This document shows positions 1 to 64,000 of a DNA stretch of 64,000 bases, in pieces. Location: NCBI RefSeq assembly GCF_016679925.1, contig NZ_JAEQBW010000001.1:1-64000 (forward strand), in the 5' to 3' direction. The position numbers and the translations under genes were made by a program. The stretch comes from Marivirga aurantiaca (GTDB lineage: Bacteria > Bacteroidota > Bacteroidia > Cytophagales > Cyclobacteriaceae). How positions within the stretch are numbered: the stretch's first letter is position 1; the number at the start of each line of letters is the position of its first letter. Below the pieces are notes generated by a model. That model was not told where the DNA came from and made no database searches. It was given only the letters and a program-made list of their open reading frames with translations.

Positions 1-302
1 ATAAACTCGATAGACCTGAGAGTGAATGGCTGAAATATCAAAGCAGATTTCGAGCGCTTCGAAAATTGATTGTTTATAGTGGAAACGGGCTAAGTACAGA
101 AACTGCATTTAAAGTTATTTATGTCTCTGATGAGTATAATATTTTGTACGACTATTTTGAGATATCAAAAATTCATGACCAGACCTTAGTTGGGTTTTGT
201 GATAAATTTGTTGTTGAACCGAGTGAATATTATAATGCCTCAGAAGTATTCTTTGATATTTCGAGGAAACTAATTCGTCAGGAAGAATTGCTTAATGAAT
301 AA
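1..302 (+). CDS. DUF4919 domain protein, C-terminal part (5' end outside window)
   Basis: The frame is open from the first bases of the window, so the true start lies upstream; an internal TTG at 66 is probably not the start. The visible part reads into a GNGLSTETAFKVIYVSDEY segment followed by an FFDIS motif near the end, which resembles the conserved C-terminal part of DUF4919, a Bacteroidota family of unknown function often found in small secreted or cytoplasmic proteins. The stop codon is 11 bases before attC-like site A, the normal spacing for cassette cargo. It is the last gene of a cassette whose left border is not in the window. Confidence 0.7.
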   Translation, partial: KLDRPESEWLKYQSRFRALRKLIVYSGNGLSTETAFKVIYVSDEYNILYDYFEISKIHDQTLVGFCDKFVVEPSEYYNASEVFFDISRKLIRQEELLNE

Positions 303-313
303 AATACGAAAGT

Positions 314-476
314 TGCCAACATCACCTATGAATGAATGGGGGTTCATCAGTCAGGAAATTTTGGAGGTACTTGGAAAGTCAGCCACAATGTGTAAATTTA
401 TTAATTGCTGTGGCTATGTGCGGATGGCAAGCTTAGTGGTTTCTAAGCCCCACTCATCATAGCCATAGCGTTACCC
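314..476 (+). repeat. attC-like recombination site A
   Basis: R'' tgccaac (314-320) and R' gttaccc (470-476) bound an imperfect palindrome. The left arm ctatgaatgaatgggg (327-342) pairs with ccccactcatcatag (448-462) with an unpaired extra base, like the extrahelical bases of attC. An inner stem agccaca/tgtggct lies at 381-416. Sites C and D are close relatives. Confidence 0.85.
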
Positions 477-487
477 ACCATTGACTC

Positions 488-1297
488 ATGCAGGATATAA
501 AAACTCTCATATTAAAAGGATATCAAAAGTTTGAATTTTCATTAGGAGATGAATCAGTGATAACTAAATATTTAAAATACCTTGAAACTCCTGACTTAGA
601 AATTAGAAAGCAAGTAGAATTATTTCATCTCGAGCTTTTAGAGAGTCTTATCTCTATTCAAGAACATGATATAAAATCCTCCAATAGATACATTAAAAAT
701 CTAAAAAGTTCAGAAAACCTTAGAAACTTCTGGGGTGAAAAATTTGAAGTCATAATTCATAGCAAGCTAATTAAATTGGTTGATCAGAATGCAATATCCA
801 CAGTAAGAAGGGGAAAGGACGGTAAAGAACCAGATTTACTTTTTGATTTTGAAAATCATCAATTAGGAATAGAATTGACCACATTAAAATTTGAAAAAAG
901 TCCAAATAAGTTAGAACTAGCTTCTTTTAAAAAAATGATGGACAAGATCAGTGAAAAAAATAATAATGTCTACGCCAATAAAAATACTGTCCTGTTTATT
1001 GATATCTCAAACATTGAATTCTTAAATGCATTAATGACAGGGAATTCGTCAGTAGATTTTCTTGATAAGTATAAAGACCAATTAGAGGCTTTATCAACAA
1101 AGCTTAATTTTAAATTTATTCTATTTCTGGAAAGTATTTTTTATTACGACTCAATGAAAAATTTAAAACGATGTCTCAATCCTATTGCAGGTATAACTGA
1201 CAATGAGAAACCTAACTCTGTTAATCGATTTCTTAATCTGGCATTTAATGATTTTAAGAAGGGAGACAATAAAATATATAGACATCAAAACATATAA
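488..1297 (+). CDS. Hypothetical protein, possible PD-(D/E)XK-like nuclease fold (cassette 2)
   Basis: A 269-residue cytoplasmic-looking protein with no signal peptide or membrane segment. Residues 1-80 are charged and helical. Around residues 83-130 an FWGEKFEVIIH segment is followed by KEPDLLFDF and then LGIELTTLKF. A Glu, then Pro-Asp, then Glu-x-Thr on successive strands resembles the active-site layout of restriction-endonuclease-like folds, but the usual Lys of ExK is replaced by Thr, so catalysis is uncertain. The gene begins 17 bases after the cassette border and ends 5 bases before the R'' arm region of site B, so it is the only cargo. I do not recognise a named family; the nuclease idea is inference. 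Confidence 0.6.
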   Translation: MQDIKTLILKGYQKFEFSLGDESVITKYLKYLETPDLEIRKQVELFHLELLESLISIQEHDIKSSNRYIKNLKSSENLRNFWGEKFEVIIHSKLIKLVDQNAISTVRRGKDGKEPDLLFDFENHQLGIELTTLKFEKSPNKLELASFKKMMDKISEKNNNVYANKNTVLFIDISNIEFLNALMTGNSSVDFLDKYKDQLEALSTKLNFKFILFLESIFYYDSMKNLKRCLNPIAGITDNEKPNSVNRFLNLAFNDFKKGDNKIYRHQNI

Positions 1298-1305
1298 TAC
1301 ACGGT

Positions 1306-1499
1306 GGGTAACATTCTGTATAAATCATGGCTGTTAGTAGGTCATTGTTCCTTCAGCTCTTTGTAGAAAGCCCGTCAATCCGCAGGATTGACTTATTGGT
1401 GAAGATTAATTTAATAAGCCAATCCTGCGGATTGCCTCGGTAGTTAACTGAAATTTTTATACTTTTAATCAGCCACGAATTTATACAGTGGCGTTAGTA
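1306..1499 (+). repeat. attC-like recombination site B
   Basis: R'' gggtaac (1306-1312) and R' gttagta (1493-1499). The arm ctgtataaatcatggct pairs with agccacgaatttatacag (1471-1488) with a bulge. Inside lies a second, nearly perfect inverted repeat built on caatccgcaggattg (about 1376-1390) and aatcctgcggattg (1421-1434), which gives a long cruciform. R'' (with flank, acggtgggtaac) is the complement of this cassette's start at 470 in 11 of 12 bases. Confidence 0.85.
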
Positions 1500-1518
1500 G
1501 CAATTCCAGAACTTGCAA

Positions 1519-2037
1519 ATGAAATTCTTAACGGACAGATATATTAGATCCTTATTTTTGATCGGGTTGGGTATTTATTTTATCGTAGAACACGAGATAC
1601 GGGAAAGACCGCAATCAACGGAAGACCTAATCGACCTTCATGGGACAATTACTGATTATTCATTTAAGGATAATACAGGTTGGAGAGGAAACGGACGTCA
1701 GTATTATATATATTTGGACGGATATCCAACTAAATTTCAAGTAAAAGCGGACTATCTAAGATTTTTTAATAAACAACAATTTGAGTATAACTATAAACGT
1801 GATAGTCAAGTAAGACTGAGCATCCCTAGGTATCAAAAGAGTTTAGTAGGAACAGATGAGAATGTTTTTTTGACATCAATTTCAGTTAACGGATTTGAAT
1901 ATCTTTCAAAGGATGAGACAATTAGTAGAGAAATTACCATGGCAACTTCAAACTCGGATTACATTTTGGGAGGTGTTTCTATTGCAATAGGAATATTGGT
2001 TTTCCTATTCTATGACAAAATTAAAAAAAGCTACTAA
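1519..2037 (+). CDS. Hypothetical membrane protein with two terminal TM segments (cassette 3)
   Basis: A 172-residue protein. A hydrophobic segment near the N-terminus (about residues 11-24, SLFLIGLGIYFIV) and another near the C-terminus (about 148-165, YILGGVSIAIGILVFLF) bracket a polar domain of about 120 residues that is probably extracytoplasmic or cytoplasmic as one block. The start was taken at ATG 1519; an in-frame TTG at 1513 would add only two residues. The stop codon TAA lies inside the R'' arm of site C (2032-2038), so the gene fills the cassette completely. No family is recognised. The middle part has a repeated aromatic pattern (QYYIYLDGYPTKF) suggesting beta strands. Confidence 0.65.
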   Translation: MKFLTDRYIRSLFLIGLGIYFIVEHEIRERPQSTEDLIDLHGTITDYSFKDNTGWRGNGRQYYIYLDGYPTKFQVKADYLRFFNKQQFEYNYKRDSQVRLSIPRYQKSLVGTDENVFLTSISVNGFEYLSKDETISREITMATSNSDYILGGVSIAIGILVFLFYDKIKKSY

Positions 2038-2194
2038 CATCACCTATGAATGAATGGGGTTTCATCGGTCAGGAAATTTGGGGGGCACTTGGAAAGTCAG
2101 CCACAATGTGTAAATTTATTAATTGCTGTGGCTGTGTGCGGATGGCTAGCTTAGTGTTTTCTAAGCCACACTCATCATAGGCATAGCGTTATGA
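2032..2194 (+). repeat. attC-like recombination site C
   Basis: R'' tactaac (2032-2038) and R' gttatga (2188-2194). The sequence is almost the same as site A through the arms and the agccaca/tgtggct core. R'' plus flank (ctactaac) is the exact complement of this cassette's start gttagtag at 1493. Confidence 0.85.
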
Positions 2195-2203
2195 GTAACT
2201 AGT

Positions 2204-2899
2204 ATGGCTAAACATAAATTTACGTATTCTGAAAAATATGCAGTCTGGGAAACTCACGGTTATTGCTGTTATTGGTGTGGAGACCCGTTAGAAATTCAAC
2301 AAACTACTGTTGATCATGTCATACCTGAACACTTAGAAGAGAAAGAAGATGAGTTGAATTGGGTAAAAGAACATTACGCTTTACCCAAGGAGTTTGAAGT
2401 GAACGCCTTTGAGAATTGGGTGCCTTCGCATAGCAACTGCAACAGTCGAAAAAGTATAACTCTGTATAAACCATCTCCAGCTTTTATTGCGATACTAGAT
2501 TCAATAATTAAGAAAGGATCGATTGCTCGAAAGAAGTTTGAATCCATTACAAAAGCAAAGGATCGCGACAAGGTCATTGGAAAAATTATGATAGACCTTG
2601 AAGACGGCAAAATCACAAAGGATGATTTAATAGCTCTATTAGGTACAACTAATGAAAAAGTTCCAGATATATCAGAAGACGTAGACGGTAAATTACATAT
2701 TCGTGTTTCTAATAGATGGAAGGTTGTTAACACAATGGATAATGATCTTGCAATGGTATCTGATGGTCGAATGGCTGGGATAACTCCAACAAATGAAAAT
2801 CCGCATATCTCATGGAGTTGTCCGAATTGTGGGAGCTACGGCCCTTGGAACGGAGTAATGTGCATGAACTGCGGAATGAAGAGTGATCCATTTGATTAA
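2204..2899 (+). CDS. HNH endonuclease with C-terminal zinc ribbon (cassette 4)
   Basis: A 231-residue protein. Residues 17-90 form an HNH nuclease domain: a CCYWCG knuckle, then TTVDHVIPEH with the metal-binding Asp-His, then ENWVPSHSNCNSRKS carrying the Asn and His of the motif. HNH enzymes cut DNA with one metal ion in a beta-beta-alpha fold. The middle (about 95-150) is basic and helical. The C-terminus (about 205-231) adds a CPNC...CMNC zinc ribbon, which may bind DNA or a partner. The gene starts 15 bases after the cassette border. Likely roles are defence or DNA processing; the target cannot be read from the sequence. Confidence 0.85.
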   Translation: MAKHKFTYSEKYAVWETHGYCCYWCGDPLEIQQTTVDHVIPEHLEEKEDELNWVKEHYALPKEFEVNAFENWVPSHSNCNSRKSITLYKPSPAFIAILDSIIKKGSIARKKFESITKAKDRDKVIGKIMIDLEDGKITKDDLIALLGTTNEKVPDISEDVDGKLHIRVSNRWKVVNTMDNDLAMVSDGRMAGITPTNENPHISWSCPNCGSYGPWNGVMCMNCGMKSDPFD

Positions 2900-2904
2900 A
2901 ATAC

Positions 2905-3064
2905 TCATAACATATGCTATGTATGAATGGGTTTTCATCAGTCAGGAAATTTGTAGGGATTGGAAAGTCCGCCACAAATGTTAATTTTAAATCAAGGCGT
3001 GGCTATGTGCGGATGGCAAGCTTAGTTGTTTCTAAGCCCCACTCATCATAGCTAGGCGTTGTGG
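2905..3064 (+). repeat. attC-like recombination site D
   Basis: R'' tcataac (2905-2911) and R' gttgtgg (3058-3064). It belongs to the A/C subfamily, with a small deletion in the left arm region and the same actcatcatag right arm. R'' with flank (tactcataac) is the exact complement of the cassette start gttatgagta at 2188. Confidence 0.85.
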
Positions 3065-3083
3065 TGCATCGGGGCAAACTCAT

Positions 3084-3833
3084 ATGAAATACATTTTTGC
3101 ATTAACTCTTACGTTTTTCCTTTTCAACATTCAAACGAACGGGCAGGAACTTGTCAACAAATGGGCTAACTCAGTAAGCAACATTGAAGGTTTTCTAGAA
3201 ATTGATAAGTCCAAGTTTGATAAATGGGACTTGAGTAATATTCTATCCAATCAAACTCAGATAAATCCACTATCAACGTACATTGGGGTATTTGGACCCA
3301 AATACAGAAGAATAGACTTTCATCTGATGGCCAGCAAAAAAGAAGGAACATATGAAGTCACTGGCAAAAGCAAGCTGGGCAATAACATCCAAAACTTGAA
3401 CGGTGAATTCAACCTTCGGAAAGTGTTTTATCGCAAACAGGATTATATATCTGACACGTTGTACATCGGAGTGTTTGACTACATCCTTCGTGAACCTGGC
3501 TTAAAGGAGGGTGACGGTGAATTCAGAGGAACGTTCTCTGTTGTTTTCTATCGTATAAACAATCAAATTCAGATTTTCAAAACCTCTTCTGGTGACGAAC
3601 CAAATTTCACAAACACTTTTGTAGGCGCTTGGAAACGCTACAACTCTGACGTTGAACGAACGGTAATATTCTCTTTTCATCCTGCTGGACTATACGAACG
3701 CCTTCCTTATTGTGAACCTTTGTATTCGACCAAAGACATGAACGATGATTTCACGATCATAAAAGAAGAATTCATTCAATATGGCTGGGAAGACTTTAAC
3801 TACAACGGTCAAAAATCAAACTGGTGGAAATAG
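3084..3833 (+). CDS. Secreted hypothetical protein (cassette 5)
   Basis: A 249-residue protein with a typical Sec signal peptide: MKYIFALTLTFFLFNIQTNGQ, likely cleaved after NGQ-region residues 20-21. There is no lipobox Cys. The mature part is rich in aromatic and beta-forming residues (IGVFGPKYRRIDFHLM, GTYEVTGKSKLGNNI, DTLYIGVFDYI), which suggests a lipocalin- or beta-sandwich-like fold, but no family is recognised. The start codon is 25 bases after the cassette border. The coding region ends 5 bases before the long R'' arm of site E. Confidence 0.7.
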   Translation: MKYIFALTLTFFLFNIQTNGQELVNKWANSVSNIEGFLEIDKSKFDKWDLSNILSNQTQINPLSTYIGVFGPKYRRIDFHLMASKKEGTYEVTGKSKLGNNIQNLNGEFNLRKVFYRKQDYISDTLYIGVFDYILREPGLKEGDGEFRGTFSVVFYRINNQIQIFKTSSGDEPNFTNTFVGAWKRYNSDVERTVIFSFHPAGLYERLPYCEPLYSTKDMNDDFTIIKEEFIQYGWEDFNYNGQKSNWWK

Positions 3834-3838
3834 ACGCA

Positions 3839-4029
3839 CCACAACATTCAGTATGAAATCATGGCGGGTCAGTGGTGTACGATAGTTTTCTGCTTTCTGG
3901 AAGCTCCGCCAAATCTGCGATTTGGCCGGTGTCGAACAAAATTTGGTTGGCCAAATCACAGATTTGGCTATCTTGTACTTGAAAGTTTAACTATATCAAA
4001 CCGCCACGATTCATACAGTGGCGTTGCCA
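3839..4029 (+). repeat. attC-like recombination site E
   Basis: R'' ccacaac (3839-3845) and R' gttgcca (4023-4029). The outer arms cagtatgaaatcatggcgg and ccgccacgattcatacag pair with bulges. A second inner inverted repeat (gccaaatctgcgatttggcc near 3908 against ggccaaatcacagatttggc near 3950) matches in 19 of 20 positions. R'' with flank gcaccacaac is the exact complement of gttgtggtgc at 3058. Confidence 0.85.
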
Positions 4030-4042
4030 ACAATAATCTGTA

Positions 4043-4127
4043 ATGTGAAATACCCTATTATGTTATAATCTTACTACTCTGCATTTCATGTACACAAGAA
4101 GCTAAATGCATTCAATTCAGCTTTTAA
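4043..4127 (+). pseudogene. Short degraded lipoprotein-leader remnant
   Basis: Reading past a one-base shift after ATG 4043 gives a hydrophobic stretch VIILLLCISCTQEAK, which looks like a lipoprotein signal peptide with a lipobox Cys, and then a stop at 4125-4127. No further coding sequence follows before the toxin gene. It may be the leftover of an earlier gene in this cassette. The stretch is short, so chance is possible. Confidence 0.25.
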
Positions 4128-4188
4128 AACAAATGTTTTGCTTGTCAAAATCCTTTAATAAAAGTTCTCTTTTTAAGAACTAAATTTA

Positions 4189-4196
4189 TATCTTTG
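4189..4196 (+). promoter_or_regulatory. Bacteroidota -7 element before higBA
   Basis: TATCTTTG fits the TAnnTTTG -7 consensus of the Bacteroidota primary sigma factor and lies 21 bases before the toxin start. No clear -33 TTG is seen. It suggests that this cassette carries its own promoter, as is usual for toxin-antitoxin cassettes. Confidence 0.5.
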
Positions 4197-4217
4197 TTGT
4201 AATTTTGAAACTTTTAC

Positions 4218-4514
4218 ATGGATAGAATATTTGCTAAAAGAACCTTAAGAGAATTTTGGGAAAAACATGCTGACTCTGAACAATATCTCAAAACATGGTA
4301 TGATACAGCTATGAACAGTCAATGGAAAACCCCGAATGATGTTAAAAACACCTATGCAAATGCTAGTATACTAAAAGATGAACGAGTTGTATTTAACATC
4401 AAAGGAAATTCTTACAGACTTGTGGTGAAGTTCAATTTTGAAAAGCAGTGGATATTTATCCGCTTTATTGGAACGCATGCCGAATACGATAAAATTGATG
4501 CCAACAACATTTAA
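4218..4514 (+). CDS. higB: HigB-type mRNA interferase toxin (cassette 6)
   Basis: A 98-residue protein of the HigB branch of the RelE/ParE toxin superfamily. HigB toxins cleave mRNA on the ribosome and are neutralised by HigA. Recognisable parts are the N-terminal helix RTLREFWEKH, the W at about 52-58 region (SQWKTPNDVKNTY), the strand VVFNIKGNSYRLVVKFNF, and the terminal WIFIRFIGTHAEYDKI with the conserved His-Ala-Glu-Tyr-Asp ending. The antitoxin gene follows after 10 bases, the inverted toxin-first order typical of higBA. It has a -7 element upstream. Such pairs are frequent in cassette arrays, where they are thought to stabilise the array. Confidence 0.93.
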   Translation: MDRIFAKRTLREFWEKHADSEQYLKTWYDTAMNSQWKTPNDVKNTYANASILKDERVVFNIKGNSYRLVVKFNFEKQWIFIRFIGTHAEYDKIDANNI

Positions 4515-4524
4515 ATAGATAATT

Positions 4525-4893
4525 ATGACAATAAAACTTATAAAAACAGATAGCGAATATCAAGAGGCCCTCAACAGACTTGAAGAAATCTTTGATGCTA
4601 AAATAGGAACTCCAGAAAGTGATGAAGCTGATATCCTAGGACTTCTTATTGATGAATATGAGAAAAAACATTACCCTATAGATGCCCCAGACCCCATTGA
4701 AGCAATTAAAATTAGAATGGAGGAAATGGATTTGAAACAGAAGGATTTAGTCGGTGTTATTGGTGGAAAAAGTAGGGTATCTGAAATTCTTAATCGAAAG
4801 AAAAAGTTGACCGTGGATATGGTTCGCAACTTGGCTGTAAGATTAAATCTATCAGCGCAAATTCTAATAAACGACTACAAGCTAATAAAATAG
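4525..4893 (+). CDS. higA: HigA-type antitoxin, XRE-family HTH (cassette 6)
   Basis: A 122-residue antitoxin and likely autorepressor. The N-terminal 65 residues are acidic and helical (RLEEIFDAKIGTPESDEADILGLLIDEYE), a common HigA lead that binds the toxin. Residues about 68-118 form an XRE-type helix-turn-helix: IRMEEMDLKQKDLVGVIGGKSRVSEILNRKKKLTVDMVRNLAVRL. The gene follows higB after 10 bases, so both are co-transcribed. The stop codon lies just before site F. Confidence 0.92.
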   Translation: MTIKLIKTDSEYQEALNRLEEIFDAKIGTPESDEADILGLLIDEYEKKHYPIDAPDPIEAIKIRMEEMDLKQKDLVGVIGGKSRVSEILNRKKKLTVDMVRNLAVRLNLSAQILINDYKLIK

Positions 4894-4899
4894 TAAAAT

Positions 4900-5028
4900 T
4901 GGCAACACTAGCTAAAAACAATGGCGGTTTTGCAGGTAATTGAAAAATACTCTCTTTTTGCTACCTTTATTTAAGCTGGAACGTGGGGAGGATTTAATCC
5001 GCCACAGTTTTTAGCCTAAACGTTAGCG
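4900..5028 (+). repeat. attC-like recombination site F
   Basis: R'' tggcaac (4900-4906) and R' gttagcg (5022-5028). The left arm ctagctaaaaacaatggcgg pairs with ccgccacagtttttagcct, with unpaired bases. It is shorter than A-E, without a large inner inverted repeat. R'' (ttggcaac) complements the cassette start gttgccaa at 4023 in 8 bases. Confidence 0.82.
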
Positions 5029-5062
5029 GTCAGGATGGTACAGTAAAGGGACATAGTTTACA

Positions 5063-6148
5063 ATGAATAAAAGAGAAACAGAATTAAAACATATTTCTAA
5101 TGAATTCTCTATTTGGGAAGTTAAACTTCGGAATCTTAGCTCTATGAGCTTATATGATGCTCATCATTTGTCTGAAGATAGTATATGTGAACTTCTTAAT
5201 ACGATTTTTAATTACCAGCTCAAAAACTTGAATTCACTAAAAATGAATTACCCAGCAATTGACTTGGGGGACGAGTTCAATTCCGTTTGCATTCAGGTAA
5301 CTTCAACTAAAACAACTAAAAAAATACAGGAGACTATAAATAAGTTTCTCGAAAAGGAATTAAACATAACCTATGATAAACTTTTCATAATTGTACTTGG
5401 TAAAAAACAGAAACGTTACACAACACTAAAAGTACCTGACACATTTACGTTCAATCCGGAAAGTCATATCTTAGATTTCGAAGACTTACTAAGACAAATA
5501 AAAACATTTCCAGTCAACAAGTTAGAGACTATTTCTAATCTTCTTACCGCTGAAAATAACTCTCATAATAGCAAGAAATCTATCTCTAATTCCACAAGAT
5601 TAAAAAGAAATTTAGCCCTTAAAAAAAGACTTCAAAAAGACTTATTAATAGAACTCCCTAGAGAGCATTGGGAAAGGTCTTGGTACGAACCATGGATTAA
5701 ATTTAAATATCATAGCGTTCTAATTAGGTCTGTTGATGATAACAAATGGCCAGAAGTTGACGATGCTCCTACAACTAAAATTAGTTCATGGTTTAAAGGG
5801 GATTTTTGGGATTTTTATGACAATGGTATAGAGTTAATAAGCGGAGGTGGAAGAGTGTTATTTGATAAAAACGGCAATTGGGATATTTTAAATTACGCTA
5901 ATGATGAAAGAGATAATAATAAAAATTATCAATTGATTAATTATCATGAATATTTGAGAATACCATACGACTATATTGTTCAATATGACATGGAAACAGA
6001 CCCCTATTACGGTATCCCTTCTATTTATGTCGAATATGCAAAAGACGGAATGCCCTATGAAGACATTCTACAAGGTATAGGTGGTTCTTATGAACTGAAA
6101 CAGCATAGACTCCTCCTGGATAAGCAAAAAAGACGTAAATTAAAATAA
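5063..6148 (+). CDS. SMEK-domain protein, putative defence-related (cassette 7)
   Basis: A 361-residue protein. Residues 1 to about 165 match the SMEK-type N-terminal domain: a helical start ISNEFSIWEVKLRNL, then LSEDSICELLNTIFNYQLKNLNS, then the AIDLGDEFNSVCIQVTS motif. Asp and the Gln-Val-Thr strand resemble a nuclease-like core. The C-terminal part (about 195-361) is rich in Trp and Tyr (EHWERSWYEPWIKFKYHSV, SSWFKGDFWDFYDNGIEL) and is not recognised; it may be a sensor or effector. SMEK domains occur in multidomain proteins often found near defence genes, so a role in phage or plasmid defence is inference. The start is 40 bases after the cassette border. Confidence 0.75.
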   Translation: MNKRETELKHISNEFSIWEVKLRNLSSMSLYDAHHLSEDSICELLNTIFNYQLKNLNSLKMNYPAIDLGDEFNSVCIQVTSTKTTKKIQETINKFLEKELNITYDKLFIIVLGKKQKRYTTLKVPDTFTFNPESHILDFEDLLRQIKTFPVNKLETISNLLTAENNSHNSKKSISNSTRLKRNLALKKRLQKDLLIELPREHWERSWYEPWIKFKYHSVLIRSVDDNKWPEVDDAPTTKISSWFKGDFWDFYDNGIELISGGGRVLFDKNGNWDILNYANDERDNNKNYQLINYHEYLRIPYDYIVQYDMETDPYYGIPSIYVEYAKDGMPYEDILQGIGGSYELKQHRLLLDKQKRRKLK

Positions 6149-6153
6149 CAAAC

Positions 6154-6300
6154 CGCCAACATGGAATATGAAATCATAGTGGTTTAGTGGGTTGTCATAG
6201 TTCTTCGCTACTTGCCATCGCCAATCCTGAAGATTGGCTTAATGGTAGATTGAACGTATATTGCAGTCAAAATGCTACAATTCATATACAGGCGTTAGCC
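6154..6300 (+). repeat. attC-like recombination site G
   Basis: R'' cgccaac (6154-6160) and R' gttagcc (6294-6300). The left arm (tggaatatgaaatcatagt) pairs imperfectly with gctacaattcatatacagg. A small inner palindrome gccaatcctgaagattggc lies at about 6220-6238. R'' accgccaac complements the cassette start gttagcggt in 8 of 9 bases. Confidence 0.8.
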
Positions 6301-6314
6301 TCAAGCGAAAAAAA

Positions 6315-7400
6315 ATGAAGAACCTATTCATAGAAATAATATTTATCAGCCTAATCATCTCATGTCAATCAAATTCTGCGAGAATAAAGCAAGATACTGT
6401 TAGTGAAAAACTGGTAATCAATTATAACGGAGATGCAGATGTTGTTCAGTTCAAGATGTTTGAAGGACTTCATCAAACTTTAACAAAAGATACGATCACT
6501 GGAATATTTGAGGGATTCTTAGAAATCCCAAATCTCAATGAGGCAATATTTACTTACGATATTGTTGTTCATAAAAAAGACTCACTAAAACGGATGATTG
6601 AATTAGAGCCTGAAAGCCATCTGGTGAAACTAAATCAACATGACGCAATAGAAGAGAGAGACCAATTTCTATGGATAGGCAAAAATCGAAATGGCAATTA
6701 TTTCAAAAATGAAGAACTCACAGGCTCACTGGTTACTAAAAGTATGACAAGTGAATTCTTAGAAGAAGAAAGAGAAATAACGGTATATACACCCAAGGGT
6801 GTAAGCTCAAAAATTCCATATATTTATTTTACAGACGGTTCGGTAGTTAAAGACTATGCGCCATATATAGACCGTCTAATCACAACTAATAAAATAAGGC
6901 CCATAAAGTTAATAGGCATCCATTCCAGTTCATCAAATAGATATAAAGAATATGTTAAAGGTGGTGACGATAATGAAGTATTTAGAAAACATCAAAGATT
7001 TGTTTACAAAGAATTAATACATTCAATTGAGAAGGAAACAGAAAACTGGGAAGGTAAAAGGTATTTATTTGGGTTTTCTAACGGAGCCGCTTTTTGCATG
7101 CACGCTGGACTAAATCAGCCAAATGTATTTGAGGAAATAATTGCATTCTCAACAGCAGATTATATTTCCTCAATGGCACAGTGGATCAGTCCGATAAAAT
7201 TTGAGTTTGATGAATACCCTAAGTTCTATATGGGGGCAGGAAGGTATGAAAAAAGTATTTTTAATAATAATATTGAGTTTTTAGACAAGCTGAAAGACAA
7301 TGAAATCCAAGTGCAGTTTAAGGAATTCGTCTCTGGTCATGACTATAATGTATGGAGAATAGAATTTCTGGAATATTTAGAAAATCGTTTCAAAAAATAA
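6315..7400 (+). CDS. Esterase-D-like alpha/beta hydrolase lipoprotein (cassette 8)
   Basis: A 361-residue putative serine esterase of the Esterase D/enterochelin-esterase fold. The start at ATG 6315 is chosen over an upstream in-frame start at 6261, because 6261 lies inside site G of the previous cassette and because 6315 gives a lipoprotein signal peptide (MKNLFIEIIFISLIISCQS, lipid Cys17). Residues 30-110 form an N-terminal beta domain. The hydrolase core has EREITVYTPKG, the nucleophile elbow GFSNGA (Ser255) and a C-terminal SGHDYNVW motif with the likely catalytic His342. It is probably anchored facing the periplasm or outside. The substrate is unknown. The coding region ends 9 bases before R'' of site H. 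Confidence 0.85.
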   Translation: MKNLFIEIIFISLIISCQSNSARIKQDTVSEKLVINYNGDADVVQFKMFEGLHQTLTKDTITGIFEGFLEIPNLNEAIFTYDIVVHKKDSLKRMIELEPESHLVKLNQHDAIEERDQFLWIGKNRNGNYFKNEELTGSLVTKSMTSEFLEEEREITVYTPKGVSSKIPYIYFTDGSVVKDYAPYIDRLITTNKIRPIKLIGIHSSSSNRYKEYVKGGDDNEVFRKHQRFVYKELIHSIEKETENWEGKRYLFGFSNGAAFCMHAGLNQPNVFEEIIAFSTADYISSMAQWISPIKFEFDEYPKFYMGAGRYEKSIFNNNIEFLDKLKDNEIQVQFKEFVSGHDYNVWRIEFLEYLENRFKK

Positions 7401-7409
7401 AAAGCAAGA

Positions 7410-7541
7410 GGCTAACACTACATATAGCTTATGGCGGGTTCAGAGGGAAAAGAAAATTTAGTACATTTAAATAAGTTTGGTGTAGGTAAACAGGAAAGCG
7501 CTTCTAAAGCCGCCACCAAGCCATATGCCTAAACGTTGGCA
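7410..7541 (+). repeat. attC-like recombination site H
   Basis: R'' ggctaac (7410-7416) and R' gttggca (7535-7541). The left arm acatatagcttatggcggg pairs with ccgccaccaagccatatgcct. R'' gaggctaac is the exact complement of the cassette 8 start gttagcctc (6294). Confidence 0.83.
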
Positions 7542-7560
7542 AACATTTAAAAAAAACTGA

Positions 7561-8782
7561 ATGAACAAAATTCTAACATTTATAATAGTTCTAGCTTTCT
7601 ACTCTTGCAACGCACAAACTAATTTTAATTCGACAATTGAATTTACTTCAGATTTAGAAAAGTTTGAAAATCTATCGGGATTGAAAGAGTCCTTAAAAGG
7701 TGTAGAAATAATTGCACTTGGAGAAAATACTCACGGACTTGGAGAAGTATTTACAGCCAAAACAGAATTAGTTAAATTTTTACATCAAGAATTAGGATTT
7801 GATTTAGTGCTTTTTGAATCAGGATATGGAGATGCTGCATTGGCTTGGGAGCAATTGGACTCACTATCTACTAGAGAATTCACAAGTGTTTTTAGCTCAA
7901 ATTTTTACTACAATTCAGAAGAAATTGAAAATCTTGTAAGCTATGTAAAATCACAAAATGGTGAATTAAAAATACAAGGTTTTGATTGTCAACCACAGCA
8001 AAACTACCTAATAAAGCGAATGACCGAAATTGTTCAATCTGTGGATTCTGTATTGGCAAAATCCGTTCTATTGGAAATGAGAAGTTTTAATAACCTCTAT
8101 CAATATGAAAACGATAATGACACATTGTCTTTCTACAAACAAAGAGACAGATTTATTGACTTTTTGAATAGTTATAACGATTTTTTGAATAAAAACTTAA
8201 ATGAATTACTTAATTCAGGGGCGACAAAAAATGAAATTAATGCTTTGAAAAAATCAAATGAAATTTTTATAGATACGTATTCAAAAATCAATATCGGTGA
8301 GATAATGAGTTGGCCAGTAGCGGATAACATTAGAGATAAATCATTATTTGAAAAAGTAAAATGGTTTAAAGAAAGCAAACCCTAAATCAAAAATCATTAT
8401 TTGGGGACAAAACAGTCATATTGAAAACAAGACAAAACCAAACTATAATGTGAATTGGATGGGACACAGTCTTAAAAATGCCTTTGCTGATAAATACTAT
8501 TCAATTGGAACAATTGTTTACAGTGGAAAAAACCTAAACTATAACGGAACCTTTGATTTTGAGCATAAAGACAATAACTATCTAGCTTACCACCTTGACC
8601 AATTTCAAAAAGAAAAGTATGTATTGGACTTACGAACATACAATAAAAACGATTTTACCAGCGAACTACTTCTAGGAATGGAAAACAATGGAAATACAGC
8701 TGAATTTATTGCTAAAGACAGGTTTGACGGGTTACTTTTTATTAAGCATAGTGGTTTACCAAAGCTGATTAAAAAAGAATAA
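7561..8782 (+). pseudogene. Erythromycin-esterase family protein, broken by a 1-base frameshift (cassette 9)
   Basis: The first frame (7561-8385) starts with a signal peptide (MNKILTFIIVLAFYSCNAQ, possible lipobox Cys) and reads into the Ere/succinoglycan-synthesis-like fold with LGENTHGLGEVF (His and Glu of the active centre) and DLVLFESGYGD. It stops at 8383-8385. From 8378 another frame continues with KIIIWGQNSHIEN and NWMGHSL, the normal C-terminal half of the family, and ends at 8782. Removing one A in the run at 8377-8379 restores a single reading frame of about 406 codons. It is either a real mutation or an error in the read. Family members hydrolyse macrolide lactones or other esters; drug resistance cannot be claimed here. 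Confidence 0.85.
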
Positions 8783-8790
8783 AAACGATT

Positions 8791-8919
8791 TGCCAACAAT
8801 TTATACGTAATGCGGGCGGAAGTGCTGATATGAAAATAATTACATTTAATAAACTAACGGCTAAACGGAAAGTGAAGTGCTTTGAAATCCCGCACTACGC
8901 ATAGCCTAGAACGTTATAG
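8791..8919 (+). repeat. attC-like recombination site I
   Basis: R'' tgccaac (8791-8797) and R' gttatag (8913-8919). The left arm ttatacgtaatgcggg pairs with cccgcactacgcatagcct. R'' tttgccaac is the complement of cassette start gttggcaaa (7535). Confidence 0.83.
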
Positions 8920-8927
8920 CACATTTT

Positions 8928-8996
8928 ATGACAGACTCGCACCAAGACAATTTGACATATAAAAACACTTGTATGGCTTTTTACCAATACGAATAA
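8928..8996 (+). CDS. Possible 22-codon leader ORF (cassette 10)
   Basis: ATG 8928 lies 14 bases after the cassette border, the same spacing as first genes in neighbouring cassettes, and opens a 22-codon frame (MTDSHQDNLTYKNTCMAFYQYE) ending at TAA 8994-8996, 8 bases before the next gene. It could be a small protein, a translation-coupling leader, or chance. No homology is recognised. Confidence 0.3.
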   Translation: MTDSHQDNLTYKNTCMAFYQYE

Positions 8997-9004
8997 AAAA
9001 AATA

Positions 9005-9238
9005 ATGAAAACTTTAATACTAATCATATCAATTTCATTTATTGTGTTTCTTTTAATTAGAGCCATCCGAAAGAATAAAAACAAAGAAGAGAGCAAATTG
9101 AGCGTTTTTGAACACCCAAGTACCTTTAAAAAGCCTGACATTGAAATGGTTTCAAAATCAATAGGAGAAAATATAAATGATAAGAAGATCGAGACTATTC
9201 TTTTTGACGACCTAAATCAGAAAGAAGAAAAAGAATGA
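9005..9238 (+). CDS. Small single-pass membrane protein (cassette 10)
   Basis: A 77-residue protein starting with one transmembrane helix (MKTLILIISISFIVFLLIRAI, about residues 2-20), followed by a basic stretch (RKNKNKEES) and a charged acidic tail. ATG 9005 is preferred over the in-frame ATG 8969, because it directly begins the hydrophobic helix. Its last codon overlaps the next start (ATGA at 9235-9238), so the two are translationally coupled. Topology suggests N-out or signal-anchor with a cytoplasmic tail. No family is recognised. Confidence 0.6.
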   Translation: MKTLILIISISFIVFLLIRAIRKNKNKEESKLSVFEHPSTFKKPDIEMVSKSIGENINDKKIETILFDDLNQKEEKE

Positions 9239-9564
9239 GAAATATCGAAATTGCATATTTACTTTTAGCCACAGCAATTTGGTTTGCAGGTTATTTCCAT
9301 AATGGACGGTTTGTACGACCGAAATGGAAAATTCCGGGAAAATTTGTTTTTTATGTAGGAGTTTCGTTTGCCTTGACATATTGGTTTGGACATTGGGCTT
9401 TGATTTTCATCTTAGGACATCCAATTATTGGACTGATTTTTCACACAAAAGTTTGTAGAGAGAACAATATAAATTGGCTGAGCTGTGAACCAAGGGAAAA
9501 ATACCTTGAATTACAAGAGAAATGGGCAAAAGGAGATTTTACTAAATCGACAAAGAAAGAATAA
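9235..9564 (+). CDS. Small multi-pass membrane protein (cassette 10)
   Basis: A 109-residue protein with about three hydrophobic segments: residues 5-20 (IEIAYLLLATAIWFAGYF), 34-50 (FVFYVGVSFALTYWFG) and 53-70 (WALIFILGHPIIGLIF). A soluble tail follows with a CREN...CEP Cys pair and a Lys-rich end. The ATGA overlap with the preceding gene suggests that both proteins work together, possibly as a membrane pair. The TAA is 7 bases before the R'' flank of site J. The function is not recognised. Confidence 0.6.
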   Translation: MRNIEIAYLLLATAIWFAGYFHNGRFVRPKWKIPGKFVFYVGVSFALTYWFGHWALIFILGHPIIGLIFHTKVCRENNINWLSCEPREKYLELQEKWAKGDFTKSTKKE

Positions 9565-9571
9565 AAACGTG

Positions 9572-9702
9572 CTATAACACACAATATAAAGTATTGCGGT
9601 TGAAGTGTTTGTGTCCGGCATCCGGTTCCAAACCAACACCATCAACGGTGGACATTAGCGCGCTCCGAAAATCTGCAACGAATTTATACAGTGGCGTTAT
9701 CT
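9572..9702 (+). repeat. attC-like recombination site J
   Basis: R'' ctataac (9572-9578) and R' gttatct (9696-9702). The left arm cacaatataaagtattgcgg pairs with ctgcaacgaatttatacagtg (9673-9693) with bulges. R'' gtgctataac is the exact complement of cassette 10's start gttatagcac (8913). Confidence 0.83.
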
Positions 9703-9714
9703 CTCATTAAAAAT

Positions 9715-11019
9715 ATGTTTACTAAGAATATATCCATCTTTTCAATAGTACTTTTGCTAACAACATCTGTTCAAGCCAGCCCTAATGATTTTGAACTAGA
9801 TGTTATTAGCTATCACTTGACAATTGAACCTGATATTGAGAAGAAATACATTAGCGGTACTGTTGTCATTAAGTTTCAAATCGAAAATGATGCTAATTCT
9901 GTAGCATTTAAGTCTGGAAACCTTAGAGTTGATAAGGTGACTGGGGACAATGTTGTAGGTTTTGAGAATAGGGATGGTAGTTTAATCATCAAATTGTCGG
10001 AAAGAGAAAAAAAGGAAAACGAACTAACGATTGATTATCATGGGAATCCGACAAATGGGCTTTTGTTCGACTCGGACCGCGGACAAACCTTTACGATATA
10101 TTCGACAAGCCAATGGATGATCTGCAATGACTCACCCGGAGATAAAGCCTTGTTCCATCTGAATATATCTATTCCATCGGATAAAGACTGTATTGCTAGT
10201 GGCCAGCTAGTGAGCCAGGTGCGAAAGAATGGTAAAATACAATATTCCTATCAACAGAATTATGAATCACCCACCTACACCTATGGATTTGCCATTGGCA
10301 ATTTCAATCAAGCGGAAGAAAAATCAGGAGAAGTATTACTTAGATACTACTCACAAGATTATACTTCCGGCCAGCTTATGACCATCTTCAAAGAAACACC
10401 CACGATGATTTCTTTTTTTGAAGAGAAATCCGGTGTGAAATATGATCAATCCAGGTATTCCCAAATACTCATTGGAAATCATTATCAAGAGATGTCAGGT
10501 TATTCAACGTTGAAAGACACCTATGGAAAGCTGGTATTGCAAGACAGCACTGAAACAAATTTGATTTCACATGAACTGGCTCATCAATGGTGGGGTAATC
10601 GAGTTACTTGTAAGAGTTGGAATCACTTTTGGCTTAACGAAGCAATGGCGACTTACCTGTCTGCAGCTTACAATGAATATCGCTTCGGCCAGAAAAAGTA
10701 TCAATCCGATATAGATTCTTACTATGAAGTATATGAAGCTATAAAAAACCGAGGTAACGATAAGTCTCTGGTTTTTGCGAATTGGTCAAACCCATCAAAC
10801 GATGATCGAAACTTAGTCTACTTTAAGGGAGCTTATGTATTGCACCTATTAAGAGAAAAAATGGGTGATGAAATATTTTGGGACGCAATTAAATTTTATA
10901 CTGCCAAATATTTTGGGGAGTCTGTTGAAACAACTGACTTTCAGAAAGCCTTTGAGGAATCATCAGGTATTCAGCTAGATGGCTTTTTCAATGAATGGAT
11001 TTATAAAAACGAGAGATAG
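9715..11019 (+). CDS. Short secreted M1-family zinc aminopeptidase (cassette 11)
   Basis: A 434-residue M1 peptidase. ATG 9715 is chosen because the upstream GTG at 9691 lies in site J, and because 9715 opens a signal peptide (MFTKNISIFSIVLLLTTSVQA). Residues 25-190 form the N-terminal beta domain; the thermolysin-like domain has HELAH (His286, Glu287, His290) and NEAMATYLS with the third zinc ligand Glu309. The usual GAMEN exopeptidase motif is replaced by QEMSGYSTL, a change seen in divergent members, so substrate handling may differ. The protein lacks the long C-terminal helical domain of full-size M1 enzymes (600-870 residues). It probably trims peptides in the periplasm or outside. Confidence 0.88.
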   Translation: MFTKNISIFSIVLLLTTSVQASPNDFELDVISYHLTIEPDIEKKYISGTVVIKFQIENDANSVAFKSGNLRVDKVTGDNVVGFENRDGSLIIKLSEREKKENELTIDYHGNPTNGLLFDSDRGQTFTIYSTSQWMICNDSPGDKALFHLNISIPSDKDCIASGQLVSQVRKNGKIQYSYQQNYESPTYTYGFAIGNFNQAEEKSGEVLLRYYSQDYTSGQLMTIFKETPTMISFFEEKSGVKYDQSRYSQILIGNHYQEMSGYSTLKDTYGKLVLQDSTETNLISHELAHQWWGNRVTCKSWNHFWLNEAMATYLSAAYNEYRFGQKKYQSDIDSYYEVYEAIKNRGNDKSLVFANWSNPSNDDRNLVYFKGAYVLHLLREKMGDEIFWDAIKFYTAKYFGESVETTDFQKAFEESSGIQLDGFFNEWIYKNER

Positions 11020-11092
11020 CATAATTTGAAATCATAGCCACACAATGCAAACGCACAGACCAAAGCTACGATTCATACATTTAACGTTATGG
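11014..11092 (+). repeat. attC-like recombination site K (short, R'' altered)
   Basis: R'' agatagc (11014-11020) and R' gttatgg (11086-11092) enclose only about 65 bases. The arm atttgaaatcatagc pairs with gctacgattcatacat. R'' gagagatagc matches the complement of the cassette start gttatctctc except that the conserved AAC end reads AGC. It overlaps the stop codon of the M1 gene. This is the last recognisable site with both ends. Confidence 0.7.
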
Positions 11093-11100
11093 GCAATTCC

Positions 11101-11330
11101 CCATATAGCTAAGCCATTGACTTCGCAAGCTAACGGGAGAGTAGATAAATTGAAAGAATTAATGAAAATCGATAATATACAAATTACTGATTTTCAACAT
11201 TTTATAAAACGTTAATCAGAACTCCTTAAGCTAATGGAAGGATAGGTCGATTGAAAAAAATAAGGAAGGACTAATAAGTACAAATTGCTTATTTTTAACA
11301 CTTTAATAAAACGTTAGTCAGAATTGACCA
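11101..11330 (+). repeat. Two tandem, diverged leader blocks before DUF4157 gene 1
   Basis: The gap 11020-11348 holds site K and then two diverged copies of a block of about 110 bases (11101-11220 and 11221-11330). Each ends in a similar AT-rich stretch (caacattttataaaacgtta and aacactttaataaaacgtta) followed by tcagaa. A third copy lies at 14235-14345 before the second DUF4157 gene. It may be a promoter/leader unit. No open frame is seen in it. Confidence 0.6.
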
Positions 11331-11348
11331 AAACCTAAAAGAAGAATT

Positions 11349-12719
11349 ATGAATGCTCACGCTGACAAAACCGAGGAGAATAAAAGCCAATCAGTTTCTG
11401 CTGTGGACTCTCAAATGGAGAGGGGTGGTGGGTCTACTTTTCAGTTTATTGATAATAGACCTGAAGCGGTTGCACAACTCAAGTTGCAAGAGATGGCTAA
11501 TAATAGTTCGAGAGCAATGCAGTTGAAAGCTATACAAGATATGGCTAACAGCAGCCAACAAGCTAAACAAGCTCCTCAATTGCAATCAATTACTGATAAT
11601 TATTCTTCTCAGCAGCCAACAATCCAAAAGAAAGAAAATAACACTGGGTTACCTGATAATTTAAAAAAAGGCATGGAAAACCTGTCTGGGATGTCACTGG
11701 ATGATGTAAAAGTATATCGCAACTCAGATAAACCAGCTCAGTTGCAAGCACATGCCTATGCGCAAGGGACGGATATTCATTTGGGGCCAGGAAAAGATAA
11801 ACACTTGCCACATGAGGCTTGGCATGTGGTACAGAAGAAACAAGGAAGAGTTAAATCTACCTTTCAGATGAAGAGAGGAGTTAACGTGAATGATGACGTT
11901 GGTTTGGAGAAAGAGGCTGATTTAAAAGGAGATGAGGCTTTACAATTCAAGTTGCAGCAACCTAAGACTGTTCAGATTAAAAAGCAACAGATTATGGTGG
12001 ACGAAAAAAGTCAAAGTTATAAGGTAGTACAAAGAGTATGGAAGAAGGATGAAGCCGGAAAAACTTATTGGGAAGGAGCTTGGGATACGGCAAGACTTAT
12101 GTGTAAACAACCTGATGGGGCATATGATGTAGAAGCTTATAGTCCTCCGAAACTGCTTTTTTGGAACAGTGATTCTAAAAAATATGAATCTACAAGTTCG
12201 AGTTTTGTGATCGAGAATTCAAAAACTGACAAGTTAAAGGAAGAAAAGGTAAGAGAGTATAACACCTTACTTTTTTGGAGAGAACTTGCAGATATGATCA
12301 ACCTCAAAGAATCTAAGCATATTTTGGCACAAATAATTGATACAATTGACTCTGCCGATGAATCTAGTTCGGAACCCATTATACTGGCTTATAGCGGGAC
12401 TTCTTTGCTGGGGATTTCAATTTACTCAGTAAAGGGGACTACAATGGGCGCACCTGAAATACCAAACAGTGAAGAGAATTGGCTTTATGTAGCATATTCA
12501 GCCGCAGACCCTCTTTCACAAATCCCCAGAGAGAAAAGAGGTCCTGTTTTTGGAGGTGTCGGTGCTGCAATGAATAAGCACTATGATCTTTTTGCAGCCA
12601 TGTTTGAGCTCCCTGTTTATCGTCATGCTGAAAACCCAATATCATATGTTTCTCTAATAAGGGCAGGCTATACCGATGTTTATGCCGATAGGGATTCTTT
12701 TGAGTTACCCGAACTATGA
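11349..12719 (+). CDS. DUF4157 (eCIS-core) protein with GNAT-like C-terminus, putative injected toxin
   Basis: A 456-residue protein. The N-terminus has a Bacteroidota cargo motif FQFIDNRPEA (31-40), then low-complexity Gln/Ala/Asn repeats. Residues about 97-170 are the DUF4157 domain (GLPDNLKKGMENLSGMSLDDVKVYRNS ... ending PHEAWHVVQ, with an HExxH motif at His155-His159). DUF4157 is established as a marker of proteins loaded into extracellular contractile injection systems. The C-terminal part (about 285-456) resembles an N-acetyltransferase fold: ILAYSGTSLLGISIYSV, then GVGAAMNKHYDLFAAMF and an ISYVSLIRAGYTDVY end. I infer an acetyltransferase-type toxin. No immunity or eCIS structural gene is nearby. 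A leader repeat lies upstream. Confidence 0.82.
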   Translation: MNAHADKTEENKSQSVSAVDSQMERGGGSTFQFIDNRPEAVAQLKLQEMANNSSRAMQLKAIQDMANSSQQAKQAPQLQSITDNYSSQQPTIQKKENNTGLPDNLKKGMENLSGMSLDDVKVYRNSDKPAQLQAHAYAQGTDIHLGPGKDKHLPHEAWHVVQKKQGRVKSTFQMKRGVNVNDDVGLEKEADLKGDEALQFKLQQPKTVQIKKQQIMVDEKSQSYKVVQRVWKKDEAGKTYWEGAWDTARLMCKQPDGAYDVEAYSPPKLLFWNSDSKKYESTSSSFVIENSKTDKLKEEKVREYNTLLFWRELADMINLKESKHILAQIIDTIDSADESSSEPIILAYSGTSLLGISIYSVKGTTMGAPEIPNSEENWLYVAYSAADPLSQIPREKRGPVFGGVGAAMNKHYDLFAAMFELPVYRHAENPISYVSLIRAGYTDVYADRDSFELPEL

Positions 12720-12884
12720 AATATTCAAACTTAGAAAAGATTGACTCCTTGAGCTAAAGATGCAGCAGATGCTAAGAATTGAGAGAGTATATGTTTGGCT
12801 TTGTACTTTGTTGAGTGAATATGTTGTACTATTTTTATCGGTAGTCAGAAGCTTAAACAATCATTCTGCATAAATTAAAACAAA

Positions 12885-14075
12885 TTGGATCAAAAATTGA
12901 CCTTAAAACAATTACAACGCATCACATTAGAAAGTCAGGGATTGCTACAAACAGCGCCATTTGGAAAAGGAAAAAAGGCGGTACTAAATGCATTGGAACA
13001 TCTGGGGTACTTACAGATAGATACATTGTCAGTCGTTGAACGGGCACATCACCATACACTTTGGACAAGAATACCGGATTATAAACCAGCGTATTTAGAT
13101 GAATTGGTAAAAGAACGCAAAGTGTTTGAGTATTGGTTTCACGCTGCCTCTTATCTTCCTATGAAAGATTTTCGTTATGCTTTGCCTCAAATGTTAGATG
13201 TCAAACAGAATGAATCGCATTACTATAAGGCCGACCCTAAAGTGATGCAATATGTAATGGATGCCATTCGTGCAGAAGGCCCGAAAAAAGCCAGGGATTT
13301 TGAGAGTGAAAGCAAGAAAGCAGGGAGTTGGTGGAATTGGAAACCAACAAAATTAGCTCTTGAAAGGCTTTTTATGCAAGGAGATTTGATGATTAGTGAA
13401 AGAAATGGGATGCAAAAAACCTATGACATTACCGAAAGAGTACTACCTGAAAACATTGACTTAAGAGAACCAAGCTCAATTGAATTTACTGAATATCTGG
13501 TAAAAACATATCTGCGTGCTTATGGATTCACGACTGTAAAACAAATTACCCACCTGAAGACGGGAAAAATTGTAAGAAGAAATGTCAATGAAGTATTAGA
13601 ATCAATGCTTCAGAAAGGCAAAATACAAAAAGTCAATATTGAAGGCATGCCTTCTGTGTTCATAAAAAGTGATTTAGCACAAAAAGCATTTAGTGAAAAC
13701 GATTCAAATATCTGCCTTCTATCGCCATTTGACAATGCGATTATTCATCATGATCGCATCAAACAATTTTTTGACTTTGATTTTCGCCTGGAATGTTATA
13801 CACCAAAAGAGAAAAGACAGTACGGTTATTTTTGTTTACCCATCTTGTTTGGCGATGTATTTATAGGCAGAGTGGACTGCAAAGCGCATAGAAAAGAGAA
13901 ACAATTTGAGATTATACATCTGCACATTGAAAATCAAAATGTGGACATAGCATTATGGTTAGAACCTTTTATAAAATCAATAAAGTCTTTCGCAACTTTT
14001 AACGGTTGTCAATCTTTAGTATTAACAAAAGTAAGTCCATCAAAATTAACTGACACCTTGAAACGAGCGATATAA
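12885..14075 (+). CDS. AlkX/YcaQ-type (HTH_42) DNA glycosylase
   Basis: A 396-residue protein of the winged-helix HTH_42/DUF1006 family, which holds DNA glycosylases that remove interstrand crosslinks and bulky alkylated bases. Family marks are the N-terminal QGLL then a LGYLQIDTLSVVERAHHHTLWTR block with the catalytic-type Gln-Ile-Asp (about 43-45), EYWFHAASYLP (about 87-97), WNWKPTK, and the terminal LLSPFDNAIIHHDRIK segment. Translation starts at TTG 12885; no upstream ATG is in frame close by. It is flanked by the two DUF4157 genes and is probably co-located rather than functionally linked. Confidence 0.88.
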   Translation: MDQKLTLKQLQRITLESQGLLQTAPFGKGKKAVLNALEHLGYLQIDTLSVVERAHHHTLWTRIPDYKPAYLDELVKERKVFEYWFHAASYLPMKDFRYALPQMLDVKQNESHYYKADPKVMQYVMDAIRAEGPKKARDFESESKKAGSWWNWKPTKLALERLFMQGDLMISERNGMQKTYDITERVLPENIDLREPSSIEFTEYLVKTYLRAYGFTTVKQITHLKTGKIVRRNVNEVLESMLQKGKIQKVNIEGMPSVFIKSDLAQKAFSENDSNICLLSPFDNAIIHHDRIKQFFDFDFRLECYTPKEKRQYGYFCLPILFGDVFIGRVDCKAHRKEKQFEIIHLHIENQNVDIALWLEPFIKSIKSFATFNGCQSLVLTKVSPSKLTDTLKRAI

Positions 14076-14108
14076 AAATCATGGAAGATAAAGTCGAAGA
14101 CAAAACAA

Positions 14109-14216
14109 TGTAAGCGGAATGAGGTCTGAACGGCTAAAAACGCGCATTTTGGCCCCTGACAGACTTTAATGGTGGCGGACATATAATCGCCTTGAAATCC
14201 GCTACTACTCTTACTT
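14109..14216 (+). repeat. Possible decayed attC-like palindrome
   Basis: In the 543-base gap 14076-14618, the arms gtaagcgga and tccgctactactcttac can pair, and the right arm resembles that of site I (gaaatcccgcactacgc). Clear R'' and R' boxes are missing. The rest of the gap contains a leader repeat (14235-14345) and AT-rich sequence without a convincing open frame. Confidence 0.3.
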
Positions 14217-14234
14217 GATAGCTATCAGCAATCC

Positions 14235-14345
14235 TCCATATAGCTAATCCATTGAGTTCGCAAGCTATCGGAAGGATAGAGGAATTGAAGAATCAATGGA
14301 AAACTAATAAATATAAATTGCTTATTTTTTATACTTTAAACATTC
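14235..14345 (+). repeat. Third copy of DUF4157 leader block
   Basis: The start ccatatagctaatccattga and the following ttcgcaagctatcgg match 11101-11135 with few changes, and the AT-rich aaattgcttattttttatac stretch matches 11281-11301. It precedes the second DUF4157 gene. Both genes also share accaaaacct (11327 and 14597) just before the start codon. Confidence 0.6.
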
Positions 14346-14618
14346 AAATTGTCCCAAAACAGTCTTATGATGACCATTGGGCAATTAAATTTTACAATAA
14401 GGAACTAATTTTGAGATAGTGAATTGGATGTTACGGAAAAAGTGTTTAACTACTGCTAGGCTTTATTAGCAATACCACCTCCCTCCTTTTTTTTCATACC
14501 GCAAATTCCTACTTCAGGTGAACTTTGGTTAGGAAGTTATAAAAGGCACTTTAATAGCTCAATTTTAAAATATTTTTTGATATCTTGTTAAGGCACACCA
14601 AAACCTGAAAAGTAAATT

Positions 14619-16502
14619 ATGAATATTTACGCTTTCAAAATACAGGAAAATAAAACCCGAGCTGCTGCGAATTCAGCTTCCCAAAGCAAGAACCGTAGTG
14701 AACCTACTTTTCAGTTTGCGGATAATCGACCTGAAGCGATTGTACAAAGAAAACTACAGGAGCTAGCAAACAGCCATGCTGCTCAACAACAACTGCCCCA
14801 AAAGAAAGCAAGCTCTGAGTCTGGTAGAAGGGAAAACAATACGGGTCTACCAGATAATTTAAAAACAGGCGTAGAAAATCTGTCAGGCTATTCCATGGAT
14901 GATGTGAAGGTTCACCGAAATTCCGGAAAACCTGCTCAACTACAGGCGCATGCCTACGCACAGGGATCTGAGATACATTTAGGTCCGGGACAAGAAAAAC
15001 ACCTGCCTCATGAAGTTTGGCATGTGGTACAGCAAAAGCAGGGGAGGGTGAAACCGACCATGCAAATATTAGAGCAAAGCGGAAATAGCACCACAACGGA
15101 GAAAAGTAAAATAGAGATTAATGATGATAGTGGATTAGAAAGAGAAGCAGATGTGATGGGGGCTAAAGCACTACAAAATAAAAGTACTCTCCAGGAGAAA
15201 TCTAAAATAGCATCTGATAGTTTTCCAATAAAAACAGCGCTCCAGGCTAAAGCACCTGTTCAATGCTTTTTATTGAATGATAATGGATTACGTTATAGAG
15301 GTTATTATTCGGAAAAAATACATGCAAAAAAAAATAGAACTAAAGGAAAGTACCTATTTAAAGAAATTAAAGCCATGATTGATGACGATATAGACTATCA
15401 ACTTACCGTGAAGCAGGCTTTTTTAAAATTAAAAAAAGAAAAAATGGGCTCAAAACCTCAGTCAGCGAGTTCTAAAATAAAAGGAAGAGCAACAAAAAGA
15501 GATATTAGTGATGAAGAGTCGATAAAATACCTATATGGCTATACTACTCAAGGAGGTTCTGTATATAAAGAAGAGGAAGAAATATATGACGATTCCAGAA
15601 AAAGAGCAAGAACGCCCCTATCTGATGCAATTTCAGAAGATGATGATCTTAATACTTTTATAAAACGAAGAAGGGTAACGGAAACCAACAAAGTAAATCG
15701 ACAAACCGAATATAGAAATGATGCTCCTCCAGAAGAAAGTAGAATGTTAATTAAAAATCACTACGTTAAACCTGCTAATTTTTACAAGAAAGCACATAAA
15801 TTAAAAAGGCCATATGCTTCAGCTCATCGAACACCAAGCTTTTTTGATGCCAGAGGTGGGAAAAATGAAGGTGATGATTATAGAAATGCTGACATGACTT
15901 CTGATGCTCACAATAAACGTCACTCCAAATTTGAAGGAGGTATTCGAACAAAACTTAACCAAGATTCGAGCCTGGCTGATCTTACCTATAAAGTGGATAC
16001 TAAACATAGCATTGTGAAAGACTCCAAAAACTTTGCTAAAAAAGTGAAAAAAGAACTTAAGCTTGTGGTAAGTAAGGAGCGTTTAGAAAAATTTTACAAC
16101 AAAAGGCAAGAGATAGAGCCCGAGCTAGAATATATTTCTAGCGATCAAAGGAGTGTTTATGACTCCAATAGCACTAAAATTGATGAAATGAGCATTGGCC
16201 CTGATTATGAAATGGATTTACCACGTAAATTTTTTAGCCAAAAAGAACGAGACATGGAAGGATTTAGAAGGGCACAATATCATGGGAAAGGAAGTATCTA
16301 CGAAACACTGGATAGCAATAGTGAAGATTCTGAATTAGATGATGAGCCTCCTGGAAAAGGTAGTAGAACAGATTATAGATCGATGACTAAATCTGAACTT
16401 AAAAATGTTATCGAGGAGCTTGAATATCATTCTGAAAAACGTTTAAGTAACGATGGATTAGAAAGTCTGAAAAAAATGAGAAAACATTACAATTCATTAT
16501 AA
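14619..16502 (+). CDS. DUF4157 (eCIS-core) protein with charged unknown C-terminus, putative injected toxin
   Basis: A 627-residue protein. FQFADNRPEA at residues 31-40 sits at exactly the same position as in the gene at 11349. The DUF4157 domain follows at about 73-146 with GLPDNLKTGVENLSGYSMDDVKV and PHEVWHVVQ (HExxH, His131-His135). After a linker to about residue 215, the C-terminal 400 residues are strongly charged and unlike any family I know. They contain basic clusters RKRAR (327-331) and KRRRV (349-353) separated by an acidic run, and a later SEDSELDD region. The basic clusters look like nuclear-import signals, so a eukaryotic target is possible but is inference. It is a likely eCIS cargo. 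Confidence 0.8.
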   Translation: MNIYAFKIQENKTRAAANSASQSKNRSEPTFQFADNRPEAIVQRKLQELANSHAAQQQLPQKKASSESGRRENNTGLPDNLKTGVENLSGYSMDDVKVHRNSGKPAQLQAHAYAQGSEIHLGPGQEKHLPHEVWHVVQQKQGRVKPTMQILEQSGNSTTTEKSKIEINDDSGLEREADVMGAKALQNKSTLQEKSKIASDSFPIKTALQAKAPVQCFLLNDNGLRYRGYYSEKIHAKKNRTKGKYLFKEIKAMIDDDIDYQLTVKQAFLKLKKEKMGSKPQSASSKIKGRATKRDISDEESIKYLYGYTTQGGSVYKEEEEIYDDSRKRARTPLSDAISEDDDLNTFIKRRRVTETNKVNRQTEYRNDAPPEESRMLIKNHYVKPANFYKKAHKLKRPYASAHRTPSFFDARGGKNEGDDYRNADMTSDAHNKRHSKFEGGIRTKLNQDSSLADLTYKVDTKHSIVKDSKNFAKKVKKELKLVVSKERLEKFYNKRQEIEPELEYISSDQRSVYDSNSTKIDEMSIGPDYEMDLPRKFFSQKERDMEGFRRAQYHGKGSIYETLDSNSEDSELDDEPPGKGSRTDYRSMTKSELKNVIEELEYHSEKRLSNDGLESLKKMRKHYNSL

Positions 16503-16601
16503 AAGGTACTGATTATCCGAAATTAATCATAATCCGCTAATATGGGCAATCACAAAGCTGTCGAATAGTTCACTCCAATATTCTTTGTTTATATCGAGGA
16601 T

Positions 16602-16625
16602 TAGGGTACTCTTGATAAATGCCTC
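16602..16625 (+). repeat. Dispersed short repeat, copy 1
   Basis: A 24-base sequence beginning tagggtactcttg and ending gcctca, present again at 19372-19395 with two differences. Surrounding sequence in 16503-16686 shows no open frame. Confidence 0.6.
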
Positions 16626-16686
16626 ACAGTCGCAAAACCAAATAAGTTTCTGATACTGGACTTAGGCACAACAAAGAATCAAATTC

Positions 16687-17037
16687 TCAATACTCTCTCC
16701 CAAAAATCTTCTTTCTGTGATTGGCTCCCCAATGTTGTAATTCCAAAATGACTTTTTGCAATGTTTTGGAATATTCAGTGGGTCTGTATTCAGTTCGGAC
16801 CGGGAAACCGTTTAGGACTGTTCGTGTAATCAGTTGATTTTCTTCCATGTCTTTCAGCTCTTTAGACAATACTTTGGTACTTAACTTGGGGATGCTCCGC
16901 TCTATTTCTCTAAAGTGTTTATTGCCTTCCCAAATTGAAATTAGTATCAAAATCTTCCATTTACCACCGATTATATCCAATGTATCCCTTACCGGCAATA
17001 AAGCAGACATACACTCTTTATGTTCCATTTTTTTCAT
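16687..17037 (-). CDS. HxlR-family winged-helix transcriptional regulator
   Basis: A 116-residue HxlR-type regulator. The start has ECMSALLPVRDTLDIIGGKWKILILISIWEGNKHF with the conserved Cys near the N-terminus and the IGGKWKILI helix. The wing helix REIERSIPKLSTKVLSKELKDMEENQLITRTV follows. HxlR proteins sense small reactive molecules or redox state and repress neighbouring genes. It is divergent from the DoxX gene at 17150, and the intergenic region carries repeated GATTACC/GGTAAC boxes, so DoxX is the likely target and the regulator probably controls itself. Confidence 0.9.
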   Translation of the reverse strand: MKKMEHKECMSALLPVRDTLDIIGGKWKILILISIWEGNKHFREIERSIPKLSTKVLSKELKDMEENQLITRTVLNGFPVRTEYRPTEYSKTLQKVILELQHWGANHRKKIFGREY

Positions 17038-17052
17038 CTTTTTCCATTAATT

Positions 17053-17105
17053 GATTACCTAAAGGTAACTGATTACCAATAGGTAACTGATAACAATTGG
17101 TAATC
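17053..17105. promoter_or_regulatory. Probable HxlR operator region
   Basis: Repeated inverted boxes: gattacc at 17053 and 17071, ggtaac at 17064 and 17082, and ggtaatc at 17099. The pair gattacca (17071-17078) and tggtaatc (17098-17105) is a perfect 8-base inverted repeat. It lies between divergent hxlR-like and doxX-like genes. The doxX side has a -7 element TAATTTTG at 17115-17122. Confidence 0.6.
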
Positions 17106-17149
17106 AAAAATAATTAATTTTGCTTTATTAATAACAAAATCAAAAGAAA

Positions 17150-17524
17150 ATGAAAAATAAGATTCTTACAGTTTTATGTGTTCTATTTGGGTTAATGATG
17201 CTTAATTCAGGTCTAAACAAATTCTTCAACTATATGCCTATGCCTGAAATGTCTGAAGAAATGATACAAATTATGGGTGGGTTTATGACAATTAAATGGA
17301 TTCTTCCTTTAGTGGCAATTATAGAAATTATTGGGGGAATATTAATAGCCATACCTAAAACCAGGGCATTGGGAGCAATAGTAATTCTTCCAGTCATGGT
17401 AGGCATATTTGTTCATCATTTAACACACGATATAGCAGGTATTGGAATAGCATTGGTATTAATGGTAATTAATATTTGGGCAATTGTTGCTAACAGGAAT
17501 AAGTACTTGCCAATTATAAGATAA
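17150..17524 (+). CDS. DoxX-like membrane protein
   Basis: A 124-residue protein with four predicted membrane helices (about 5-22, 45-66, 70-90, 96-115). NSGLNKFFNYMP near the N-terminus and the EIIGGILIAIPKTRALGAIVILPVMVGIFVHHL block fit the DoxX family of small membrane proteins, some of which relate to redox or quinol metabolism. It is divergent from an HxlR regulator, a frequent arrangement. Its transcript probably ends at the hairpin at 17621. Confidence 0.85.
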   Translation: MKNKILTVLCVLFGLMMLNSGLNKFFNYMPMPEMSEEMIQIMGGFMTIKWILPLVAIIEIIGGILIAIPKTRALGAIVILPVMVGIFVHHLTHDIAGIGIALVLMVINIWAIVANRNKYLPIIR

Positions 17525-17604
17525 GTAGAAAAGAAATCATTGAAAACAGAAATACCAGTGTAATACTACGAAAAGTGGTTTTATATTTAAAATATAAAGT
17601 ACTA

Positions 17605-17657
17605 CTGCCAACAATATAAGCCATAGCGGAGTTGAATGCTCTGTCTATGGTTTTTTT
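17605..17657 (+). terminator. Terminator hairpin formed in a possible attC remnant
   Basis: The 346-base gap 17525-17870 holds ctgccaac followed by aatataagccatagcgg (17605-17627), which looks like the R'' and left arm of the cassette sites. The matching R' is not found. The same bases form a hairpin ccatag (17621-17626) with ctatgg (17645-17650) followed by a run of seven T, a likely terminator for the DoxX gene. No gene is seen in the rest of the gap. Confidence 0.5.
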
Positions 17658-17870
17658 GTATATTTAACGTCTATGGTGGTACATCGACCATCACAATAGC
17701 TATCTTCTACTTCCGGTCAATGAGCCATCACTAAGCGTTTAGCGGAATAATTAGAGGAAATTTTAAATATCGAAAGTAATTGATTATAAATACGCTAATT
17801 TGGTATTAGTCAGAATTAGTAGTGCAACAAATTCTTCTTTGGATCGTCTACTGGAAAAGTTATCTACATT

Positions 17871-18320
17871 ATGAATCAGAACAAATCAAAAAGCTCTTAC
17901 CAACTTATTAATTATGAGTCTAATATTAAAATAAAACTGGCTTCACTTTGGACTACATTAATGTTCCTCTATATATATGCCGACTACTTTGAGCTTAAAA
18001 CTCCGGGAACAATAGAAAACATGATTAGCCTTAAAACACCGGTAGGTGAAACAACTCCCGAACTATTAATTATTTTTTCTATTATTTTGATTATTCCTTC
18101 AATGATGATTTTCCTATCCATTTTTTTAAAACCTCTTATGAATAAATGGCTAAATATCATCTTCGGATTTATCTATGCAGCAATATCTATTCTTATTATT
18201 ATTTCCGGAATAGGTAATAAGTGGCAAGGTTTTTTTGTGCTCTATAATATTGTGGAAGTATTTATTTTTTCAACCATAATATGGCAAGCATGGAAATGGC
18301 CGAAAACAAAGGAAATATAA
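17871..18320 (+). CDS. DUF6326-like four-helix membrane protein
   Basis: A 149-residue protein with about four membrane helices (residues 25-42, 66-87, 96-118, 121-140). The layout KLASLWTTLMFLYIYADYFELKTPG, then a loop, then SMMIFLSIFLKPLMNKWLNIIFG matches the DUF6326 family, small Bacteroidota membrane proteins of unknown role. It stands alone. Downstream is a convergent DUF3667 gene. Confidence 0.7.
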   Translation: MNQNKSKSSYQLINYESNIKIKLASLWTTLMFLYIYADYFELKTPGTIENMISLKTPVGETTPELLIIFSIILIIPSMMIFLSIFLKPLMNKWLNIIFGFIYAAISILIIISGIGNKWQGFFVLYNIVEVFIFSTIIWQAWKWPKTKEI

Positions 18321-18354
18321 GAAGTAACTAATAAAACCTGCTATAAAAAGCCAC

Positions 18355-19140
18355 CTAATTAGCAAAACCTTTTATCATTTCCGGATTTACAATCCCTATA
18401 ACGAATATTAATAGAAAGGAAAATAACATTATAAATACCAAACCCAAAATAAGTGAAAAAATGGCTTTTATGAAGTTCCATACTTTATTGCCTTTATAAA
18501 AAGCTGCTATAATGAATAAAAGATAGAGGTAAGTTATTGAGGACATTGCCAAAAAGGAAGTACTGTCTCCTGTGACCTTATAAACAATTACTAAAATTAT
18601 GGATGCCCACAATGGATGAGCCTGGCCAAAAAAATTAATCACTGAAGTTTCTAAAAAATTATATCCTTTGTTTTTAAAGACTAGCCAGACGCCAAAAATG
18701 AAAAATGGCATCATTAAAAAAGAGATAAGTTTGAAATTATTCACAATAAATTGATTGAGTTTGTTTTGAAAAATTACCTGACTTTCAGTAGCATCGGAAT
18801 TGATTGTGCCACTAACTGTCCCCATCATCTCAGACATGTCCACATTGATGATTGACATAAAGAGAATGTAAATGGTAATCATTACAAAATAATAGCCTAC
18901 AGGACCCACATATTTTATTCTGTTGCCTTCAATAATAGAGTTAATTACTACATGCGGTCGGATGGTTAAATCCTTCATTGTTCGCAGAAAGTTGTTGTCA
19001 AAGCCAAACATTCTTTTCTGAAGTTCACCAAATACGGTGGACCAGGTTAGCCTTGAAACTCCTTGCTTTTGGCCACAATTGTGGCAGAATTTACCAACTG
19101 TTGCTTGCTCACAGTTAATACAAGTGGTAGTATTTTCCAT
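18355..19140 (-). CDS. DUF3667 zinc-ribbon membrane protein
   Basis: A 261-residue protein. An N-terminal zinc ribbon (CINCEQATVGKFCHNCGQ, residues 7-24) is followed by the family signature FGFDNNFLRTMKDLTIRPHVVINSIIEGNRIKYVGPVGYYF and about five membrane helices. DUF3667 proteins are common in Bacteroidota and have no established role. It is monocistronic and convergent with 17871. The C-terminus lies only 34 bases from that gene's end. Confidence 0.85.
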   Translation of the reverse strand: MENTTTCINCEQATVGKFCHNCGQKQGVSRLTWSTVFGELQKRMFGFDNNFLRTMKDLTIRPHVVINSIIEGNRIKYVGPVGYYFVMITIYILFMSIINVDMSEMMGTVSGTINSDATESQVIFQNKLNQFIVNNFKLISFLMMPFFIFGVWLVFKNKGYNFLETSVINFFGQAHPLWASIILVIVYKVTGDSTSFLAMSSITYLYLLFIIAAFYKGNKVWNFIKAIFSLILGLVFIMLFSFLLIFVIGIVNPEMIKGFAN

Positions 19141-19371
19141 CTCTTTTCTATTTTTAAAGGATGAATATATGGAAAACCTGCGATTAAAATAATAGAATTC
19201 TAAAGCAGTATCTGGTTTTTAAATAAATTGGAGTGGAATAAAAGAACGTCTCGTACATCTTTAGCGATCTATAGAGTGGAAATAATAGAGATCCCGGATA
19301 ATACCTTCCGCTAAAGCTTCATGAATTTCCGGGATGACGTTTTAATGAAGTTTTTGGTGATCAAAGCTGAA

Positions 19372-19395
19372 TAGGGTACTCTTGTTAAAGGCCTC
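19372..19395 (+). repeat. Dispersed short repeat, copy 2
   Basis: Second copy of the tagggtactcttg...gcctca sequence found at 16602. Between 19141 and 19371 there is no convincing gene. Confidence 0.6.
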
Positions 19396-19431
19396 AATGT
19401 TCAAAAATTAAATGATCTTTGCTATAATCGG

Positions 19432-19570
19432 GCGGGCTGGCCGACAAAAAGGCGGGGAGCGCGTTGAATTGCAGCGTGGGAGCATCTTTTTGTCTTGCCT
19501 GTCCCGCAACAGCGGGGATTTTCCCCGAAGGGATGCCTTTGGCATTGTTTCTTTTGTATCAAAACAAAGG
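19432..19570. repeat. GC-rich structured repeat-like element
   Basis: In the 610-base gap 19141-19750 a GC-rich island stands out from the AT-rich surroundings. The arms gcgggctggccgacaaaaag (19432-19451) and ctttttgtcttgcctgtcccgc (19486-19507) pair with small bulges. Two more hairpins follow: cgggg/ccccg at 19513-19527 and atgcc/ggcat at 19533-19545. There is no open frame. It looks like a member of a dispersed structured repeat. Confidence 0.55.
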
Positions 19571-19750
19571 AGAAAAATATGTTTTTAAGAGGTTTGAAAT
19601 TTAAGTGAAAACCTCAGTATTGAGCAAAATTCTTATTTTTCGAGGGTTTATAGGCGAATTTAATTCCTGTATACCCTTAATAAAATAATTTAATCTAGTT
19701 TTAAATGAAAATTTATTCTTCATAAGAAGCCTAAATAGAAGTCTAAAATC

Positions 19751-21004
19751 CTACTCCTTACTTTCAGTATCCTTAACCGAACTCACCTTACTCAAAATAA
19801 CCTGCTCTGAGCTTACTGTTTTAAGTTCATCTCCAATTTGCACCAATACATGATTGATATTTTTACCATTCACACTTGTATGGGAATAGCCTTTTTTGAA
19901 AATATTCTCGGGATTGACCAACTGCAATGTTTTCTCAATCATTTCCAGGCGATTGTTAGCCTTGTTGAGCTTTTGCTTAATAGCATATTGCCATTTTTGC
20001 CAAACCTGATCTAAATGATTTCCAGCTTTGTTGAAATGTTTGTTCATGGCATAGCGTAACCGGTGCTGATGCTCTTTAAGATGATATTGCTCTTTCTCAA
20101 CCTTTTCATTAATAATGGCTAAGATGTTTTGTGTGGTTAATTTGATCTTTTCCTCATATTGTCGCATTCCTCTCAGCAGAAATTCAGCTACAGCTGTGGG
20201 CGTCTTCAAAGAGGTATGAGCCACTAAATCGCAGATGGTTTCATCACGTTCGTGACCTATCCCGGTGAAAATAGGCAAAGGAAACTGTGCAACATGGGAG
20301 GCTAGCTCATAATCATCGAAGCAATCCAGATCTACCTGGGCACCACCACCTCTTATGAGAACTACTGCATCAAATTCCGATGCCAAATGATGAACTTGCA
20401 GTAACGCATTTACTATGCTTTGTGCGGCTTTGTCGCCTTGCATAGTGGCAGTAAAGAGGCGGCTTTTCAGGCGGTAGCCAAACTCGTTCATCTCAATCTG
20501 GTTCATGAAATCACCATAACCAGCGGCTGATTCTGCACTTATAACAGCAATTCTTTGTGGCACCAGTGGCAATGACAATGTTTTGTTCATTTCAAATACA
20601 CCATCAGCCTGTAGTTCTGCAATAATTTCCTGTCTTTTTCTCGCCCGTTCCCCCAAAGTAAAATTCGGGTCAATATCTTTCACATTGAGACTTAATCCGT
20701 ATACTTCATGAAACTGTACCTGAACATTGGCTAAAACAGTGATGCCTGCCCTAAGAGGTTCCCCGGTAATAGATTGAAACCATGCGCTAATGCTCCGGTA
20801 ACTATATGACCAGATGGTGCCCTTGATTTTGGCCATCAGCTTGTTGCCTGCTTCTTCCTTTTCAATAAACTCCAAATAGCAGTGGCCGTTCTGGTTGAGG
20901 CGTAATTCGCCAATTTCAGCTACAATCCAGTAGGAGGGTTCCAGTTTGGTTTGTAGTGTGTCCTTTATGAGTAGATTAAGATCAGCAAGGGAAATATGTT
21001 GCAT
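19751..21004 (-). CDS. xseA: Exodeoxyribonuclease VII large subunit
   Basis: A 417-residue catalytic subunit of exonuclease VII, which degrades single-stranded DNA from both ends in repair and recombination. Residues 1-105 are the OB-fold DNA-binding domain (YWIVAEIGELRLNQNGHCYLEF). The catalytic core shows RIAVISAESAAGYGDFMNQ, VVLIRGGGAQVDLDCFDDYELA and GIGHERDETICDLVAHTSLKTPTAVAEFL. The C-terminal third is a long coiled coil. The family usually pairs with the small XseB subunit; no xseB is adjacent. It starts 9 bases after the small membrane-protein gene at 21014, so it is the last gene of a uspA-type operon. Confidence 0.95.
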   Translation of the reverse strand: MQHISLADLNLLIKDTLQTKLEPSYWIVAEIGELRLNQNGHCYLEFIEKEEAGNKLMAKIKGTIWSYSYRSISAWFQSITGEPLRAGITVLANVQVQFHEVYGLSLNVKDIDPNFTLGERARKRQEIIAELQADGVFEMNKTLSLPLVPQRIAVISAESAAGYGDFMNQIEMNEFGYRLKSRLFTATMQGDKAAQSIVNALLQVHHLASEFDAVVLIRGGGAQVDLDCFDDYELASHVAQFPLPIFTGIGHERDETICDLVAHTSLKTPTAVAEFLLRGMRQYEEKIKLTTQNILAIINEKVEKEQYHLKEHQHRLRYAMNKHFNKAGNHLDQVWQKWQYAIKQKLNKANNRLEMIEKTLQLVNPENIFKKGYSHTSVNGKNINHVLVQIGDELKTVSSEQVILSKVSSVKDTESKE

Positions 21005-21013
21005 AGAACCGGC

Positions 21014-21184
21014 TTAAATATTTTGGATGTTCCTGACAACGTCTTTAATAATAAAAAATAAAACTATAGCGAAGCTGATTAAAGAAAACCAAAACATAAA
21101 TTTCTTATTGGCATAAGGCACTTCTTCAGAGTCTTCCTTGTCTGCAAATAATTTATCGTAAAACTTTTCTATAATTGCTCGCAT
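21014..21184 (-). CDS. Small membrane protein, 56 residues
   Basis: Between the universal-stress gene and xseA a 57-codon frame begins MRAIIEKFYDKLFADKEDSE, then has one clear transmembrane helix (FMFWFSLISFAIVLFFIIKDVV, about residues 30-50). Its ATG overlaps the UspA stop codon as TAATG (21182-21186), and xseA starts 9 bases after its stop, so it is tightly embedded in the operon. It is not XseB, which is soluble. No family is recognised. Confidence 0.75.
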   Translation of the reverse strand: MRAIIEKFYDKLFADKEDSEEVPYANKKFMFWFSLISFAIVLFFIIKDVVRNIQNI

Positions 21185-22107
21185 TACAATTCTTTAATAA
21201 ATTCCAAAAAGCCGGCATTTTTCCCCTTTGGCCTGACAACCATCAATGGAATATCAGAATCCAGCTGAATCAATCTTTCAGTGATGCTTCCCAAAAAGAA
21301 TGCAGTAGTGGTTGTTCTGCCTTTAGCACCAATGATAATGGCATTTGCTTTTATTTCACGTGCTTTGTCCAACATGTCAGTAGTCACATCATCATTGGTG
21401 TCCTGCGAGTACACCGCTTTTAACTTGATACCTTTGGTATCTATTTGATTAATGAAATTTTTATAATCTTTTTCGGCATTCTTCCTCATTACCTGGGAAA
21501 ATTCCTCGTAAGTTTTTCCTGTATAATGATATCCTGTGGGTACTGTATATACATTCTGAACCACGATTTCGGTTTTCCTGTCGTTTACTACAGCTATCTC
21601 AATGGCTTCTTCCAGAGCTAATACAGAGTAGTCGGAAAAATCACTTGGCACCAATATTTTATCCATGGTAGGTTTGGTGCCTTCGGGAATGATAAGCAGA
21701 CTACAGGCAGCTCTTCTGGCCAGACGTTGGGAAAGGGAGCCACTTTCCGCTGCCTTTTCTCTTCTGCCCATTACGATTAGGTCTATGTCCTCTTTTTTGG
21801 AAAAATTCAATATGCTATCAGCAATTTTACCTGTCAATACCTCGAAATGAGCCTTTGGTTTGAAGTCGTTGTCAATGAAGCTGTTTAAAGCTTGCTCCAT
21901 TTTTGTTTTTCTTTCTTTGATTACATCAGTAATCATATTGGGGAATTCTTTCAATACATCTTTAGGAATCTGAAGATTTTTGATGACGTTCACAAAATAA
22001 ATATCCTCCACACCTGAAGTTTTTGATATGAAATCTGCAAACTCGATCATGGTGCTGTCCATTTCAGACAAGTCCAAACCGATTAAAATTCTTTTGATTG
22101 GGTACAT
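21184..22107 (-). CDS. Tandem universal stress protein (UspA family)
   Basis: A 307-residue protein with two Usp domains. Domain 1 (about 1-145) starts YPIKRILIGLDLSEMDSTMIEFA and ends VMGRREKAAESGSLSQRLARRAACSLLIIP. Domain 2 (about 150-300) has DKILVPSDFSDYSVLALEEA and IIIGAKGRTTTTAFFLGSITERLIQ with the Gly-x2-Gly-x9-Gly type nucleotide-binding pattern. Usp proteins bind ATP or other ligands under stress. It heads an operon with a small membrane protein and xseA. A -7 element TACCTTTG lies upstream on this strand at 22132-22139. Confidence 0.9.
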   Translation of the reverse strand: MYPIKRILIGLDLSEMDSTMIEFADFISKTSGVEDIYFVNVIKNLQIPKDVLKEFPNMITDVIKERKTKMEQALNSFIDNDFKPKAHFEVLTGKIADSILNFSKKEDIDLIVMGRREKAAESGSLSQRLARRAACSLLIIPEGTKPTMDKILVPSDFSDYSVLALEEAIEIAVVNDRKTEIVVQNVYTVPTGYHYTGKTYEEFSQVMRKNAEKDYKNFINQIDTKGIKLKAVYSQDTNDDVTTDMLDKAREIKANAIIIGAKGRTTTTAFFLGSITERLIQLDSDIPLMVVRPKGKNAGFLEFIKEL

Positions 22108-22131
22108 AACTCGATTTTCTCAATTAATTGG

Positions 22132-22139
22132 CAAAGGTA
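22132..22139 (-). promoter_or_regulatory. Bacteroidota -7 element before uspA-type gene
   Basis: On the minus strand TACCTTTG fits TAnnTTTG and lies 25 bases before the start codon. A convincing -33 TTG at the usual spacing was not found. Confidence 0.45.
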
Positions 22140-22262
22140 CAAACACAATGACTGATTCACATTGTTTTTTGGAACGAATATTTAATCAAATTTCTATGTT
22201 TGAATATTCAGATACTGCTGATTTCCATAGGGTTCGATAAAATGTTTGAATTCCTGTTAATT

Positions 22263-22619
22263 TCAATTCTCATTCAATTTTTCCTTAATGGATTCGATAT
22301 CGTCCAGGTCTTTTTCTTTATAAAACTTCCTTAGTCGCTTGCGTAATTTGTAAAAACGCAATAAACCAAAGACAATGAGTAGGAAACTCAATCCAAAAGA
22401 GAAAAAACCCAGCCATCTGATATTTTCGAAATCCTTTAACTGGACAAAGCCTATGCCACCCAGAATGAGGTACAAGCTCGTCCTGATATAGGCAAATAAA
22501 GTTCTTTCATTAGCCAGTGTGGTTCTTTCCAAAGCCAGAAAGTCCCTCAGTATTATTCTTTCTTTGTTTTTATAATCGGGAACAATCTGAGGAAATCTTA
22601 ATTTTTTCATCTGTATCAC
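22263..22619 (-). CDS. DUF202 (YidH-type) membrane protein
   Basis: A 118-residue protein. The family signature LALERTTLANERTLFAYIRTSLYLILGGIGF spans residues 28-58 and enters the first membrane helix; a second helix follows at about 68-87 (WLGFFSFGLSFLLIVFGLL), then a basic tail (YKLRKRLRKFYKEKD). DUF202 proteins are small inner-membrane proteins without established function. An in-frame ATG at 22610 could be the true start. It is divergent from the CHAT-TPR gene. Confidence 0.85.
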   Translation of the reverse strand: MIQMKKLRFPQIVPDYKNKERIILRDFLALERTTLANERTLFAYIRTSLYLILGGIGFVQLKDFENIRWLGFFSFGLSFLLIVFGLLRFYKLRKRLRKFYKEKDLDDIESIKEKLNEN

Positions 22620-22751
22620 TTTAACACCATCTTATATTCGTACGATTTTTTTCTATCTTTATAATTGAAAAATACTATTTATTTCATCATTGAATGTTTA
22701 GTTTAAAGTTAGGTGAAACAATTAATACTTTGAAATTATAAAAAGTAAATT

Positions 22752-25577
22752 ATGCAAAAATTAATTCTGGTGGTTTTCTTCTGCCTAATATATTCTGTTG
22801 TTGCATTCAGTCAATTCGGTATTGGAAATTCGGTATTAAAGAAAAAGGCTGAACAAGTACTCAAAAACAAATTATCTGAAAAAGCGGAAGAGAGACGGGA
22901 GGGTTTTGATACACTTACTTTTAACTATGCAATTGCTTTTCTGGATAAAACCGCATCCTTTGAAAACAAACAAAAAGGCGAAGGACTGGTAAGGGCTGCC
23001 GGTTTTCTTATTCAGGATGACAAACCAAAATCTGATTTGGATGAAGCCAGGGACGTATATGAATTTGGCAGGTTAAATTACTCCTTGGGCAATATGTTTA
23101 TGGCGGAGGCTTCATTGAATTCAGCTAAATATAGCTATGAGCAACTCAACGCGACCAGTGAGCCCAACTATTATAAATCCATCGGGATTCTTGGTCTTTT
23201 GTATAGCGATATGGGGAGGTTCTCAAAAGCGGAAGAGTTCACAACTTTGGCCAAAGAAGGATGGCTAGATTTGCAGGGAGATGAAAGTATAGGATATTTA
23301 GCAGAGTTAAATAATTATTTGGTCCTTCAGATCAATATGGGCAATTACCTGGAAGCAGAAAAGTTTACGGAAGAACTAGCTGAAAAACTCAATCGTACAG
23401 GAGAAGAAAATTCATTACCCTTCGCTATTTTCCTGAATAACCAGGCAATTCTCAATCAATATATGGGGCGTAGTGACAGGGCTTTGGAACTCATACAAAA
23501 ATGTGTGAGTGTCGCAAAAGAAGGGCTTTCAGAAAATAATGGCACCTATTTGCAGTTTCTGACTAACCAAGCCATATTAGAACAGGAAAATAAACAACTG
23601 GAGAAGGCAGAGGAAACCTTTAATAAGGCCTTAACTCTCCAGGCATCACGGGCGAAGCTCGGTAAAAAATCTGATCCTGATTATGCCCATATGCAGTCTA
23701 ACCTTGCTGCATTGTATGTGGAAAAGAAGGAGTATGACAAAGCGGAAGAGGCTTTATTAACTGCCCTGGATATCTATAAAAGTAAATTTGGGGAAAATCA
23801 TTTAACAACCGCTGAAACGCAATCGGACCTGGGCAACCTTTATCGCTTTCTGGAAGAGAATGAGAAGGCAAAGAAGCTTTTGCAAGATGCATTATATACT
23901 AAGGAAAGAAAATTGACCAAAACACATCCAAAGGTAATCCAGGGCCAGGAAGATATGGCGCTTTGGTATTGGCAGAATAAGGAGATTGAGCCTGCCAAAA
24001 GTTATTATAAAATGGTAATGAGCGCCAGCCTTGACTTTATCAAAAAGTATTTTCCGGCACTAAGTGAGGCTGAGAAAACCAAATATTGGGAACAACTAAA
24101 GCCAAGATTCTTTCGATATTACAACTTTGCTTTGTCTGAGCACCGGGAGAACCCGGAATTGTTAAGTGAATTGATGCGATACAGATTGGCCACCAAAGGC
24201 ATTTTGCTGACTTCCTCCACTGCTCTTCAAAATGCTATTTTTAATGAAGATGATCCGGAATTACAAAAGTTATACCTACAATGGATCGATCAAAAACGCC
24301 AATTGGCCAATGCTTATGCACTTAGTAAGGAAGAGATTGAGGAACAGTCGTTCAATGTGGATTCACTTGAAAGAGCAACCAATACTTCTGAAAAACAACT
24401 TTCTGCCCAGTCAGATGCTTTCTCCAAAGCTTTTGAAAATCAGAACTTCGACTACCAATTGATCCAGGAGAATTTAGAGGAAACCGATGTGTTAATTGAA
24501 ATTATTCAATATCCTTTATTTGATCAATCACTTACTGCTAAAAATGGATATGCTTTTATTGCAATGAGAAAAAACCAGGAAACTCCTGCAGTTGTGGTTA
24601 AAACAGATGGGGATCTGTTGGAAGGTAGATATTATGCCTATTATAATAATGTGATTAAGCAAAAGCTGGATGATCAATACTCTTATGATCAATTTTGGAA
24701 GCCTATGGAAAGCATTGTTAGCAATTCAGGAAAGGTGTTTATTTCCCCTGATGGGATTTATAATCAGTTAAATTTGAATACTATTCAGAAGCCGGATGGA
24801 AAGTATGTTATTCAGGATGTGGATATAAGATACATTGGACATCCGAATGATATACTTTTTGATAATAAGGAGAGAAATCAATCCGGTAAGTTAGCATTTC
24901 TGATTGGTGATCCAGCTTTCAATAGTGAAACCATTAGCCAGCTGCCTGGCACTAAAAAGGAGATAGAAAATATTTCAAAATTTCTCTCCAAAGAGGTCAC
25001 GGTTCAGCAGTATATGCAAAAAAATGCTACCGAATCCAATCTGAAGAAGGTTGCATCTCCTAAAATTTTGCATGTGGCCAGTCATGGTTTTTTTCTTGAG
25101 GATCAGAATCTTCAGGATAACCTAATGGGTATTCAACTCCAATATATCCAACAGAATCCCTTGTTGAGATCTGGTATTTTATTAACAGGTGCCAGTGGAG
25201 ATAAAGCCAGTGGAAGTGGGCAATCGTTTAATCAGGAGGATAACGGTATTTTAACAGCATATGAAGCCATTAACTTAAACCTGATGAATACGGAAATGGT
25301 GGTTTTGTCCGCATGTGAAACAGGCAAAGGAGATGTAAAAGCAGGGGAAGGAGTTTATGGCTTGCAACGTGCCTTTATTGTGGCCGGGGCGCAATCATTG
25401 GTGATGAGTATGTGGAAAGTGGATGATACGGCTACTCAGAAATTAATGAGCAGCTTTTACCAAAACAGGCTCAATTCCAGGGATGTGGCAGGCTCTTTTC
25501 GTAAAGCGCAACTTGCTATGTTGAAGGAATATAATCATCCTTATTATTGGGGTGGATTTATGATGTATTCTCGCTAA
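22752..25577 (+). CDS. CHAT-domain protease with TPR repeats
   Basis: A 941-residue secreted or periplasmic protein. A signal peptide (MQKLILVVFFCLIYSVVAFS) is followed by about ten TPR/Kinesin-light-chain-like repeats (about 100-430; pairs such as YDKAEEALLTALDIYKSKFGENHLTTAETQ), a helical linker, and a C-terminal CHAT domain (about 620-940). CHAT is a caspase-like Cys protease fold; the dyad is His778 (in VASHGFF) and Cys855 (in LSACETGKGD). The final GEGVYGLQRAFIVAGAQSLVMSMWKVDD is typical. CHAT-TPR proteins take part in protein-interaction signalling or regulated proteolysis; the substrate is unknown. It appears monocistronic with a strong terminator at 25657. Confidence 0.9.
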   Translation: MQKLILVVFFCLIYSVVAFSQFGIGNSVLKKKAEQVLKNKLSEKAEERREGFDTLTFNYAIAFLDKTASFENKQKGEGLVRAAGFLIQDDKPKSDLDEARDVYEFGRLNYSLGNMFMAEASLNSAKYSYEQLNATSEPNYYKSIGILGLLYSDMGRFSKAEEFTTLAKEGWLDLQGDESIGYLAELNNYLVLQINMGNYLEAEKFTEELAEKLNRTGEENSLPFAIFLNNQAILNQYMGRSDRALELIQKCVSVAKEGLSENNGTYLQFLTNQAILEQENKQLEKAEETFNKALTLQASRAKLGKKSDPDYAHMQSNLAALYVEKKEYDKAEEALLTALDIYKSKFGENHLTTAETQSDLGNLYRFLEENEKAKKLLQDALYTKERKLTKTHPKVIQGQEDMALWYWQNKEIEPAKSYYKMVMSASLDFIKKYFPALSEAEKTKYWEQLKPRFFRYYNFALSEHRENPELLSELMRYRLATKGILLTSSTALQNAIFNEDDPELQKLYLQWIDQKRQLANAYALSKEEIEEQSFNVDSLERATNTSEKQLSAQSDAFSKAFENQNFDYQLIQENLEETDVLIEIIQYPLFDQSLTAKNGYAFIAMRKNQETPAVVVKTDGDLLEGRYYAYYNNVIKQKLDDQYSYDQFWKPMESIVSNSGKVFISPDGIYNQLNLNTIQKPDGKYVIQDVDIRYIGHPNDILFDNKERNQSGKLAFLIGDPAFNSETISQLPGTKKEIENISKFLSKEVTVQQYMQKNATESNLKKVASPKILHVASHGFFLEDQNLQDNLMGIQLQYIQQNPLLRSGILLTGASGDKASGSGQSFNQEDNGILTAYEAINLNLMNTEMVVLSACETGKGDVKAGEGVYGLQRAFIVAGAQSLVMSMWKVDDTATQKLMSSFYQNRLNSRDVAGSFRKAQLAMLKEYNHPYYWGGFMMYSR

Positions 25578-25656
25578 GATGGCTTAGTGTTCAAAAACCA
25601 AACAACAGGAAAGTAAAATTAAATTTTGACAAGCAAGACCTGAAATTGAATAAGAA

Positions 25657-25703
25657 GCCCGGTGAAAATTTGATTTTTGAGGTTTTCACCGGGCCATTTT
25701 TTT
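25657..25703 (+). terminator. Rho-independent terminator after CHAT gene
   Basis: A perfect 12-base stem gcccggtgaaaa (25657-25668) with ttttcaccgggc (25683-25694), followed by a run of seven T. It lies 79 bases after the CHAT gene and may also serve the convergent hydrolase gene. Confidence 0.9.
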
Positions 25704-25782
25704 ATTATGTGCTTTTGAAGCTGATCAAGATTGATTTATTGCAACATGAATTTCATGAGAAGCCTAATCATTTTCCCATAAG

Positions 25783-27174
25783 TTATTTCTGATTTATTTT
25801 TAAAATCCATTCGGAGATTTCATTCAAGGCAACAGGTGAAAAAGTTTGTTCAATCAGACCATATTCACTTATAGCACCAGTTTCGGCCTCCTGAAAGAGA
25901 TGGTTTAAACCATCCAGTTCTTTTATGGTAGACTGTTTGTTTCCAGCTTTTTTTAATGCTTCACGAATAGCGTTTTGGTTCACTGTGGCGTCCACCTGAA
26001 CATCTTTATTGCCATTTAAGGAGAGTACCGGTATTTTTATTTTTTCAAATTCCTTGGAGGGATTGTATTGAAAGAAATATTGCGCCCATGGAGATAAAGC
26101 AGAACTTATCTGTTGAGAAATGAAATTATCAACATTTGTTCCTTCAGGTAATGACTTTTTGATCATTTCCTTTGAATTTTCGAAATGGCTCATCATTTTC
26201 TTGCGCTTTTCTTCTGTACTTTCATCTGATGTAGCAATCTCTAATAATTTTTTATTAAAAAGGTAAAAGGCCTCTTTATCATTGCCTTCCATAGTGTTTA
26301 AACTTCTCGACTGCATAAGGGAGAGCTCTTTGCCAGATATGCCTGTTCCAGCCAATGAAATCAGGTAAGAAATATCCTCCGACTGATTGGCAACCATGGG
26401 AGCAATAATACCTCCTTCGCTATGACCAATGAGTCCTATTTGTTTGATATTGATGTCTTTCCTGCTTTTTAAAAACTCCACTGCACTTAATACATCAGTG
26501 GCAAAATCAGCAGTGGTGGCATTGCTGAAATCTCCTTCGGATTCAGCCGTTCCTCTGTCATCATATCTGAGTACAGCTATTCCTTTTCGTGTTAGGTGAT
26601 CTGCCAGCACCAGAAATGTTTTATGTCCAAAAACCTCTTCGTCTCTGTTCTGAGGACCACTTCCTGAAATCAGAATGACTACAGGATGTTTTTTTTCAGC
26701 ATTTTCAGGTAATGTAAGTGTGCCGGCAAGCGTGATTTCGTCAATATTATTATAAAACTTCACTTCTTCCGACTTATAAGGTAGTAAACCCTGCGGTTCC
26801 TGCGGCCTGTTAGGCTTGCTTTCTTTTAATTCTTTTCTTGAGAGGTTTAGTGGAAGCGATGCACCGCCCTGGTTCCATGTGCCTACTACGGAATCAGCAA
26901 TAAGTTCACCTTTGTAGAAGGCTCCAATATTTGTGGCATCTAACCTGATGCTCTTATCTTCTACAGTAACTGAAGTAAAAGAAATATCTTTAACGCCTTG
27001 TTTTGGGCTGTCAAAAGAACCATGGTATCCGTTGTCTGTTTTTTCAATGGTGAAAATAAGAGGAATTTGTGTGCCTTGTGCATCTAAAATACCATTCCAT
27101 TTTCCGGTAAAATCCTGTGCAAAGCAAAAATTGCTAAGTATTAAAGTGATTAATAGTAGATATAGAGTTTTCAT
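25783..27174 (-). CDS. Secreted alpha/beta hydrolase
   Basis: A 463-residue serine hydrolase. The start at 27174 (MKTLYLLLITLILSNFCFAQ) gives a clean signal peptide; an upstream in-frame start would add 23 residues without one. Residues 20-110 form a beta domain (DFTGKWNGILDAQGTQIPLIF) seen in such proteins. The hydrolase core starts at about 130 with ITLAGTLTLPENAEKKHPVVILISGSGPQNRDEE, with RYDDRGTAESEGDF, the nucleophile GHSEGG, and a C-terminal GLNHLF His. It is an S9-like or dienelactone-type peptidase/esterase. The substrate is unknown. Confidence 0.87.
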   Translation of the reverse strand: MKTLYLLLITLILSNFCFAQDFTGKWNGILDAQGTQIPLIFTIEKTDNGYHGSFDSPKQGVKDISFTSVTVEDKSIRLDATNIGAFYKGELIADSVVGTWNQGGASLPLNLSRKELKESKPNRPQEPQGLLPYKSEEVKFYNNIDEITLAGTLTLPENAEKKHPVVILISGSGPQNRDEEVFGHKTFLVLADHLTRKGIAVLRYDDRGTAESEGDFSNATTADFATDVLSAVEFLKSRKDINIKQIGLIGHSEGGIIAPMVANQSEDISYLISLAGTGISGKELSLMQSRSLNTMEGNDKEAFYLFNKKLLEIATSDESTEEKRKKMMSHFENSKEMIKKSLPEGTNVDNFISQQISSALSPWAQYFFQYNPSKEFEKIKIPVLSLNGNKDVQVDATVNQNAIREALKKAGNKQSTIKELDGLNHLFQEAETGAISEYGLIEQTFSPVALNEISEWILKINQK

Positions 27175-27329
27175 ATTTATAGTTTTTTTACTGGTTATAA
27201 TATTGTCATGTATTTGCTTCGGAATAAAATGTCCGAATATCACAAAACTGCTTTAATCATTGATTCTTCCTGAAATGTATTCTCGGTGGTATAGTCCGTT
27301 TTGTACTTGTTTTCTTAAGCTATTCCACA

Positions 27330-27914
27330 TCATTGATGCTGAGGGTTTTCTAATAATTTCTCTTTTAATATCTCTAAGTTTCTCTTCTTGGGGAGGAGAG
27401 TTTTCTGAAGTCCTAAACGGGTGACGAAATAGGAGAGTAGGAATGCACCTATTATTGCCAGCCAGATCCATATTGAAGTGTCTTTTTGCGCTAATTTCAT
27501 GAAAGAGGGAATGGAAAGCGGAATGAGAAACCAAAGCAGGAAGGTTTTTGACCGTCTTATCTCAAAATTTATATTCTCGATTGCATGATTTAATCCACCC
27601 AGTAAAGAGAGGTCAAATTGCTTATTGTTTTTTACTCGTCTCAATCTGTTGGCAACAATGAACACAGTAATTAATATTAATACAATGGCTGTAACAATAT
27701 TCCAGATGTTAGTGGCCTTAATAACTAAAACCATCACTGAGGTAAATAATGAAATAGCAATTAAGCCAAAGTCATTAAGGTTGTTCATTCGTTTAGCTCC
27801 TTTTAACTTAGATTGAATGCGGTTGTAAAGCTCCTTTTCATTTATTGTAAACATTGTCTGTTTGTTTTGTTGATTCCATATTCTAGTCATTTCTTCAAAT
27901 TCCATGGCTTGCAT
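27330..27914 (-). CDS. Membrane protein encoded with ECF sigma factor, possible anti-sigma role
   Basis: A 194-residue protein with an N-terminal cytoplasmic part (EFEEMTRIWNQQNKQTMFTINEKELYNRIQSKLKGAKRMNN) and about four membrane helices (about 46-62, 67-88, 120-137, 146-165). The first part resembles the start of small regulators encoded next to ECF sigma factors. Its ATG at 27914 overlaps the sigma gene by 20 bases; ATG 27905 is an alternative. The arrangement suggests that it binds or controls the sigma factor, but no named anti-sigma domain is recognised. Confidence 0.75.
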   Translation of the reverse strand: MQAMEFEEMTRIWNQQNKQTMFTINEKELYNRIQSKLKGAKRMNNLNDFGLIAISLFTSVMVLVIKATNIWNIVTAIVLILITVFIVANRLRRVKNNKQFDLSLLGGLNHAIENINFEIRRSKTFLLWFLIPLSIPSFMKLAQKDTSIWIWLAIIGAFLLSYFVTRLGLQKTLLPKKRNLEILKEKLLENPQHQ

Positions 27915-28404
27915 AATTTTTAGATTCCTTAATGAGTTGATTTTTAATTCTATGGATTTTAACCCCTACGTTTGATGCTTTAATTCCCAATATTTCTGAC
28001 ATTTCTTTATAGCCGAAGCCATCGAGTAAAAGCAAAGTCAATGAGCGATCTACTTTATCCATTCTGGAAATTTTTTCATAAATCCAGTCTAAACGTTCGT
28101 CAGCATGTTCAGATTTGTCAATAATGGGCATTTCGTCATCAATACTGTCTAAATTACTTTGGTATTTATTAGTTTTCTTTACCCATCTCAAGGCTGTATT
28201 TAGTGACACCTTGTACAACCAGGTGGACACTTTAGCTTCTTGTTTAAAAGATGGGATAGATTGCCAAACCTGAATTGCTATTTCCTGAAAAAGATCATCC
28301 TGGTCCTCGGTATTAAAAGCATATGCCCGAACCACTTTAAATAGGAGTGCTTTGTATTGCGCGACCCATTCTTTAAAAATTGATTCTCTTTCTCCTTCTG
28401 TCAT
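27895..28404 (-). CDS. ECF-family RNA polymerase sigma factor
   Basis: A 169-residue sigma-70 family protein of the extracytoplasmic-function type. Region 2 is at about 15-75 (DQDDLFQEIAIQVWQSIPSFKQEAKVSTWLYKVSLNTALRWVKK) and region 4 at about 112-160 (VDRSLTLLLLDGFGYKEMSEILGIKASNVGVKIHRIKNQL), with a short acidic linker. It directs RNA polymerase to a small regulon. It overlaps the following membrane-protein gene, the likely partner. The targets are not visible. Confidence 0.93.
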   Translation of the reverse strand: MTEGERESIFKEWVAQYKALLFKVVRAYAFNTEDQDDLFQEIAIQVWQSIPSFKQEAKVSTWLYKVSLNTALRWVKKTNKYQSNLDSIDDEMPIIDKSEHADERLDWIYEKISRMDKVDRSLTLLLLDGFGYKEMSEILGIKASNVGVKIHRIKNQLIKESKNYASHGI

Positions 28405-28689
28405 TTTATTGTTTACTTCATTAGTACTTATTTTATCTGAATTTATTACAGGATATAATTTATTTTAAAAATAGGGTTTCTAATTATCTTGTAAAACGCG
28501 TCCTCTTCCTTCATCAATTGATTAAAATTGATGAGTAATAATTGCTCTGGTTATGGTTATTGATAAGTTCTCTTCTTTGTCTATATAAATTTTAACTTTT
28601 AATGAATGTAAATTCCCACTCCAAATGTTTAAAAAACTTTCAGCATCTTTGTAATTCGTTATTATTGACTTAAAAAAAATTCTAGTTGA

Positions 28690-29433
28690 ATGAAGAAAAT
28701 TTTTCAGATATTATATACTATTTGGGCACTATTTATATTTCATGTTTTCATGATAATATTATTTCCCTTTTTTATCATTCCACCATTAATTAAAAAAGGG
28801 GGCTACCATCTTAGCTTTAAGGCCATCAAATTATGGTCTCTGATTTTTAGCTTCTTCAATCGGATTATTTTTAAAATAGAGGGAAAAGAAAATATTAAAA
28901 AAGGGGAGAATTACATATTCGTAGTGAACCATACCTCCTTTTTAGATACTGTGGCCATGCCCCAGGCAGTAGGTTCTTTTAAAGCATTGGCAAAAAAGGA
29001 ATTAAAGAAAATCCCAATATTTGGATTTATTATCAGGGCTGTTACCGAAGTGGTAGACAGATCCAGCCCTCAAAGCCGGCAGGAAAGTACCAACCGATTA
29101 AATAAAGTACTAAAGGAAGAAGGATCTATTTTAGTGTTTGCAGAGGGAACCATGAATAGGACGGATCAACCATTACAACGTTTTTATGATGGAGCTTTCA
29201 GAATTGCTATTGATGCACAAGCCAAAATTATACCTATAGTAGTATTGGGAGCAGGTAAATTGATGAAGCCCGGAAGCTTGTTGATGAAGCCCGGAAAAGT
29301 AGAAGTGAAAATTATGCCTCCAGTAAGCGCTAAAGGGCTTACCAATAAAGATATTGTTACTTTGAAAACAACAGTATATCGACAGATGGAGGAAAAAGTG
29401 ATCGAGTACAACAACAAACATAAGAGAACATAG
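28690..29433 (+). CDS. plsC: 1-acyl-sn-glycerol-3-phosphate acyltransferase
   Basis: A 247-residue membrane-bound acyltransferase that makes phosphatidate in phospholipid synthesis. An N-terminal hydrophobic segment (about 3-35) anchors it. Motif I NHTSFLDT (His-x4-Asp), the KKELKKIPIFGFIIRAV segment (motif II), FAEGTMNR (motif III) and IIPIVVLGAGKL (motif IV) are all present in order, and the length is normal. It is monocistronic, followed after 86 bases by an unrelated gene. Confidence 0.9.
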   Translation: MKKIFQILYTIWALFIFHVFMIILFPFFIIPPLIKKGGYHLSFKAIKLWSLIFSFFNRIIFKIEGKENIKKGENYIFVVNHTSFLDTVAMPQAVGSFKALAKKELKKIPIFGFIIRAVTEVVDRSSPQSRQESTNRLNKVLKEEGSILVFAEGTMNRTDQPLQRFYDGAFRIAIDAQAKIIPIVVLGAGKLMKPGSLLMKPGKVEVKIMPPVSAKGLTNKDIVTLKTTVYRQMEEKVIEYNNKHKRT

Positions 29434-29519
29434 CATTGAAATATCAGGAAAGTGTTTGGTGAATAAGGCGGGAATCCCAAAAATTCATTACTTTAGTTGA
29501 GAATCTAAAAACTAAAAAA

Positions 29520-30215
29520 ATGAAAATTATTCTCACTGTGATTTTGCTTAGTGCAATGGTCTTGTTGCCTCATCAAGATTTTGCCCAATCTGATTGCAAT
29601 CCTTACTTTTTATTGAAAGAAGGCAAGAAATGGACCACTGCCAGCTACAATTCCAAAGATAAATACCAGGGAAAACAAACCTTTCACATTCTTTCCATAA
29701 GTGAATCAGGTAATTCGTTATCTGCAAAGGTGCTATTAAGTTCATATGATAAGAAAGACAAACTTCAGATGGAAAAGGAAGTGGAGTTTGCCTGTGAGGA
29801 TGGCGTGATCAAAATGGACATGGCCCAGTATATGCCACAGGAAATGATGGAATCTTTTAAAGAAATGGAAGTAGAAATGGATTTCGAAGACCTTCAGATT
29901 CCACAATCTCTTGAAGTAGGACAATATCTGGAAGATGGTGCCATGAACATGACCATTTCAGGGCCTATGACAATGAAGTTTGGTGTGCGGATGACTGACA
30001 GAAAAGTTATGGACAAAGAAAGCATTACAGTGCCTGCAGGAACTTATGACACTTATAAAATCAACGCTATCATTAAGTTTGATGCGATGGGAACTACTCG
30101 GGAAACAAAAAATGTAGAATGGATTGCCAGGGAAGTGGGAGCGGTTAGAACTGAATCTTATGATAAAAATGGAAAATTGACGAATTATACCGTATTAACA
30201 GAGTATAGTGAGTAA
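29520..30215 (+). CDS. Secreted DUF3108-like (TapB-type) protein
   Basis: A 231-residue protein. A signal peptide (MKIILTVILLSAMVLLPHQDFAQ) is followed by NPYFLLKEGKKWTTASYNSKDKYQGKQTFHI and ends with KESITVPAGTYDTYKINAIIKFD and NVEWIARE; this repeated beta layout is like the DUF3108/TapB-type beta-sandwich proteins of Bacteroidota. The middle is Met-rich and acidic (QYMPQEMMESFKEMEVEMDFEDLQI). It is probably periplasmic or outer-membrane facing. The role is unknown. Confidence 0.7.
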   Translation: MKIILTVILLSAMVLLPHQDFAQSDCNPYFLLKEGKKWTTASYNSKDKYQGKQTFHILSISESGNSLSAKVLLSSYDKKDKLQMEKEVEFACEDGVIKMDMAQYMPQEMMESFKEMEVEMDFEDLQIPQSLEVGQYLEDGAMNMTISGPMTMKFGVRMTDRKVMDKESITVPAGTYDTYKINAIIKFDAMGTTRETKNVEWIAREVGAVRTESYDKNGKLTNYTVLTEYSE

Positions 30216-30273
30216 GAAACTGCATTTATTATCATAGTTATAACACATCTATTTCAGCTAAAGCTATTTATTT

Positions 30274-31614
30274 ATGAGTCCGTATAAAATCTGTTTTGCC
30301 AGTAGTATTCTTTTGTTAAGCTCTTTCTTTGCCCTGGGGCAATATGATCAGATCCTGCCTCTGAAAGAACGAGCGGCCATTGAGGATTCAGTACTAAAGG
30401 AGCGAATAGAGACAGTTTTGCCTGGCTTAATGGAGAGGACTGAGATTGATATGTGGGTGATTATTTCCCGTGAGTACAATGAAGATCCCATTTTAAAAAC
30501 CTTCTTGCCTTCCACATGGATTTCAGCCAGAAGAAGAACCATTTTAGTGATCTATCAGGAGGAGCCGGGTAACGCTCTGGAAACTTTTGCTATTGCTAAA
30601 TATGATGTGGGAGCGGTTTTTAAGAAAGCCTGGAATTCGGATATGCAGCCGGATCAATGGAAGCGCTTAATGGAACTCATCGAAGAGAGGAAACCCAAAA
30701 AAATCGGATTGAATTATTCGGAAACATTTGCCCTGGCTGATGGAATTAATAAAACCGAATATGAATTGTTTATGAAGAATTTACCAGCTCAATATCAAGA
30801 ATCAGTGGTTTCAGCTGATAAACTAGGAGTTGCATGGCTGGAAACCCGCTCTGCCACAGAGAAAATTTTGTATGAAAACCTTTGCAGGATAGCTCATCAA
30901 ATCATAGCCAGAGGATTTTCTACGGAGGCCATAGTGCCCGGCCATACAACTACTGATGACTTGGTTTGGTGGTACCGACAGGAAATCAACAATCTGGGGC
31001 TTGAAACATGGTTTCATCCTACAGTGGATATCCAAAGAGCCGATCCAGAGAATTTTGACCATTTGAGAAGCTTTAGCAAAAGACCTGATTTGCAAACTAT
31101 TATGCCGGGAGATTTGCTTCATGTGGATTTTGGTATTACTTATTTGGGACTCAATACTGACACTCAACAACATGCCTATGTGCTTAAACCGGAGGAAGAA
31201 AGAGTCCCCGGATATTTGGTGGAGGCATTTAAAAAAGGCAAAAAAGTACAGGATCATTTAACCGATCAATTCACTACCGGCCGTACAGGTAATGAGATAC
31301 TGAAATTGGCTTTAGAAGCCGCTAAAGAGGAGGGACTGAAACCTACAATTTATACCCACCCCATTGGTTTTCATGGCCATGCAGCTGGCCCCACTATTGG
31401 TATGTGGGATCAGCAAGGCGGTGTGGCTGGCTCAGGTGATTATCCGCTATACCCAAATACTGCTTATTCAATAGAATTGAATGCAGCTGTTTTTATTACT
31501 GAGTGGCAAAAGGAAATACGAATTATGCTGGAAGAAGAAGCTTTTTTTGATGGAGAGAAAATCTACTATATAGATGGCAGGCAGGAAGCTATATATGCTA
31601 TTCCAAGAAAGTAA
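30274..31614 (+). CDS. M24-family metallopeptidase (Xaa-Pro aminopeptidase-like), secreted
   Basis: A 446-residue protein with a signal peptide (YKICFASSILLLSSFFALGQ). Residues 35-185 form the creatinase-like N-terminal domain. The pita-bread domain (about 200-440) carries the metal ligands in order: LLHVDFGITYLGLNTDTQQH (two Asp), HPIGFHGHAAGPTIG (His), YSIELNAAV (Glu) and the C-terminal EEEAFFDG (Glu). Members remove N-terminal residues before proline. The exact substrate class is inferred. It is convergent with the dioxygenase gene at 31635. Confidence 0.9.
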   Translation: MSPYKICFASSILLLSSFFALGQYDQILPLKERAAIEDSVLKERIETVLPGLMERTEIDMWVIISREYNEDPILKTFLPSTWISARRRTILVIYQEEPGNALETFAIAKYDVGAVFKKAWNSDMQPDQWKRLMELIEERKPKKIGLNYSETFALADGINKTEYELFMKNLPAQYQESVVSADKLGVAWLETRSATEKILYENLCRIAHQIIARGFSTEAIVPGHTTTDDLVWWYRQEINNLGLETWFHPTVDIQRADPENFDHLRSFSKRPDLQTIMPGDLLHVDFGITYLGLNTDTQQHAYVLKPEEERVPGYLVEAFKKGKKVQDHLTDQFTTGRTGNEILKLALEAAKEEGLKPTIYTHPIGFHGHAAGPTIGMWDQQGGVAGSGDYPLYPNTAYSIELNAAVFITEWQKEIRIMLEEEAFFDGEKIYYIDGRQEAIYAIPRK

Positions 31615-31634
31615 AGAGTGTGAAAATATATGTA

Positions 31635-32258
31635 CTAAGGCAAAAAGGTAAGACTCATGTCTTTGTCAAGCATCCAGCCTGTAATACTAAATCTGGATTT
31701 ATGGGCCAGTAAAACCTCATGTTCAAGTTCACTTCGGAACAATAATAGTCTTCCAGCAATGGGATCAATTAATTTTTTCTCATTGTCCAGGTAAAGTGCC
31801 AATTCGCCACCATCACCTTTTTGCCAGTTAATGTTGAGGTAAAGCACAAAAGACAGCACCCTATGTGCATTTTGTTGAAATCTATCCACATGTCTTTTAT
31901 AGAAAGTGTTTTCAGGATAAATGGCAAAATGGGTTTCGAAATCTTTTAACCCAAGATAACAGCTTTGGTTGATGTAGTCTTTCAATGCACTGATCTCTTC
32001 CATAAAATGCTTTACTGTCGGGTGGCCGGGATCTTTGTCTATCCATTGAATGTAGTCTCCTCTCACCGATTTATCTACCTGAAAAAGCACTTGCTTTCCT
32101 ATACCTGCTTTTTTGAAATTACCGTCTTCCCTGTTTCCCCTTGCAAAGGCCACCAACTCTTTCACTGAAGAGGCAGGAAGGAAATCATCCCAAATAAAGT
32201 AACCCAACTCAGCTAATTGATCTATAGCGGCTTCCTTTATACTAATATCGTTTTTCAT
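31635..32258 (-). CDS. 2-oxoglutarate/Fe(II)-dependent dioxygenase
   Basis: A 207-residue prolyl-4-hydroxylase-like enzyme. FYKRHVDRFQQNAHRVLSFVLYLN carries the His-x-Asp iron ligands, KGDGGELALYL is the conserved loop, and RLLLFRSELEHEVLLAHKSRFSITGWM provides the distal His and the Arg that binds 2-oxoglutarate. Family members hydroxylate protein side chains or small molecules. It stands alone; the substrate is not known. Confidence 0.88.
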   Translation of the reverse strand: MKNDISIKEAAIDQLAELGYFIWDDFLPASSVKELVAFARGNREDGNFKKAGIGKQVLFQVDKSVRGDYIQWIDKDPGHPTVKHFMEEISALKDYINQSCYLGLKDFETHFAIYPENTFYKRHVDRFQQNAHRVLSFVLYLNINWQKGDGGELALYLDNEKKLIDPIAGRLLLFRSELEHEVLLAHKSRFSITGWMLDKDMSLTFLP

Positions 32259-32515
32259 AGTCAGGGGAAATTATGGCAATAATATAAAGCAACGAAGATA
32301 GAAATTGATCGGTTATTTTATGAGGTGGATATAAATTATATTTCTTAATCTATTGGGGTAATAGTTGAACTGAGAAAAAACTGTATTTTTAAATTGTTTA
32401 CTCAATGCAGTGCATGATATGGACAACCAATTTGATGTTATGTAGTAATTATATTTAAGAGGCAATCAGTTATATAGCTGGATTTAATTTTTTTTTAATT
32501 AATAATAATTGAGAT

Positions 32516-33355
32516 ATGAAATTTGCCATATATTTTTTCAGCGCTTTTATTTTAACTTCCGCAGCATGTACATCCGGTGAAAGAAAAGAGCCTCCACTTG
32601 AAGAAGAGGAGAGATTTAGCTATGATTTGCCCGATTATCAGAAAAGAGCAGATATGCCTTCAATGGTGAAGCAAATGCTCAATTACCATAATTTTGATGA
32701 TTTCATGGAGAATGAGGTCATAGTTTTTGATCTAAAATTAACTTTAGAAGGAGAGGAAGAATTGAATGCCACTATTTACTCGAAAACAAATTCTTCTAAA
32801 GTGAAATTAGCACGTATTGATGGGAGCAGTGTGCTCTATGATGGAGATGAAGTATACCTGAGTCCGGATACAGCGGATTATCCAAACGCCAGGTTTGATG
32901 TGTTAGTCTGGGAGTATTTGGCACTTGCTCCCTTTAAGTTAGCCCATGATTATACAAGGTGGGGACAGCCCGAAAGACTACCACTATATCAAGATTCTAC
33001 TACGGCAGTAAAGGTTTCTTTTGCCACTGATTCTATTTATTTTCCTAGTGAGTGGTTTATGGTGTATCAAAATAGACAAAGCAAATTAATGGAAGCTTTA
33101 GGGAACATAATGATTCTGGCTGCTGAAACTGTGAATGGAGCGGAAAATATGTTGCATGCTGTTACATACAGCGATTATGAAATGGTAGATACTACATTTG
33201 TGGCCGGAAAATTGGAATTTTGGAAATGGACTAGCAGGGAAGGAATTCAGGATAAGGTGGGAGAAGCAGAAATTAGTGATATAAGATTTTCCAATGAAAA
33301 GCCAGAAATGTTCAGTTTTCCTGAAACCTTTAAATTACTTCCTGCAACAGAATGA
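32516..33355 (+). CDS. Lipoprotein of unknown function (DUF6503-like)
   Basis: A 279-residue lipoprotein: MKFAIYFFSAFILTSAACTSGE has a lipobox with Cys18. The mature part has an outer-membrane-lipoprotein-carrier-like beta layout (NEVIVFDLKLTLEGEEELNATIYSKTNSSKVKLARIDGSSVLYDGDEVYLSP), similar to DUF6503 proteins of Bacteroidota. The family call is tentative. It is monocistronic and follows a 257-base AT-rich gap. Confidence 0.65.
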   Translation: MKFAIYFFSAFILTSAACTSGERKEPPLEEEERFSYDLPDYQKRADMPSMVKQMLNYHNFDDFMENEVIVFDLKLTLEGEEELNATIYSKTNSSKVKLARIDGSSVLYDGDEVYLSPDTADYPNARFDVLVWEYLALAPFKLAHDYTRWGQPERLPLYQDSTTAVKVSFATDSIYFPSEWFMVYQNRQSKLMEALGNIMILAAETVNGAENMLHAVTYSDYEMVDTTFVAGKLEFWKWTSREGIQDKVGEAEISDIRFSNEKPEMFSFPETFKLLPATE

Positions 33356-33392
33356 TCTGAAAGATGAATTTAGTTATGGAATCAGTAACTCA

Positions 33393-34370
33393 TTAATTTC
33401 CAAATATTTCTGACTCCTTTTCATTTATCATATCAATTACAAGGCTGCTGGCTCCAATAATAGGAGCGGATTGATTTTGCAATTGAGAAGAAATGATATT
33501 TATTTTACCTCTTAGTACAGGCATTAAATGCTTCTCCATATGAAATTTGGTGGGATTAAATATTAAATCGCCTGCAAGTGATAAACCACCAAATATAAAT
33601 ATGGCTTCAGGATCAGAGTGAACAACTGTATCGGCTAATTTGGTACCCAAAATCCTACCTGTATACTCAAATGCTTTTTTTGCTATAAAATCATCTTTTA
33701 AGGCATACTTGGTAATCATTTCGGCACTTAATTCATCAAAACTTACTGAACGGAGCTCGCTATCTTCTGTATGGTCTGCCAATAATTTATAAACAGTTCT
33801 TTTAATGCCGGTTGCTGATACATAAGTCTCCAGGCAACCTCTTTTGCCACAACCGCAAAAACGTCCGTTTACATAATTAACTGTAGTGTGACCTAATTCA
33901 CCAGCCAGGCCATGGGCACCATTCACTATTTTTCCATTACTTACAATGCCTGCTCCTAAACCTGTGCCAAGGGTGATCACAATAAAATCTTTAATGTTTT
34001 TAGCTCCACCAAATATCATTTCCCCTACAGCAGCAGCATTTGCATCATTGGTAATCACTACCGGTACCTGAAATTCATCTTCCAGACTGTTGGCCAATGG
34101 TAATATTCCTTTCCACCTAAGGTTGGTAGCATGTTCAATTGTACCTTTATGATAGTTGGCATTTGGGGCGCCTACACCTATGCCTAATAACTTATGTTCT
34201 TTAGGATCGAGGCCTTTTTTAATTTCAGAGGCTAAAATTTTAATGAAATCCTCAAATTTCGCTTCACTTTGAGTAGGAATAGATCCTTGAAAAAGCACCT
34301 TCCCTTCCGGACTTACAATTCCATATTTCGTACTCGTTCCTCCAATATCAATCCCGATGCTAATTTTCAT
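33393..34370 (-). CDS. ROK-family sugar kinase (glucokinase-like)
   Basis: A 325-residue ROK kinase that phosphorylates glucose or an N-acyl sugar with ATP. Phosphate-1 loop ISIGIDIGGTSTKYGIV is at residues 3-19; catalytic VVITNDANAAAVGEMIFGG follows; GHTTVNYVNGRFCGCGKRGCLETYVSATGI holds the ROK zinc motif CxCGxxGCxE; ADTVVHSDPEAIFIFGGLSLAGD is the adenosine motif. It is the third gene after pfkA and a BadF-type kinase on the same strand, which suggests feeding glycolysis. Confidence 0.9.
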   Translation of the reverse strand: MKISIGIDIGGTSTKYGIVSPEGKVLFQGSIPTQSEAKFEDFIKILASEIKKGLDPKEHKLLGIGVGAPNANYHKGTIEHATNLRWKGILPLANSLEDEFQVPVVITNDANAAAVGEMIFGGAKNIKDFIVITLGTGLGAGIVSNGKIVNGAHGLAGELGHTTVNYVNGRFCGCGKRGCLETYVSATGIKRTVYKLLADHTEDSELRSVSFDELSAEMITKYALKDDFIAKKAFEYTGRILGTKLADTVVHSDPEAIFIFGGLSLAGDLIFNPTKFHMEKHLMPVLRGKINIISSQLQNQSAPIIGASSLVIDMINEKESEIFGN

Positions 34371-34481
34371 TGTTGCGATTAGTTTTACACAATTATTTAA
34401 TTATGTTAATTAATATAAGTTTGTTTTGCTTCATTGGCAGATATCCTACCCTGGCGTTCCTTTAAAAACGGATAATCTGAA

Positions 34482-35339
34482 TTATACGTTGTAATGTTTT
34501 TTAATAAGGTATTCGACCAACAGATCAATAGGTTCTTCTATGAATTTACCTTCTCTTAAACCATTTTCTTTTGCAACCTCTTTTACTATTTTTTCAAAAT
34601 AGTAGGGAACAGAGCCAACAAAATGTACTTTATAATTTTTGTAGTTTTTTACTGAGCAGATATAAATTTGTATGAATTCATTAATGCTGTCTTTTACCAT
34701 TTTATGTAAAAACGGATGTTCTATTCGCTCATTTATGAACTGGCTAAAACTTGACAGATATACATTGGCATAAGGCTTAATGTACACATTTAGTAATATG
34801 TCTTCCTTATTTAACTGGAACTCCAACTCCAGGTCCCGTTGAATTTCAGAAGGAAGTTGTCTTTTCAAATATTTCCCCAACAAACTTTTTCCAAAATGAC
34901 TCCTGCTTCCTTCATCGCCCAGAATAAAATCCATTCCACTTACTTCCTGTCTTACAATGTCACCATCAAACAGGCATGCATTAGAACCAGTACCCATAAG
35001 CGCGGTAATGGATGGTTCTCCTTCAAAAGTGGCAAAAGCTGAGGCCACAATATCTTCTTTTACATATAAATGCGATTTTCTGAAAACCATGGAAATTCCC
35101 CTTTCCACTATAGTGGAAAAGTGTCTACTGGAACAGCCTGCTCCAAAGTAGTAGACTACTTTTATTTCATCTTTATATTGTAAAATTTCATCGCCAAGAC
35201 TTGAAATTGTTTCGGAAATAGCCACATCGTCCATAAAAAATGGATTGATGCCTTTTGTACTTTTCCGGACAGTAAGTACTTGATCTTTTACCAGTTGCCA
35301 GTCGCACTTTGTTGAGCCACTTGTACCTATTAGTATCAT
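34482..35339 (-). CDS. BadF/BadG/BcrA-type ATPase, N-acetylglucosamine-kinase-like
   Basis: A 285-residue protein of the ASKHA fold. It begins ILIGTSGSTKCDWQLVK (phosphate-1 loop), has a VVYYFGAGCSS strand, PSITALMGTGSNACLFDGD (phosphate-2) and FILGDEGSRSHFGKSLLGKYLKR. This layout matches the Bacteroidota N-acetylglucosamine-kinase-like branch of the BadF family rather than the benzoyl-CoA reductase activators, which need Cys ligands. It starts 3 bases after pfkA, so it is co-transcribed. The substrate is inferred. Confidence 0.85.
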   Translation of the reverse strand: MILIGTSGSTKCDWQLVKDQVLTVRKSTKGINPFFMDDVAISETISSLGDEILQYKDEIKVVYYFGAGCSSRHFSTIVERGISMVFRKSHLYVKEDIVASAFATFEGEPSITALMGTGSNACLFDGDIVRQEVSGMDFILGDEGSRSHFGKSLLGKYLKRQLPSEIQRDLELEFQLNKEDILLNVYIKPYANVYLSSFSQFINERIEHPFLHKMVKDSINEFIQIYICSVKNYKNYKVHFVGSVPYYFEKIVKEVAKENGLREGKFIEEPIDLLVEYLIKKHYNV

Positions 35340-35342
35340 TTG

Positions 35343-36314
35343 TTATATCGATAATATTTTAGCTATGCGTAAGTCATCTTTGTGAATATCCTTTGGCTGA
35401 GACATAATTTCATCGAATTTATTGAAAATCACTTCTTTGTGAACAATGCCTACCATTACGTCAGTTTGTCCTGCCTCAAGTCCTTCGATGGCGGCAACTC
35501 CCATTTTACTTGCTAATACGCGATCAAAATAAGTAGGTGTGCCCCCTCGTTGTAAATGTCCTAATATAGTCACTTTTGTGTCAAAATAGGAGAATCTTTC
35601 CTGTACTTTTTTAGCTATTTCCATCGCAGAGCCTGATTTTCCTCCTTCAGCTACAATTACTAAACTTGAGGTTTTGTTTTGCGAGCCACTCGCATCTAAT
35701 TTTTCAATCAATTCTTCAATGGAAGTCTCTTCTTCAGGAATAATGATGGCCACAGCACCTCCGGCTATTCCACTGTTAATGGCAATGTAGCCCGAATCCC
35801 TTCCCATTACTTCAATAAAAAATAAGCGGTTATGAGAAAGTGCAGTGTCACGAATTTTGTCAATAGCATTTACTGCTGTGTTGGTGGCAGTATCGTAGCC
35901 AATAGTAAAATCCGTGCCGGGAATATCATTGTCTATGGTTCCGGGTATGCACACATACGGCATTTTATGCTCCAGGTACAAATGATGCATTCCTGCGAAA
36001 GAACCATCACCGCCAATGCCAATCAAGCCATCAATTTTCATTTTTTTAAGTTGCTCAAATGCTTTGGTCCTACCTTCCTTAGTAAGAAATTCCTTTGACC
36101 TTGCTGATTTAAGCATTGTACCTCCTCTCTGTAAAATATTGGAAACAGATCGTACTTCCATTGGCACAAAGTCACCTTCTATCATGCCTTCATAGCCACG
36201 ATAGATCCCAATAATTTCTTTTTTATAAAAAATCCCGGCTCGAACTACCGCTCGAATGGCAGCATTCATTCCGGGAGCATCCCCTCCTGAGGTAAAAACG
36301 CCAATACGCTTCAT
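35343..36314 (-). CDS. pfkA: ATP-dependent 6-phosphofructokinase
   Basis: A 323-residue glycolytic enzyme that makes fructose 1,6-bisphosphate. The chosen start gives MKRIGVFTSGGDAPGMNAAIRAVVR, the usual N-terminus; ATG 36323 is an alternative. Further marks are the ATP-binding DGLIGIGGDGSFAG, the catalytic PGTIDNDIPGTDFTIGYDTA (Asp as base), EVMGRDSGYIA, and GHLQRGGTPTYFDRVLAS. It is first in an operon with two sugar kinases and divergent from a Nudix-fold regulator. Its minus-strand -7 element TATCTTTG lies at 36343-36350. Confidence 0.95.
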   Translation of the reverse strand: MKRIGVFTSGGDAPGMNAAIRAVVRAGIFYKKEIIGIYRGYEGMIEGDFVPMEVRSVSNILQRGGTMLKSARSKEFLTKEGRTKAFEQLKKMKIDGLIGIGGDGSFAGMHHLYLEHKMPYVCIPGTIDNDIPGTDFTIGYDTATNTAVNAIDKIRDTALSHNRLFFIEVMGRDSGYIAINSGIAGGAVAIIIPEEETSIEELIEKLDASGSQNKTSSLVIVAEGGKSGSAMEIAKKVQERFSYFDTKVTILGHLQRGGTPTYFDRVLASKMGVAAIEGLEAGQTDVMVGIVHKEVIFNKFDEIMSQPKDIHKDDLRIAKILSI

Positions 36315-36342
36315 TTTTGTCATATTATTTTTATCAGCAAGC

Positions 36343-36392
36343 CAAAGATAGTGTAATGAGTACACTTAGCAAATAGTATTTTACTATCTTTG
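36343..36392. promoter_or_regulatory. Symmetrical divergent promoter and operator candidate, pfkA / Nudix regulator
   Basis: A perfect 10-base inverted repeat, caaagatagt (36343-36352) and actatctttg (36383-36392), places one TATCTTTG -7 element on each strand, facing outward to pfkA and to the regulator gene. Between them are two palindromes: agtgta/tacact (36350-36366) and atagta/tactat (36372-36386). The central ones are candidate binding sites for the neighbouring regulator. Confidence 0.65.
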
Positions 36393-36414
36393 TCGAATAC
36401 TGTTTGAAATCTGA

Positions 36415-37143
36415 ATGGAAGACTTCCACTATAATCCTCATATATCTGTTGACTGTGTTATTTTTGGTTTTGATGACCAAAAGATTAATATTTTATTGAT
36501 AAAGAGAAAGCAGTCCGGTAAAAATGTTTTTGCCTTGCCAGGTGATTTGGTTCAGAAAGGTGAAGATCTTGACCATGCTGCTTCCCGTGTTTTATTCGAA
36601 CTTACTGGTTTGCAAAACCTTTATTTAGAGCAGTTTAAGGCTTTTGGTTCTCCGGATAGAATTAAAGATCCGGTAGATATTGAGTGGATAAAATCTATCC
36701 GTGAGCATCCGGAAGAACGGGTAATCACTATTGGGTACAATTCTTTAGTGAAAGTGGATGGTTTTGAATTTACTCCGTCTTCTTTTGCGGAAGAGGTTTT
36801 ATGGCATCCCATTGAAAAACCTCAGAAACTGGCTTTTGACCATAATGACATTGCCAACACAGGGTGGTTTATGTTGAGGGAAAAAATTAAGAGAGAGCCT
36901 ATGATCGCTTTTTCATTATTGCCTGAAAAATTCACACTAAGACAACTACAAACTTTATATGAAGCCATAGTCGGTATTTCGCTGGATAAACGTAATTTCA
37001 GGAAACGAATGCTACGCAATAATTTTCTGGTAGCTATGGAAGAGCGGGAAACGGGAGTCTCCCACAAACCCGCTCAGTATTTTAGATTTGATGAAGATAC
37101 CTATCGCGAGGATTTCGCCAGGGATCAATGGTTTTTGTTTTAA
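36415..37143 (+). CDS. Nudix-fold transcriptional regulator (NrtR/AraR-like), catalytic box degenerate
   Basis: A 242-residue protein with an N-terminal Nudix-like domain (residues 8-145) and a C-terminal winged helix (about 155-240; LLPEKFTLRQLQTLYEAIVGISLDKRNFRKRMLRNNFLV). The Nudix box is degraded: GDLVQKGEDLDHAASR then VLFELTGL, so the REUxEE core reads RVLFEL and key Glu ligands are lost, as in regulators that only sense a ligand. In Bacteroidota related proteins control sugar or NAD genes. It is divergent from the pfkA operon, whose control is the obvious inference. Confidence 0.85.
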   Translation: MEDFHYNPHISVDCVIFGFDDQKINILLIKRKQSGKNVFALPGDLVQKGEDLDHAASRVLFELTGLQNLYLEQFKAFGSPDRIKDPVDIEWIKSIREHPEERVITIGYNSLVKVDGFEFTPSSFAEEVLWHPIEKPQKLAFDHNDIANTGWFMLREKIKREPMIAFSLLPEKFTLRQLQTLYEAIVGISLDKRNFRKRMLRNNFLVAMEERETGVSHKPAQYFRFDEDTYREDFARDQWFLF

Positions 37144-37174
37144 CAACAATGGGGCTTTCGGCTTAATTTTTATT

Positions 37175-37182
37175 TAAATTTG
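37175..37182 (+). promoter_or_regulatory. -7 element before asnB
   Basis: TAAATTTG fits TAnnTTTG, 33 bases before the asnB start. Confidence 0.4.
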
Positions 37183-37215
37183 GTGTAAACCTTTTATCAA
37201 ATTTCCCGGAAATCC

Positions 37216-39039
37216 ATGTGTGGCATTGCAGGTATCTGGCAGAAGTCAGGCTCATTATCAAAAGAAAAATTTAAGCAGGCTTTATCCCTTATAAGTCACA
37301 GAGGCCCTGATGATCAGGCTGTTGTTGCTAATGAGCATATGATCATGGGTACGCAGAGATTGAGAATTATTGCACCTGATGCAGGTTTTCAACCTATGCA
37401 GGATGCAAATGGACATTCCATGGTTTTTAATGGCGCTATTTATAATTATCCGGAACTGGCTAAGAAAATGGCTATCAATAGCCGATCTGATACGGAAATC
37501 CTGTTCCATGGGCTAATTAAATCGGGAGAGCAGATGGTTAGTACTTTAAAAGGTATGTTTGCTTTTGCTTTTTACGATGAAAGCTCAGACGCATTTTTAT
37601 TGGCAAGGGATAGAATAGGACAGAAACCTTTATATTATTTTCAAAAAGAGGATTGTTTTTTATTTGCTTCAGAGCTGAAAACCATAGTGCAATTGATGAA
37701 AATGGCTTCATTCAAGCCTGAAATTAATGAAGAAGCAATTTATCATTACTTGTGTTTATCCAATATTCCTGAACCGGAAACCATTTATAAAAACGTGCAT
37801 GCTGTAAAGCCGGGCCATATACTGACTTTTCAAAATGGAAAAGTGCTCCAAAACCCTTACTGGACCTACACCTACCAGCCTAAGTGGCAACTAAGCCGGC
37901 AAGAAATCCATGAAACTACTCTTAGTTTAATTCAGGATGCTACTAAAATGCGGCTCAGAGCAGATGTGCCCGTAGGCTTGTTCCTTTCAGGAGGGTGGGA
38001 TAGTTCTGTCATTGCCTATGAAGCAGCAAAGTTGAATCAGGATATTAAAACCTACACAGTAGAATATCCTTTTACTACCAGCCAGAATGAATCAAAAATT
38101 GCGCAAAAAACAGCGTCTGCTTTAGGTCTTTCTCATGAAATAATCCCTTTGAAGCTGGAGCCACTGGAAATGCTTCAAAAAGTGATTAGCACTTTTGACC
38201 AACCCTTTGCTGATTCCAGTGCTATCCCTAATTTGGCCATAGCGCAAGCTGCAGGGCAGCATGTAAAAGTTATGCTCAATGGTGATGGAGGAGATGAACA
38301 GTTTGGAGGTTACAGAAGGTATTTCTTAGCTACTCATTATAGTAAATTCAGTTTTTTGAAATACTTGCAGCCCATCCTCCCAAATGCTGTCAGACGTTCA
38401 AAACTTGCGTTTGCCAAACGTATTGCCAATATATCAGCCATGCCGGCTGAAGAACAGTATTTGGGTTATACGGTTGATATGTGGAGGGACAGTACAATGG
38501 AGGGTATCTGGAAGGATAAAAGTATGATCCGGAATACCACCAAATCATTAATAGCTAATAAAAACATAACTGGTCTGTCAAAACTGGACGAATTGATGAA
38601 TTGGGATCGCCATTTTAATTTATTGTCAGGTATATTGGTTAAAATGGATCGCTGTAGCATGGCTTATTCTGTAGAGGCCAGGTCTCCTTTTCTGGATCAT
38701 GAGTTATTTGATTTTACTTCCAGGCTTCCCGATTCTTATAAAGTAGCAGGTTTTGACAGAAAAGTGCTTTTAAAGGACTTATATAAAGATAAGCTACCAA
38801 AGGAAGTAGTGACGGGCAAGAAAATATCTTTTGAAGCACCAATTAACAATTGGCTTGGTCATGATTTTCAACCTTTAGTAAAGGATCTTTTACTAAATCC
38901 ACAGGCGAAAATTTACCAATACCTCCAACCCCTTGAAGTGGAGAAACTCATTTCCGGAAATAAATATATGGAATTGAATGTAGCCTATTTAATTTATAGT
39001 TTACTGATTCTGGAACTTTGGCTAATGGAAAATAGCTGA
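37216..39039 (+). CDS. asnB: Asparagine synthase (glutamine-hydrolysing)
   Basis: A 607-residue enzyme that makes asparagine from aspartate, ATP and glutamine. Cys2 (MCGIAGIWQ) is the glutaminase nucleophile. The N-terminal domain spans about 1-200 with ISHRGPDDQ, FNGAIYN and SDTEILFHGL. The synthetase domain (about 230-600) has the PPi loop VPVGLFLSGGWDSS, where the usual Leu/Val/Ile is Trp, then LNGDGGDEQFGGYRRYF and MDRCSMAYSVEARSPFLDHELFDF. Length and order are normal. It could also act in a surface-glycan pathway, but no such genes are near. Confidence 0.92.
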   Translation: MCGIAGIWQKSGSLSKEKFKQALSLISHRGPDDQAVVANEHMIMGTQRLRIIAPDAGFQPMQDANGHSMVFNGAIYNYPELAKKMAINSRSDTEILFHGLIKSGEQMVSTLKGMFAFAFYDESSDAFLLARDRIGQKPLYYFQKEDCFLFASELKTIVQLMKMASFKPEINEEAIYHYLCLSNIPEPETIYKNVHAVKPGHILTFQNGKVLQNPYWTYTYQPKWQLSRQEIHETTLSLIQDATKMRLRADVPVGLFLSGGWDSSVIAYEAAKLNQDIKTYTVEYPFTTSQNESKIAQKTASALGLSHEIIPLKLEPLEMLQKVISTFDQPFADSSAIPNLAIAQAAGQHVKVMLNGDGGDEQFGGYRRYFLATHYSKFSFLKYLQPILPNAVRRSKLAFAKRIANISAMPAEEQYLGYTVDMWRDSTMEGIWKDKSMIRNTTKSLIANKNITGLSKLDELMNWDRHFNLLSGILVKMDRCSMAYSVEARSPFLDHELFDFTSRLPDSYKVAGFDRKVLLKDLYKDKLPKEVVTGKKISFEAPINNWLGHDFQPLVKDLLLNPQAKIYQYLQPLEVEKLISGNKYMELNVAYLIYSLLILELWLMENS

Positions 39040-39096
39040 AGTGCATTTTGTAAATCTTTACAAACATTGGTTCGTTGATATTGTATTACAATTTCA

Positions 39097-39104
39097 TAAA
39101 TTTG
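39097..39104 (+). promoter_or_regulatory. -7 element before flavin reductase gene
   Basis: TAAATTTG with a TTG at 39074-39076, 20 bases upstream, is a good Bacteroidota -33/-7 pair; the start codon follows 31 bases later. Confidence 0.5.
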
Positions 39105-39135
39105 AATTTTTCACCATCTTATCAGAGCATGCATT

Positions 39136-40032
39136 ATGGCATATAAAAAAATTGATCCTAAATCTATTAAAACTCCTGAACTTCATGGTTTGCTATTAGG
39201 GGCTATTGCCCCACGCCCCATAGCATTTGCAAGTACAATTGATCAGGCCGGGAAAGTAAATTTAAGTCCTTTCAGTTTTTTCAATGTTTTCGGTGCAAAT
39301 CCTCCTACTTTGATTTTTTCCCCCTCCAGAAGAGGACGAGACAATACCACTAAGCATAGTTTTGAAAATGTAAAAGAAGTAGGTGAAGTGGTTATTAATA
39401 TTGCTAACTATCCCATGGTGGAGCAGATGTCATTGGCTTCCACTGAATATGCAAAAGGAGTGAATGAGTTTGAAAAATCGGGCTTTACAGAAGTGCCGTC
39501 TGAGAAAGTAAAACCTCCCAGAGTTGCGGAGTCCCCGGTAGCATTTGAATGTTTGGTGAAGCAAATTATTGAGACTGGTTCTGAAGGTGGGGCGGGCATT
39601 TTAGTGATTTGTGAGGTGATTTATATCCACCTGAATGAAGAAATTTTGGATGAAAGTGGAAAGATTGATCCCGTGAAACTGGATCCTATTGGTAGAATGG
39701 GCGGTAATTGGTACGCTCGTGCCAAAGAAGGTATGTTTGAGGTGGAAAAGCCATTGAGTAAATTAGGAGTGGGAGTAGATGCCATTCCGGAAGGGATTAG
39801 ATTGAGCAAGTTTTTAACAGGGAATGACTTGGGGAAATTGGGCAATGTTGAGAAAATTCCGACTCAGGAAGAAATCTCTGAAATGGCCAAGGAGAAGGTA
39901 GTGCAAAAAATCATTACTGATAATGCAGGACAACCTGAGAAACTGGAAAAAGCATTGCATTTATATGCTCATGAACTATTAGCCAAAGGAGAAGTAGCTA
40001 AAGCCTGGAAGGTTTTAATGGTTTCGGCCTAG
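39136..40032 (+). CDS. Flavin-reductase-like FMN-binding protein
   Basis: A 298-residue protein. Residues 5-190 form the FMN-binding split barrel: LLGAIAPRPIAFASTIDQAGKVNLSPFSFFNVFGANPPTLIFSPSR, then GEVVINIANYPMVEQMSLAS and RVAESPVAFECLV. The C-terminal 90 residues are helical and not part of the standard domain. Members reduce flavin or act as flavin oxidoreductases of unknown substrate. It is convergent with the minus-strand gene at 40036, 3 bases away. Confidence 0.87.
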   Translation: MAYKKIDPKSIKTPELHGLLLGAIAPRPIAFASTIDQAGKVNLSPFSFFNVFGANPPTLIFSPSRRGRDNTTKHSFENVKEVGEVVINIANYPMVEQMSLASTEYAKGVNEFEKSGFTEVPSEKVKPPRVAESPVAFECLVKQIIETGSEGGAGILVICEVIYIHLNEEILDESGKIDPVKLDPIGRMGGNWYARAKEGMFEVEKPLSKLGVGVDAIPEGIRLSKFLTGNDLGKLGNVEKIPTQEEISEMAKEKVVQKIITDNAGQPEKLEKALHLYAHELLAKGEVAKAWKVLMVSA

Positions 40033-40035
40033 TAA

Positions 40036-40428
40036 TTATTGGCCAAAGGGGTGTCTGAGTAAAGTAGCTCTCCCCTGTCCATCTTTGGTAAATTTGGCAA
40101 TACAGTATTGCTGATATTGTTCATCAAATCTACTGTCTTTCAGGTTCAATGATGACGGAGCTTGTTGGTTTTTAAGAAAATAATAAACCTCGGTAGTGCC
40201 ATATTTGGTATGAGGCATCAAATTACCATGTTTTTCCATATTCTGCCAGAGGCTGTCATTTAAAGTAAAGGCATAAATCCTGACTATGGGGCCTGTGTTA
40301 TTTTCGTTTCGTACATAAGCTGTCTGCTCAAAACCGCCTTCCAAATCATGAATGTTTTCTTCGGAAAGCAGGCTGTAAAACATTAGTCCTGTGATTAATA
40401 TAATGCCAATAAGAAAGTATTTTTTCAT
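40036..40428 (-). CDS. Hypothetical single-pass exported protein
   Basis: A 130-residue protein starting with a signal anchor or signal peptide (MKKYFLIGIILITGLMFYSLLS) followed by a small soluble domain (TAYVRNENNTGPIVRIYAFTLNDSLWQNMEKHGNLMPHT). No family is recognised. It follows the epimerase gene by 8 bases on the same strand, so it is probably co-transcribed. Confidence 0.7.
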   Translation of the reverse strand: MKKYFLIGIILITGLMFYSLLSEENIHDLEGGFEQTAYVRNENNTGPIVRIYAFTLNDSLWQNMEKHGNLMPHTKYGTTEVYYFLKNQQAPSSLNLKDSRFDEQYQQYCIAKFTKDGQGRATLLRHPFGQ

Positions 40429-40436
40429 ACGATGGG

Positions 40437-41366
40437 TTAGAATCTTAAGTACTCTTTAAACTTCTTCAAATCGGCTTTAAGTGAGTTTTCCCCATTCGGA
40501 TAATCAACGTAATCCATTAATACAGTTTTTCTATCTACCAATAGTTCGCGAAGCTTTAAGTGCTGGTTGATGAAAGTGAATTCCATTTCTGGGTACAGCT
40601 CTTTTAGAACGTCCACTACATCCAAAACCTGTAAATTGCTGTCTACCACATTATAGTAACCAGAAGGAACTTTGTCGGAAAGTGCTACTTGTTGTATAAT
40701 ATTACTTACTCTGTCAATTGAAATAAAAGGCCTGTGTTGCTTACCATCTCCATTAATGGCTATGCGACCATTATAGTTTGCATCAAACATAAATCTGTTA
40801 ATTACCGCATCAAAACGCACCGCATGTGCATAGCCATACACATTTCCTAAACGTAAAATCTGAGTATTCATCTTCTCTAAAAGCCTGGCAACATGCTCTT
40901 CTCCACGCATTTTAGAAATACCATAAATAGTCCGTGGGTTGACAGGCTGACCTTCTTCTATTAATTGAGTAGAAGCACCATAGACTGACACACTACTGGA
41001 ATAGATAAATTGTTTCACATCAGATTCTTCTACGGCATAAACCAATTCAGCCGTGCCCCAATGGTTTACCTGTTCAAAATAGTGAGGGTCGGCATCGGCA
41101 AAAGGAGTGGTTACTTTAGCTGCCAGATGTATAACAGTATCAACGTTTTTCAAAGCTTTGCCTAATTTCCGGCTGTCAAGCAATTCTCCACTGATAAAGT
41201 TGATTTTTTCTGTATGAGGCAATTTATGTCCTAAAAAGAAATGGTAGTTATCTCTGCTTAAGTTATCATAAATGGTGATTTTATTCACTTGCTCAAGAGG
41301 TAAAAGATTAGCTACTAATGCTGAACCAATATAGCCGGCACCTCCGGTAATTAATATGTTTTTCAT
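40437..41366 (-). CDS. NAD-dependent epimerase/dehydratase (extended SDR)
   Basis: A 309-residue Rossmann-fold protein. ILITGGAGYIGSALVANL is the nucleotide-binding GxxGxxG; TVIHLAAKVTTPFADADP follows; SSSVSVYG and YGISKMRGEE contain the catalytic Ser, Tyr and Lys (YxxxK); PFISIDRVSNII is the substrate segment. It resembles nucleotide-sugar epimerases such as UDP-glucose 4-epimerase. The substrate is unknown. The gene is downstream of cysH by 43 bases. Confidence 0.88.
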   Translation of the reverse strand: MKNILITGGAGYIGSALVANLLPLEQVNKITIYDNLSRDNYHFFLGHKLPHTEKINFISGELLDSRKLGKALKNVDTVIHLAAKVTTPFADADPHYFEQVNHWGTAELVYAVEESDVKQFIYSSSVSVYGASTQLIEEGQPVNPRTIYGISKMRGEEHVARLLEKMNTQILRLGNVYGYAHAVRFDAVINRFMFDANYNGRIAINGDGKQHRPFISIDRVSNIIQQVALSDKVPSGYYNVVDSNLQVLDVVDVLKELYPEMEFTFINQHLKLRELLVDRKTVLMDYVDYPNGENSLKADLKKFKEYLRF

Positions 41367-41409
41367 TGTATGTCAGTGACAGATAAAAATTAAAATTGGG
41401 AAATACTGA

Positions 41410-42066
41410 TTACTTCACCAAATCAGTGTGCAAACCGCACTCTGTTTTGTTCATGCCGTACCAGCGTGACTCCCTTTCCTGCATATCCAGATCAAATTTA
41501 CGTGTACAGGGCTCACAGCCTATGCTGAAATAGCCTTTCGCTTCCAATGGATGATCCGGTAATCGATATTCTTTTCTGTAGTCATGCACCATTTTGGAAC
41601 TCCAGTCCAACATAGGATGGAGGCGGGTAGTATCATGAGGCGCAGCTTGTTCTACTTTCATTGCAGAACGCGTTTTACTTTGATCAGCACGCACACCATT
41701 GATCCACACATCATGCTGCATTAAAACCATATCCATAGGTTGGGTTTTGTTCAGATAACAGCAATAATCCGGATCAGAAGTAAAAAACATTTTCCCGTCA
41801 GCCCCACGCTGCATGTTTTTGGGAGTTAATGGTTTTAAGTCAACTAAGTTTTTTAATCCAAAATCAGCCATTATTTTATCCCGAAATGCTACCGTTTCCG
41901 GGAAATGATAACCTGTGTTGATAAAGTATACTGGAATGTCCTTGTCAACTCTACTGAGCATATGCAAAAGCACTAAACTGTGTGATTGAAAAGAAGAGGT
42001 AGTGAAATATTTAATTCCTTCTTTCTGATAATGTCCTATTTTCTCTTTTAGTACTTCAAATGTCAT
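41410..42066 (-). CDS. cysH: APS-type sulfonucleotide reductase
   Basis: A 218-residue member of the PAPS/APS reductase family, which makes sulfite from adenylyl sulfate using thioredoxin. TSSFQSHSLVLLHML is the nucleotide loop. The Cys pair CC (102-103) and CEPC (184-187) are the ligands of a [4Fe-4S] cluster, so it is of the APS-reductase type rather than the cluster-free PAPS type. The C-terminal KTECGLH contains the catalytic Cys210. No other sulfate-assimilation genes are adjacent; the epimerase downstream is unrelated. Confidence 0.9.
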   Translation of the reverse strand: MTFEVLKEKIGHYQKEGIKYFTTSSFQSHSLVLLHMLSRVDKDIPVYFINTGYHFPETVAFRDKIMADFGLKNLVDLKPLTPKNMQRGADGKMFFTSDPDYCCYLNKTQPMDMVLMQHDVWINGVRADQSKTRSAMKVEQAAPHDTTRLHPMLDWSSKMVHDYRKEYRLPDHPLEAKGYFSIGCEPCTRKFDLDMQERESRWYGMNKTECGLHTDLVK

Positions 42067-42217
42067 TACAGAGTATTTAAGGTTTTAGAAATTTCATTTT
42101 TCAATTTAGGAAACATCTAATACATCCTGAAATGTATTAGATGTTAACTCTACTTGCTTATTACAATCTTGAGCAACAAAATCAGGCTTGTGAGACACAA
42201 ACCTGGGCTGTCTGGCC

Positions 42218-42240
42218 GTGGAGCGTGTCTCACGCTCCAC
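42218..42240. repeat. Perfect hairpin upstream of cysH / downstream of metG
   Basis: gtggagcgtg (42218-42227), loop tct, cacgctccac (42231-42240). No T-run follows on the plus strand. It lies in the gap between metG's end and the cysH start; it may stop metG transcription or be part of a repeat. Confidence 0.5.
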
Positions 42241-42289
42241 TGTTGAGCCAATATTGAATAGGACTTCGTAACGTTAATTTGATCGTAAA

Positions 42290-44356
42290 TTAACTAACTG
42301 TACTACCAGGATTCACTTTATTTCCGGGCTGTAGTAATTGCAGGTTTCCTTCTGCATCTTCAGCCATTAATACCATGCCTTCTGATACTTCACCCATCAT
42401 AGGTCTTGGTGCCAAATTCACTAATACTGTTACTTGTTTACCTACCATTTCTTCAGCACTAAAATGTTTGGCTATACCACTTAAAATGGTGCGTTTGTCC
42501 AAGCCAGTGTCAATTGTTAGCTTAAGCAGTTTGTTTGATTTTTTCACCTTCTCGGCAGCAATTACTGTGCCTATTCTCATGTCCATTTTCATGAAATCGT
42601 CAAACTGAATTTCAGCTTTCATAGCTTCTACTTTAGGTTTCTCAGCAGTATTCGCTTTTTTGGTATCTTCCAGTTTTTTTACTTGTGCATCCACGGTTTC
42701 GTCTTCAATTTTTTCAAATAATAATTCTGCTTTATTTATAGTATGATCGGCCTCCAATAAATCAACACTGCCGGCTTTCTCCCATTCGTAAGCTTTTATA
42801 TTAAGCATTCCTCTTAATTTCTCCGCTGTAAATGGCAAAAACGGCTCACATACAATGCTGAGGTTAGCGGCAATTTGTAATGAGAGATTCATTATGGTTT
42901 TTACTCTTTCAGGATTTTCCTTTTGCAGTTTCCATGGCTCTGTATCGGCCAGATATTTATTACCCAAACGGGCAAATTCCATCATATGGGCCAAAGCTTC
43001 CCTGAACTTATATTGAGTAATTTTTTCTTCAATTAAATCCGGGTAAGTGCTCAGCGACTGGATTATTTCCTCATCGTAGTCAAACCATTCACCTCTTTGA
43101 GGTACCTTTCCATCATAATACTTATGGGTAAGTACCAACGCACGGTTAATGAAGTTTCCGAAAATCCCTACTAATTCACTATTGTTCCTGGTTTGAAAAT
43201 CTTTCCAGGTAAATTCGCTGTCTTTTGTTTCCGGTAAAGTAGAGGCAAGTGCATAACGTAACACATCTTCTTTTCCGGGAAATTCTTCCAGGTATTCGTG
43301 CAGCCATACTGCCCAGTTTCTGCTGGTGGATAGTTTATCACCTTCCAGATTTAAAAATTCATTGGCAGGCACATTTTCAGGTAAAATATATTCACCATGC
43401 GCATGTAAAATGGCAGGAAAAATAATGCAATGGAAAACGATATTGTCTTTCCCAATAAAATGTATTAAAGTAGAGTCATTTTTTGGATCATCCTGCTTTT
43501 TCCAATAGTCCTCCCAGTTTTTTCCGTTATCTAATGCCCATTGTTTAGTAGCTGAAATATAACCGATGGGTGCATCAAGCCAAACATATAATTTTTTCCC
43601 TTCTGCTTCTTTTAAAGGCACGTCTACTCCCCAGTCTAAATCTCTGGTCATGGCACGAGGTTGCAAGCCGGCTTTTAACCAGGAGCTACATTGACCATAC
43701 ACGTTCGATTTCCACTGGCCTTTTTTTCCTTCTACCAACCATTTTTCCAGCCATTCCTGGTATTTATCTAAAGGTAAAAACCAGTGTTTGGTACTTCTTA
43801 GCTCAGGTTTTTTTCCACTTAAAGTGGAAACAGGATTAATTAAATCAGTAGAGTTCAGCGAGCTTCCACATTTTTCACATTGATCGCCATAAGCACCATC
43901 ATGGCCACATTTCGGGCAGGTTCCGGTAATATATCTGTCAGCAAGGAATTGGTTGTATTCCTCGTCATAATACTGTTCACTTTCCTGCTCTACAAATTCC
44001 CCCTTATCATATAAATTAGTAAAAAACTCCTGAGATAGTTCATGGTGGATAGGTGCAGATGTTCTGTGGTACATATCAAACCCAATTCCGAACTTCTCGA
44101 AAGTGCTTTTGTTTAATTCGTGGTATTTATCTATAATTTCCCTTGGACTGATACCCTCTTTTTTTGCCCTGATAGTAATGGCAGCACCATGCTCATCACT
44201 TCCGCACATAAATGCCACATCTTTTCCTCTCAGGCGTAGGTAGCGCACAAAAATATCTGCCGGTAAATAAGCCCCGGCAATATGCCCTATATGCAAGGGG
44301 CCATTGGCATAAGGAAGTGCCGCTGTAATAGTATATTTGGTATTTTTTAAATTCAT
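42290..44356 (-). CDS. metG: Methionyl-tRNA synthetase with C-terminal tRNA-binding domain
   Basis: A 688-residue class I synthetase that charges tRNA-Met. HIGH motif at 22-25; the zinc-knob [18 protein letters not shown] at about 148-165; the KMSKS counterpart reads KLSTS in [14 protein letters not shown]. The C-terminal EMAP/Trbp-type domain (about 580-688; [26 protein letters not shown]) dimerises and binds tRNA. Full-length and normal. Divergent from pyc across 164 bases. Confidence 0.96.
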
Positions 44357-44520
44357 TCTAACGTATTTCCCGCAAATATAGTAAGATAAAAATGCCTTAA
44401 ATAATGATTTTTCATATTATAACACTAAACTTTTCTCATTTTAATAAGTCCTTTATATATTAAGCTGATTTTTAAAATAGCTTATTTAAAACTATCATTT
44501 TTCATACCTATTCATAAACT

Positions 44521-47500
44521 ATGCAAACCGAATTATTTGAAATTAATAGAATATTAGTTGCCAATCGAGGAGAAATAGCTATTAGAGTACTGAGAGCTGC
44601 CTCAGAATTACGTATTAGAACCGTTGCTATTTACACTTTTGAAGACCGTTACTCCCTTCATAGATATAAAGCAGATGAGGCTTATCAGATTGGAAAAGAT
44701 GATGATCCGCTCAAACCTTATCTGGATATTGAAGAAATCATCAGTCTGGCAAAACATAAGGGTATAGATGCTATTCATCCCGGGTATGGTTTTCTTTCCG
44801 AAAACGTGAAATTTGCCCGTAGGTGTAAGGAAGAAGGGATCATTTTCATTGGCCCTGAACCCGAGGTGATGCAAAGCCTGGGTGATAAAGTAGCAGCTAA
44901 AACCATTGCACTTAAAGCCAATGTTCCTGTTATACAGGATAGCCAAAAAGATTTAGTAGATACTGAAACTGCACTTGCTGAAGCCAACAGAATAGGTTAT
45001 CCTATCATGGTAAAAGCTGCTTCCGGTGGCGGAGGAAGAGGAATGCGTATTGTCAGAAATGATGCAGATTTAAAAAAATCTTTTTCTGAAGCCAAAAACG
45101 AAGCAGGCAATGCCTTTGGTGATGACACTGTTTTCCTGGAGAAATATATTGATGAGCCTAAGCACATTGAAGTGCAGATAATGGGAGACAATTATGGAAA
45201 TCTTGTGCATTTGTATGAAAGAGATTGTTCTGTACAAAGGAGATTTCAGAAAGTGGTGGAAATTGCCCCTTGCCTTACCCTTGCACAGGAAACAAAAGAT
45301 AAAATATATGAATATGCTTTGGCCATTACTAAAGAGGTTAATTATAATAATGTAGGTACTGTAGAGTTCCTGGTTGATAAGGAAGAGAACATTTTCTTTA
45401 TTGAAGTAAATCCACGGATTCAGGTAGAGCATACTATTACTGAGGAAATTACAGGTGTTGATATTGTGCGTTCTCAGATATTAATAGCAAGAGGATACGC
45501 ATTGGATGATCCGAGAATATTTATTACACAACAATCGGATATACAGTGTAATGGTTTTGCGATTCAATGTAGGATTACCACTGAGGATCCTGAAAATGGG
45601 TTTAAACCTGACTATGGAACAATCATTGCCTATAGAAATGCAGGTGGATTCGGAATCAGGATAGATGAAGGAAGCTCCTATCCCGGGGTAACCATTTCTC
45701 CATTTTTTGATTCTATGCTGGTAAAGATTTCGGCTTCAGGAAGAACTTTGAAAGGTGCTGCTCAAAGGCTGAACAGGGCCTTGAGGGAATTCAGAATTCG
45801 GGGAGTAAAGACTAATATCGGATTTTTAGAAAATGTGATTTCACACCCTACTTTCTACAATGGAGAATGTACGGTAAAATTTATTGACGATCATCCGGAG
45901 CTGTTCGAAATCACTAAGAAATTTGACAGAGGAACCAAAACACTACGTTATTTAGCCAATGTGACTGTCAATGGACATCCTGATGTGAAATCAAAGGATG
46001 AAAACAAGATTTTCAGGGCACCTAAAATACCTGATTATAATAAATACGAGGCTTATCCTAAAGGCACAAAAAATAAACTAATAGACTTAGGCCCCGAAGG
46101 ATTTTCTCAGTGGCTCAAAAATGAAAAAGCCATTCAATACACAGATACAACTTTCAGGGATGCCCACCAGTCATTATTGGCTACTCGTATGCGTACACTG
46201 GATATGATGAAAGTGGCAGAGGGTTACGCCAAAAATAATCCGCAGATTTTTTCTATGGAAGTGTGGGGTGGGGCCACCTTTGATGTTTGTATGCGCTTTT
46301 TAAAAGAAGATCCATGGGATAGATTGGCCAAATTCAGACGTGCCATTCCTAATATTTTATTGCAGATGTTATTGCGGGGCTCGAATGCTGTAGGCTATAA
46401 AGCTTATCCTGATAACCTGATCGAGCAATTTATTATAAAGGCAGCAGATACAGGAATAGATGTATTTAGGATTTTTGATTCCCTTAACTGGTTGGAAGCC
46501 ATGAAGGTGAGTATTAAAACAGTTCGCGAAAAAACCAATGCGCTGGCTGAAGCTTCCATTTGTTACACAGGAGACATATTAGATCCCCATCAGAAAAAAT
46601 ATACTTTAGATTATTATGTGGATTTTGCCAAACAGCTGGAAGGCGAGGGCGCACATATTATTGCTATTAAAGATATGTCCGGTTTGCTAAAACCATATGC
46701 AGCCAAAGAATTAGTGGCTGCTTTAAAAGCTGAGGTGAATTTGCCTATCCATTTGCATACTCATGACACATCCTCTGTGCAATCGGCCACTTATTTGCAG
46801 GCCATTGAAGCGGGCGTAGATGTGGTGGATGTAGCTTTGGGTGCAGTTTCCGGGTTGACTTCACAACCTAATTTTAATTCTGTTGCCTCTTCCATGAAAG
46901 GGCAGGAGAGAGAATTGAAACTGGATATTGACTCTCTTAATAGCTATAGTAACTATTGGGAAGATGTCCGGGAATTCTATTATCCATTTGAATCAGGTTT
47001 GAAAGCCGGAACGGCCGAGGTTTACGATCATGAAATCCCCGGAGGGCAATATTCCAACTTACGTCCGCAGGCTGAAGCTTTAGGTTTAGGTCATAAATTT
47101 GAGTTGATTAAAAAGAATTATGCATTGGTGAATAAGTTGTTTGGTGACTTAGTAAAAGTAACGCCATCATCCAAAGTAGTGGGGGATATGGCTTTGTATA
47201 TGACCTCCAACAATCTAACGCCTGATGATATTTTAACTAAGGGTAAATCACTTTCTTTTCCTGAATCGGTGGTTAGTTTATTCAAAGGAGAATTGGGCCA
47301 GCCAGTTGGTGGTTTTCCTAAAGAGGTAAGTGATATTATATTAAAAGGTGAAAAACCATTTACCAACAGGCCGAACGCGCACTTAGAACCCATCGATTTT
47401 GATAAAGAGTTTGTTGCTTTCAAGAAGAAATTCGACAAAAACCGAACTGAGCTTGATTTGCTTTCCTATTTACTTTACCCAAAGGTTTATGAGGAATATT

Positions 47501-47973
47501 ACCAGCATATACAGGAATATGGCGATATCTGGTATGTGCCCACTCTGGCATTTTTCTATGGAATGAGAAATGGAGAAGAACTTTTAGTAGAGATAGGAGA
47601 GGGAAAAACAATTATTATCCGTTTGTTATTTATTTCTGAGCCCAATGATGAAGGTATGAGGACGGTGTCTTTTGAGTTGAATGGGCAAACAAGAAGAATT
47701 CAGATAAAAGATAATTCTGCCAAGGTAGATAAAGCTATTCATCAAAAGGTAACTGCTGATAATGAAGTAGGGGCACCTTTACAAGGGCGTATTGCTGCAA
47801 TAAAAGTAAAGCCTGGTGAGGAGGTTACCGAAAACACTCCTTTATTCATTATAGAAGCCATGAAAATGGAATCCACCATTACACCTCCAAGGGCTGGTAT
47901 TGTAAAAGCTGTACATTTAAAGGCTGGAGATATGGTAGTTCAGGACGATTTGGTAATTTCTTTAGAGGAGTAG
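44521..47973 (+). CDS. pyc: Pyruvate carboxylase
   Basis: A 1150-residue biotin enzyme that makes oxaloacetate from pyruvate and bicarbonate. The biotin carboxylase and ATP-grasp half is about 5-455 (NRILVANRGEIAIRVLRAA, MVKAASGGGGRGMRIV, FFIEVNPRIQVEHTITEEITG). The carboxyltransferase half is about 545-820 (DTTFRDAHQSLLATRMRTLDM, QMLLRGSNAVGYKAYPDN, IHLHTHDTSSVQSATYLQAI). The C-terminal biotinyl domain has EAMKMES with Lys1115. It feeds the TCA cycle, fitting the aconitase gene next door. A hairpin follows at 48015. Confidence 0.96.
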   Translation: MQTELFEINRILVANRGEIAIRVLRAASELRIRTVAIYTFEDRYSLHRYKADEAYQIGKDDDPLKPYLDIEEIISLAKHKGIDAIHPGYGFLSENVKFARRCKEEGIIFIGPEPEVMQSLGDKVAAKTIALKANVPVIQDSQKDLVDTETALAEANRIGYPIMVKAASGGGGRGMRIVRNDADLKKSFSEAKNEAGNAFGDDTVFLEKYIDEPKHIEVQIMGDNYGNLVHLYERDCSVQRRFQKVVEIAPCLTLAQETKDKIYEYALAITKEVNYNNVGTVEFLVDKEENIFFIEVNPRIQVEHTITEEITGVDIVRSQILIARGYALDDPRIFITQQSDIQCNGFAIQCRITTEDPENGFKPDYGTIIAYRNAGGFGIRIDEGSSYPGVTISPFFDSMLVKISASGRTLKGAAQRLNRALREFRIRGVKTNIGFLENVISHPTFYNGECTVKFIDDHPELFEITKKFDRGTKTLRYLANVTVNGHPDVKSKDENKIFRAPKIPDYNKYEAYPKGTKNKLIDLGPEGFSQWLKNEKAIQYTDTTFRDAHQSLLATRMRTLDMMKVAEGYAKNNPQIFSMEVWGGATFDVCMRFLKEDPWDRLAKFRRAIPNILLQMLLRGSNAVGYKAYPDNLIEQFIIKAADTGIDVFRIFDSLNWLEAMKVSIKTVREKTNALAEASICYTGDILDPHQKKYTLDYYVDFAKQLEGEGAHIIAIKDMSGLLKPYAAKELVAALKAEVNLPIHLHTHDTSSVQSATYLQAIEAGVDVVDVALGAVSGLTSQPNFNSVASSMKGQERELKLDIDSLNSYSNYWEDVREFYYPFESGLKAGTAEVYDHEIPGGQYSNLRPQAEALGLGHKFELIKKNYALVNKLFGDLVKVTPSSKVVGDMALYMTSNNLTPDDILTKGKSLSFPESVVSLFKGELGQPVGGFPKEVSDIILKGEKPFTNRPNAHLEPIDFDKEFVAFKKKFDKNRTELDLLSYLLYPKVYEEYYQHIQEYGDIWYVPTLAFFYGMRNGEELLVEIGEGKTIIIRLLFISEPNDEGMRTVSFELNGQTRRIQIKDNSAKVDKAIHQKVTADNEVGAPLQGRIAAIKVKPGEEVTENTPLFIIEAMKMESTITPPRAGIVKAVHLKAGDMVVQDDLVISLEE

Positions 47974-48014
47974 TTTAAAACTTTTAGGTTGGATATCAGT
48001 ATAATTAAGATGAT

Positions 48015-48041
48015 TCCTGTTGATGAATTTCATCAACAGGA
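48015..48041. repeat. Perfect hairpin between pyc and acnA
   Basis: tcctgttgatga (48015-48026), loop att, tcatcaacagga (48030-48041). The stem is perfect, with no clear T-run after it. It lies 41 bases after pyc and 57 bases before acnA, and may limit read-through or stabilise the 3' end. Confidence 0.55.
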
Positions 48042-48098
48042 TATCTATTCAAAGCCTGCATATTATAATGGCTTCATCTAATAAAATAATTTTTTACT

Positions 48099-50879
48099 AT
48101 GCAAAAAGATCCATACAAAATTGTTCAGGAGCTAAGTACTTCAAAAGGGAAATTAAAATATTATAGCTTAAGTGAGTTGGAAAAGCAAGGGTATGGAATT
48201 TCCAAATTGCCTTTTTCTATCAGGATTCTCTTAGAAAATGCATTAAGAAATTTCGATGATTTCGCTATTACTAAAGAAAACATAGAAACCTTATTAAGCT
48301 GGAAACCTGAGCCATCAGAAAAGGATATTCCTTACAAGCCAGCTCGTGTGCTCATGCAGGATTTCACGGGCGTTCCGGCCGTGGTTGATATTGCTTCTTT
48401 AAGGGCTGAAGCTGTAAGAAAAGGAAAAGATTCCAGGAAAATTAACCCATTGATTCCGGTGGATCTGGTAGTAGATCACTCTGTACAGGTAGATTATTTT
48501 GGTACTAATTACTCCTACAAGAAAAATGTAGATATGGAGTATGAAAGAAACGGTGAACGATATCAATTCCTGAAATGGGCTCAAAAGTCTTTCGATAATT
48601 TCTCAGTGGTTCCTCCCGGAATGGGTATTTGCCATCAGGTGAATTTAGAATATTTAGCAAAAGGAGTAATTGAAAGAGAAGGATATGCTTATCCGGATAC
48701 TTTAGTAGGAACAGATTCCCACACACCTATGGTAAACGGAATTGGTGTAGTAGGATGGGGAGTTGGTGGAATAGAAGCAGAAGCAGCTTTGTTAGGCCAA
48801 CCTATTTATTTTATTATGCCCGAAGTAGTTGGGTTGAGGTTGACAGGTAAGCTACCATTAGGCACTACTGCTACGGATTTGGTGCTGACTATTACACATT
48901 TATTACGGGCACATGGGGTAGTAGGCAAATTTGTTGAAGTTTTTGGCCCCGGACTGGACACACTTTCTGTGCCTGATCGGGCTACCATTTCCAATATGTC
49001 CCCAGAGTTTGGTTGTACTGTTACTTATTTCCCTATTGATGACCAGACGCTCAGCTATATGAAGAAAACCAATCGAGAGGCTGATCAGATTGATTTAGTA
49101 GAAAAATATACAAAGTCCAATATGCTTTGGAGGGAGAATGAAGATAAAATTAACTACTCAAATGTAGTGGAATTGAATCTGGATGAAATTGAGCCTACGG
49201 TTTCAGGACCTAAAAGACCGCAGGATAAAATCCTGGTGAAGGATTTAAATAATCAATTTCAGAAATTGCTCCAGGGAGTTTACGGAAGGGAATACATCGA
49301 ATCCGGGGAGCGACCGATTAACAGGTGGTATGGAGAAGGCGGAACGCAGCCTGATCCTAGAAGAGGGGAAACTGCGGTAAGCGAGGATGTTGTCATAGAA
49401 GAGGAGAGAGAAGAAGGGTTGAAAACTGTACATATTAGAACAAGACAGGGAGAATACAAAATAAGCGATGGATCTATTGCTATAGCGGCTATTACAAGTT
49501 GTACGAATACATCTAACCCCAGTGTAATGATAGGGGCTGGACTTGTGGCAAAAAAAGCCAGGGAAAGAGGGATTGATGTAAAGCCATGGGTAAAAACCAG
49601 TTTGGCTCCGGGCTCTAAAGTGGTAACTGACTACCTGAAATCTGCTGATTTACTGGAAGATTTAGAGGCTTTGCGATTTCATGTGGTAGGTTTTGGTTGT
49701 ACTTCGTGTATCGGTAATTCCGGTCCTTTGCCACCTCCTGTTGCCAAGGCAATAGAGGAAAGTAATTTGGTAATGGCCTCTGTACTTTCAGGAAACAGGA
49801 ATTTTGAAGCCAGGGTACATCCTCAGGTAAAAATGAATTTCCTGATGTCACCTATGCTGGTAGTGGTTTATGCATTGGCTGGCAGAGTAGATATTGATTT
49901 GTACAACGATCCTATTGGTTATGACAGCAATGATGAACCGGTTTACTTTAAGGATGTTTGGCCAAGCAATGATGAGATATTTGAAGTAATGGGGCGTGTG
50001 CTTACACCTGATGACTACAAAAGAAATTACGGTGAAATATTCGAAGGAAATGAGCAGTGGAGGTCAATGCAAGCACCCAAGACAGATGATTATGAATGGG
50101 ATGAAAGTTCTACTTACATTAAGGAAGCTCCATTCTTCAAGAATATTTCCGAAGAAGCCCCGGCATTTAGAGATATTGAAAATGCCCATGTTTTATTATT
50201 ACTGGGTGATTCTATTACTACTGATCATATTTCTCCGGCCGGTTCCTTTGGGGCTAATTCAGCAGCAGGGAAATATTTATTGGAAAAAGGAGTAAAGCTG
50301 GAAGAGTTTAATTCCTATGGCTCCCGCAGGGGAAATGATGAAGTAATGGTAAGAGGAACCTTTGCCAATGTGAGGATCAATAATAAGTTGGCGGTGAAAG
50401 AAGGTGGCTATACTACTCATATCCCTTCAGGAGAAGAAATGACCGTGTATGATGCGGCCATGAAGTATAAAGAAGTTAATCAGCCAAGCATAGTATTGGC
50501 GGGCAAGGAATATGGCAGCGGGTCTTCCCGCGACTGGGCAGCAAAAGGTACTTATCTTTTAGGCATAAAAGCTGTAATTGCAGAAAGCTATGAGCGTATC
50601 CATAGGAGCAACCTTATCGGAATGGGAGTGTTGCCATTACAATTCAAGCCGGGAGAAAGTGCAGCATCTCTTGGATTAGACGGTACTGAGCAATTTACAA
50701 TTAGAGGTATTGCTGATGGGCTTAATGTGCTAAAGGAATTGGATGTAATAGCTGTTAACAAAGAGGGGAAGGAAACTAATTTTGAAGTCATTGCCCGGCT
50801 GGATTCCAATGTTGAAATTTCTTATTATCAACATGAAGGGATTCTTCAATATGTGCTGAGAGACTTTTTGAAGAAGTAA
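48099..50879 (+). CDS. acnA: Aconitate hydratase (AcnA/IRP-type)
   Basis: A 926-residue TCA-cycle enzyme that converts citrate to isocitrate. The [4Fe-4S] ligands are Cys468 (ITSCTNTSNPSVM), Cys534 and Cys537 (GFGCTSCIGNSGP). Other marks are VGTDSHTPMVNGIGVVGWGVGGIEAEA, GDSITTDHISPAGSF and KEYGSGSSRDWAAKGTYLLGIKAVIAESYERIHRSNL. Length fits the AcnA type. It is followed by a terminator at 50971. The product is cytoplasmic. Confidence 0.96.
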   Translation: MQKDPYKIVQELSTSKGKLKYYSLSELEKQGYGISKLPFSIRILLENALRNFDDFAITKENIETLLSWKPEPSEKDIPYKPARVLMQDFTGVPAVVDIASLRAEAVRKGKDSRKINPLIPVDLVVDHSVQVDYFGTNYSYKKNVDMEYERNGERYQFLKWAQKSFDNFSVVPPGMGICHQVNLEYLAKGVIEREGYAYPDTLVGTDSHTPMVNGIGVVGWGVGGIEAEAALLGQPIYFIMPEVVGLRLTGKLPLGTTATDLVLTITHLLRAHGVVGKFVEVFGPGLDTLSVPDRATISNMSPEFGCTVTYFPIDDQTLSYMKKTNREADQIDLVEKYTKSNMLWRENEDKINYSNVVELNLDEIEPTVSGPKRPQDKILVKDLNNQFQKLLQGVYGREYIESGERPINRWYGEGGTQPDPRRGETAVSEDVVIEEEREEGLKTVHIRTRQGEYKISDGSIAIAAITSCTNTSNPSVMIGAGLVAKKARERGIDVKPWVKTSLAPGSKVVTDYLKSADLLEDLEALRFHVVGFGCTSCIGNSGPLPPPVAKAIEESNLVMASVLSGNRNFEARVHPQVKMNFLMSPMLVVVYALAGRVDIDLYNDPIGYDSNDEPVYFKDVWPSNDEIFEVMGRVLTPDDYKRNYGEIFEGNEQWRSMQAPKTDDYEWDESSTYIKEAPFFKNISEEAPAFRDIENAHVLLLLGDSITTDHISPAGSFGANSAAGKYLLEKGVKLEEFNSYGSRRGNDEVMVRGTFANVRINNKLAVKEGGYTTHIPSGEEMTVYDAAMKYKEVNQPSIVLAGKEYGSGSSRDWAAKGTYLLGIKAVIAESYERIHRSNLIGMGVLPLQFKPGESAASLGLDGTEQFTIRGIADGLNVLKELDVIAVNKEGKETNFEVIARLDSNVEISYYQHEGILQYVLRDFLKK

Positions 50880-50970
50880 AATAGGCTGGCGAGTTTTCAT
50901 GTTGACAAGTTGGGGTTGTTTGAGCCATACAACAAGTCACGATTAATTTGCTGTTAATATTATACATTGG

Positions 50971-51010
50971 AAACCGATATGGTGCTAGTTACATCAAATC
51001 GGTTTTTTTT
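50971..51010 (+). terminator. Rho-independent terminator after acnA
   Basis: aaaccgat (50971-50978) pairs with atcggttt (50998-51005), followed by a run of T; it lies 91 bases after the aconitase stop. Confidence 0.8.
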
Positions 51011-51383
51011 ATGTTATTCATATTAATAATTTGAATGTAGAGTTCAAGTCTCATAGTATAGTTATGATCAGATTACTATTTCTTGTAAATCCAAAGTAGT
51101 AATAAGCTTCATTTCTTTTACTTTAGGTTTAGAATTTCATTCGCTTTTGAAAAAGATAGCTTAACAATTTTAATGACAAAGAATTCCGTTTTATTCTGGC
51201 TGATAAGTATTGCCTTTTTTATATCTTAATTCTTAAATAGCCGATGGAGTGATGGATTCAAGCATACGATATGCATAATTTGTAAGATTCATTCCAGAAT
51301 GGGGCTCGCATTGTACTCTAAATCGAAATCACGCTTTATAATCTTATATTGATAAAGAAATTATATTAGAGGTTAGAATTACG

Positions 51384-51829
51384 GCACTACCTATTTTTTT
51401 GATAAAAGCAATGAAAGTCTTTCAGTTGAGCTTTTTAAAGATTATTATTGGCAGTATTGATGATTGCGATTACTTTAGCGATATATTTTTAAATCCTTTA
51501 AGGTGTTGTTGATGAGACAAAATTAACGACTGCCATTATTTTCGTAGTGGCTTTCGGGATCGTTGTAGATGACACCATTCATTTTTTTGGTATTTATAAA
51601 AAAGCAAAAAGCTAAAACCCAATCTGGCGCATTATCAAAACATTTAAATCAGCAGGATTGGCTATTTTGATTACTTTAGTTCTAATTATTGGTGGATTTG
51701 TGCTTTTTAGATTGTTGTCTTTTGCGACTACCTTTTATTTTAGGATTATTTCTCTCTTTGGCTATGTTATTTGCCTTGCTTATGGATTTGATTTTGTCGC
51801 CTATTTTTTTGCTAAAAAAAAATGTTTGA
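51384..51829 (+). pseudogene. Decayed RND/MMPL-type transporter gene (C-terminal remnant)
   Basis: Translating across frames gives TYFFDKSNESLSVELFK, then LLLAVLMIAITLAIYF, then from 51511 DETKLTTAIIFVVAFGIVVDDTIHFFG (the RND signature with the paired Asp), then IIKTFKSAGLAILIT and finally LAMLFALLMDLILSPIFLLKKNV ending at 51829. At least three frameshifts or stops and a deletion between SFKVLLM and LTTAIIF separate the pieces. The 51011-51383 part may be an even more decayed N-terminus (a hydrophobic SVLFWLISIAFFIS near 51185 is visible) but I see no gene. It sits directly before the TonB receptor and may once have been its upstream neighbour. Confidence 0.8.
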
Positions 51830-51860
51830 TTTAAATTACGCAAACAGTAAATTTTAATCT

Positions 51861-54458
51861 TTGAAAAAATCAGCCTTATTACTTTTAATTTGCTTATCAC
51901 ATCTCTTTTTTGGTTATTCTCAATCTAACAATCAGCATGAAATTAATAGTGCAAATGAAAGCCTTGTGGTAGTTTTAGAAAAACTTGAAAATACTCATAA
52001 GGTAGTTTTTAAATATAAAAGCGAATGGATTGATACAATTAGGGTGAACCTGAAAATGAAATATGAGACTATCGATGAAGTCCTTTCTCAATTACTATTA
52101 AGTAGCAGTCTAAAATATTTGAAAAGAGATCCCAACTATTATGTCATTCTGAAAAATAATTCCATTGATTTAAACTTGAATCAAAAAGAAAAAAGCAAAC
52201 AACCTAAGTTGATTAGCTTAGGAAATGTTCAGTTTGAAAATACAAATGTTACTTTATCTGGATTCTTAATCTCTGGTGAGGATAATTCTCCCATAATAGG
52301 GGCTACTATTGCCATCGATGGTGAAAATAAAGCCATTTCTGATGAATCTGGTTATTATGAAATAGACTTACTTACCGGCTATCATGATTTCGAAGTAAAA
52401 ACGATTGACGCTGAACCCATTTCCTATGAAATAAATATTTATTCCTCAGCCAAACTTGATCTAACTTTATTTAAAACGTATGTACAGCTAGACGATGTGG
52501 TAGTTAACGCAAAGCGACTAGATGAGAATGTTAGCGAGGTTATTGCAGGCAAGGAAAATATTACCATCGAAGAGATTGAGAAGATCCCAGCTTTTCTTGG
52601 GGAAGCAGATGTTATAAAAAGCTTATTATCCCTTCCTGGAGTTAATTCTACAGGGGAAGCCTCTACCGGTTTTAATGTAAGGGGAATTGGTGCTGGTAAT
52701 AACCTGATTTTGGCTGATGGTGGATTAATTTTTAATACCTCCCATTTGTTAGGAGTATTGTCTGCTTTTAACCCTAAGGCTGTAAATAATGTAGACTTTT
52801 ATAAAGGAGTTAAACCTGCAAAATATGGAGGACGAATCGGCTCAGTTTTAGATGTTCAGTTTAGCAGTGGAAGTAAGGAACGAACAGTTCTAGAAGGTGG
52901 GGTCGGGATTTTGGCCTCTAATTTAAATTTTGAGACACCAATCCAAAAAGATAAAAGTAGTATTCAAACTGCATTCAGGCTAGCCTACCCAAATTATTTG
53001 AAAAATTATGTGCGTAATAATGATTTGAAGAACAGTGCTGCTTTTTTTGGTGACGGTCAAATTAAATATTCAGATAACTTAAATGAAAATAACCAAATAA
53101 CCTTTTCTACTTATTTAAGTAAGGATAATTTTAATTTTGCAAATGAATTGCACTACGATTATAGTCAATTGTTAAGCTCCATAAGCTGGGAACATGTTTA
53201 TACTGATGATTTAATTTCGTCTGCATTTTATAGTTATTCTTCCTATGCATCAGGCTTGAATTCTTTTGACCTAGATCTGGGGACAGAACAGGTTTGGAAT
53301 ACTTCCATAGAGGCACATCAATTGAACCTAGATTACTCTTGGGATAAATTTGAAAATAATGAAATCAGTTTTGGTGTAAATAATACTTTTTATAGTCTTA
53401 AGCCAAGACAGTTTGAAGATACTAATGGGATATCAAATAATTTACCTTTAGAGCAAGCACTGGAAACGGCAGTTTATTTTGACAATTTAATTCATATTAA
53501 TGATAAATTCTCAACCTATTTGGGAGGGAGATTTACGGCCTATTCAAATTTACTAGATTCGACATCTATTAACTATTCTGGCTTTGACCCTCGTGTCTCA
53601 CTTAATTATTCTTTTGATAATAACTCTGCAGTAAAATTGAGTTATAATCGGTCTAGACAATTTCTACATTTAGTTTCCAATACTACATCTATATCTCCAG
53701 TAGACATTAGGAAACTCTCTAATCAACAAATTAAGCCATCAATTTCCGATCAAATTTCTTTTGGGTTTTTTAAGAACTTCTTCAATAACAACATAGAAAC
53801 ATCTATTGAAGTCTACAGAGGTTGGCTTTCCAATGTAATTGATTATAGAAACGGTGCTGACCTCTCACAATCAAAACAGATTGAAGAGGAGCTATTGCAA
53901 GGAACTGGAAAAAATTATGGTGTGGAAGTTTACGCAAAAAAAATGAGAGGGGATTTTACTGGCTGGATAAGCTATACTTATTCAAGGTCTTTAAATATTG
54001 TAAATGGAAAATTACCCAATGACCGTATTAATTCAGGTTTAAAGTATCCTTCTAATTTTGATCAGCCACATGTGTTAAATGTTTTTACAGACTATAGATT
54101 TAACAGAAGACTGAATTTGATATTTAATTTTGTGTACAGCACAGGAAGACCAGCAACATTCCCAACGGCAGTTTATAATGGCTATGGTTTAAATGTGGTA
54201 GATTACTCCACCAGAAACAATTATAGAATTCCAAACTATCATAGAGCCGATTTAAGTTTACATGTGGCACCTTCTTTAAAGAAGTATCAAAAAATAAGGG
54301 GGAGTTGGACATTTACATTATATAATCTTTACGGCAGACGAAATGCCTATTCTGTATTCTATAGACCTTCTATTGTGACTAATAGACTGAATTCATACAA
54401 GTTGTCAATTCTCGGAAATGTTATTCCTGCAATCACCTATAATTTCAAATTAAAATAA
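51861..54458 (+). CDS. TonB-dependent receptor with STN and carboxypeptidase-like domains
   Basis: An 865-residue outer-membrane receptor. It starts at TTG 51861 with signal peptide (MKKSALLLLICLSHLFFGYSQ). Residues about 25-95 form an STN-like secretin/TonB N-terminal domain (LVVVLEKLENTHKVVFKYKSEWID), then a carboxypeptidase-regulatory-like beta domain (SGFLISGEDNSPIIGATIAIDGE), the plug (IKSLLSLPGVNSTGEASTGFNVRGIGAGNNLILADGGLIFNTSHLLG) and the barrel. The STN domain could make it a transducer with an anti-sigma partner, but none is adjacent. The stop overlaps the next start (TAATG at 54456-54460). The substrate is unknown. Confidence 0.93.
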   Translation: MKKSALLLLICLSHLFFGYSQSNNQHEINSANESLVVVLEKLENTHKVVFKYKSEWIDTIRVNLKMKYETIDEVLSQLLLSSSLKYLKRDPNYYVILKNNSIDLNLNQKEKSKQPKLISLGNVQFENTNVTLSGFLISGEDNSPIIGATIAIDGENKAISDESGYYEIDLLTGYHDFEVKTIDAEPISYEINIYSSAKLDLTLFKTYVQLDDVVVNAKRLDENVSEVIAGKENITIEEIEKIPAFLGEADVIKSLLSLPGVNSTGEASTGFNVRGIGAGNNLILADGGLIFNTSHLLGVLSAFNPKAVNNVDFYKGVKPAKYGGRIGSVLDVQFSSGSKERTVLEGGVGILASNLNFETPIQKDKSSIQTAFRLAYPNYLKNYVRNNDLKNSAAFFGDGQIKYSDNLNENNQITFSTYLSKDNFNFANELHYDYSQLLSSISWEHVYTDDLISSAFYSYSSYASGLNSFDLDLGTEQVWNTSIEAHQLNLDYSWDKFENNEISFGVNNTFYSLKPRQFEDTNGISNNLPLEQALETAVYFDNLIHINDKFSTYLGGRFTAYSNLLDSTSINYSGFDPRVSLNYSFDNNSAVKLSYNRSRQFLHLVSNTTSISPVDIRKLSNQQIKPSISDQISFGFFKNFFNNNIETSIEVYRGWLSNVIDYRNGADLSQSKQIEEELLQGTGKNYGVEVYAKKMRGDFTGWISYTYSRSLNIVNGKLPNDRINSGLKYPSNFDQPHVLNVFTDYRFNRRLNLIFNFVYSTGRPATFPTAVYNGYGLNVVDYSTRNNYRIPNYHRADLSLHVAPSLKKYQKIRGSWTFTLYNLYGRRNAYSVFYRPSIVTNRLNSYKLSILGNVIPAITYNFKLK

Positions 54459-55579
54459 TGAGATTTACTTTTATCCCCATATTACTTTTAATGCTTTTAG
54501 GAAGCTGCATTGACGAATTTAAAACAGATGTTCCATCTGTAAGTGGTGTTTTGGTCGTGGAAGCGCGCCTTTCAAATAATAATGATTTCACAGAAGTCTT
54601 ACTTTCTCGTTCTTTAAATATAAATGGCAACAGGAGGCCTGTAGAGGTATTAAATGCCAATGTAAAGATAATAGATAACTTGAATAACCAATACCAGATG
54701 CAACAAGCAGGTGAAACCGGAAGGTATTGGTTTAAGTCAAATCCACCCCAATTGATTCAAGACAATTCTTATCAATTGCATATACAATTAGATAATGGAG
54801 AGGAATTTCTTTCGAAATCAGTGATTTATAATGCCCCAATTGAAATAGGAGAAATCAATATCGATTTTGTGTTGGATGAAGCTGTAATTAGTAGTGAGGC
54901 TATTATGGTTCCATTTTTAGATTTCAATGAAAATTTTGAAGTTCAAACTAATGAGCACGATACGCTTTATTTTTACCATGATTATGAAGGAATCTATGCT
55001 TTTCAAGCACCTTATCAAGGAAGTGATGCTTGCTATCCAGACGGTACTCGAGATCCTTCTCAATTATTTGAGGTGATATGTTATAAATTTGGAGAAAGAG
55101 ATATTCCATCAAATGTTAATTATGTAGTAAATAACAGTTCCTCAGATTTAAATTTACTCCATATTCGTCCAGGATACGAATTTTTAATAGGTTATAGCAT
55201 GCAAATAAGGCGTCATAGGATTAGTCAATCATTTTTTGAGTACATGACTAATCTTAAAAAGCAGGCAAACTATGGGGGCTCTATTTTTGATATTCCTCCA
55301 TTTAGAGTAGAAGGGAATGTAGAAAATGTAAGCAACCCTTCAGCTCCCGCCTTAGGATTTTTTAGTGTTGAATCTGTTAATTACTCCAACAGAATTTTTA
55401 TTGACAGAAATGATATTAATGGTCCCATTTATGAAAATACCACAGCAGCTAAATGTGTTAATACGTTGTATGATGATTCTGCTAGTGAAGAGAACCTATA
55501 TAGACCGGCTGCTCCATGTTGTGATTGTCGAATTGAGCCTGGGTCTTCGGATCAAAAACCTGAGGTATGGCCAAATTAA
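54458..55579 (+). CDS. DUF4249 outer-membrane lipoprotein
   Basis: A 373-residue lipoprotein: MRFTFIPILLLMLLGSCID with lipid Cys17. The rest has the DUF4249 pattern with PSVSGVLVVEARLSNNNDFTEVLLSRSLNINGN followed by strand-rich segments and a Cys-rich end (CCDC). DUF4249 lipoproteins are encoded next to TonB-dependent receptors in Bacteroidota and probably act as their surface partners. The ATG overlaps the receptor's stop codon. It is the second gene of a three-gene operon. Confidence 0.9.
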   Translation: MRFTFIPILLLMLLGSCIDEFKTDVPSVSGVLVVEARLSNNNDFTEVLLSRSLNINGNRRPVEVLNANVKIIDNLNNQYQMQQAGETGRYWFKSNPPQLIQDNSYQLHIQLDNGEEFLSKSVIYNAPIEIGEINIDFVLDEAVISSEAIMVPFLDFNENFEVQTNEHDTLYFYHDYEGIYAFQAPYQGSDACYPDGTRDPSQLFEVICYKFGERDIPSNVNYVVNNSSSDLNLLHIRPGYEFLIGYSMQIRRHRISQSFFEYMTNLKKQANYGGSIFDIPPFRVEGNVENVSNPSAPALGFFSVESVNYSNRIFIDRNDINGPIYENTTAAKCVNTLYDDSASEENLYRPAAPCCDCRIEPGSSDQKPEVWPN

Positions 55580-55587
55580 ATCAAATA

Positions 55588-57936
55588 ATGAAAATAATCG
55601 CCTTAATTCTATTCACATCGTTTATAGGAATATGTACAAATTCATTGGCTTTGGCACAGCCAAATGAAAGTGTGCTGCTTACGCTAGATAAGCCATTTTA
55701 TGTGGCAGGAGACTCAGTTCATTTCACTAGTTATTTAATGAACGAGAAAGATGAAAAACTAGGAGGATTAAGTAGCATATATTATGTTAAAATCTATAAT
55801 GAATCCTTGGATGAAATTGTAGATTTTTCGGGTAAGACAATTGATGGATATGGCTCAGGTGCAATTCAATTACCATATAATCTTGATTCTGATACTTATC
55901 TAATTGTGGCTTATACGAAATGGATGTTGCAAAATAATCAAAGAAATTTTTTCAAAAAGCCAATTAAAGTTTTCGGAAACGAAGAGCATAAAAGTTACGA
56001 ACAAATTAAAATGAATCCATCCGAATCTCTTCTGATATGGCCTGAAGGAGGAGGTGTTATAAATGATTTCGCTAATCGTATAGGCTATCAATTAAATATT
56101 GAAGATTCTGAACCAAACCAAGTAATTGAAGGGTACTTAGTCGATCATACGGCAGATACTTTGCTAAGATTTAAACCGCAAAGTGGGCAAATTGGCTTCT
56201 TTAGCTTTGTTCCCCATGCTAGTTCTACTTATAGGGTTTGTTTTAATAGTGGGGGAAAGTGGCTTTCTCAAGAATTAGGTCAGTATAGGGATAGAAGAAG
56301 TACAATTAAGTTAATTGACAGGGACAAAGAAAAATTACTGATCTATGGTTTAAGCAATAAAGAAATAGCCAATCAGGAGTACACTCTTGTTGTTAGTCAT
56401 AATGAGGCGCCATATTTAAAAGGCAAACAGCAATTTAATGGCAAGAGTATTGTATTTGCTATTCCCAAAAGGTCATTAAAAAACGGTTTGAATTTAATAC
56501 AACTTTATGATCAAAATAATATCCTCAGCGCTTCAAAATCATATATTTATTTAGAAAATCAATCTGCCGTTTCTATTGTTTTAAAGGATTCAATATTTGA
56601 GAATCATTCCCATATTAAAATTCCATTAGAGGTGTTTATTTCTGATTCTTCAGAATATACTACAAGTATCTCAATAAGAAATAAAGAATTGTTTTTACAA
56701 GGTGAATTTTATTCAAAACCGAGCTATCATGAGTTTACTAGGCTTGTAAACAATTCAGATGTGATGTCGTTGAGAGAGCTTCTTGATCAAGAAATGGATC
56801 TAATTCAATCGTTCCTTCTTGCAATGGATAATGATGAGAGTTTTACCAAAAGATCTGAAAAGATTGCTTTACAAGTAACTAATCCACCTGAACAGGTTAT
56901 TGATTTTAAGGAAATCAATGGAAAGCTTAAATGGTCAGATGAAGCACCTAAAGCAGGCAATTGTTATATGATTTGTTCAGTTAGCAATGCTCAAGAGTCC
57001 TCTTTATACAGTACCGACATTGATGAAAATGGAAATTTTAACTTTATAATAGTCCGCCCTAAGGAGGATGCCAAAATTATTGTAAAGCCAATTTTTAAGG
57101 ACAAACAAGTGCCATTTGCGCTGTCTGTTGATCACTTAGAACCTATTGTAAAGGAGGAAGACTTTAAATTAATTTTTCATGCAAAAACAGAGCAGGTAAC
57201 TCAGCTGGTTATAAGGACAAATGAAAATAATGTTATCAATAGAAATTACAATTTATTGCTTAAAGGTGAAAACAACCCTCAATCGAATTTAAGTGCTTTT
57301 TTTGATTCTTATGATGCTGAGTTAGATTTAAAAGAATATATAGAGCTAAACTCTTTTGCGGAAGTATGCAAGGAATTAATTGCAGGAATAAAAATTTCAG
57401 AAAGAAAAGGAGAAACTAGAATAAACCTTAAGAAATTGGAGGCGTCTGGTTTTCAAAACCCGCCTATGAAAGAGCAACCTTTCATGATTATTGATGGCGT
57501 GCCAATTTCTAATAGTCAAATCATTACCGAGTTACCAGTATTGTCCATTGATTATATTAGGCTTTTAAATCGGGAGGTATATATTAATAACCTTCTGTTT
57601 CATGGAGTGCTAGAAATTTCAACCAGAGAAGGTGATTATCTTGCTGATAATTTGAATTCAGACTCTCTTTATTTTGAAAATTATCAGGTGCCAGTATTTA
57701 ATCAAAACACATTTAATTTTTCAAATGAGGTAACTGAAAACAAGAGAGTTCCTAGTTTCAATCCTCTGATGTATTGGAACCCTACATTTATCCTTTCCAA
57801 TAAAACCAAATATATTAAATTAAATTCAGGAGATGATATTGGTGATTTTCTTATTGAAATAAATGGTGTTGATAAGAAGGGAAATACGGTTTCATTTTTA
57901 GGCGAAATTCAAATTACCCAAAAATCAACTCAATAA
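55588..57936 (+). CDS. Large secreted protein with MG2-like start and plug-like C-terminus
   Basis: A 782-residue protein. The start 55588 gives MKIIALILFTSFIGICTNSLALAQ as signal peptide; upstream start 55567 overlaps the lipoprotein gene. The N-terminus LTLDKPFYVAGDSVHFTSYLMNEKDEKLGGLSSIYYVKIYNESLDE is like an MG2 domain of alpha-2-macroglobulins. The end (about 645-720) has FMIIDGVPISNSQIITELPVLSIDYIRLL and HGVLEISTREGDYLA, resembling a TonB plug strand pattern. Together with receptor and DUF4249 lipoprotein it forms a typical Bacteroidota surface trio. The precise role is inferred from this context only. Confidence 0.75.
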   Translation: MKIIALILFTSFIGICTNSLALAQPNESVLLTLDKPFYVAGDSVHFTSYLMNEKDEKLGGLSSIYYVKIYNESLDEIVDFSGKTIDGYGSGAIQLPYNLDSDTYLIVAYTKWMLQNNQRNFFKKPIKVFGNEEHKSYEQIKMNPSESLLIWPEGGGVINDFANRIGYQLNIEDSEPNQVIEGYLVDHTADTLLRFKPQSGQIGFFSFVPHASSTYRVCFNSGGKWLSQELGQYRDRRSTIKLIDRDKEKLLIYGLSNKEIANQEYTLVVSHNEAPYLKGKQQFNGKSIVFAIPKRSLKNGLNLIQLYDQNNILSASKSYIYLENQSAVSIVLKDSIFENHSHIKIPLEVFISDSSEYTTSISIRNKELFLQGEFYSKPSYHEFTRLVNNSDVMSLRELLDQEMDLIQSFLLAMDNDESFTKRSEKIALQVTNPPEQVIDFKEINGKLKWSDEAPKAGNCYMICSVSNAQESSLYSTDIDENGNFNFIIVRPKEDAKIIVKPIFKDKQVPFALSVDHLEPIVKEEDFKLIFHAKTEQVTQLVIRTNENNVINRNYNLLLKGENNPQSNLSAFFDSYDAELDLKEYIELNSFAEVCKELIAGIKISERKGETRINLKKLEASGFQNPPMKEQPFMIIDGVPISNSQIITELPVLSIDYIRLLNREVYINNLLFHGVLEISTREGDYLADNLNSDSLYFENYQVPVFNQNTFNFSNEVTENKRVPSFNPLMYWNPTFILSNKTKYIKLNSGDDIGDFLIEINGVDKKGNTVSFLGEIQITQKSTQ

Positions 57937-57940
57937 GCTT

Positions 57941-58393
57941 TTACTTCTTATCCTTCGAATCAATAATAATGGTAACAGGCCCGTCATTTATCAGGCTTAC
58001 CTGCATATCGCCACCAAACTGACCACTTTGAATTTCAGTAGGAATTACGGCATTTAGGGATTGGAGCATTTTTTCATAAAGTGGCATAGCTACTTCCGGC
58101 TTGGCTGCTTTAATATAAGAGGGTCTGTTGCCTTTTTTAGTACTGGCGTGAAGCGTAAATTGGCTAATGAGTAAGATTTCCCCATGAATCTCTATAAGGC
58201 TTTTGTTCATCACTCCATCTTCATCATTGAAAATCCTTAAATTGCTGATCTTACGGGTGAGCCATTCAATATCTTCATCAGTATCTGCTTCTTCTATTCC
58301 TAACAGAATCATCAAACCATACCCAATTTTCCCTTTAACTGCATTGTTTATTGTAACTGAGGCTTCAGTTACGCGTTGAATGACTACAATCAT
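57941..58393 (-). CDS. dtd: D-aminoacyl-tRNA deacylase
   Basis: A 150-residue enzyme that removes D-amino acids (and glycine from tRNA-Ala) from mischarged tRNAs. The active-site LISQFTL and NDGPVTIIID motifs and the N-terminal MIVVIQRVTEASVTIN are present; length matches the family. It overlaps the oxidoreductase gene upstream by 4 bases (ATGA). It is the last gene of a five-gene minus-strand operon. Full length. Confidence 0.95.
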   Translation of the reverse strand: MIVVIQRVTEASVTINNAVKGKIGYGLMILLGIEEADTDEDIEWLTRKISNLRIFNDEDGVMNKSLIEIHGEILLISQFTLHASTKKGNRPSYIKAAKPEVAMPLYEKMLQSLNAVIPTEIQSGQFGGDMQVSLINDGPVTIIIDSKDKK

Positions 58394-59049
58394 GCTATCT
58401 TTTGAATTTCGTCAGATTCCAATATTTTGAGAGAGGCGGATTCGTTTTTAGCAGTTTCAAGAATGGCTTTTGCTATCTGACGGGCATGTATCTTTTCATA
58501 TTTTTTTAAAGGCCCTTTAAAAATAAAGTCTAATTTATCCACAGCCCACAAAGCAACTTTCTCTCCTTTTCTCTGGTCATTTCTTTCTCCTTCAATAATG
58601 GAAGGCCTGAAAATGAATGTTTTTTTCAATTTCATTGCCTGAATAGCATTTTCTGTTTCTCCTTTCACTTTGTTATAAAAAACAAATGATTTGGCATTTG
58701 CCCCCATGGCAGAGATTAAACTAAATGAATTGGCTTCATTTTCCCTGGCAATGGCTGCCAAAGTGGTAGGGTACTGGAAATCTACTTTTTTGAATGCTTC
58801 TTTTGAACCAGCTTTTTTCATCGTTGTTCCTAAACAGCAGAAATAGTCATCCGCTTTAAGTTCCTTTACGTATGATTCCAGATTATCAAAATCCTCAATA
58901 ATTATTTCTTTTAGTTTGCCATCATTACCTCCAATGTTTCTACGGGTGAGTACTTTTATGTGAGAGTAATAAGGATCTTCCATTAATAAGTCCAGCAAAT
59001 GACCACCTACTAATCCGGTAGCCCCTGCAATAAGTGCTGTTTTAGCCAT
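58390..59049 (-). CDS. NAD(P)H-binding protein (atypical SDR, HTATIP2-like)
   Basis: A 219-residue protein. KTALIAGATGLVGGHLLDLL is the nucleotide-binding motif; DDYFCCLGTTMKKAGSKEAFKKVDFQYP and FSLISAMGANAKSFVFYNKVKGETE (with Tyr-x3-Lys-like YNKVK) and FIFRPSIIEGERND follow the order of the TIP30/HTATIP2-type SDR branch. Function is unknown in bacteria. Its stop overlaps dtd and its start overlaps the thioredoxin-like gene by 8 bases, so translation is coupled. Confidence 0.88.
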   Translation of the reverse strand: MAKTALIAGATGLVGGHLLDLLMEDPYYSHIKVLTRRNIGGNDGKLKEIIIEDFDNLESYVKELKADDYFCCLGTTMKKAGSKEAFKKVDFQYPTTLAAIARENEANSFSLISAMGANAKSFVFYNKVKGETENAIQAMKLKKTFIFRPSIIEGERNDQRKGEKVALWAVDKLDFIFKGPLKKYEKIHARQIAKAILETAKNESASLKILESDEIQKIA

Positions 59050-59659
59050 CAGTGTTTAGTTTTTTAAGTAAGCTGGAAAATTCATTTTGCAAAGTTTGCA
59101 TTTTATCATCTGCATACCATTTATGGATGCTTTCTATAAAAGCTAAATTATCCAATGTAGGAATTGTTTTAGAGGCCATTACCATTTTTTGAACGGGTTC
59201 GGGACGTGGTCCCCATTTGGCCTGTTCATTAAGACTTTCGTCCATCATTATCAGGATAGGAATAGAACGGGACCCATTGGTTAAATAGGCATCCATTACT
59301 TCCGGATGTTCATCCCTTAGAATTAGCCTTAAATTTATATTTTCATTTAGATCAGCTAATTTTGCAATAAAAGGGATGTTTTGAGCAGCATCGCCACACC
59401 ACGCTTCTGTAATAATCAGCCATTGCATTAGTGGCAAAGCTTTTACCAGGTTGGTTACTTCTTCATTGATTTGAAGTGTTTTATCCCAGCGGTTCATCCT
59501 TTGATCATTCATTTTAGTGTAAGCCACCATCTCATCTGAATGATTATTGCCAGTGGTTTTTCTTTCTTGCAGGAGTAGTTTTATCATATTTCGGTAGGCT
59601 GCATAATCCAATGCTCCATTCATTAAATCCTGGGTAACCACTTTCTTTACTTTCTTCAT
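59042..59659 (-). CDS. Thioredoxin-like protein with WCGDA active-site variant
   Basis: A 205-residue protein of the Thioredoxin_9 type: LMQWLIITEAWCGDAAQNIPFIAKLAD, where the usual WCxxC reads WCGDA, so the second Cys is missing, then RLILRDEHPEVMDAYLTNGSRSIPILIMMD with the cis-Pro loop. It may use a single Cys or be redox-silent. It is the third gene of the operon. Function is not established. Confidence 0.88.
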   Translation of the reverse strand: MKKVKKVVTQDLMNGALDYAAYRNMIKLLLQERKTTGNNHSDEMVAYTKMNDQRMNRWDKTLQINEEVTNLVKALPLMQWLIITEAWCGDAAQNIPFIAKLADLNENINLRLILRDEHPEVMDAYLTNGSRSIPILIMMDESLNEQAKWGPRPEPVQKMVMASKTIPTLDNLAFIESIHKWYADDKMQTLQNEFSSLLKKLNTDG

Positions 59660-59667
59660 TGTATATT

Positions 59668-60069
59668 TTAATCTATCTGCTTATGCTTACTCTCCCATTC
59701 AAGGAATTGTTGCATTTCATCACCCAAATATTGGTAAAGCCAAAGGATCAATGAAGCATCATCCAGAAAGCCTCCAACAGGGATAAAGTCAGGAATAATA
59801 TCCATAGGCGTAACAAAATAGAGAAGCACTGCTACTGTATAAAGCATGCTTTTGAATGAGACGTTTCTGTAATAGCCTTTAATATAGGCTTTTACCAGCC
59901 GGATGAAAGCATACAATTGACCTTTTACAGCCTGGATTTTCTCAGAAGCTTTGGCCCTGCTGCCCAAAGTCTCTTTTGCATCTTTTACTAAATTTAAAGC
60001 TAAATTTTTATCCTTCAATATTCTTGAGGCACGCTTAATCGCATTTTTGTAGGATAATTTTTTACCCAT
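59668..60069 (-). CDS. YkvA-family DUF1232 membrane protein
   Basis: A 133-residue protein with a basic helical start and the DUF1232 core YTVAVLLYFVTPMDIIPDFIPVGGFLDDASLILWLY (residues about 75-113). The repeated PxDxIPDxxP-type motif is diagnostic. Function is unknown. It starts overlapping the end of the small membrane-protein gene upstream by 8 bases. Confidence 0.9.
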   Translation of the reverse strand: MGKKLSYKNAIKRASRILKDKNLALNLVKDAKETLGSRAKASEKIQAVKGQLYAFIRLVKAYIKGYYRNVSFKSMLYTVAVLLYFVTPMDIIPDFIPVGGFLDDASLILWLYQYLGDEMQQFLEWESKHKQID

Positions 60070-60283
60070 TTTGTTCGTCTTTAAGTTTCTTATTCTTTCT
60101 TATGGGTACCAAAATGTATACAAATAAGGTGTATAAAGAAAATGATACAATCAGTATAAGGTATAAATCTGTCAATAAGTTCTTATAAATGAATAACGAC
60201 CAGGCCAGAATTAAGCTAACGGCACCTACCCAGATTCTGATATTATTTGCTTTTATTTGACTACTCTTGTAAGGATTTTCCAT
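60062..60283 (-). CDS. Small two-helix membrane protein
   Basis: A 73-residue protein beginning MENPYKSSQIKANNIRIW; an in-frame start at 60304 would add seven residues. Two hydrophobic segments (about 18-32 and 38-57) and a charged tail (RKNKKLKDEQNG). No family is recognised. It heads the five-gene operon of YkvA, thioredoxin-like, SDR and Dtd genes. Confidence 0.65.
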   Translation of the reverse strand: MENPYKSSQIKANNIRIWVGAVSLILAWSLFIYKNLLTDLYLILIVSFSLYTLFVYILVPIRKNKKLKDEQNG

Positions 60284-60360
60284 AATTGATTTAAATTTGA
60301 ACAACTCTAGTGTAAATTTAACAATTTTGTGCCAATTTTATTTCGTAATTGTTCTAATGA

Positions 60361-61263
60361 ATGAAAAAGCTCCTTGTCATTTTATGTTTTTTATTGAGTT
60401 GCCCGGTATTGATTTTTGCCCAAATTGAAAATCCTAAATTGGAGGAAAGGCCATCTGAAAATTTAAGGTCTATGGTCACTGTCTATTTAAAAACCGGAGA
60501 AATTTATAAAGGCTACTTTATCAGCCAAAACAAAGAATTTCTGGAGATAGAATCTGAGACACTTGGTAGAATTACCATTCAAACAGCACGTATAAAAAAA
60601 ATTGATGCCGGGAAATCTAACAAGCCGATTGTAGTAGATGCTGAAAAAAATCAGTTGGAAGACTTAAATGCAATGAGATATTTTTTTGGGACAAGTGGCT
60701 TCAATTTTAAGAAAGGTGAATCATACATAAGAAACAATCCAATGACCTATCATAAAGGGATTACGGATAACTTTTCTATTGGAGTAGGTACCAGCTTCTT
60801 TTTTGGAATATTGGGAGTGCCGATATTGTTTGTCAATCCTCATTATACCAAATCAATTAATAAAAATTTACATTTTAAAGCCGGACTAGGTGCGGCAATA
60901 GGTGTAAGTATAGGAGACGCAGAAGGCGGGGCCGGGGCTCTATTGAATACTGGCTTAACTTTAGGGAATCCTGATATAAACCTTACAGGTACTTTTTATT
61001 ATGGGGTAGTTTCTGATTTCGGTTCTTCCAGTTTTGTATCCCTTGCAGGAAAGGCAAGGATAGGTAGAAAACTGGCAATAATCTCAGAGAATGCATTTTT
61101 TTATAATGAATTCAATGGTAATAGTGGTAATATTATGTTGAGCTATGGGTTAAGATATATAACTGAAAGTGGAAGCTTTGATCTTGGTTTCATTAACAAT
61201 AGAGACTTTGGCGAGTTCTATTATATTGGCATCCCCTTTATTGCCCTGACTCTGGGGCTTTAA
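60361..61263 (+). CDS. Secreted beta-rich protein, possible outer-membrane protein
   Basis: A 300-residue protein with a signal peptide (MKKLLVILCFLLSCPVLIFAQ). Residues 38-80 form an SH3/LSm-like strand set (MVTVYLKTGEIYKGYFISQNKEFLEIESETLGRITIQTARIKKI). The C-terminal two thirds alternate Gly- and aromatic-rich strands (NFSIGVGTSFFFGILGVPILFV, HFKAGLGAAIGVSIGDAEGGAGALLNTGL) as in small outer-membrane barrels. No family name is assigned. It is divergent from the dtd operon. Confidence 0.7.
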   Translation: MKKLLVILCFLLSCPVLIFAQIENPKLEERPSENLRSMVTVYLKTGEIYKGYFISQNKEFLEIESETLGRITIQTARIKKIDAGKSNKPIVVDAEKNQLEDLNAMRYFFGTSGFNFKKGESYIRNNPMTYHKGITDNFSIGVGTSFFFGILGVPILFVNPHYTKSINKNLHFKAGLGAAIGVSIGDAEGGAGALLNTGLTLGNPDINLTGTFYYGVVSDFGSSSFVSLAGKARIGRKLAIISENAFFYNEFNGNSGNIMLSYGLRYITESGSFDLGFINNRDFGEFYYIGIPFIALTLGL

Positions 61264-61350
61264 TTTCCGCTCATATAATTAATGATATAAAATCCTGCAA
61301 ATTGAAAACCGTTCTGTTATTTTTGGTTTTCACGTGACCTTTTTACCCAA

Positions 61351-63591
61351 ATGAGAATAACATTCTTTATCCTTTTATGTTTGGTTTTTAACCTCCGGGC
61401 TTTTTCACACCTCAATATCAAAGGAAAAATTATAAGTAATCAAACGAATCAGGCTTTGGTGGGTGCCACAATTACTTATGGTACATCCGGTAAAGGCACA
61501 GTGACGGATCAATTTGGGAATTTTCAATTGGAAGTGGATGCGGATAGTGTCGGGTTGCTTATTCAGTACGTAGGTTTTGAGAGTCAAATTATTTCTGTTA
61601 CCTCGCCTGAAAATGAACTTATTATCAAAATGAAATCCGGGGTGGTCATGCTAAAAGAAGTAGCCGCCACTTCCAATACTGCTGGAAGACTTAACCAATT
61701 AGCTAAGATAGATGTGCAACTCAAACCGGTTAATTCTTCGCAGGAAATATTAAGATACGTACCTGGTTTGTTCATTGCGCAACATGCCGGGGGAGGAAAA
61801 GCAGAACAGATTTTTCTGCGGGGTTTTGATATTGACCATGGAACTGATATTGCTATAAATGTAGATGGCAGGCCGGTAAATATGGTTTCGCATGCTCATG
61901 GCCAGGGTTATGCTGATCTGCATTTTGTTATCCCTGAGCTCATCGAGTCGATTGATTTTGACAAAGGCCCCTATTATGCCGATCAAGGTAATTTTAATAC
62001 GGCAGGTTACGTGGATTTCAGAACTAAGAACAAGTTGGATAAAAGTCTGGTGAAAATTGAAGGAGGACAATTTAACACCATCAGGTCTTTAGTGGCCATG
62101 GACGTGTTGGAAAAAAAAGGTGAGGATAAAAATCAAAATGCTTACGTTGCAGGTGATTTTATGTTAACAGATGGGCCTTTTGAGAGCCCTCAAAATTTTT
62201 ACAGATACAACCTTTTTGGTAAGTTCAATCAAATGATCAATTCACAAAAAATGCTTACCCTGCAAGCCTCTAGTTTTAGAAGTGAATGGGATCATTCCGG
62301 GCAAATCCCTTTGAGGGCAGTTGAACAAGGTTTGATTACGCGCTTTGGAGCCATTGATGATACGGAAGGCGGAAATACAGGAAGAACAGATATTAGTGCC
62401 AGGTTAGATGAAAAAATTGGAGAGAATAGCTATCTCGAGAATATGCTCTATTTTACTAAATACGATTTTGAACTTTATTCTAATTTTACCTTCTTTTTGG
62501 AAGATCCTGTGAATGGTGATCAGATTAGGCAGAAGGAGGAAAGAAATATCTTTGGTTACCAATCCATTTATACAAATGAAGCTAGATTAGGAAGCCGCCA
62601 ACTCGCCAGTAGAGCAGGCGTAGGCTTCCGTCATGATAAAATTACAGGTAATGAACTGTCCCATTCTTTAAATCGTCAAACTACCTTGAACAGACTCGCA
62701 TTGGGCGATGTAACGGAATCAAATGTGTATGCTTTTGTGGATGAGTCTACAACTATTGGCAAATTGACGATTAACGCAGGCTTAAGGCTGGACTACTTTA
62801 AGTTTAATTATATAGACCAGCTCCTAGCTACTTTTGCCAGACAGACAGAAGATGAAATGGTACTTAGTCCTAAATTGAATTTTAATTACCAGTTAAATCG
62901 GGAAGTAAATATTTTCCTTAAATCAGGAGTTGGTTTTCATTCCAATGATACCCGGGTAGTAGTGGTACAAGGTGGGGAATCAACTTTGCCTAAGGCTTAT
63001 GGGTTTGATTTTGGATCAAAATTCAAACCCTTGCCCAACCTTTATATGGATGTAGCTCTCTGGTATTTGTTTCTGGAACAAGAATTTGTATACGTGGGTG
63101 ATGCAGGTATTGTGGAACCTGGTGGCAAAACTGAACGCAAAGGAGTTGATGTGTCCGCACGATATCAAATATTGCCGTGGCTTTACATGGATGTAGATTT
63201 CAACTGGACAGATCCGAAAAGTATAGACGAGGCTGAAGGTGAGAATTATATTCCTTTGGCACCTGTTTACTCTGCTGTAGGAGGGTTCACTTTTAAGCAT
63301 GCCTCAGGAATAAATGGTGGGTTTAGGTTCAGGTATTTGGGTGACAGACCTGCAAATGAAGATTATTCCGAAACGGCTGTCGGCTATACAGTGGCAGATG
63401 CTAACATCAATTACACACAGCAAAAATGGGAGATAGGACTAATGGTGGATAATATTTTCGATGCTGATTGGAGAGAAGCACAATTTGACACAGAGTCCAG
63501 ATTATACAACGAAGCTCAGCCAGTAAGTGAAGTACACTTTACTCCCGGCATGCCCTTTTTTCTAAGAGCTAAATTTTCACTTTTCTTTTAA
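61351..63591 (+). CDS. TonB-dependent receptor with His-rich plug
   Basis: A 746-residue outer-membrane receptor. Signal peptide (MRITFFILLCLVFNLRAFS), carboxypeptidase-regulatory-like domain (about 20-105; GKIISNQTNQALVGATITYGTSGKGTVTDQFGNFQLEV), plug (about 115-225) with VPGLFIAQHAGGGKAEQIFLRGFDIDHGTD and DGRPVNMVSHAHGQGYADLHFVIPE, then the barrel. The His in IDHGTD and MVSHAHGQ suggest metal or metal-complex uptake, an inference only. It ends with an aromatic Phe, FFLRAKFSLFF, as barrel proteins should. An NTF2-like gene follows after 11 bases. Confidence 0.93.
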   Translation: MRITFFILLCLVFNLRAFSHLNIKGKIISNQTNQALVGATITYGTSGKGTVTDQFGNFQLEVDADSVGLLIQYVGFESQIISVTSPENELIIKMKSGVVMLKEVAATSNTAGRLNQLAKIDVQLKPVNSSQEILRYVPGLFIAQHAGGGKAEQIFLRGFDIDHGTDIAINVDGRPVNMVSHAHGQGYADLHFVIPELIESIDFDKGPYYADQGNFNTAGYVDFRTKNKLDKSLVKIEGGQFNTIRSLVAMDVLEKKGEDKNQNAYVAGDFMLTDGPFESPQNFYRYNLFGKFNQMINSQKMLTLQASSFRSEWDHSGQIPLRAVEQGLITRFGAIDDTEGGNTGRTDISARLDEKIGENSYLENMLYFTKYDFELYSNFTFFLEDPVNGDQIRQKEERNIFGYQSIYTNEARLGSRQLASRAGVGFRHDKITGNELSHSLNRQTTLNRLALGDVTESNVYAFVDESTTIGKLTINAGLRLDYFKFNYIDQLLATFARQTEDEMVLSPKLNFNYQLNREVNIFLKSGVGFHSNDTRVVVVQGGESTLPKAYGFDFGSKFKPLPNLYMDVALWYLFLEQEFVYVGDAGIVEPGGKTERKGVDVSARYQILPWLYMDVDFNWTDPKSIDEAEGENYIPLAPVYSAVGGFTFKHASGINGGFRFRYLGDRPANEDYSETAVGYTVADANINYTQQKWEIGLMVDNIFDADWREAQFDTESRLYNEAQPVSEVHFTPGMPFFLRAKFSLFF

Positions 63592-63602
63592 ATAACACAA
63601 TT

Positions 63603-64000
63603 ATGAAACATGTATTGATATTGGTCATCACTTTACTATTAGCTACTTATTCCTTTGCTCAAAATGATAAGGATAAAATCGATATTGTGATGGATGCCTG
63701 GCACAAGGCGGCAGCTACAGCCAATGAAGAAGTTTTTTTCGGTTCTATGACAGCTGATGGAATATATCTGGGGACTGATAAAACGGAAAAATGGACACGT
63801 GATGAAATGAAAGAGTGGTCAAAAAAATATTTCGAGAGGGAAAGTGCATGGGCATTTACAGCCATCAGCAGGGATGTTTACTTTTCAGAAAATGGCAACA
63901 CTGCATGGTTCAATGAAAAACTGGATACGTGGATGGGTATTTGCAAAGGTACAGGTATTTTAGTCAATCAGAATGGCGAATGGAAAATTGCACTCTATGA
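63603..64000 (+). CDS. SnoaL/NTF2-like secreted protein (3' end outside window)
   Basis: ATG 63603 opens a frame that runs off the window. A signal peptide (MKHVLILVITLLLATYSFAQ) is followed by IDIVMDAWHKAAATANEEVFFGSMTADGIYLGTDKTEKWTRDEMKEW and FTAISRDVYFSENGNTAWFNEKLDTW, a SnoaL-like_3/NTF2-type pocket. These domains bind or turn over small molecules. It is downstream of the receptor by 11 bases and probably in the same operon. It ends incompletely here. Confidence 0.8.
   Translation, partial: MKHVLILVITLLLATYSFAQNDKDKIDIVMDAWHKAAATANEEVFFGSMTADGIYLGTDKTEKWTRDEMKEWSKKYFERESAWAFTAISRDVYFSENGNTAWFNEKLDTWMGICKGTGILVNQNGEWKIALY

Follow-up and report, generated by a model that had tools for sequence, protein, structure and literature searches.

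The cassette array at the contig edge

What kind of system assembled the row of gene cassettes at the start of this Marivirga aurantiaca contig, and which enzyme would move them? The window analysed here comprises 64,000 nucleotides (contig positions 1-64,000), and since its base 1 is the contig edge, the head of the array is missing. A preliminary description had recognised an integron-type array spanning positions 1 to 11,086. A covariance model and the complementarity of the cassette borders placed eleven attC-type sites, A to K, between cassettes of the same strand within 1-11,086, exactly where that description put them, but a decayed twelfth site at 14,096-14,230 carries the relic of the array on to about 14,230. 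The window is probably the tail-side portion of an integron-type cassette array in the chromosome.

All features lie on the forward strand. The contig start and the ORFs delimit the 3' part of a truncated first cassette gene (1-302), followed by site A (314-476; R'' end at 320, R' G at 470; model hit 310-479, E 5.1e-9). Cassette 1 (470-1493) holds a gene (488-1297) without Pfam, NCBIfam or PADLOC match, its start agrees with its own R'' at 11 of 12 bases, and it ends in site B (1306-1499, E 9.8e-14), whose loop contains a 22-nt inverted repeat (95% complementary). A small protein gene (ORF 1513-2037) occupies cassette 2 (1493-2188; site C, 2032-2194, E 3e-7), and an HNH endonuclease gene (2204-2899) cassette 3 (2188-3058; site D, 2905-3064, E 0.0015). 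Cassette 4 (3058-4023) has a gene (3084-3833) that matched nothing in Pfam, NCBIfam or PADLOC, an own match of 11 of 12 bases and a site, E (3839-4029, E 3.3e-7), with an inverted repeat in the loop (20 nt, 95% complementary). The HigB/HigA-type toxin-antitoxin pair of cassette 5 (4023-5022; site F, 4900-5028) matched the PADLOC PD-Lambda-2 A and B models, and the SMEK-domain gene (5063-6148) of cassette 6 (5022-6294; site G, 6154-6300, E 2.8e-5) the PADLOC model of an Aga-associated REase; there is thus defence-like cargo among the cassettes. Cassette 7 (6294-7535; site H, 7410-7541) bears an esterase gene (6315-7400), cassette 8 (7535-8913; site I, 8791-8919) an erythromycin-esterase-family gene spread over two frames (7561-8385 and 8450-8782), and cassette 9 (8913-9696; site J, 9572-9702, E 1.8e-5) two small ORFs (8969-9238 and 9235-9564). 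Cassette 10 (9696-11086), with an M1 peptidase gene (ORF 9691-11019), ends in the decayed site K (11014-11092, E 0.02), where R'' has AGC instead of AAC. The twelfth site (E 6.9e-7) is without an intact R' GTT and lies behind an AlkZ-like gene (12885-14075).

Evidence that the sites are attC

RYYYAAC, R'', patches, Pc and catalytic residues are terms of general integron nomenclature. The start of each of the ten testable cassettes was complementary to its own R'' at 11, 10, 10, 11, 9, 9, 10, 9, 11 and 10 of 12 bases, whereas combinations of starts with the R'' of other cassettes gave a mean of 5.5 and a maximum of 9; none of 100,000 permutations reached the observed sum. The unit-specific complementarity reported earlier was thereby borne out. 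Folding of individual sites, which had been proposed as a check, gave strong energies for B (z -8.9) and E (-6.3), but A, C and D lay near -2 and F to K between -1.7 and +0.6. Because such single-site energies are poor evidence, being mostly no better than those of shuffles, we turned to stem covariation. An alignment of 17 short sites, including three window sites, had 92.1% of its stem cells paired, versus 70.4% (sd 1.7) after shuffling and 34-47% on sliding; 12 of the 20 stem pairs had changes on both sides.

Since MAFFT misaligned mixed types at the arms, the covariance model was trained on sites of a single size class. Over the 64 kb and up to E=1 it reported A to K and the 14,096-14,230 site only. 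Sites F, H and I are training members of the model, and the other eight of A to K had E values from 9.8e-14 to 0.02, so the attC-like fold on which the preliminary description had staked its reading was recovered throughout. Applied to the window together with 20 genus loci, a site finder returned 92 sites scoring at least 28; shuffled sequence gave 4. A search of positions 1-12,000 against Rfam was empty up to E=1. The window contains what defines one part of an integron, an attC array with conserved R''/R' ends and a foldable stem.

Exchange of cassettes between genomes

Over its whole length, cassette 2 shows 95.5-95.7% identity to cassettes in G003 and G004, two further genomes of the genus Marivirga. 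Its 350-nt flanks align at 43-48%, compared with 71% for the xerC region, and the identity falls to the level of unrelated flanks at G|TT. The cassette thus stands at unrelated places in three species, which refutes the immobility of cassette 2. Cassette 5 also occurs at two other loci (L024 and L084) with 91-92% nucleotide identity; for the remaining window cassettes, no copies of comparable identity turned up. These comparisons of cassettes 2 and 5 demonstrate, as far as sequences can, that G|TT-bounded cassettes are exchanged between arrays and, for cassette 2, between species; the fixed ancestral sequence that would have refuted the preliminary description was not what they revealed. Together with the border complementarity, the covariation and the model matches, the cassette common to two other species upholds the earlier reading of an integron-type array in a Bacteroidota chromosome. 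In one locus (L124) a single cassette body was present four times at 100% identity.

Array-head recombinases in the genus

We searched ten genomes of the genus, including the window's genome (G000) and Marivirga tractuosa. All ten had attC sites, at least 12-49 per genome at E<=0.01; the counts are lower bounds because only 150 of the 1,788-2,635 first-look candidates of each genome were scored. No canonical IntI over the cut-off was found in the window's genome, and none at E<=1e-40 in the nine others, two of which are less than 90% complete. With at least two attC sites, called here by the covariance model, and no IntI, the window corresponds to a CALIN.

In seven of the ten genomes, a tyrosine recombinase of about 380 amino acids is encoded at the array head on the same strand as the cassettes. 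Eight genomes have full-length array recombinase genes, 11 altogether; nine of these, in seven genomes, are followed by attC on the same strand, and the contigs of the remaining two (L073 and L075) end just behind the gene. Tandem copies occur in one genome (G005), and the wider family is also found on plasmids (66 records). The preliminary description saw no integrase, which is correct for a window that begins at a contig edge, but in the relatives the arrays are headed by a non-IntI tyrosine recombinase. The missing head of the window array, to the left of base 1, presumably held such a gene. A profile search of the 36 contigs of the window's genome retrieved two Xer-type genes, a 417-aa one and a fragment, with no intact recombinase of the array type; a recombinase remnant sits at another array. 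Because this remnant is all that was found in the assembly, the genome may now be unable to move its cassettes.

Polarity and the head site

At 50 recombinase loci, 137 same-strand attC sites were located in 365.8 kb downstream of the gene and 1 in 194.2 kb upstream, with 6 and 1, respectively, on the opposite strand. Shuffled sequence gave 7 sites in 1,231 kb of strand, and XerC/XerD loci 1 in 57.4 kb. Of the 37 family loci that had 3 kb available, six showed no attC downstream. Beyond the family, at least one site was present at 11 of 14 phylum-level loci with room, at 8 of 11 short-recombinase loci and at 15 of 25 named ones. L163 was left out of the phylum set, its best match being a Xer gene, and L188 because it is a 1-kb piece; from one set of 80 loci, 48 (L198-L245) were analysed. 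The association of recombinase and attC thins at this distance, where single sites can be due to chance.

In the genus, the recombinase stop codon is followed by an inverted repeat and then, about 37-48 nt from the stop, by the G|TT at which the first cassette starts. Among 62 loci entered in a test of this head site, 50 had a GTT and sufficient room, and in 40 of them a GTT no more than 140 nt behind the stop agreed with a downstream R'' at 9 bases or more out of 10, compared with 114 of 2,000 permuted controls with the same freedom of choice among GTTs; the match failed in the other ten. An inverted repeat scoring at least 8 preceded the head GTT in 22 of the 40 passing loci (15 of 2,000 shuffles) and was weak in 18. 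This repeat could be an operator or a terminator. Judged by sequence, an attI-like site adjoins the recombinase in the relatives and at a locus on contig C30 of the window's genome (L076), as an integron would require. The gene intI is usually divergent from its cassettes, and the canonical IntI loci tended to this reverse layout: 25 of their 38 sites, from 8 of the 20 loci, lay upstream and on the other strand.

Relationship to IntI and Xer recombinases

Nine genus recombinases scored 185-209 bits, in two stretches, against the IntI model TIGR02249, below its cut-off of 265 bits, which the IntI of a genome from the same family (G034) exceeds with 303 bits. The segment between patches II and III has 73-79 residues in 40 recombinases of the genus and family and 74-77 in 25 others, compared with 115-116 in 21 canonical IntI and 80-82 in six Xer proteins; the array recombinases thus are without the insert of about 40 residues that forms the additional domain of IntI between these patches. 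A quick tree united the 21 IntI in one clade (SH-aLRT 100), with the array recombinases outside it on a branch separate from host XerC/XerD (SH-aLRT 99). XerC- and XerD-like genes are also present in the hosts, so the array recombinase is not their orthologue.

The best NCBIfam model for all nine genus recombinases was NF040815 (XerA_Arch); three exceeded its cut-off of 220 bits and six reached 214.6-219.7. Its label reads 'site-specific tyrosine recombinase/integron integrase', so that part of the group already bears an integron-containing name in the NCBI models. In fold searches the best matches were 4a8e and 5hxy, and the IntI4 structure 2a3v was the third PDB entry by both fold and profile. 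Many array recombinases have an extra N-terminal part of about 100 residues, for which there was no Pfam match at E 0.01 and no fold match confined to it among the best 50 matches listed.

A proposed integron-type system and its alternatives

The array, its sites, the head gene, the head site, the polarity and the shared cassette, all established by sequence comparison, lead us to propose that an integron-type system, mobile and served by a non-IntI integrase, is probably present in the genus. The platform would consist of the recombinase gene of about 380 residues, read in the cassette direction, followed by the inverted repeat and G|TT. By analogy with integrons, the array-head recombinase would cut attC, presumably acting as a folded bottom strand, and the head site, and circular cassettes would enter at the head G|TT. 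With entry at this point, the newest cassettes would lie at the head and the oldest at the tail, where the decayed K and 14,096 sites stand.

The window might instead be an ordinary CALIN whose canonical IntI has disappeared or operates from a plasmid or a different strain, with the head recombinase as a bystander. PMC8618304 proposes such an origin for CALINs, many genomes elsewhere in the phylum have a canonical IntI (85 of 296 over the cut-off, and in the same family G034), and the window's genome is without an intact array recombinase. We consider this account unlikely because canonical IntI was found in 0 of 10 genus and 1 of 197 class genomes, another recombinase adjoins the start of the first cassette, and canonical loci tend to the reverse layout. 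The plasmid-borne relatives and the tandem copies would also suit a recombinase gene carried as cargo, either as a cassette or as an insertion element prone to arrays; yet such cargo should be flanked by attC on either side and occur at any array position, which agrees badly with 1 same-strand site per 194 kb upstream against 137 in 366 kb downstream and with the cassette start at most 140 nt behind the stop in 40 of 50 loci, and makes this reading quite improbable. Immobile conserved gene blocks with decayed spacer repeats would accommodate the decay of K and the 14,096 site and the missing intact recombinase, but cassette 2, in unrelated places of three species and losing identity at G|TT, leaves this explanation scarcely credible.

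The proposed system with a non-IntI integrase resembles chromosomal (sedentary) integrons in several respects: attC sites whose ends are RYYYAAC/GTTRRRY-like and whose stem covaries, cassettes that mostly contain one gene and share a single direction, an insertion point at a head G|TT beside the recombinase, a cassette common to several species, and long arrays that are decayed at the distal end. It differs in that the Marivirga-type recombinase is without the IntI-specific insert, often has the N-terminal addition, and is read in the cassette direction, with a head site often bearing an inverted repeat behind the gene. The window fits the published definition of a CALIN, whereas related arrays have a head recombinase that falls outside the definition of IntI. 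Xer proteins (XerC/XerD, archaeal XerA) share the best folds, the absence of the insert and the best NCBIfam model (NF040815, over its cut-off for three of nine) with the array recombinases, which are apart from host XerC/XerD in the tree and sited at cassette arrays. IntI4 is close by rank, but its profile match is split in two stretches, as with other insert-holding IntI.

Possible implications for the origin of IntI

PMC7790495 presents the gain of the I2 helix as the step of the integrase from double- to single-stranded DNA, with Xer lacking I2, and an early survey (PMC2426708) retained only matches with the additional domain or the IntI patch. Since the head recombinase is without the part thought to enable the use of folded single-stranded DNA, cassette movement here becomes a testable question. 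In the open-access literature, preprints excluded, we found no published account of attC arrays with such insert-free recombinases. If the proposed system is real, IntI-based searches would overlook a large share of the integrons in the class Bacteroidia, some CALINs of this class would be complete systems, and the origin and role of I2 could be tested with natural enzymes.

A more tentative suggestion, which we think may well be wrong, is that the true attC arrays of Bacteroidia are run by recombinases that never had I2, and that IntI arose from this living grade by gaining it. If so, single-stranded attC recombination would be independent of I2. The suggestion of an origin within this grade comes from the tree, where canonical IntI branches inside the wider recombinase group and its nearest entry is an insert-free recombinase that bears an array (that of G343).

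Organization of the cassette array

Eleven attC-type sites (A-K) lie between positions 314 and 11,092, each bordered by an R''-like end, which reads ..AAC except in K (AGC), and by an R'-like end that reads GTTR... The preliminary description proposed that each cassette opens with the complement of its own downstream R'', and this was borne out: 9 to 11 of 12 bases matched in all ten testable cassettes, against a mean of 5.5 and a maximum of 9 in non-own pairings, and none of 100,000 permutations was as good as the observed order. Such matching is the trace expected from the excision and circularisation of each cassette; chance repeats would leave none.

For 17 sites belonging to a single size class, three of them from the window and 14 from other Marivirga genomes, a common stem of 20 named pairs was analyzed. 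Pairing was found in 92.1% of the cells, against 70.4% in shuffled and 34-47% in slid sequences, 12 of the 20 pairs had changed on both sides and the covariation score was 0.54 against 0.16, values that are somewhat favourably biased by the derivation of the structure from the same 17 sequences. Folding had been suggested as a check; single-site energies were uninformative for six of the eleven sites, and the support came from the covarying stem across the 17 sites. The suggested covariance-model search, with a model built on these 17 sites, recovered all of A-K and a decayed site at 14,096-14,230, with nothing more up to E=1 in the 64 kb.

Comparison with related genomes also gave the result anticipated for mobile cassettes. 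Cassette 2 (695 bp) shows 95.7 and 95.5% full-length identity to cassettes of G003 and M. tractuosa (G004), respectively, both of which lie in recombinase-headed arrays. Its flanks are unrelated, aligning at only 43-48% over 350 nt on each side, and the break at the start side is the G|TT; the xerC region shows 71% identity among the genomes sharing this cassette. A HigBA cassette is common to the window, M. tractuosa and another Marivirga genome (G002) at 91-92%. In the array of a locus from a single-contig genome (L124), one 570-bp cassette occurs four times at 100% identity, as measured over 410 bp, and a further time at 89.5%. Complementarity, stem covariation, covariance-model matches and shared cassettes thus uphold the claim of an integron-type cassette array in a Bacteroidota chromosome, which by the published definition is a CALIN (a cluster of attC sites lacking an integron-integrase). 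Because the window opens at the start of its contig (C11), the sequence to the left of base 1 is absent from the data.

Sites B and E carry 95% complementary long inverted repeats in their loops (1376-1434 and 3908-3968), a second hairpin within the attC. The cargo includes anti-phage-like genes matching the PD-Lambda-2 A and B models (4218-4893) and an Aga-associated nuclease model with a SMEK domain (5063-6148), and an erythromycin-esterase-family gene split into two frames (7561-8782). Directly behind site K, two 31-nt direct repeats that include ACGTTA (11191-11323) perhaps represent further decayed R' ends. Behind the array, the proteins encoded at 11349-12719 and 14619-16502 have alike N-terminal parts, the first with an eCIS_core domain.

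A recombinase heading attC arrays in Marivirga

The commonest right-end pattern was present in all ten Marivirga genomes, each with at least 12 to 49 covariance-model sites, and the attC clusters were several per chromosome, including the single-contig genomes G003, G006 and G009. The assignment of G004 to M. tractuosa rests on its small contig, which is a 100% match to that species' plasmid. No canonical IntI (TIGR02249) over the cut-off was found in the M. aurantiaca genome by profile search, and the remaining nine genomes, two of them less than 90% complete, gave none at E<=1e-40. Another tyrosine recombinase of about 370-410 residues is encoded by 11 full-length genes in eight of the ten genomes. 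Nine of these genes, distributed over seven genomes, are followed by same-strand attC sites; the contig stops directly behind each of the other two. The sole relative in G007 is weaker and interrupted, and in M. aurantiaca a 3' remnant of about 50 codons heads another array, on contig C30.

The residues that we take to be catalytic are conserved in these proteins. Their TIGR02249 scores are 185-209 bits, in two stretches (cut-off, 265), and 3 of 9 exceed the cut-off of NF040815, a broader NCBI model that carries both tyrosine recombinase and integron integrase in its name. Patches II and III are separated by 73-79 residues in 40 genus and family recombinases and by 80-82 in six Xer proteins, whereas 21 canonical IntI, with their insert of about 40 residues, have 115-116 in this segment; the shortness of this segment indicates that the IntI-specific insert is absent. 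The N-terminal 100 or so residues had no Pfam match. The modelled structure of the relative from Aequorivita sinensis, with a mean pLDDT of 82.8 and a pTM of 0.60 (domain arrangement unsure), matched the fold of XerA first and IntI 2a3v next. The platform of the window's lineage is, as judged from sequence, a putative integrase outside the IntI definition. Among the papers listed in searches of an open-access library, no account of such recombinase-headed arrays was recognised.

Polarity of the arrays and the head site

At 50 recombinase loci (10 from the genus and 40 chosen from family matches, of which 20 were the nearest and 20 lay further away), 137 attC-like sites were located downstream on the same strand in 365.8 kb, against one upstream in 194.2 kb; the opposite strand had six downstream and one upstream. 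Shuffled loci gave 7 sites in 1,231 kb of strand and XerC/XerD loci one in 57.4 kb. Of the 37 loci where the contig left 3 kb of space, 31 had one or more sites. Canonical IntI loci tend to the reverse layout: among 20 from the phylum, used as positive control, 25 of 38 sites, from eight loci, were upstream on the opposite strand and 7 were downstream on the same strand, several loci having none with the finder used. In eight loci (L075, L121, L123, L129, L130, L167, L201 and L202) the contig breaks off no more than about 200 nt from the recombinase, an effect expected from array repeats. At one locus of the same family (L011, genome G034) a canonical IntI showed no detected attC in the 3.9 kb examined, and G005 (contig C1, 2557931-2582615) has a pair of tyrosine recombinases that is itself repeated four times, one copy every 7,746 bases.

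A G|TTR, the attI-like head site, lies 3' of the recombinase stop, and its next bases are complementary to the R'' of a downstream cassette. Of 62 loci taken, 50 were testable and 40 matched in at least 9 of 10 bases, with the GTT 25-47 nt behind the stop at 30 loci and 64-118 nt behind it at 10; permuted starts, given the same choice among GTT, passed in 114 of 2,000 cases. In the genus, an inverted repeat whose arms vary between genes precedes the head G|TT. Scores of at least 8 were obtained for 22 of the 40 matching loci against 15 of 2,000 shuffles, so the match is general and a strong inverted repeat is present in about half. The remnant on C30 retains its head site, with a 10/10 match.

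Phylogeny and distribution

A quick tree, for which the insert columns were removed, grouped IntI in one clade (support 100) and the main array recombinases in another (91), with host Xer apart (99); a second clade with array recombinases was set apart (99), and some further ones lay elsewhere. When rooted on Xer, the tree placed IntI among insert-free recombinases, nearest to the array-heading one of G343 (support 90). This would suggest that IntI arose among insert-free recombinases, as a suggestion only, given the long Xer branches and the short tree search. The G343 protein (L299, 4755-5615; about 300 aa) lacks both the N-terminal part and the IntI insert. The I2 helix is presented in PMC7790495 as the step to single-stranded recombination. 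Few Bacteroidetes integrons appear in published surveys, according to PMC9024848, and one survey, described in PMC2426708, retained solely those matches in which the additional domain or the IntI patch was present.

The recombinase query matched 104 of 148 family genomes at E<=1e-50 (part of these matches not being of the array kind), 6 of 197 class genomes at E<=1e-100 and 73 of 296 phylum genomes at E<=1e-60. Canonical IntI was found in 1 of the 197 and 85 of the 296, one row of the latter being from the same class. Among the matches listed, close relatives came from Gillisia, Winogradskyella, Psychroflexus, Zunongwangia and Aequorivita. Same-strand downstream sites numbered 29 in 149.6 kb at 19 phylum loci, 21 in 119.1 kb at 13 other or short recombinases and 31 in 220.5 kb (upstream, 3 in 377.5 kb) at 48 named-carrier loci analysed of at least 80, the lower counts in named and more distant loci having been obtained with a finder tuned to Marivirga. 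Acinetobacter plasmids in PLSDB encode a recombinase 55% identical over 234 residues to that of an Aequorivita array, named TnpF in one record.
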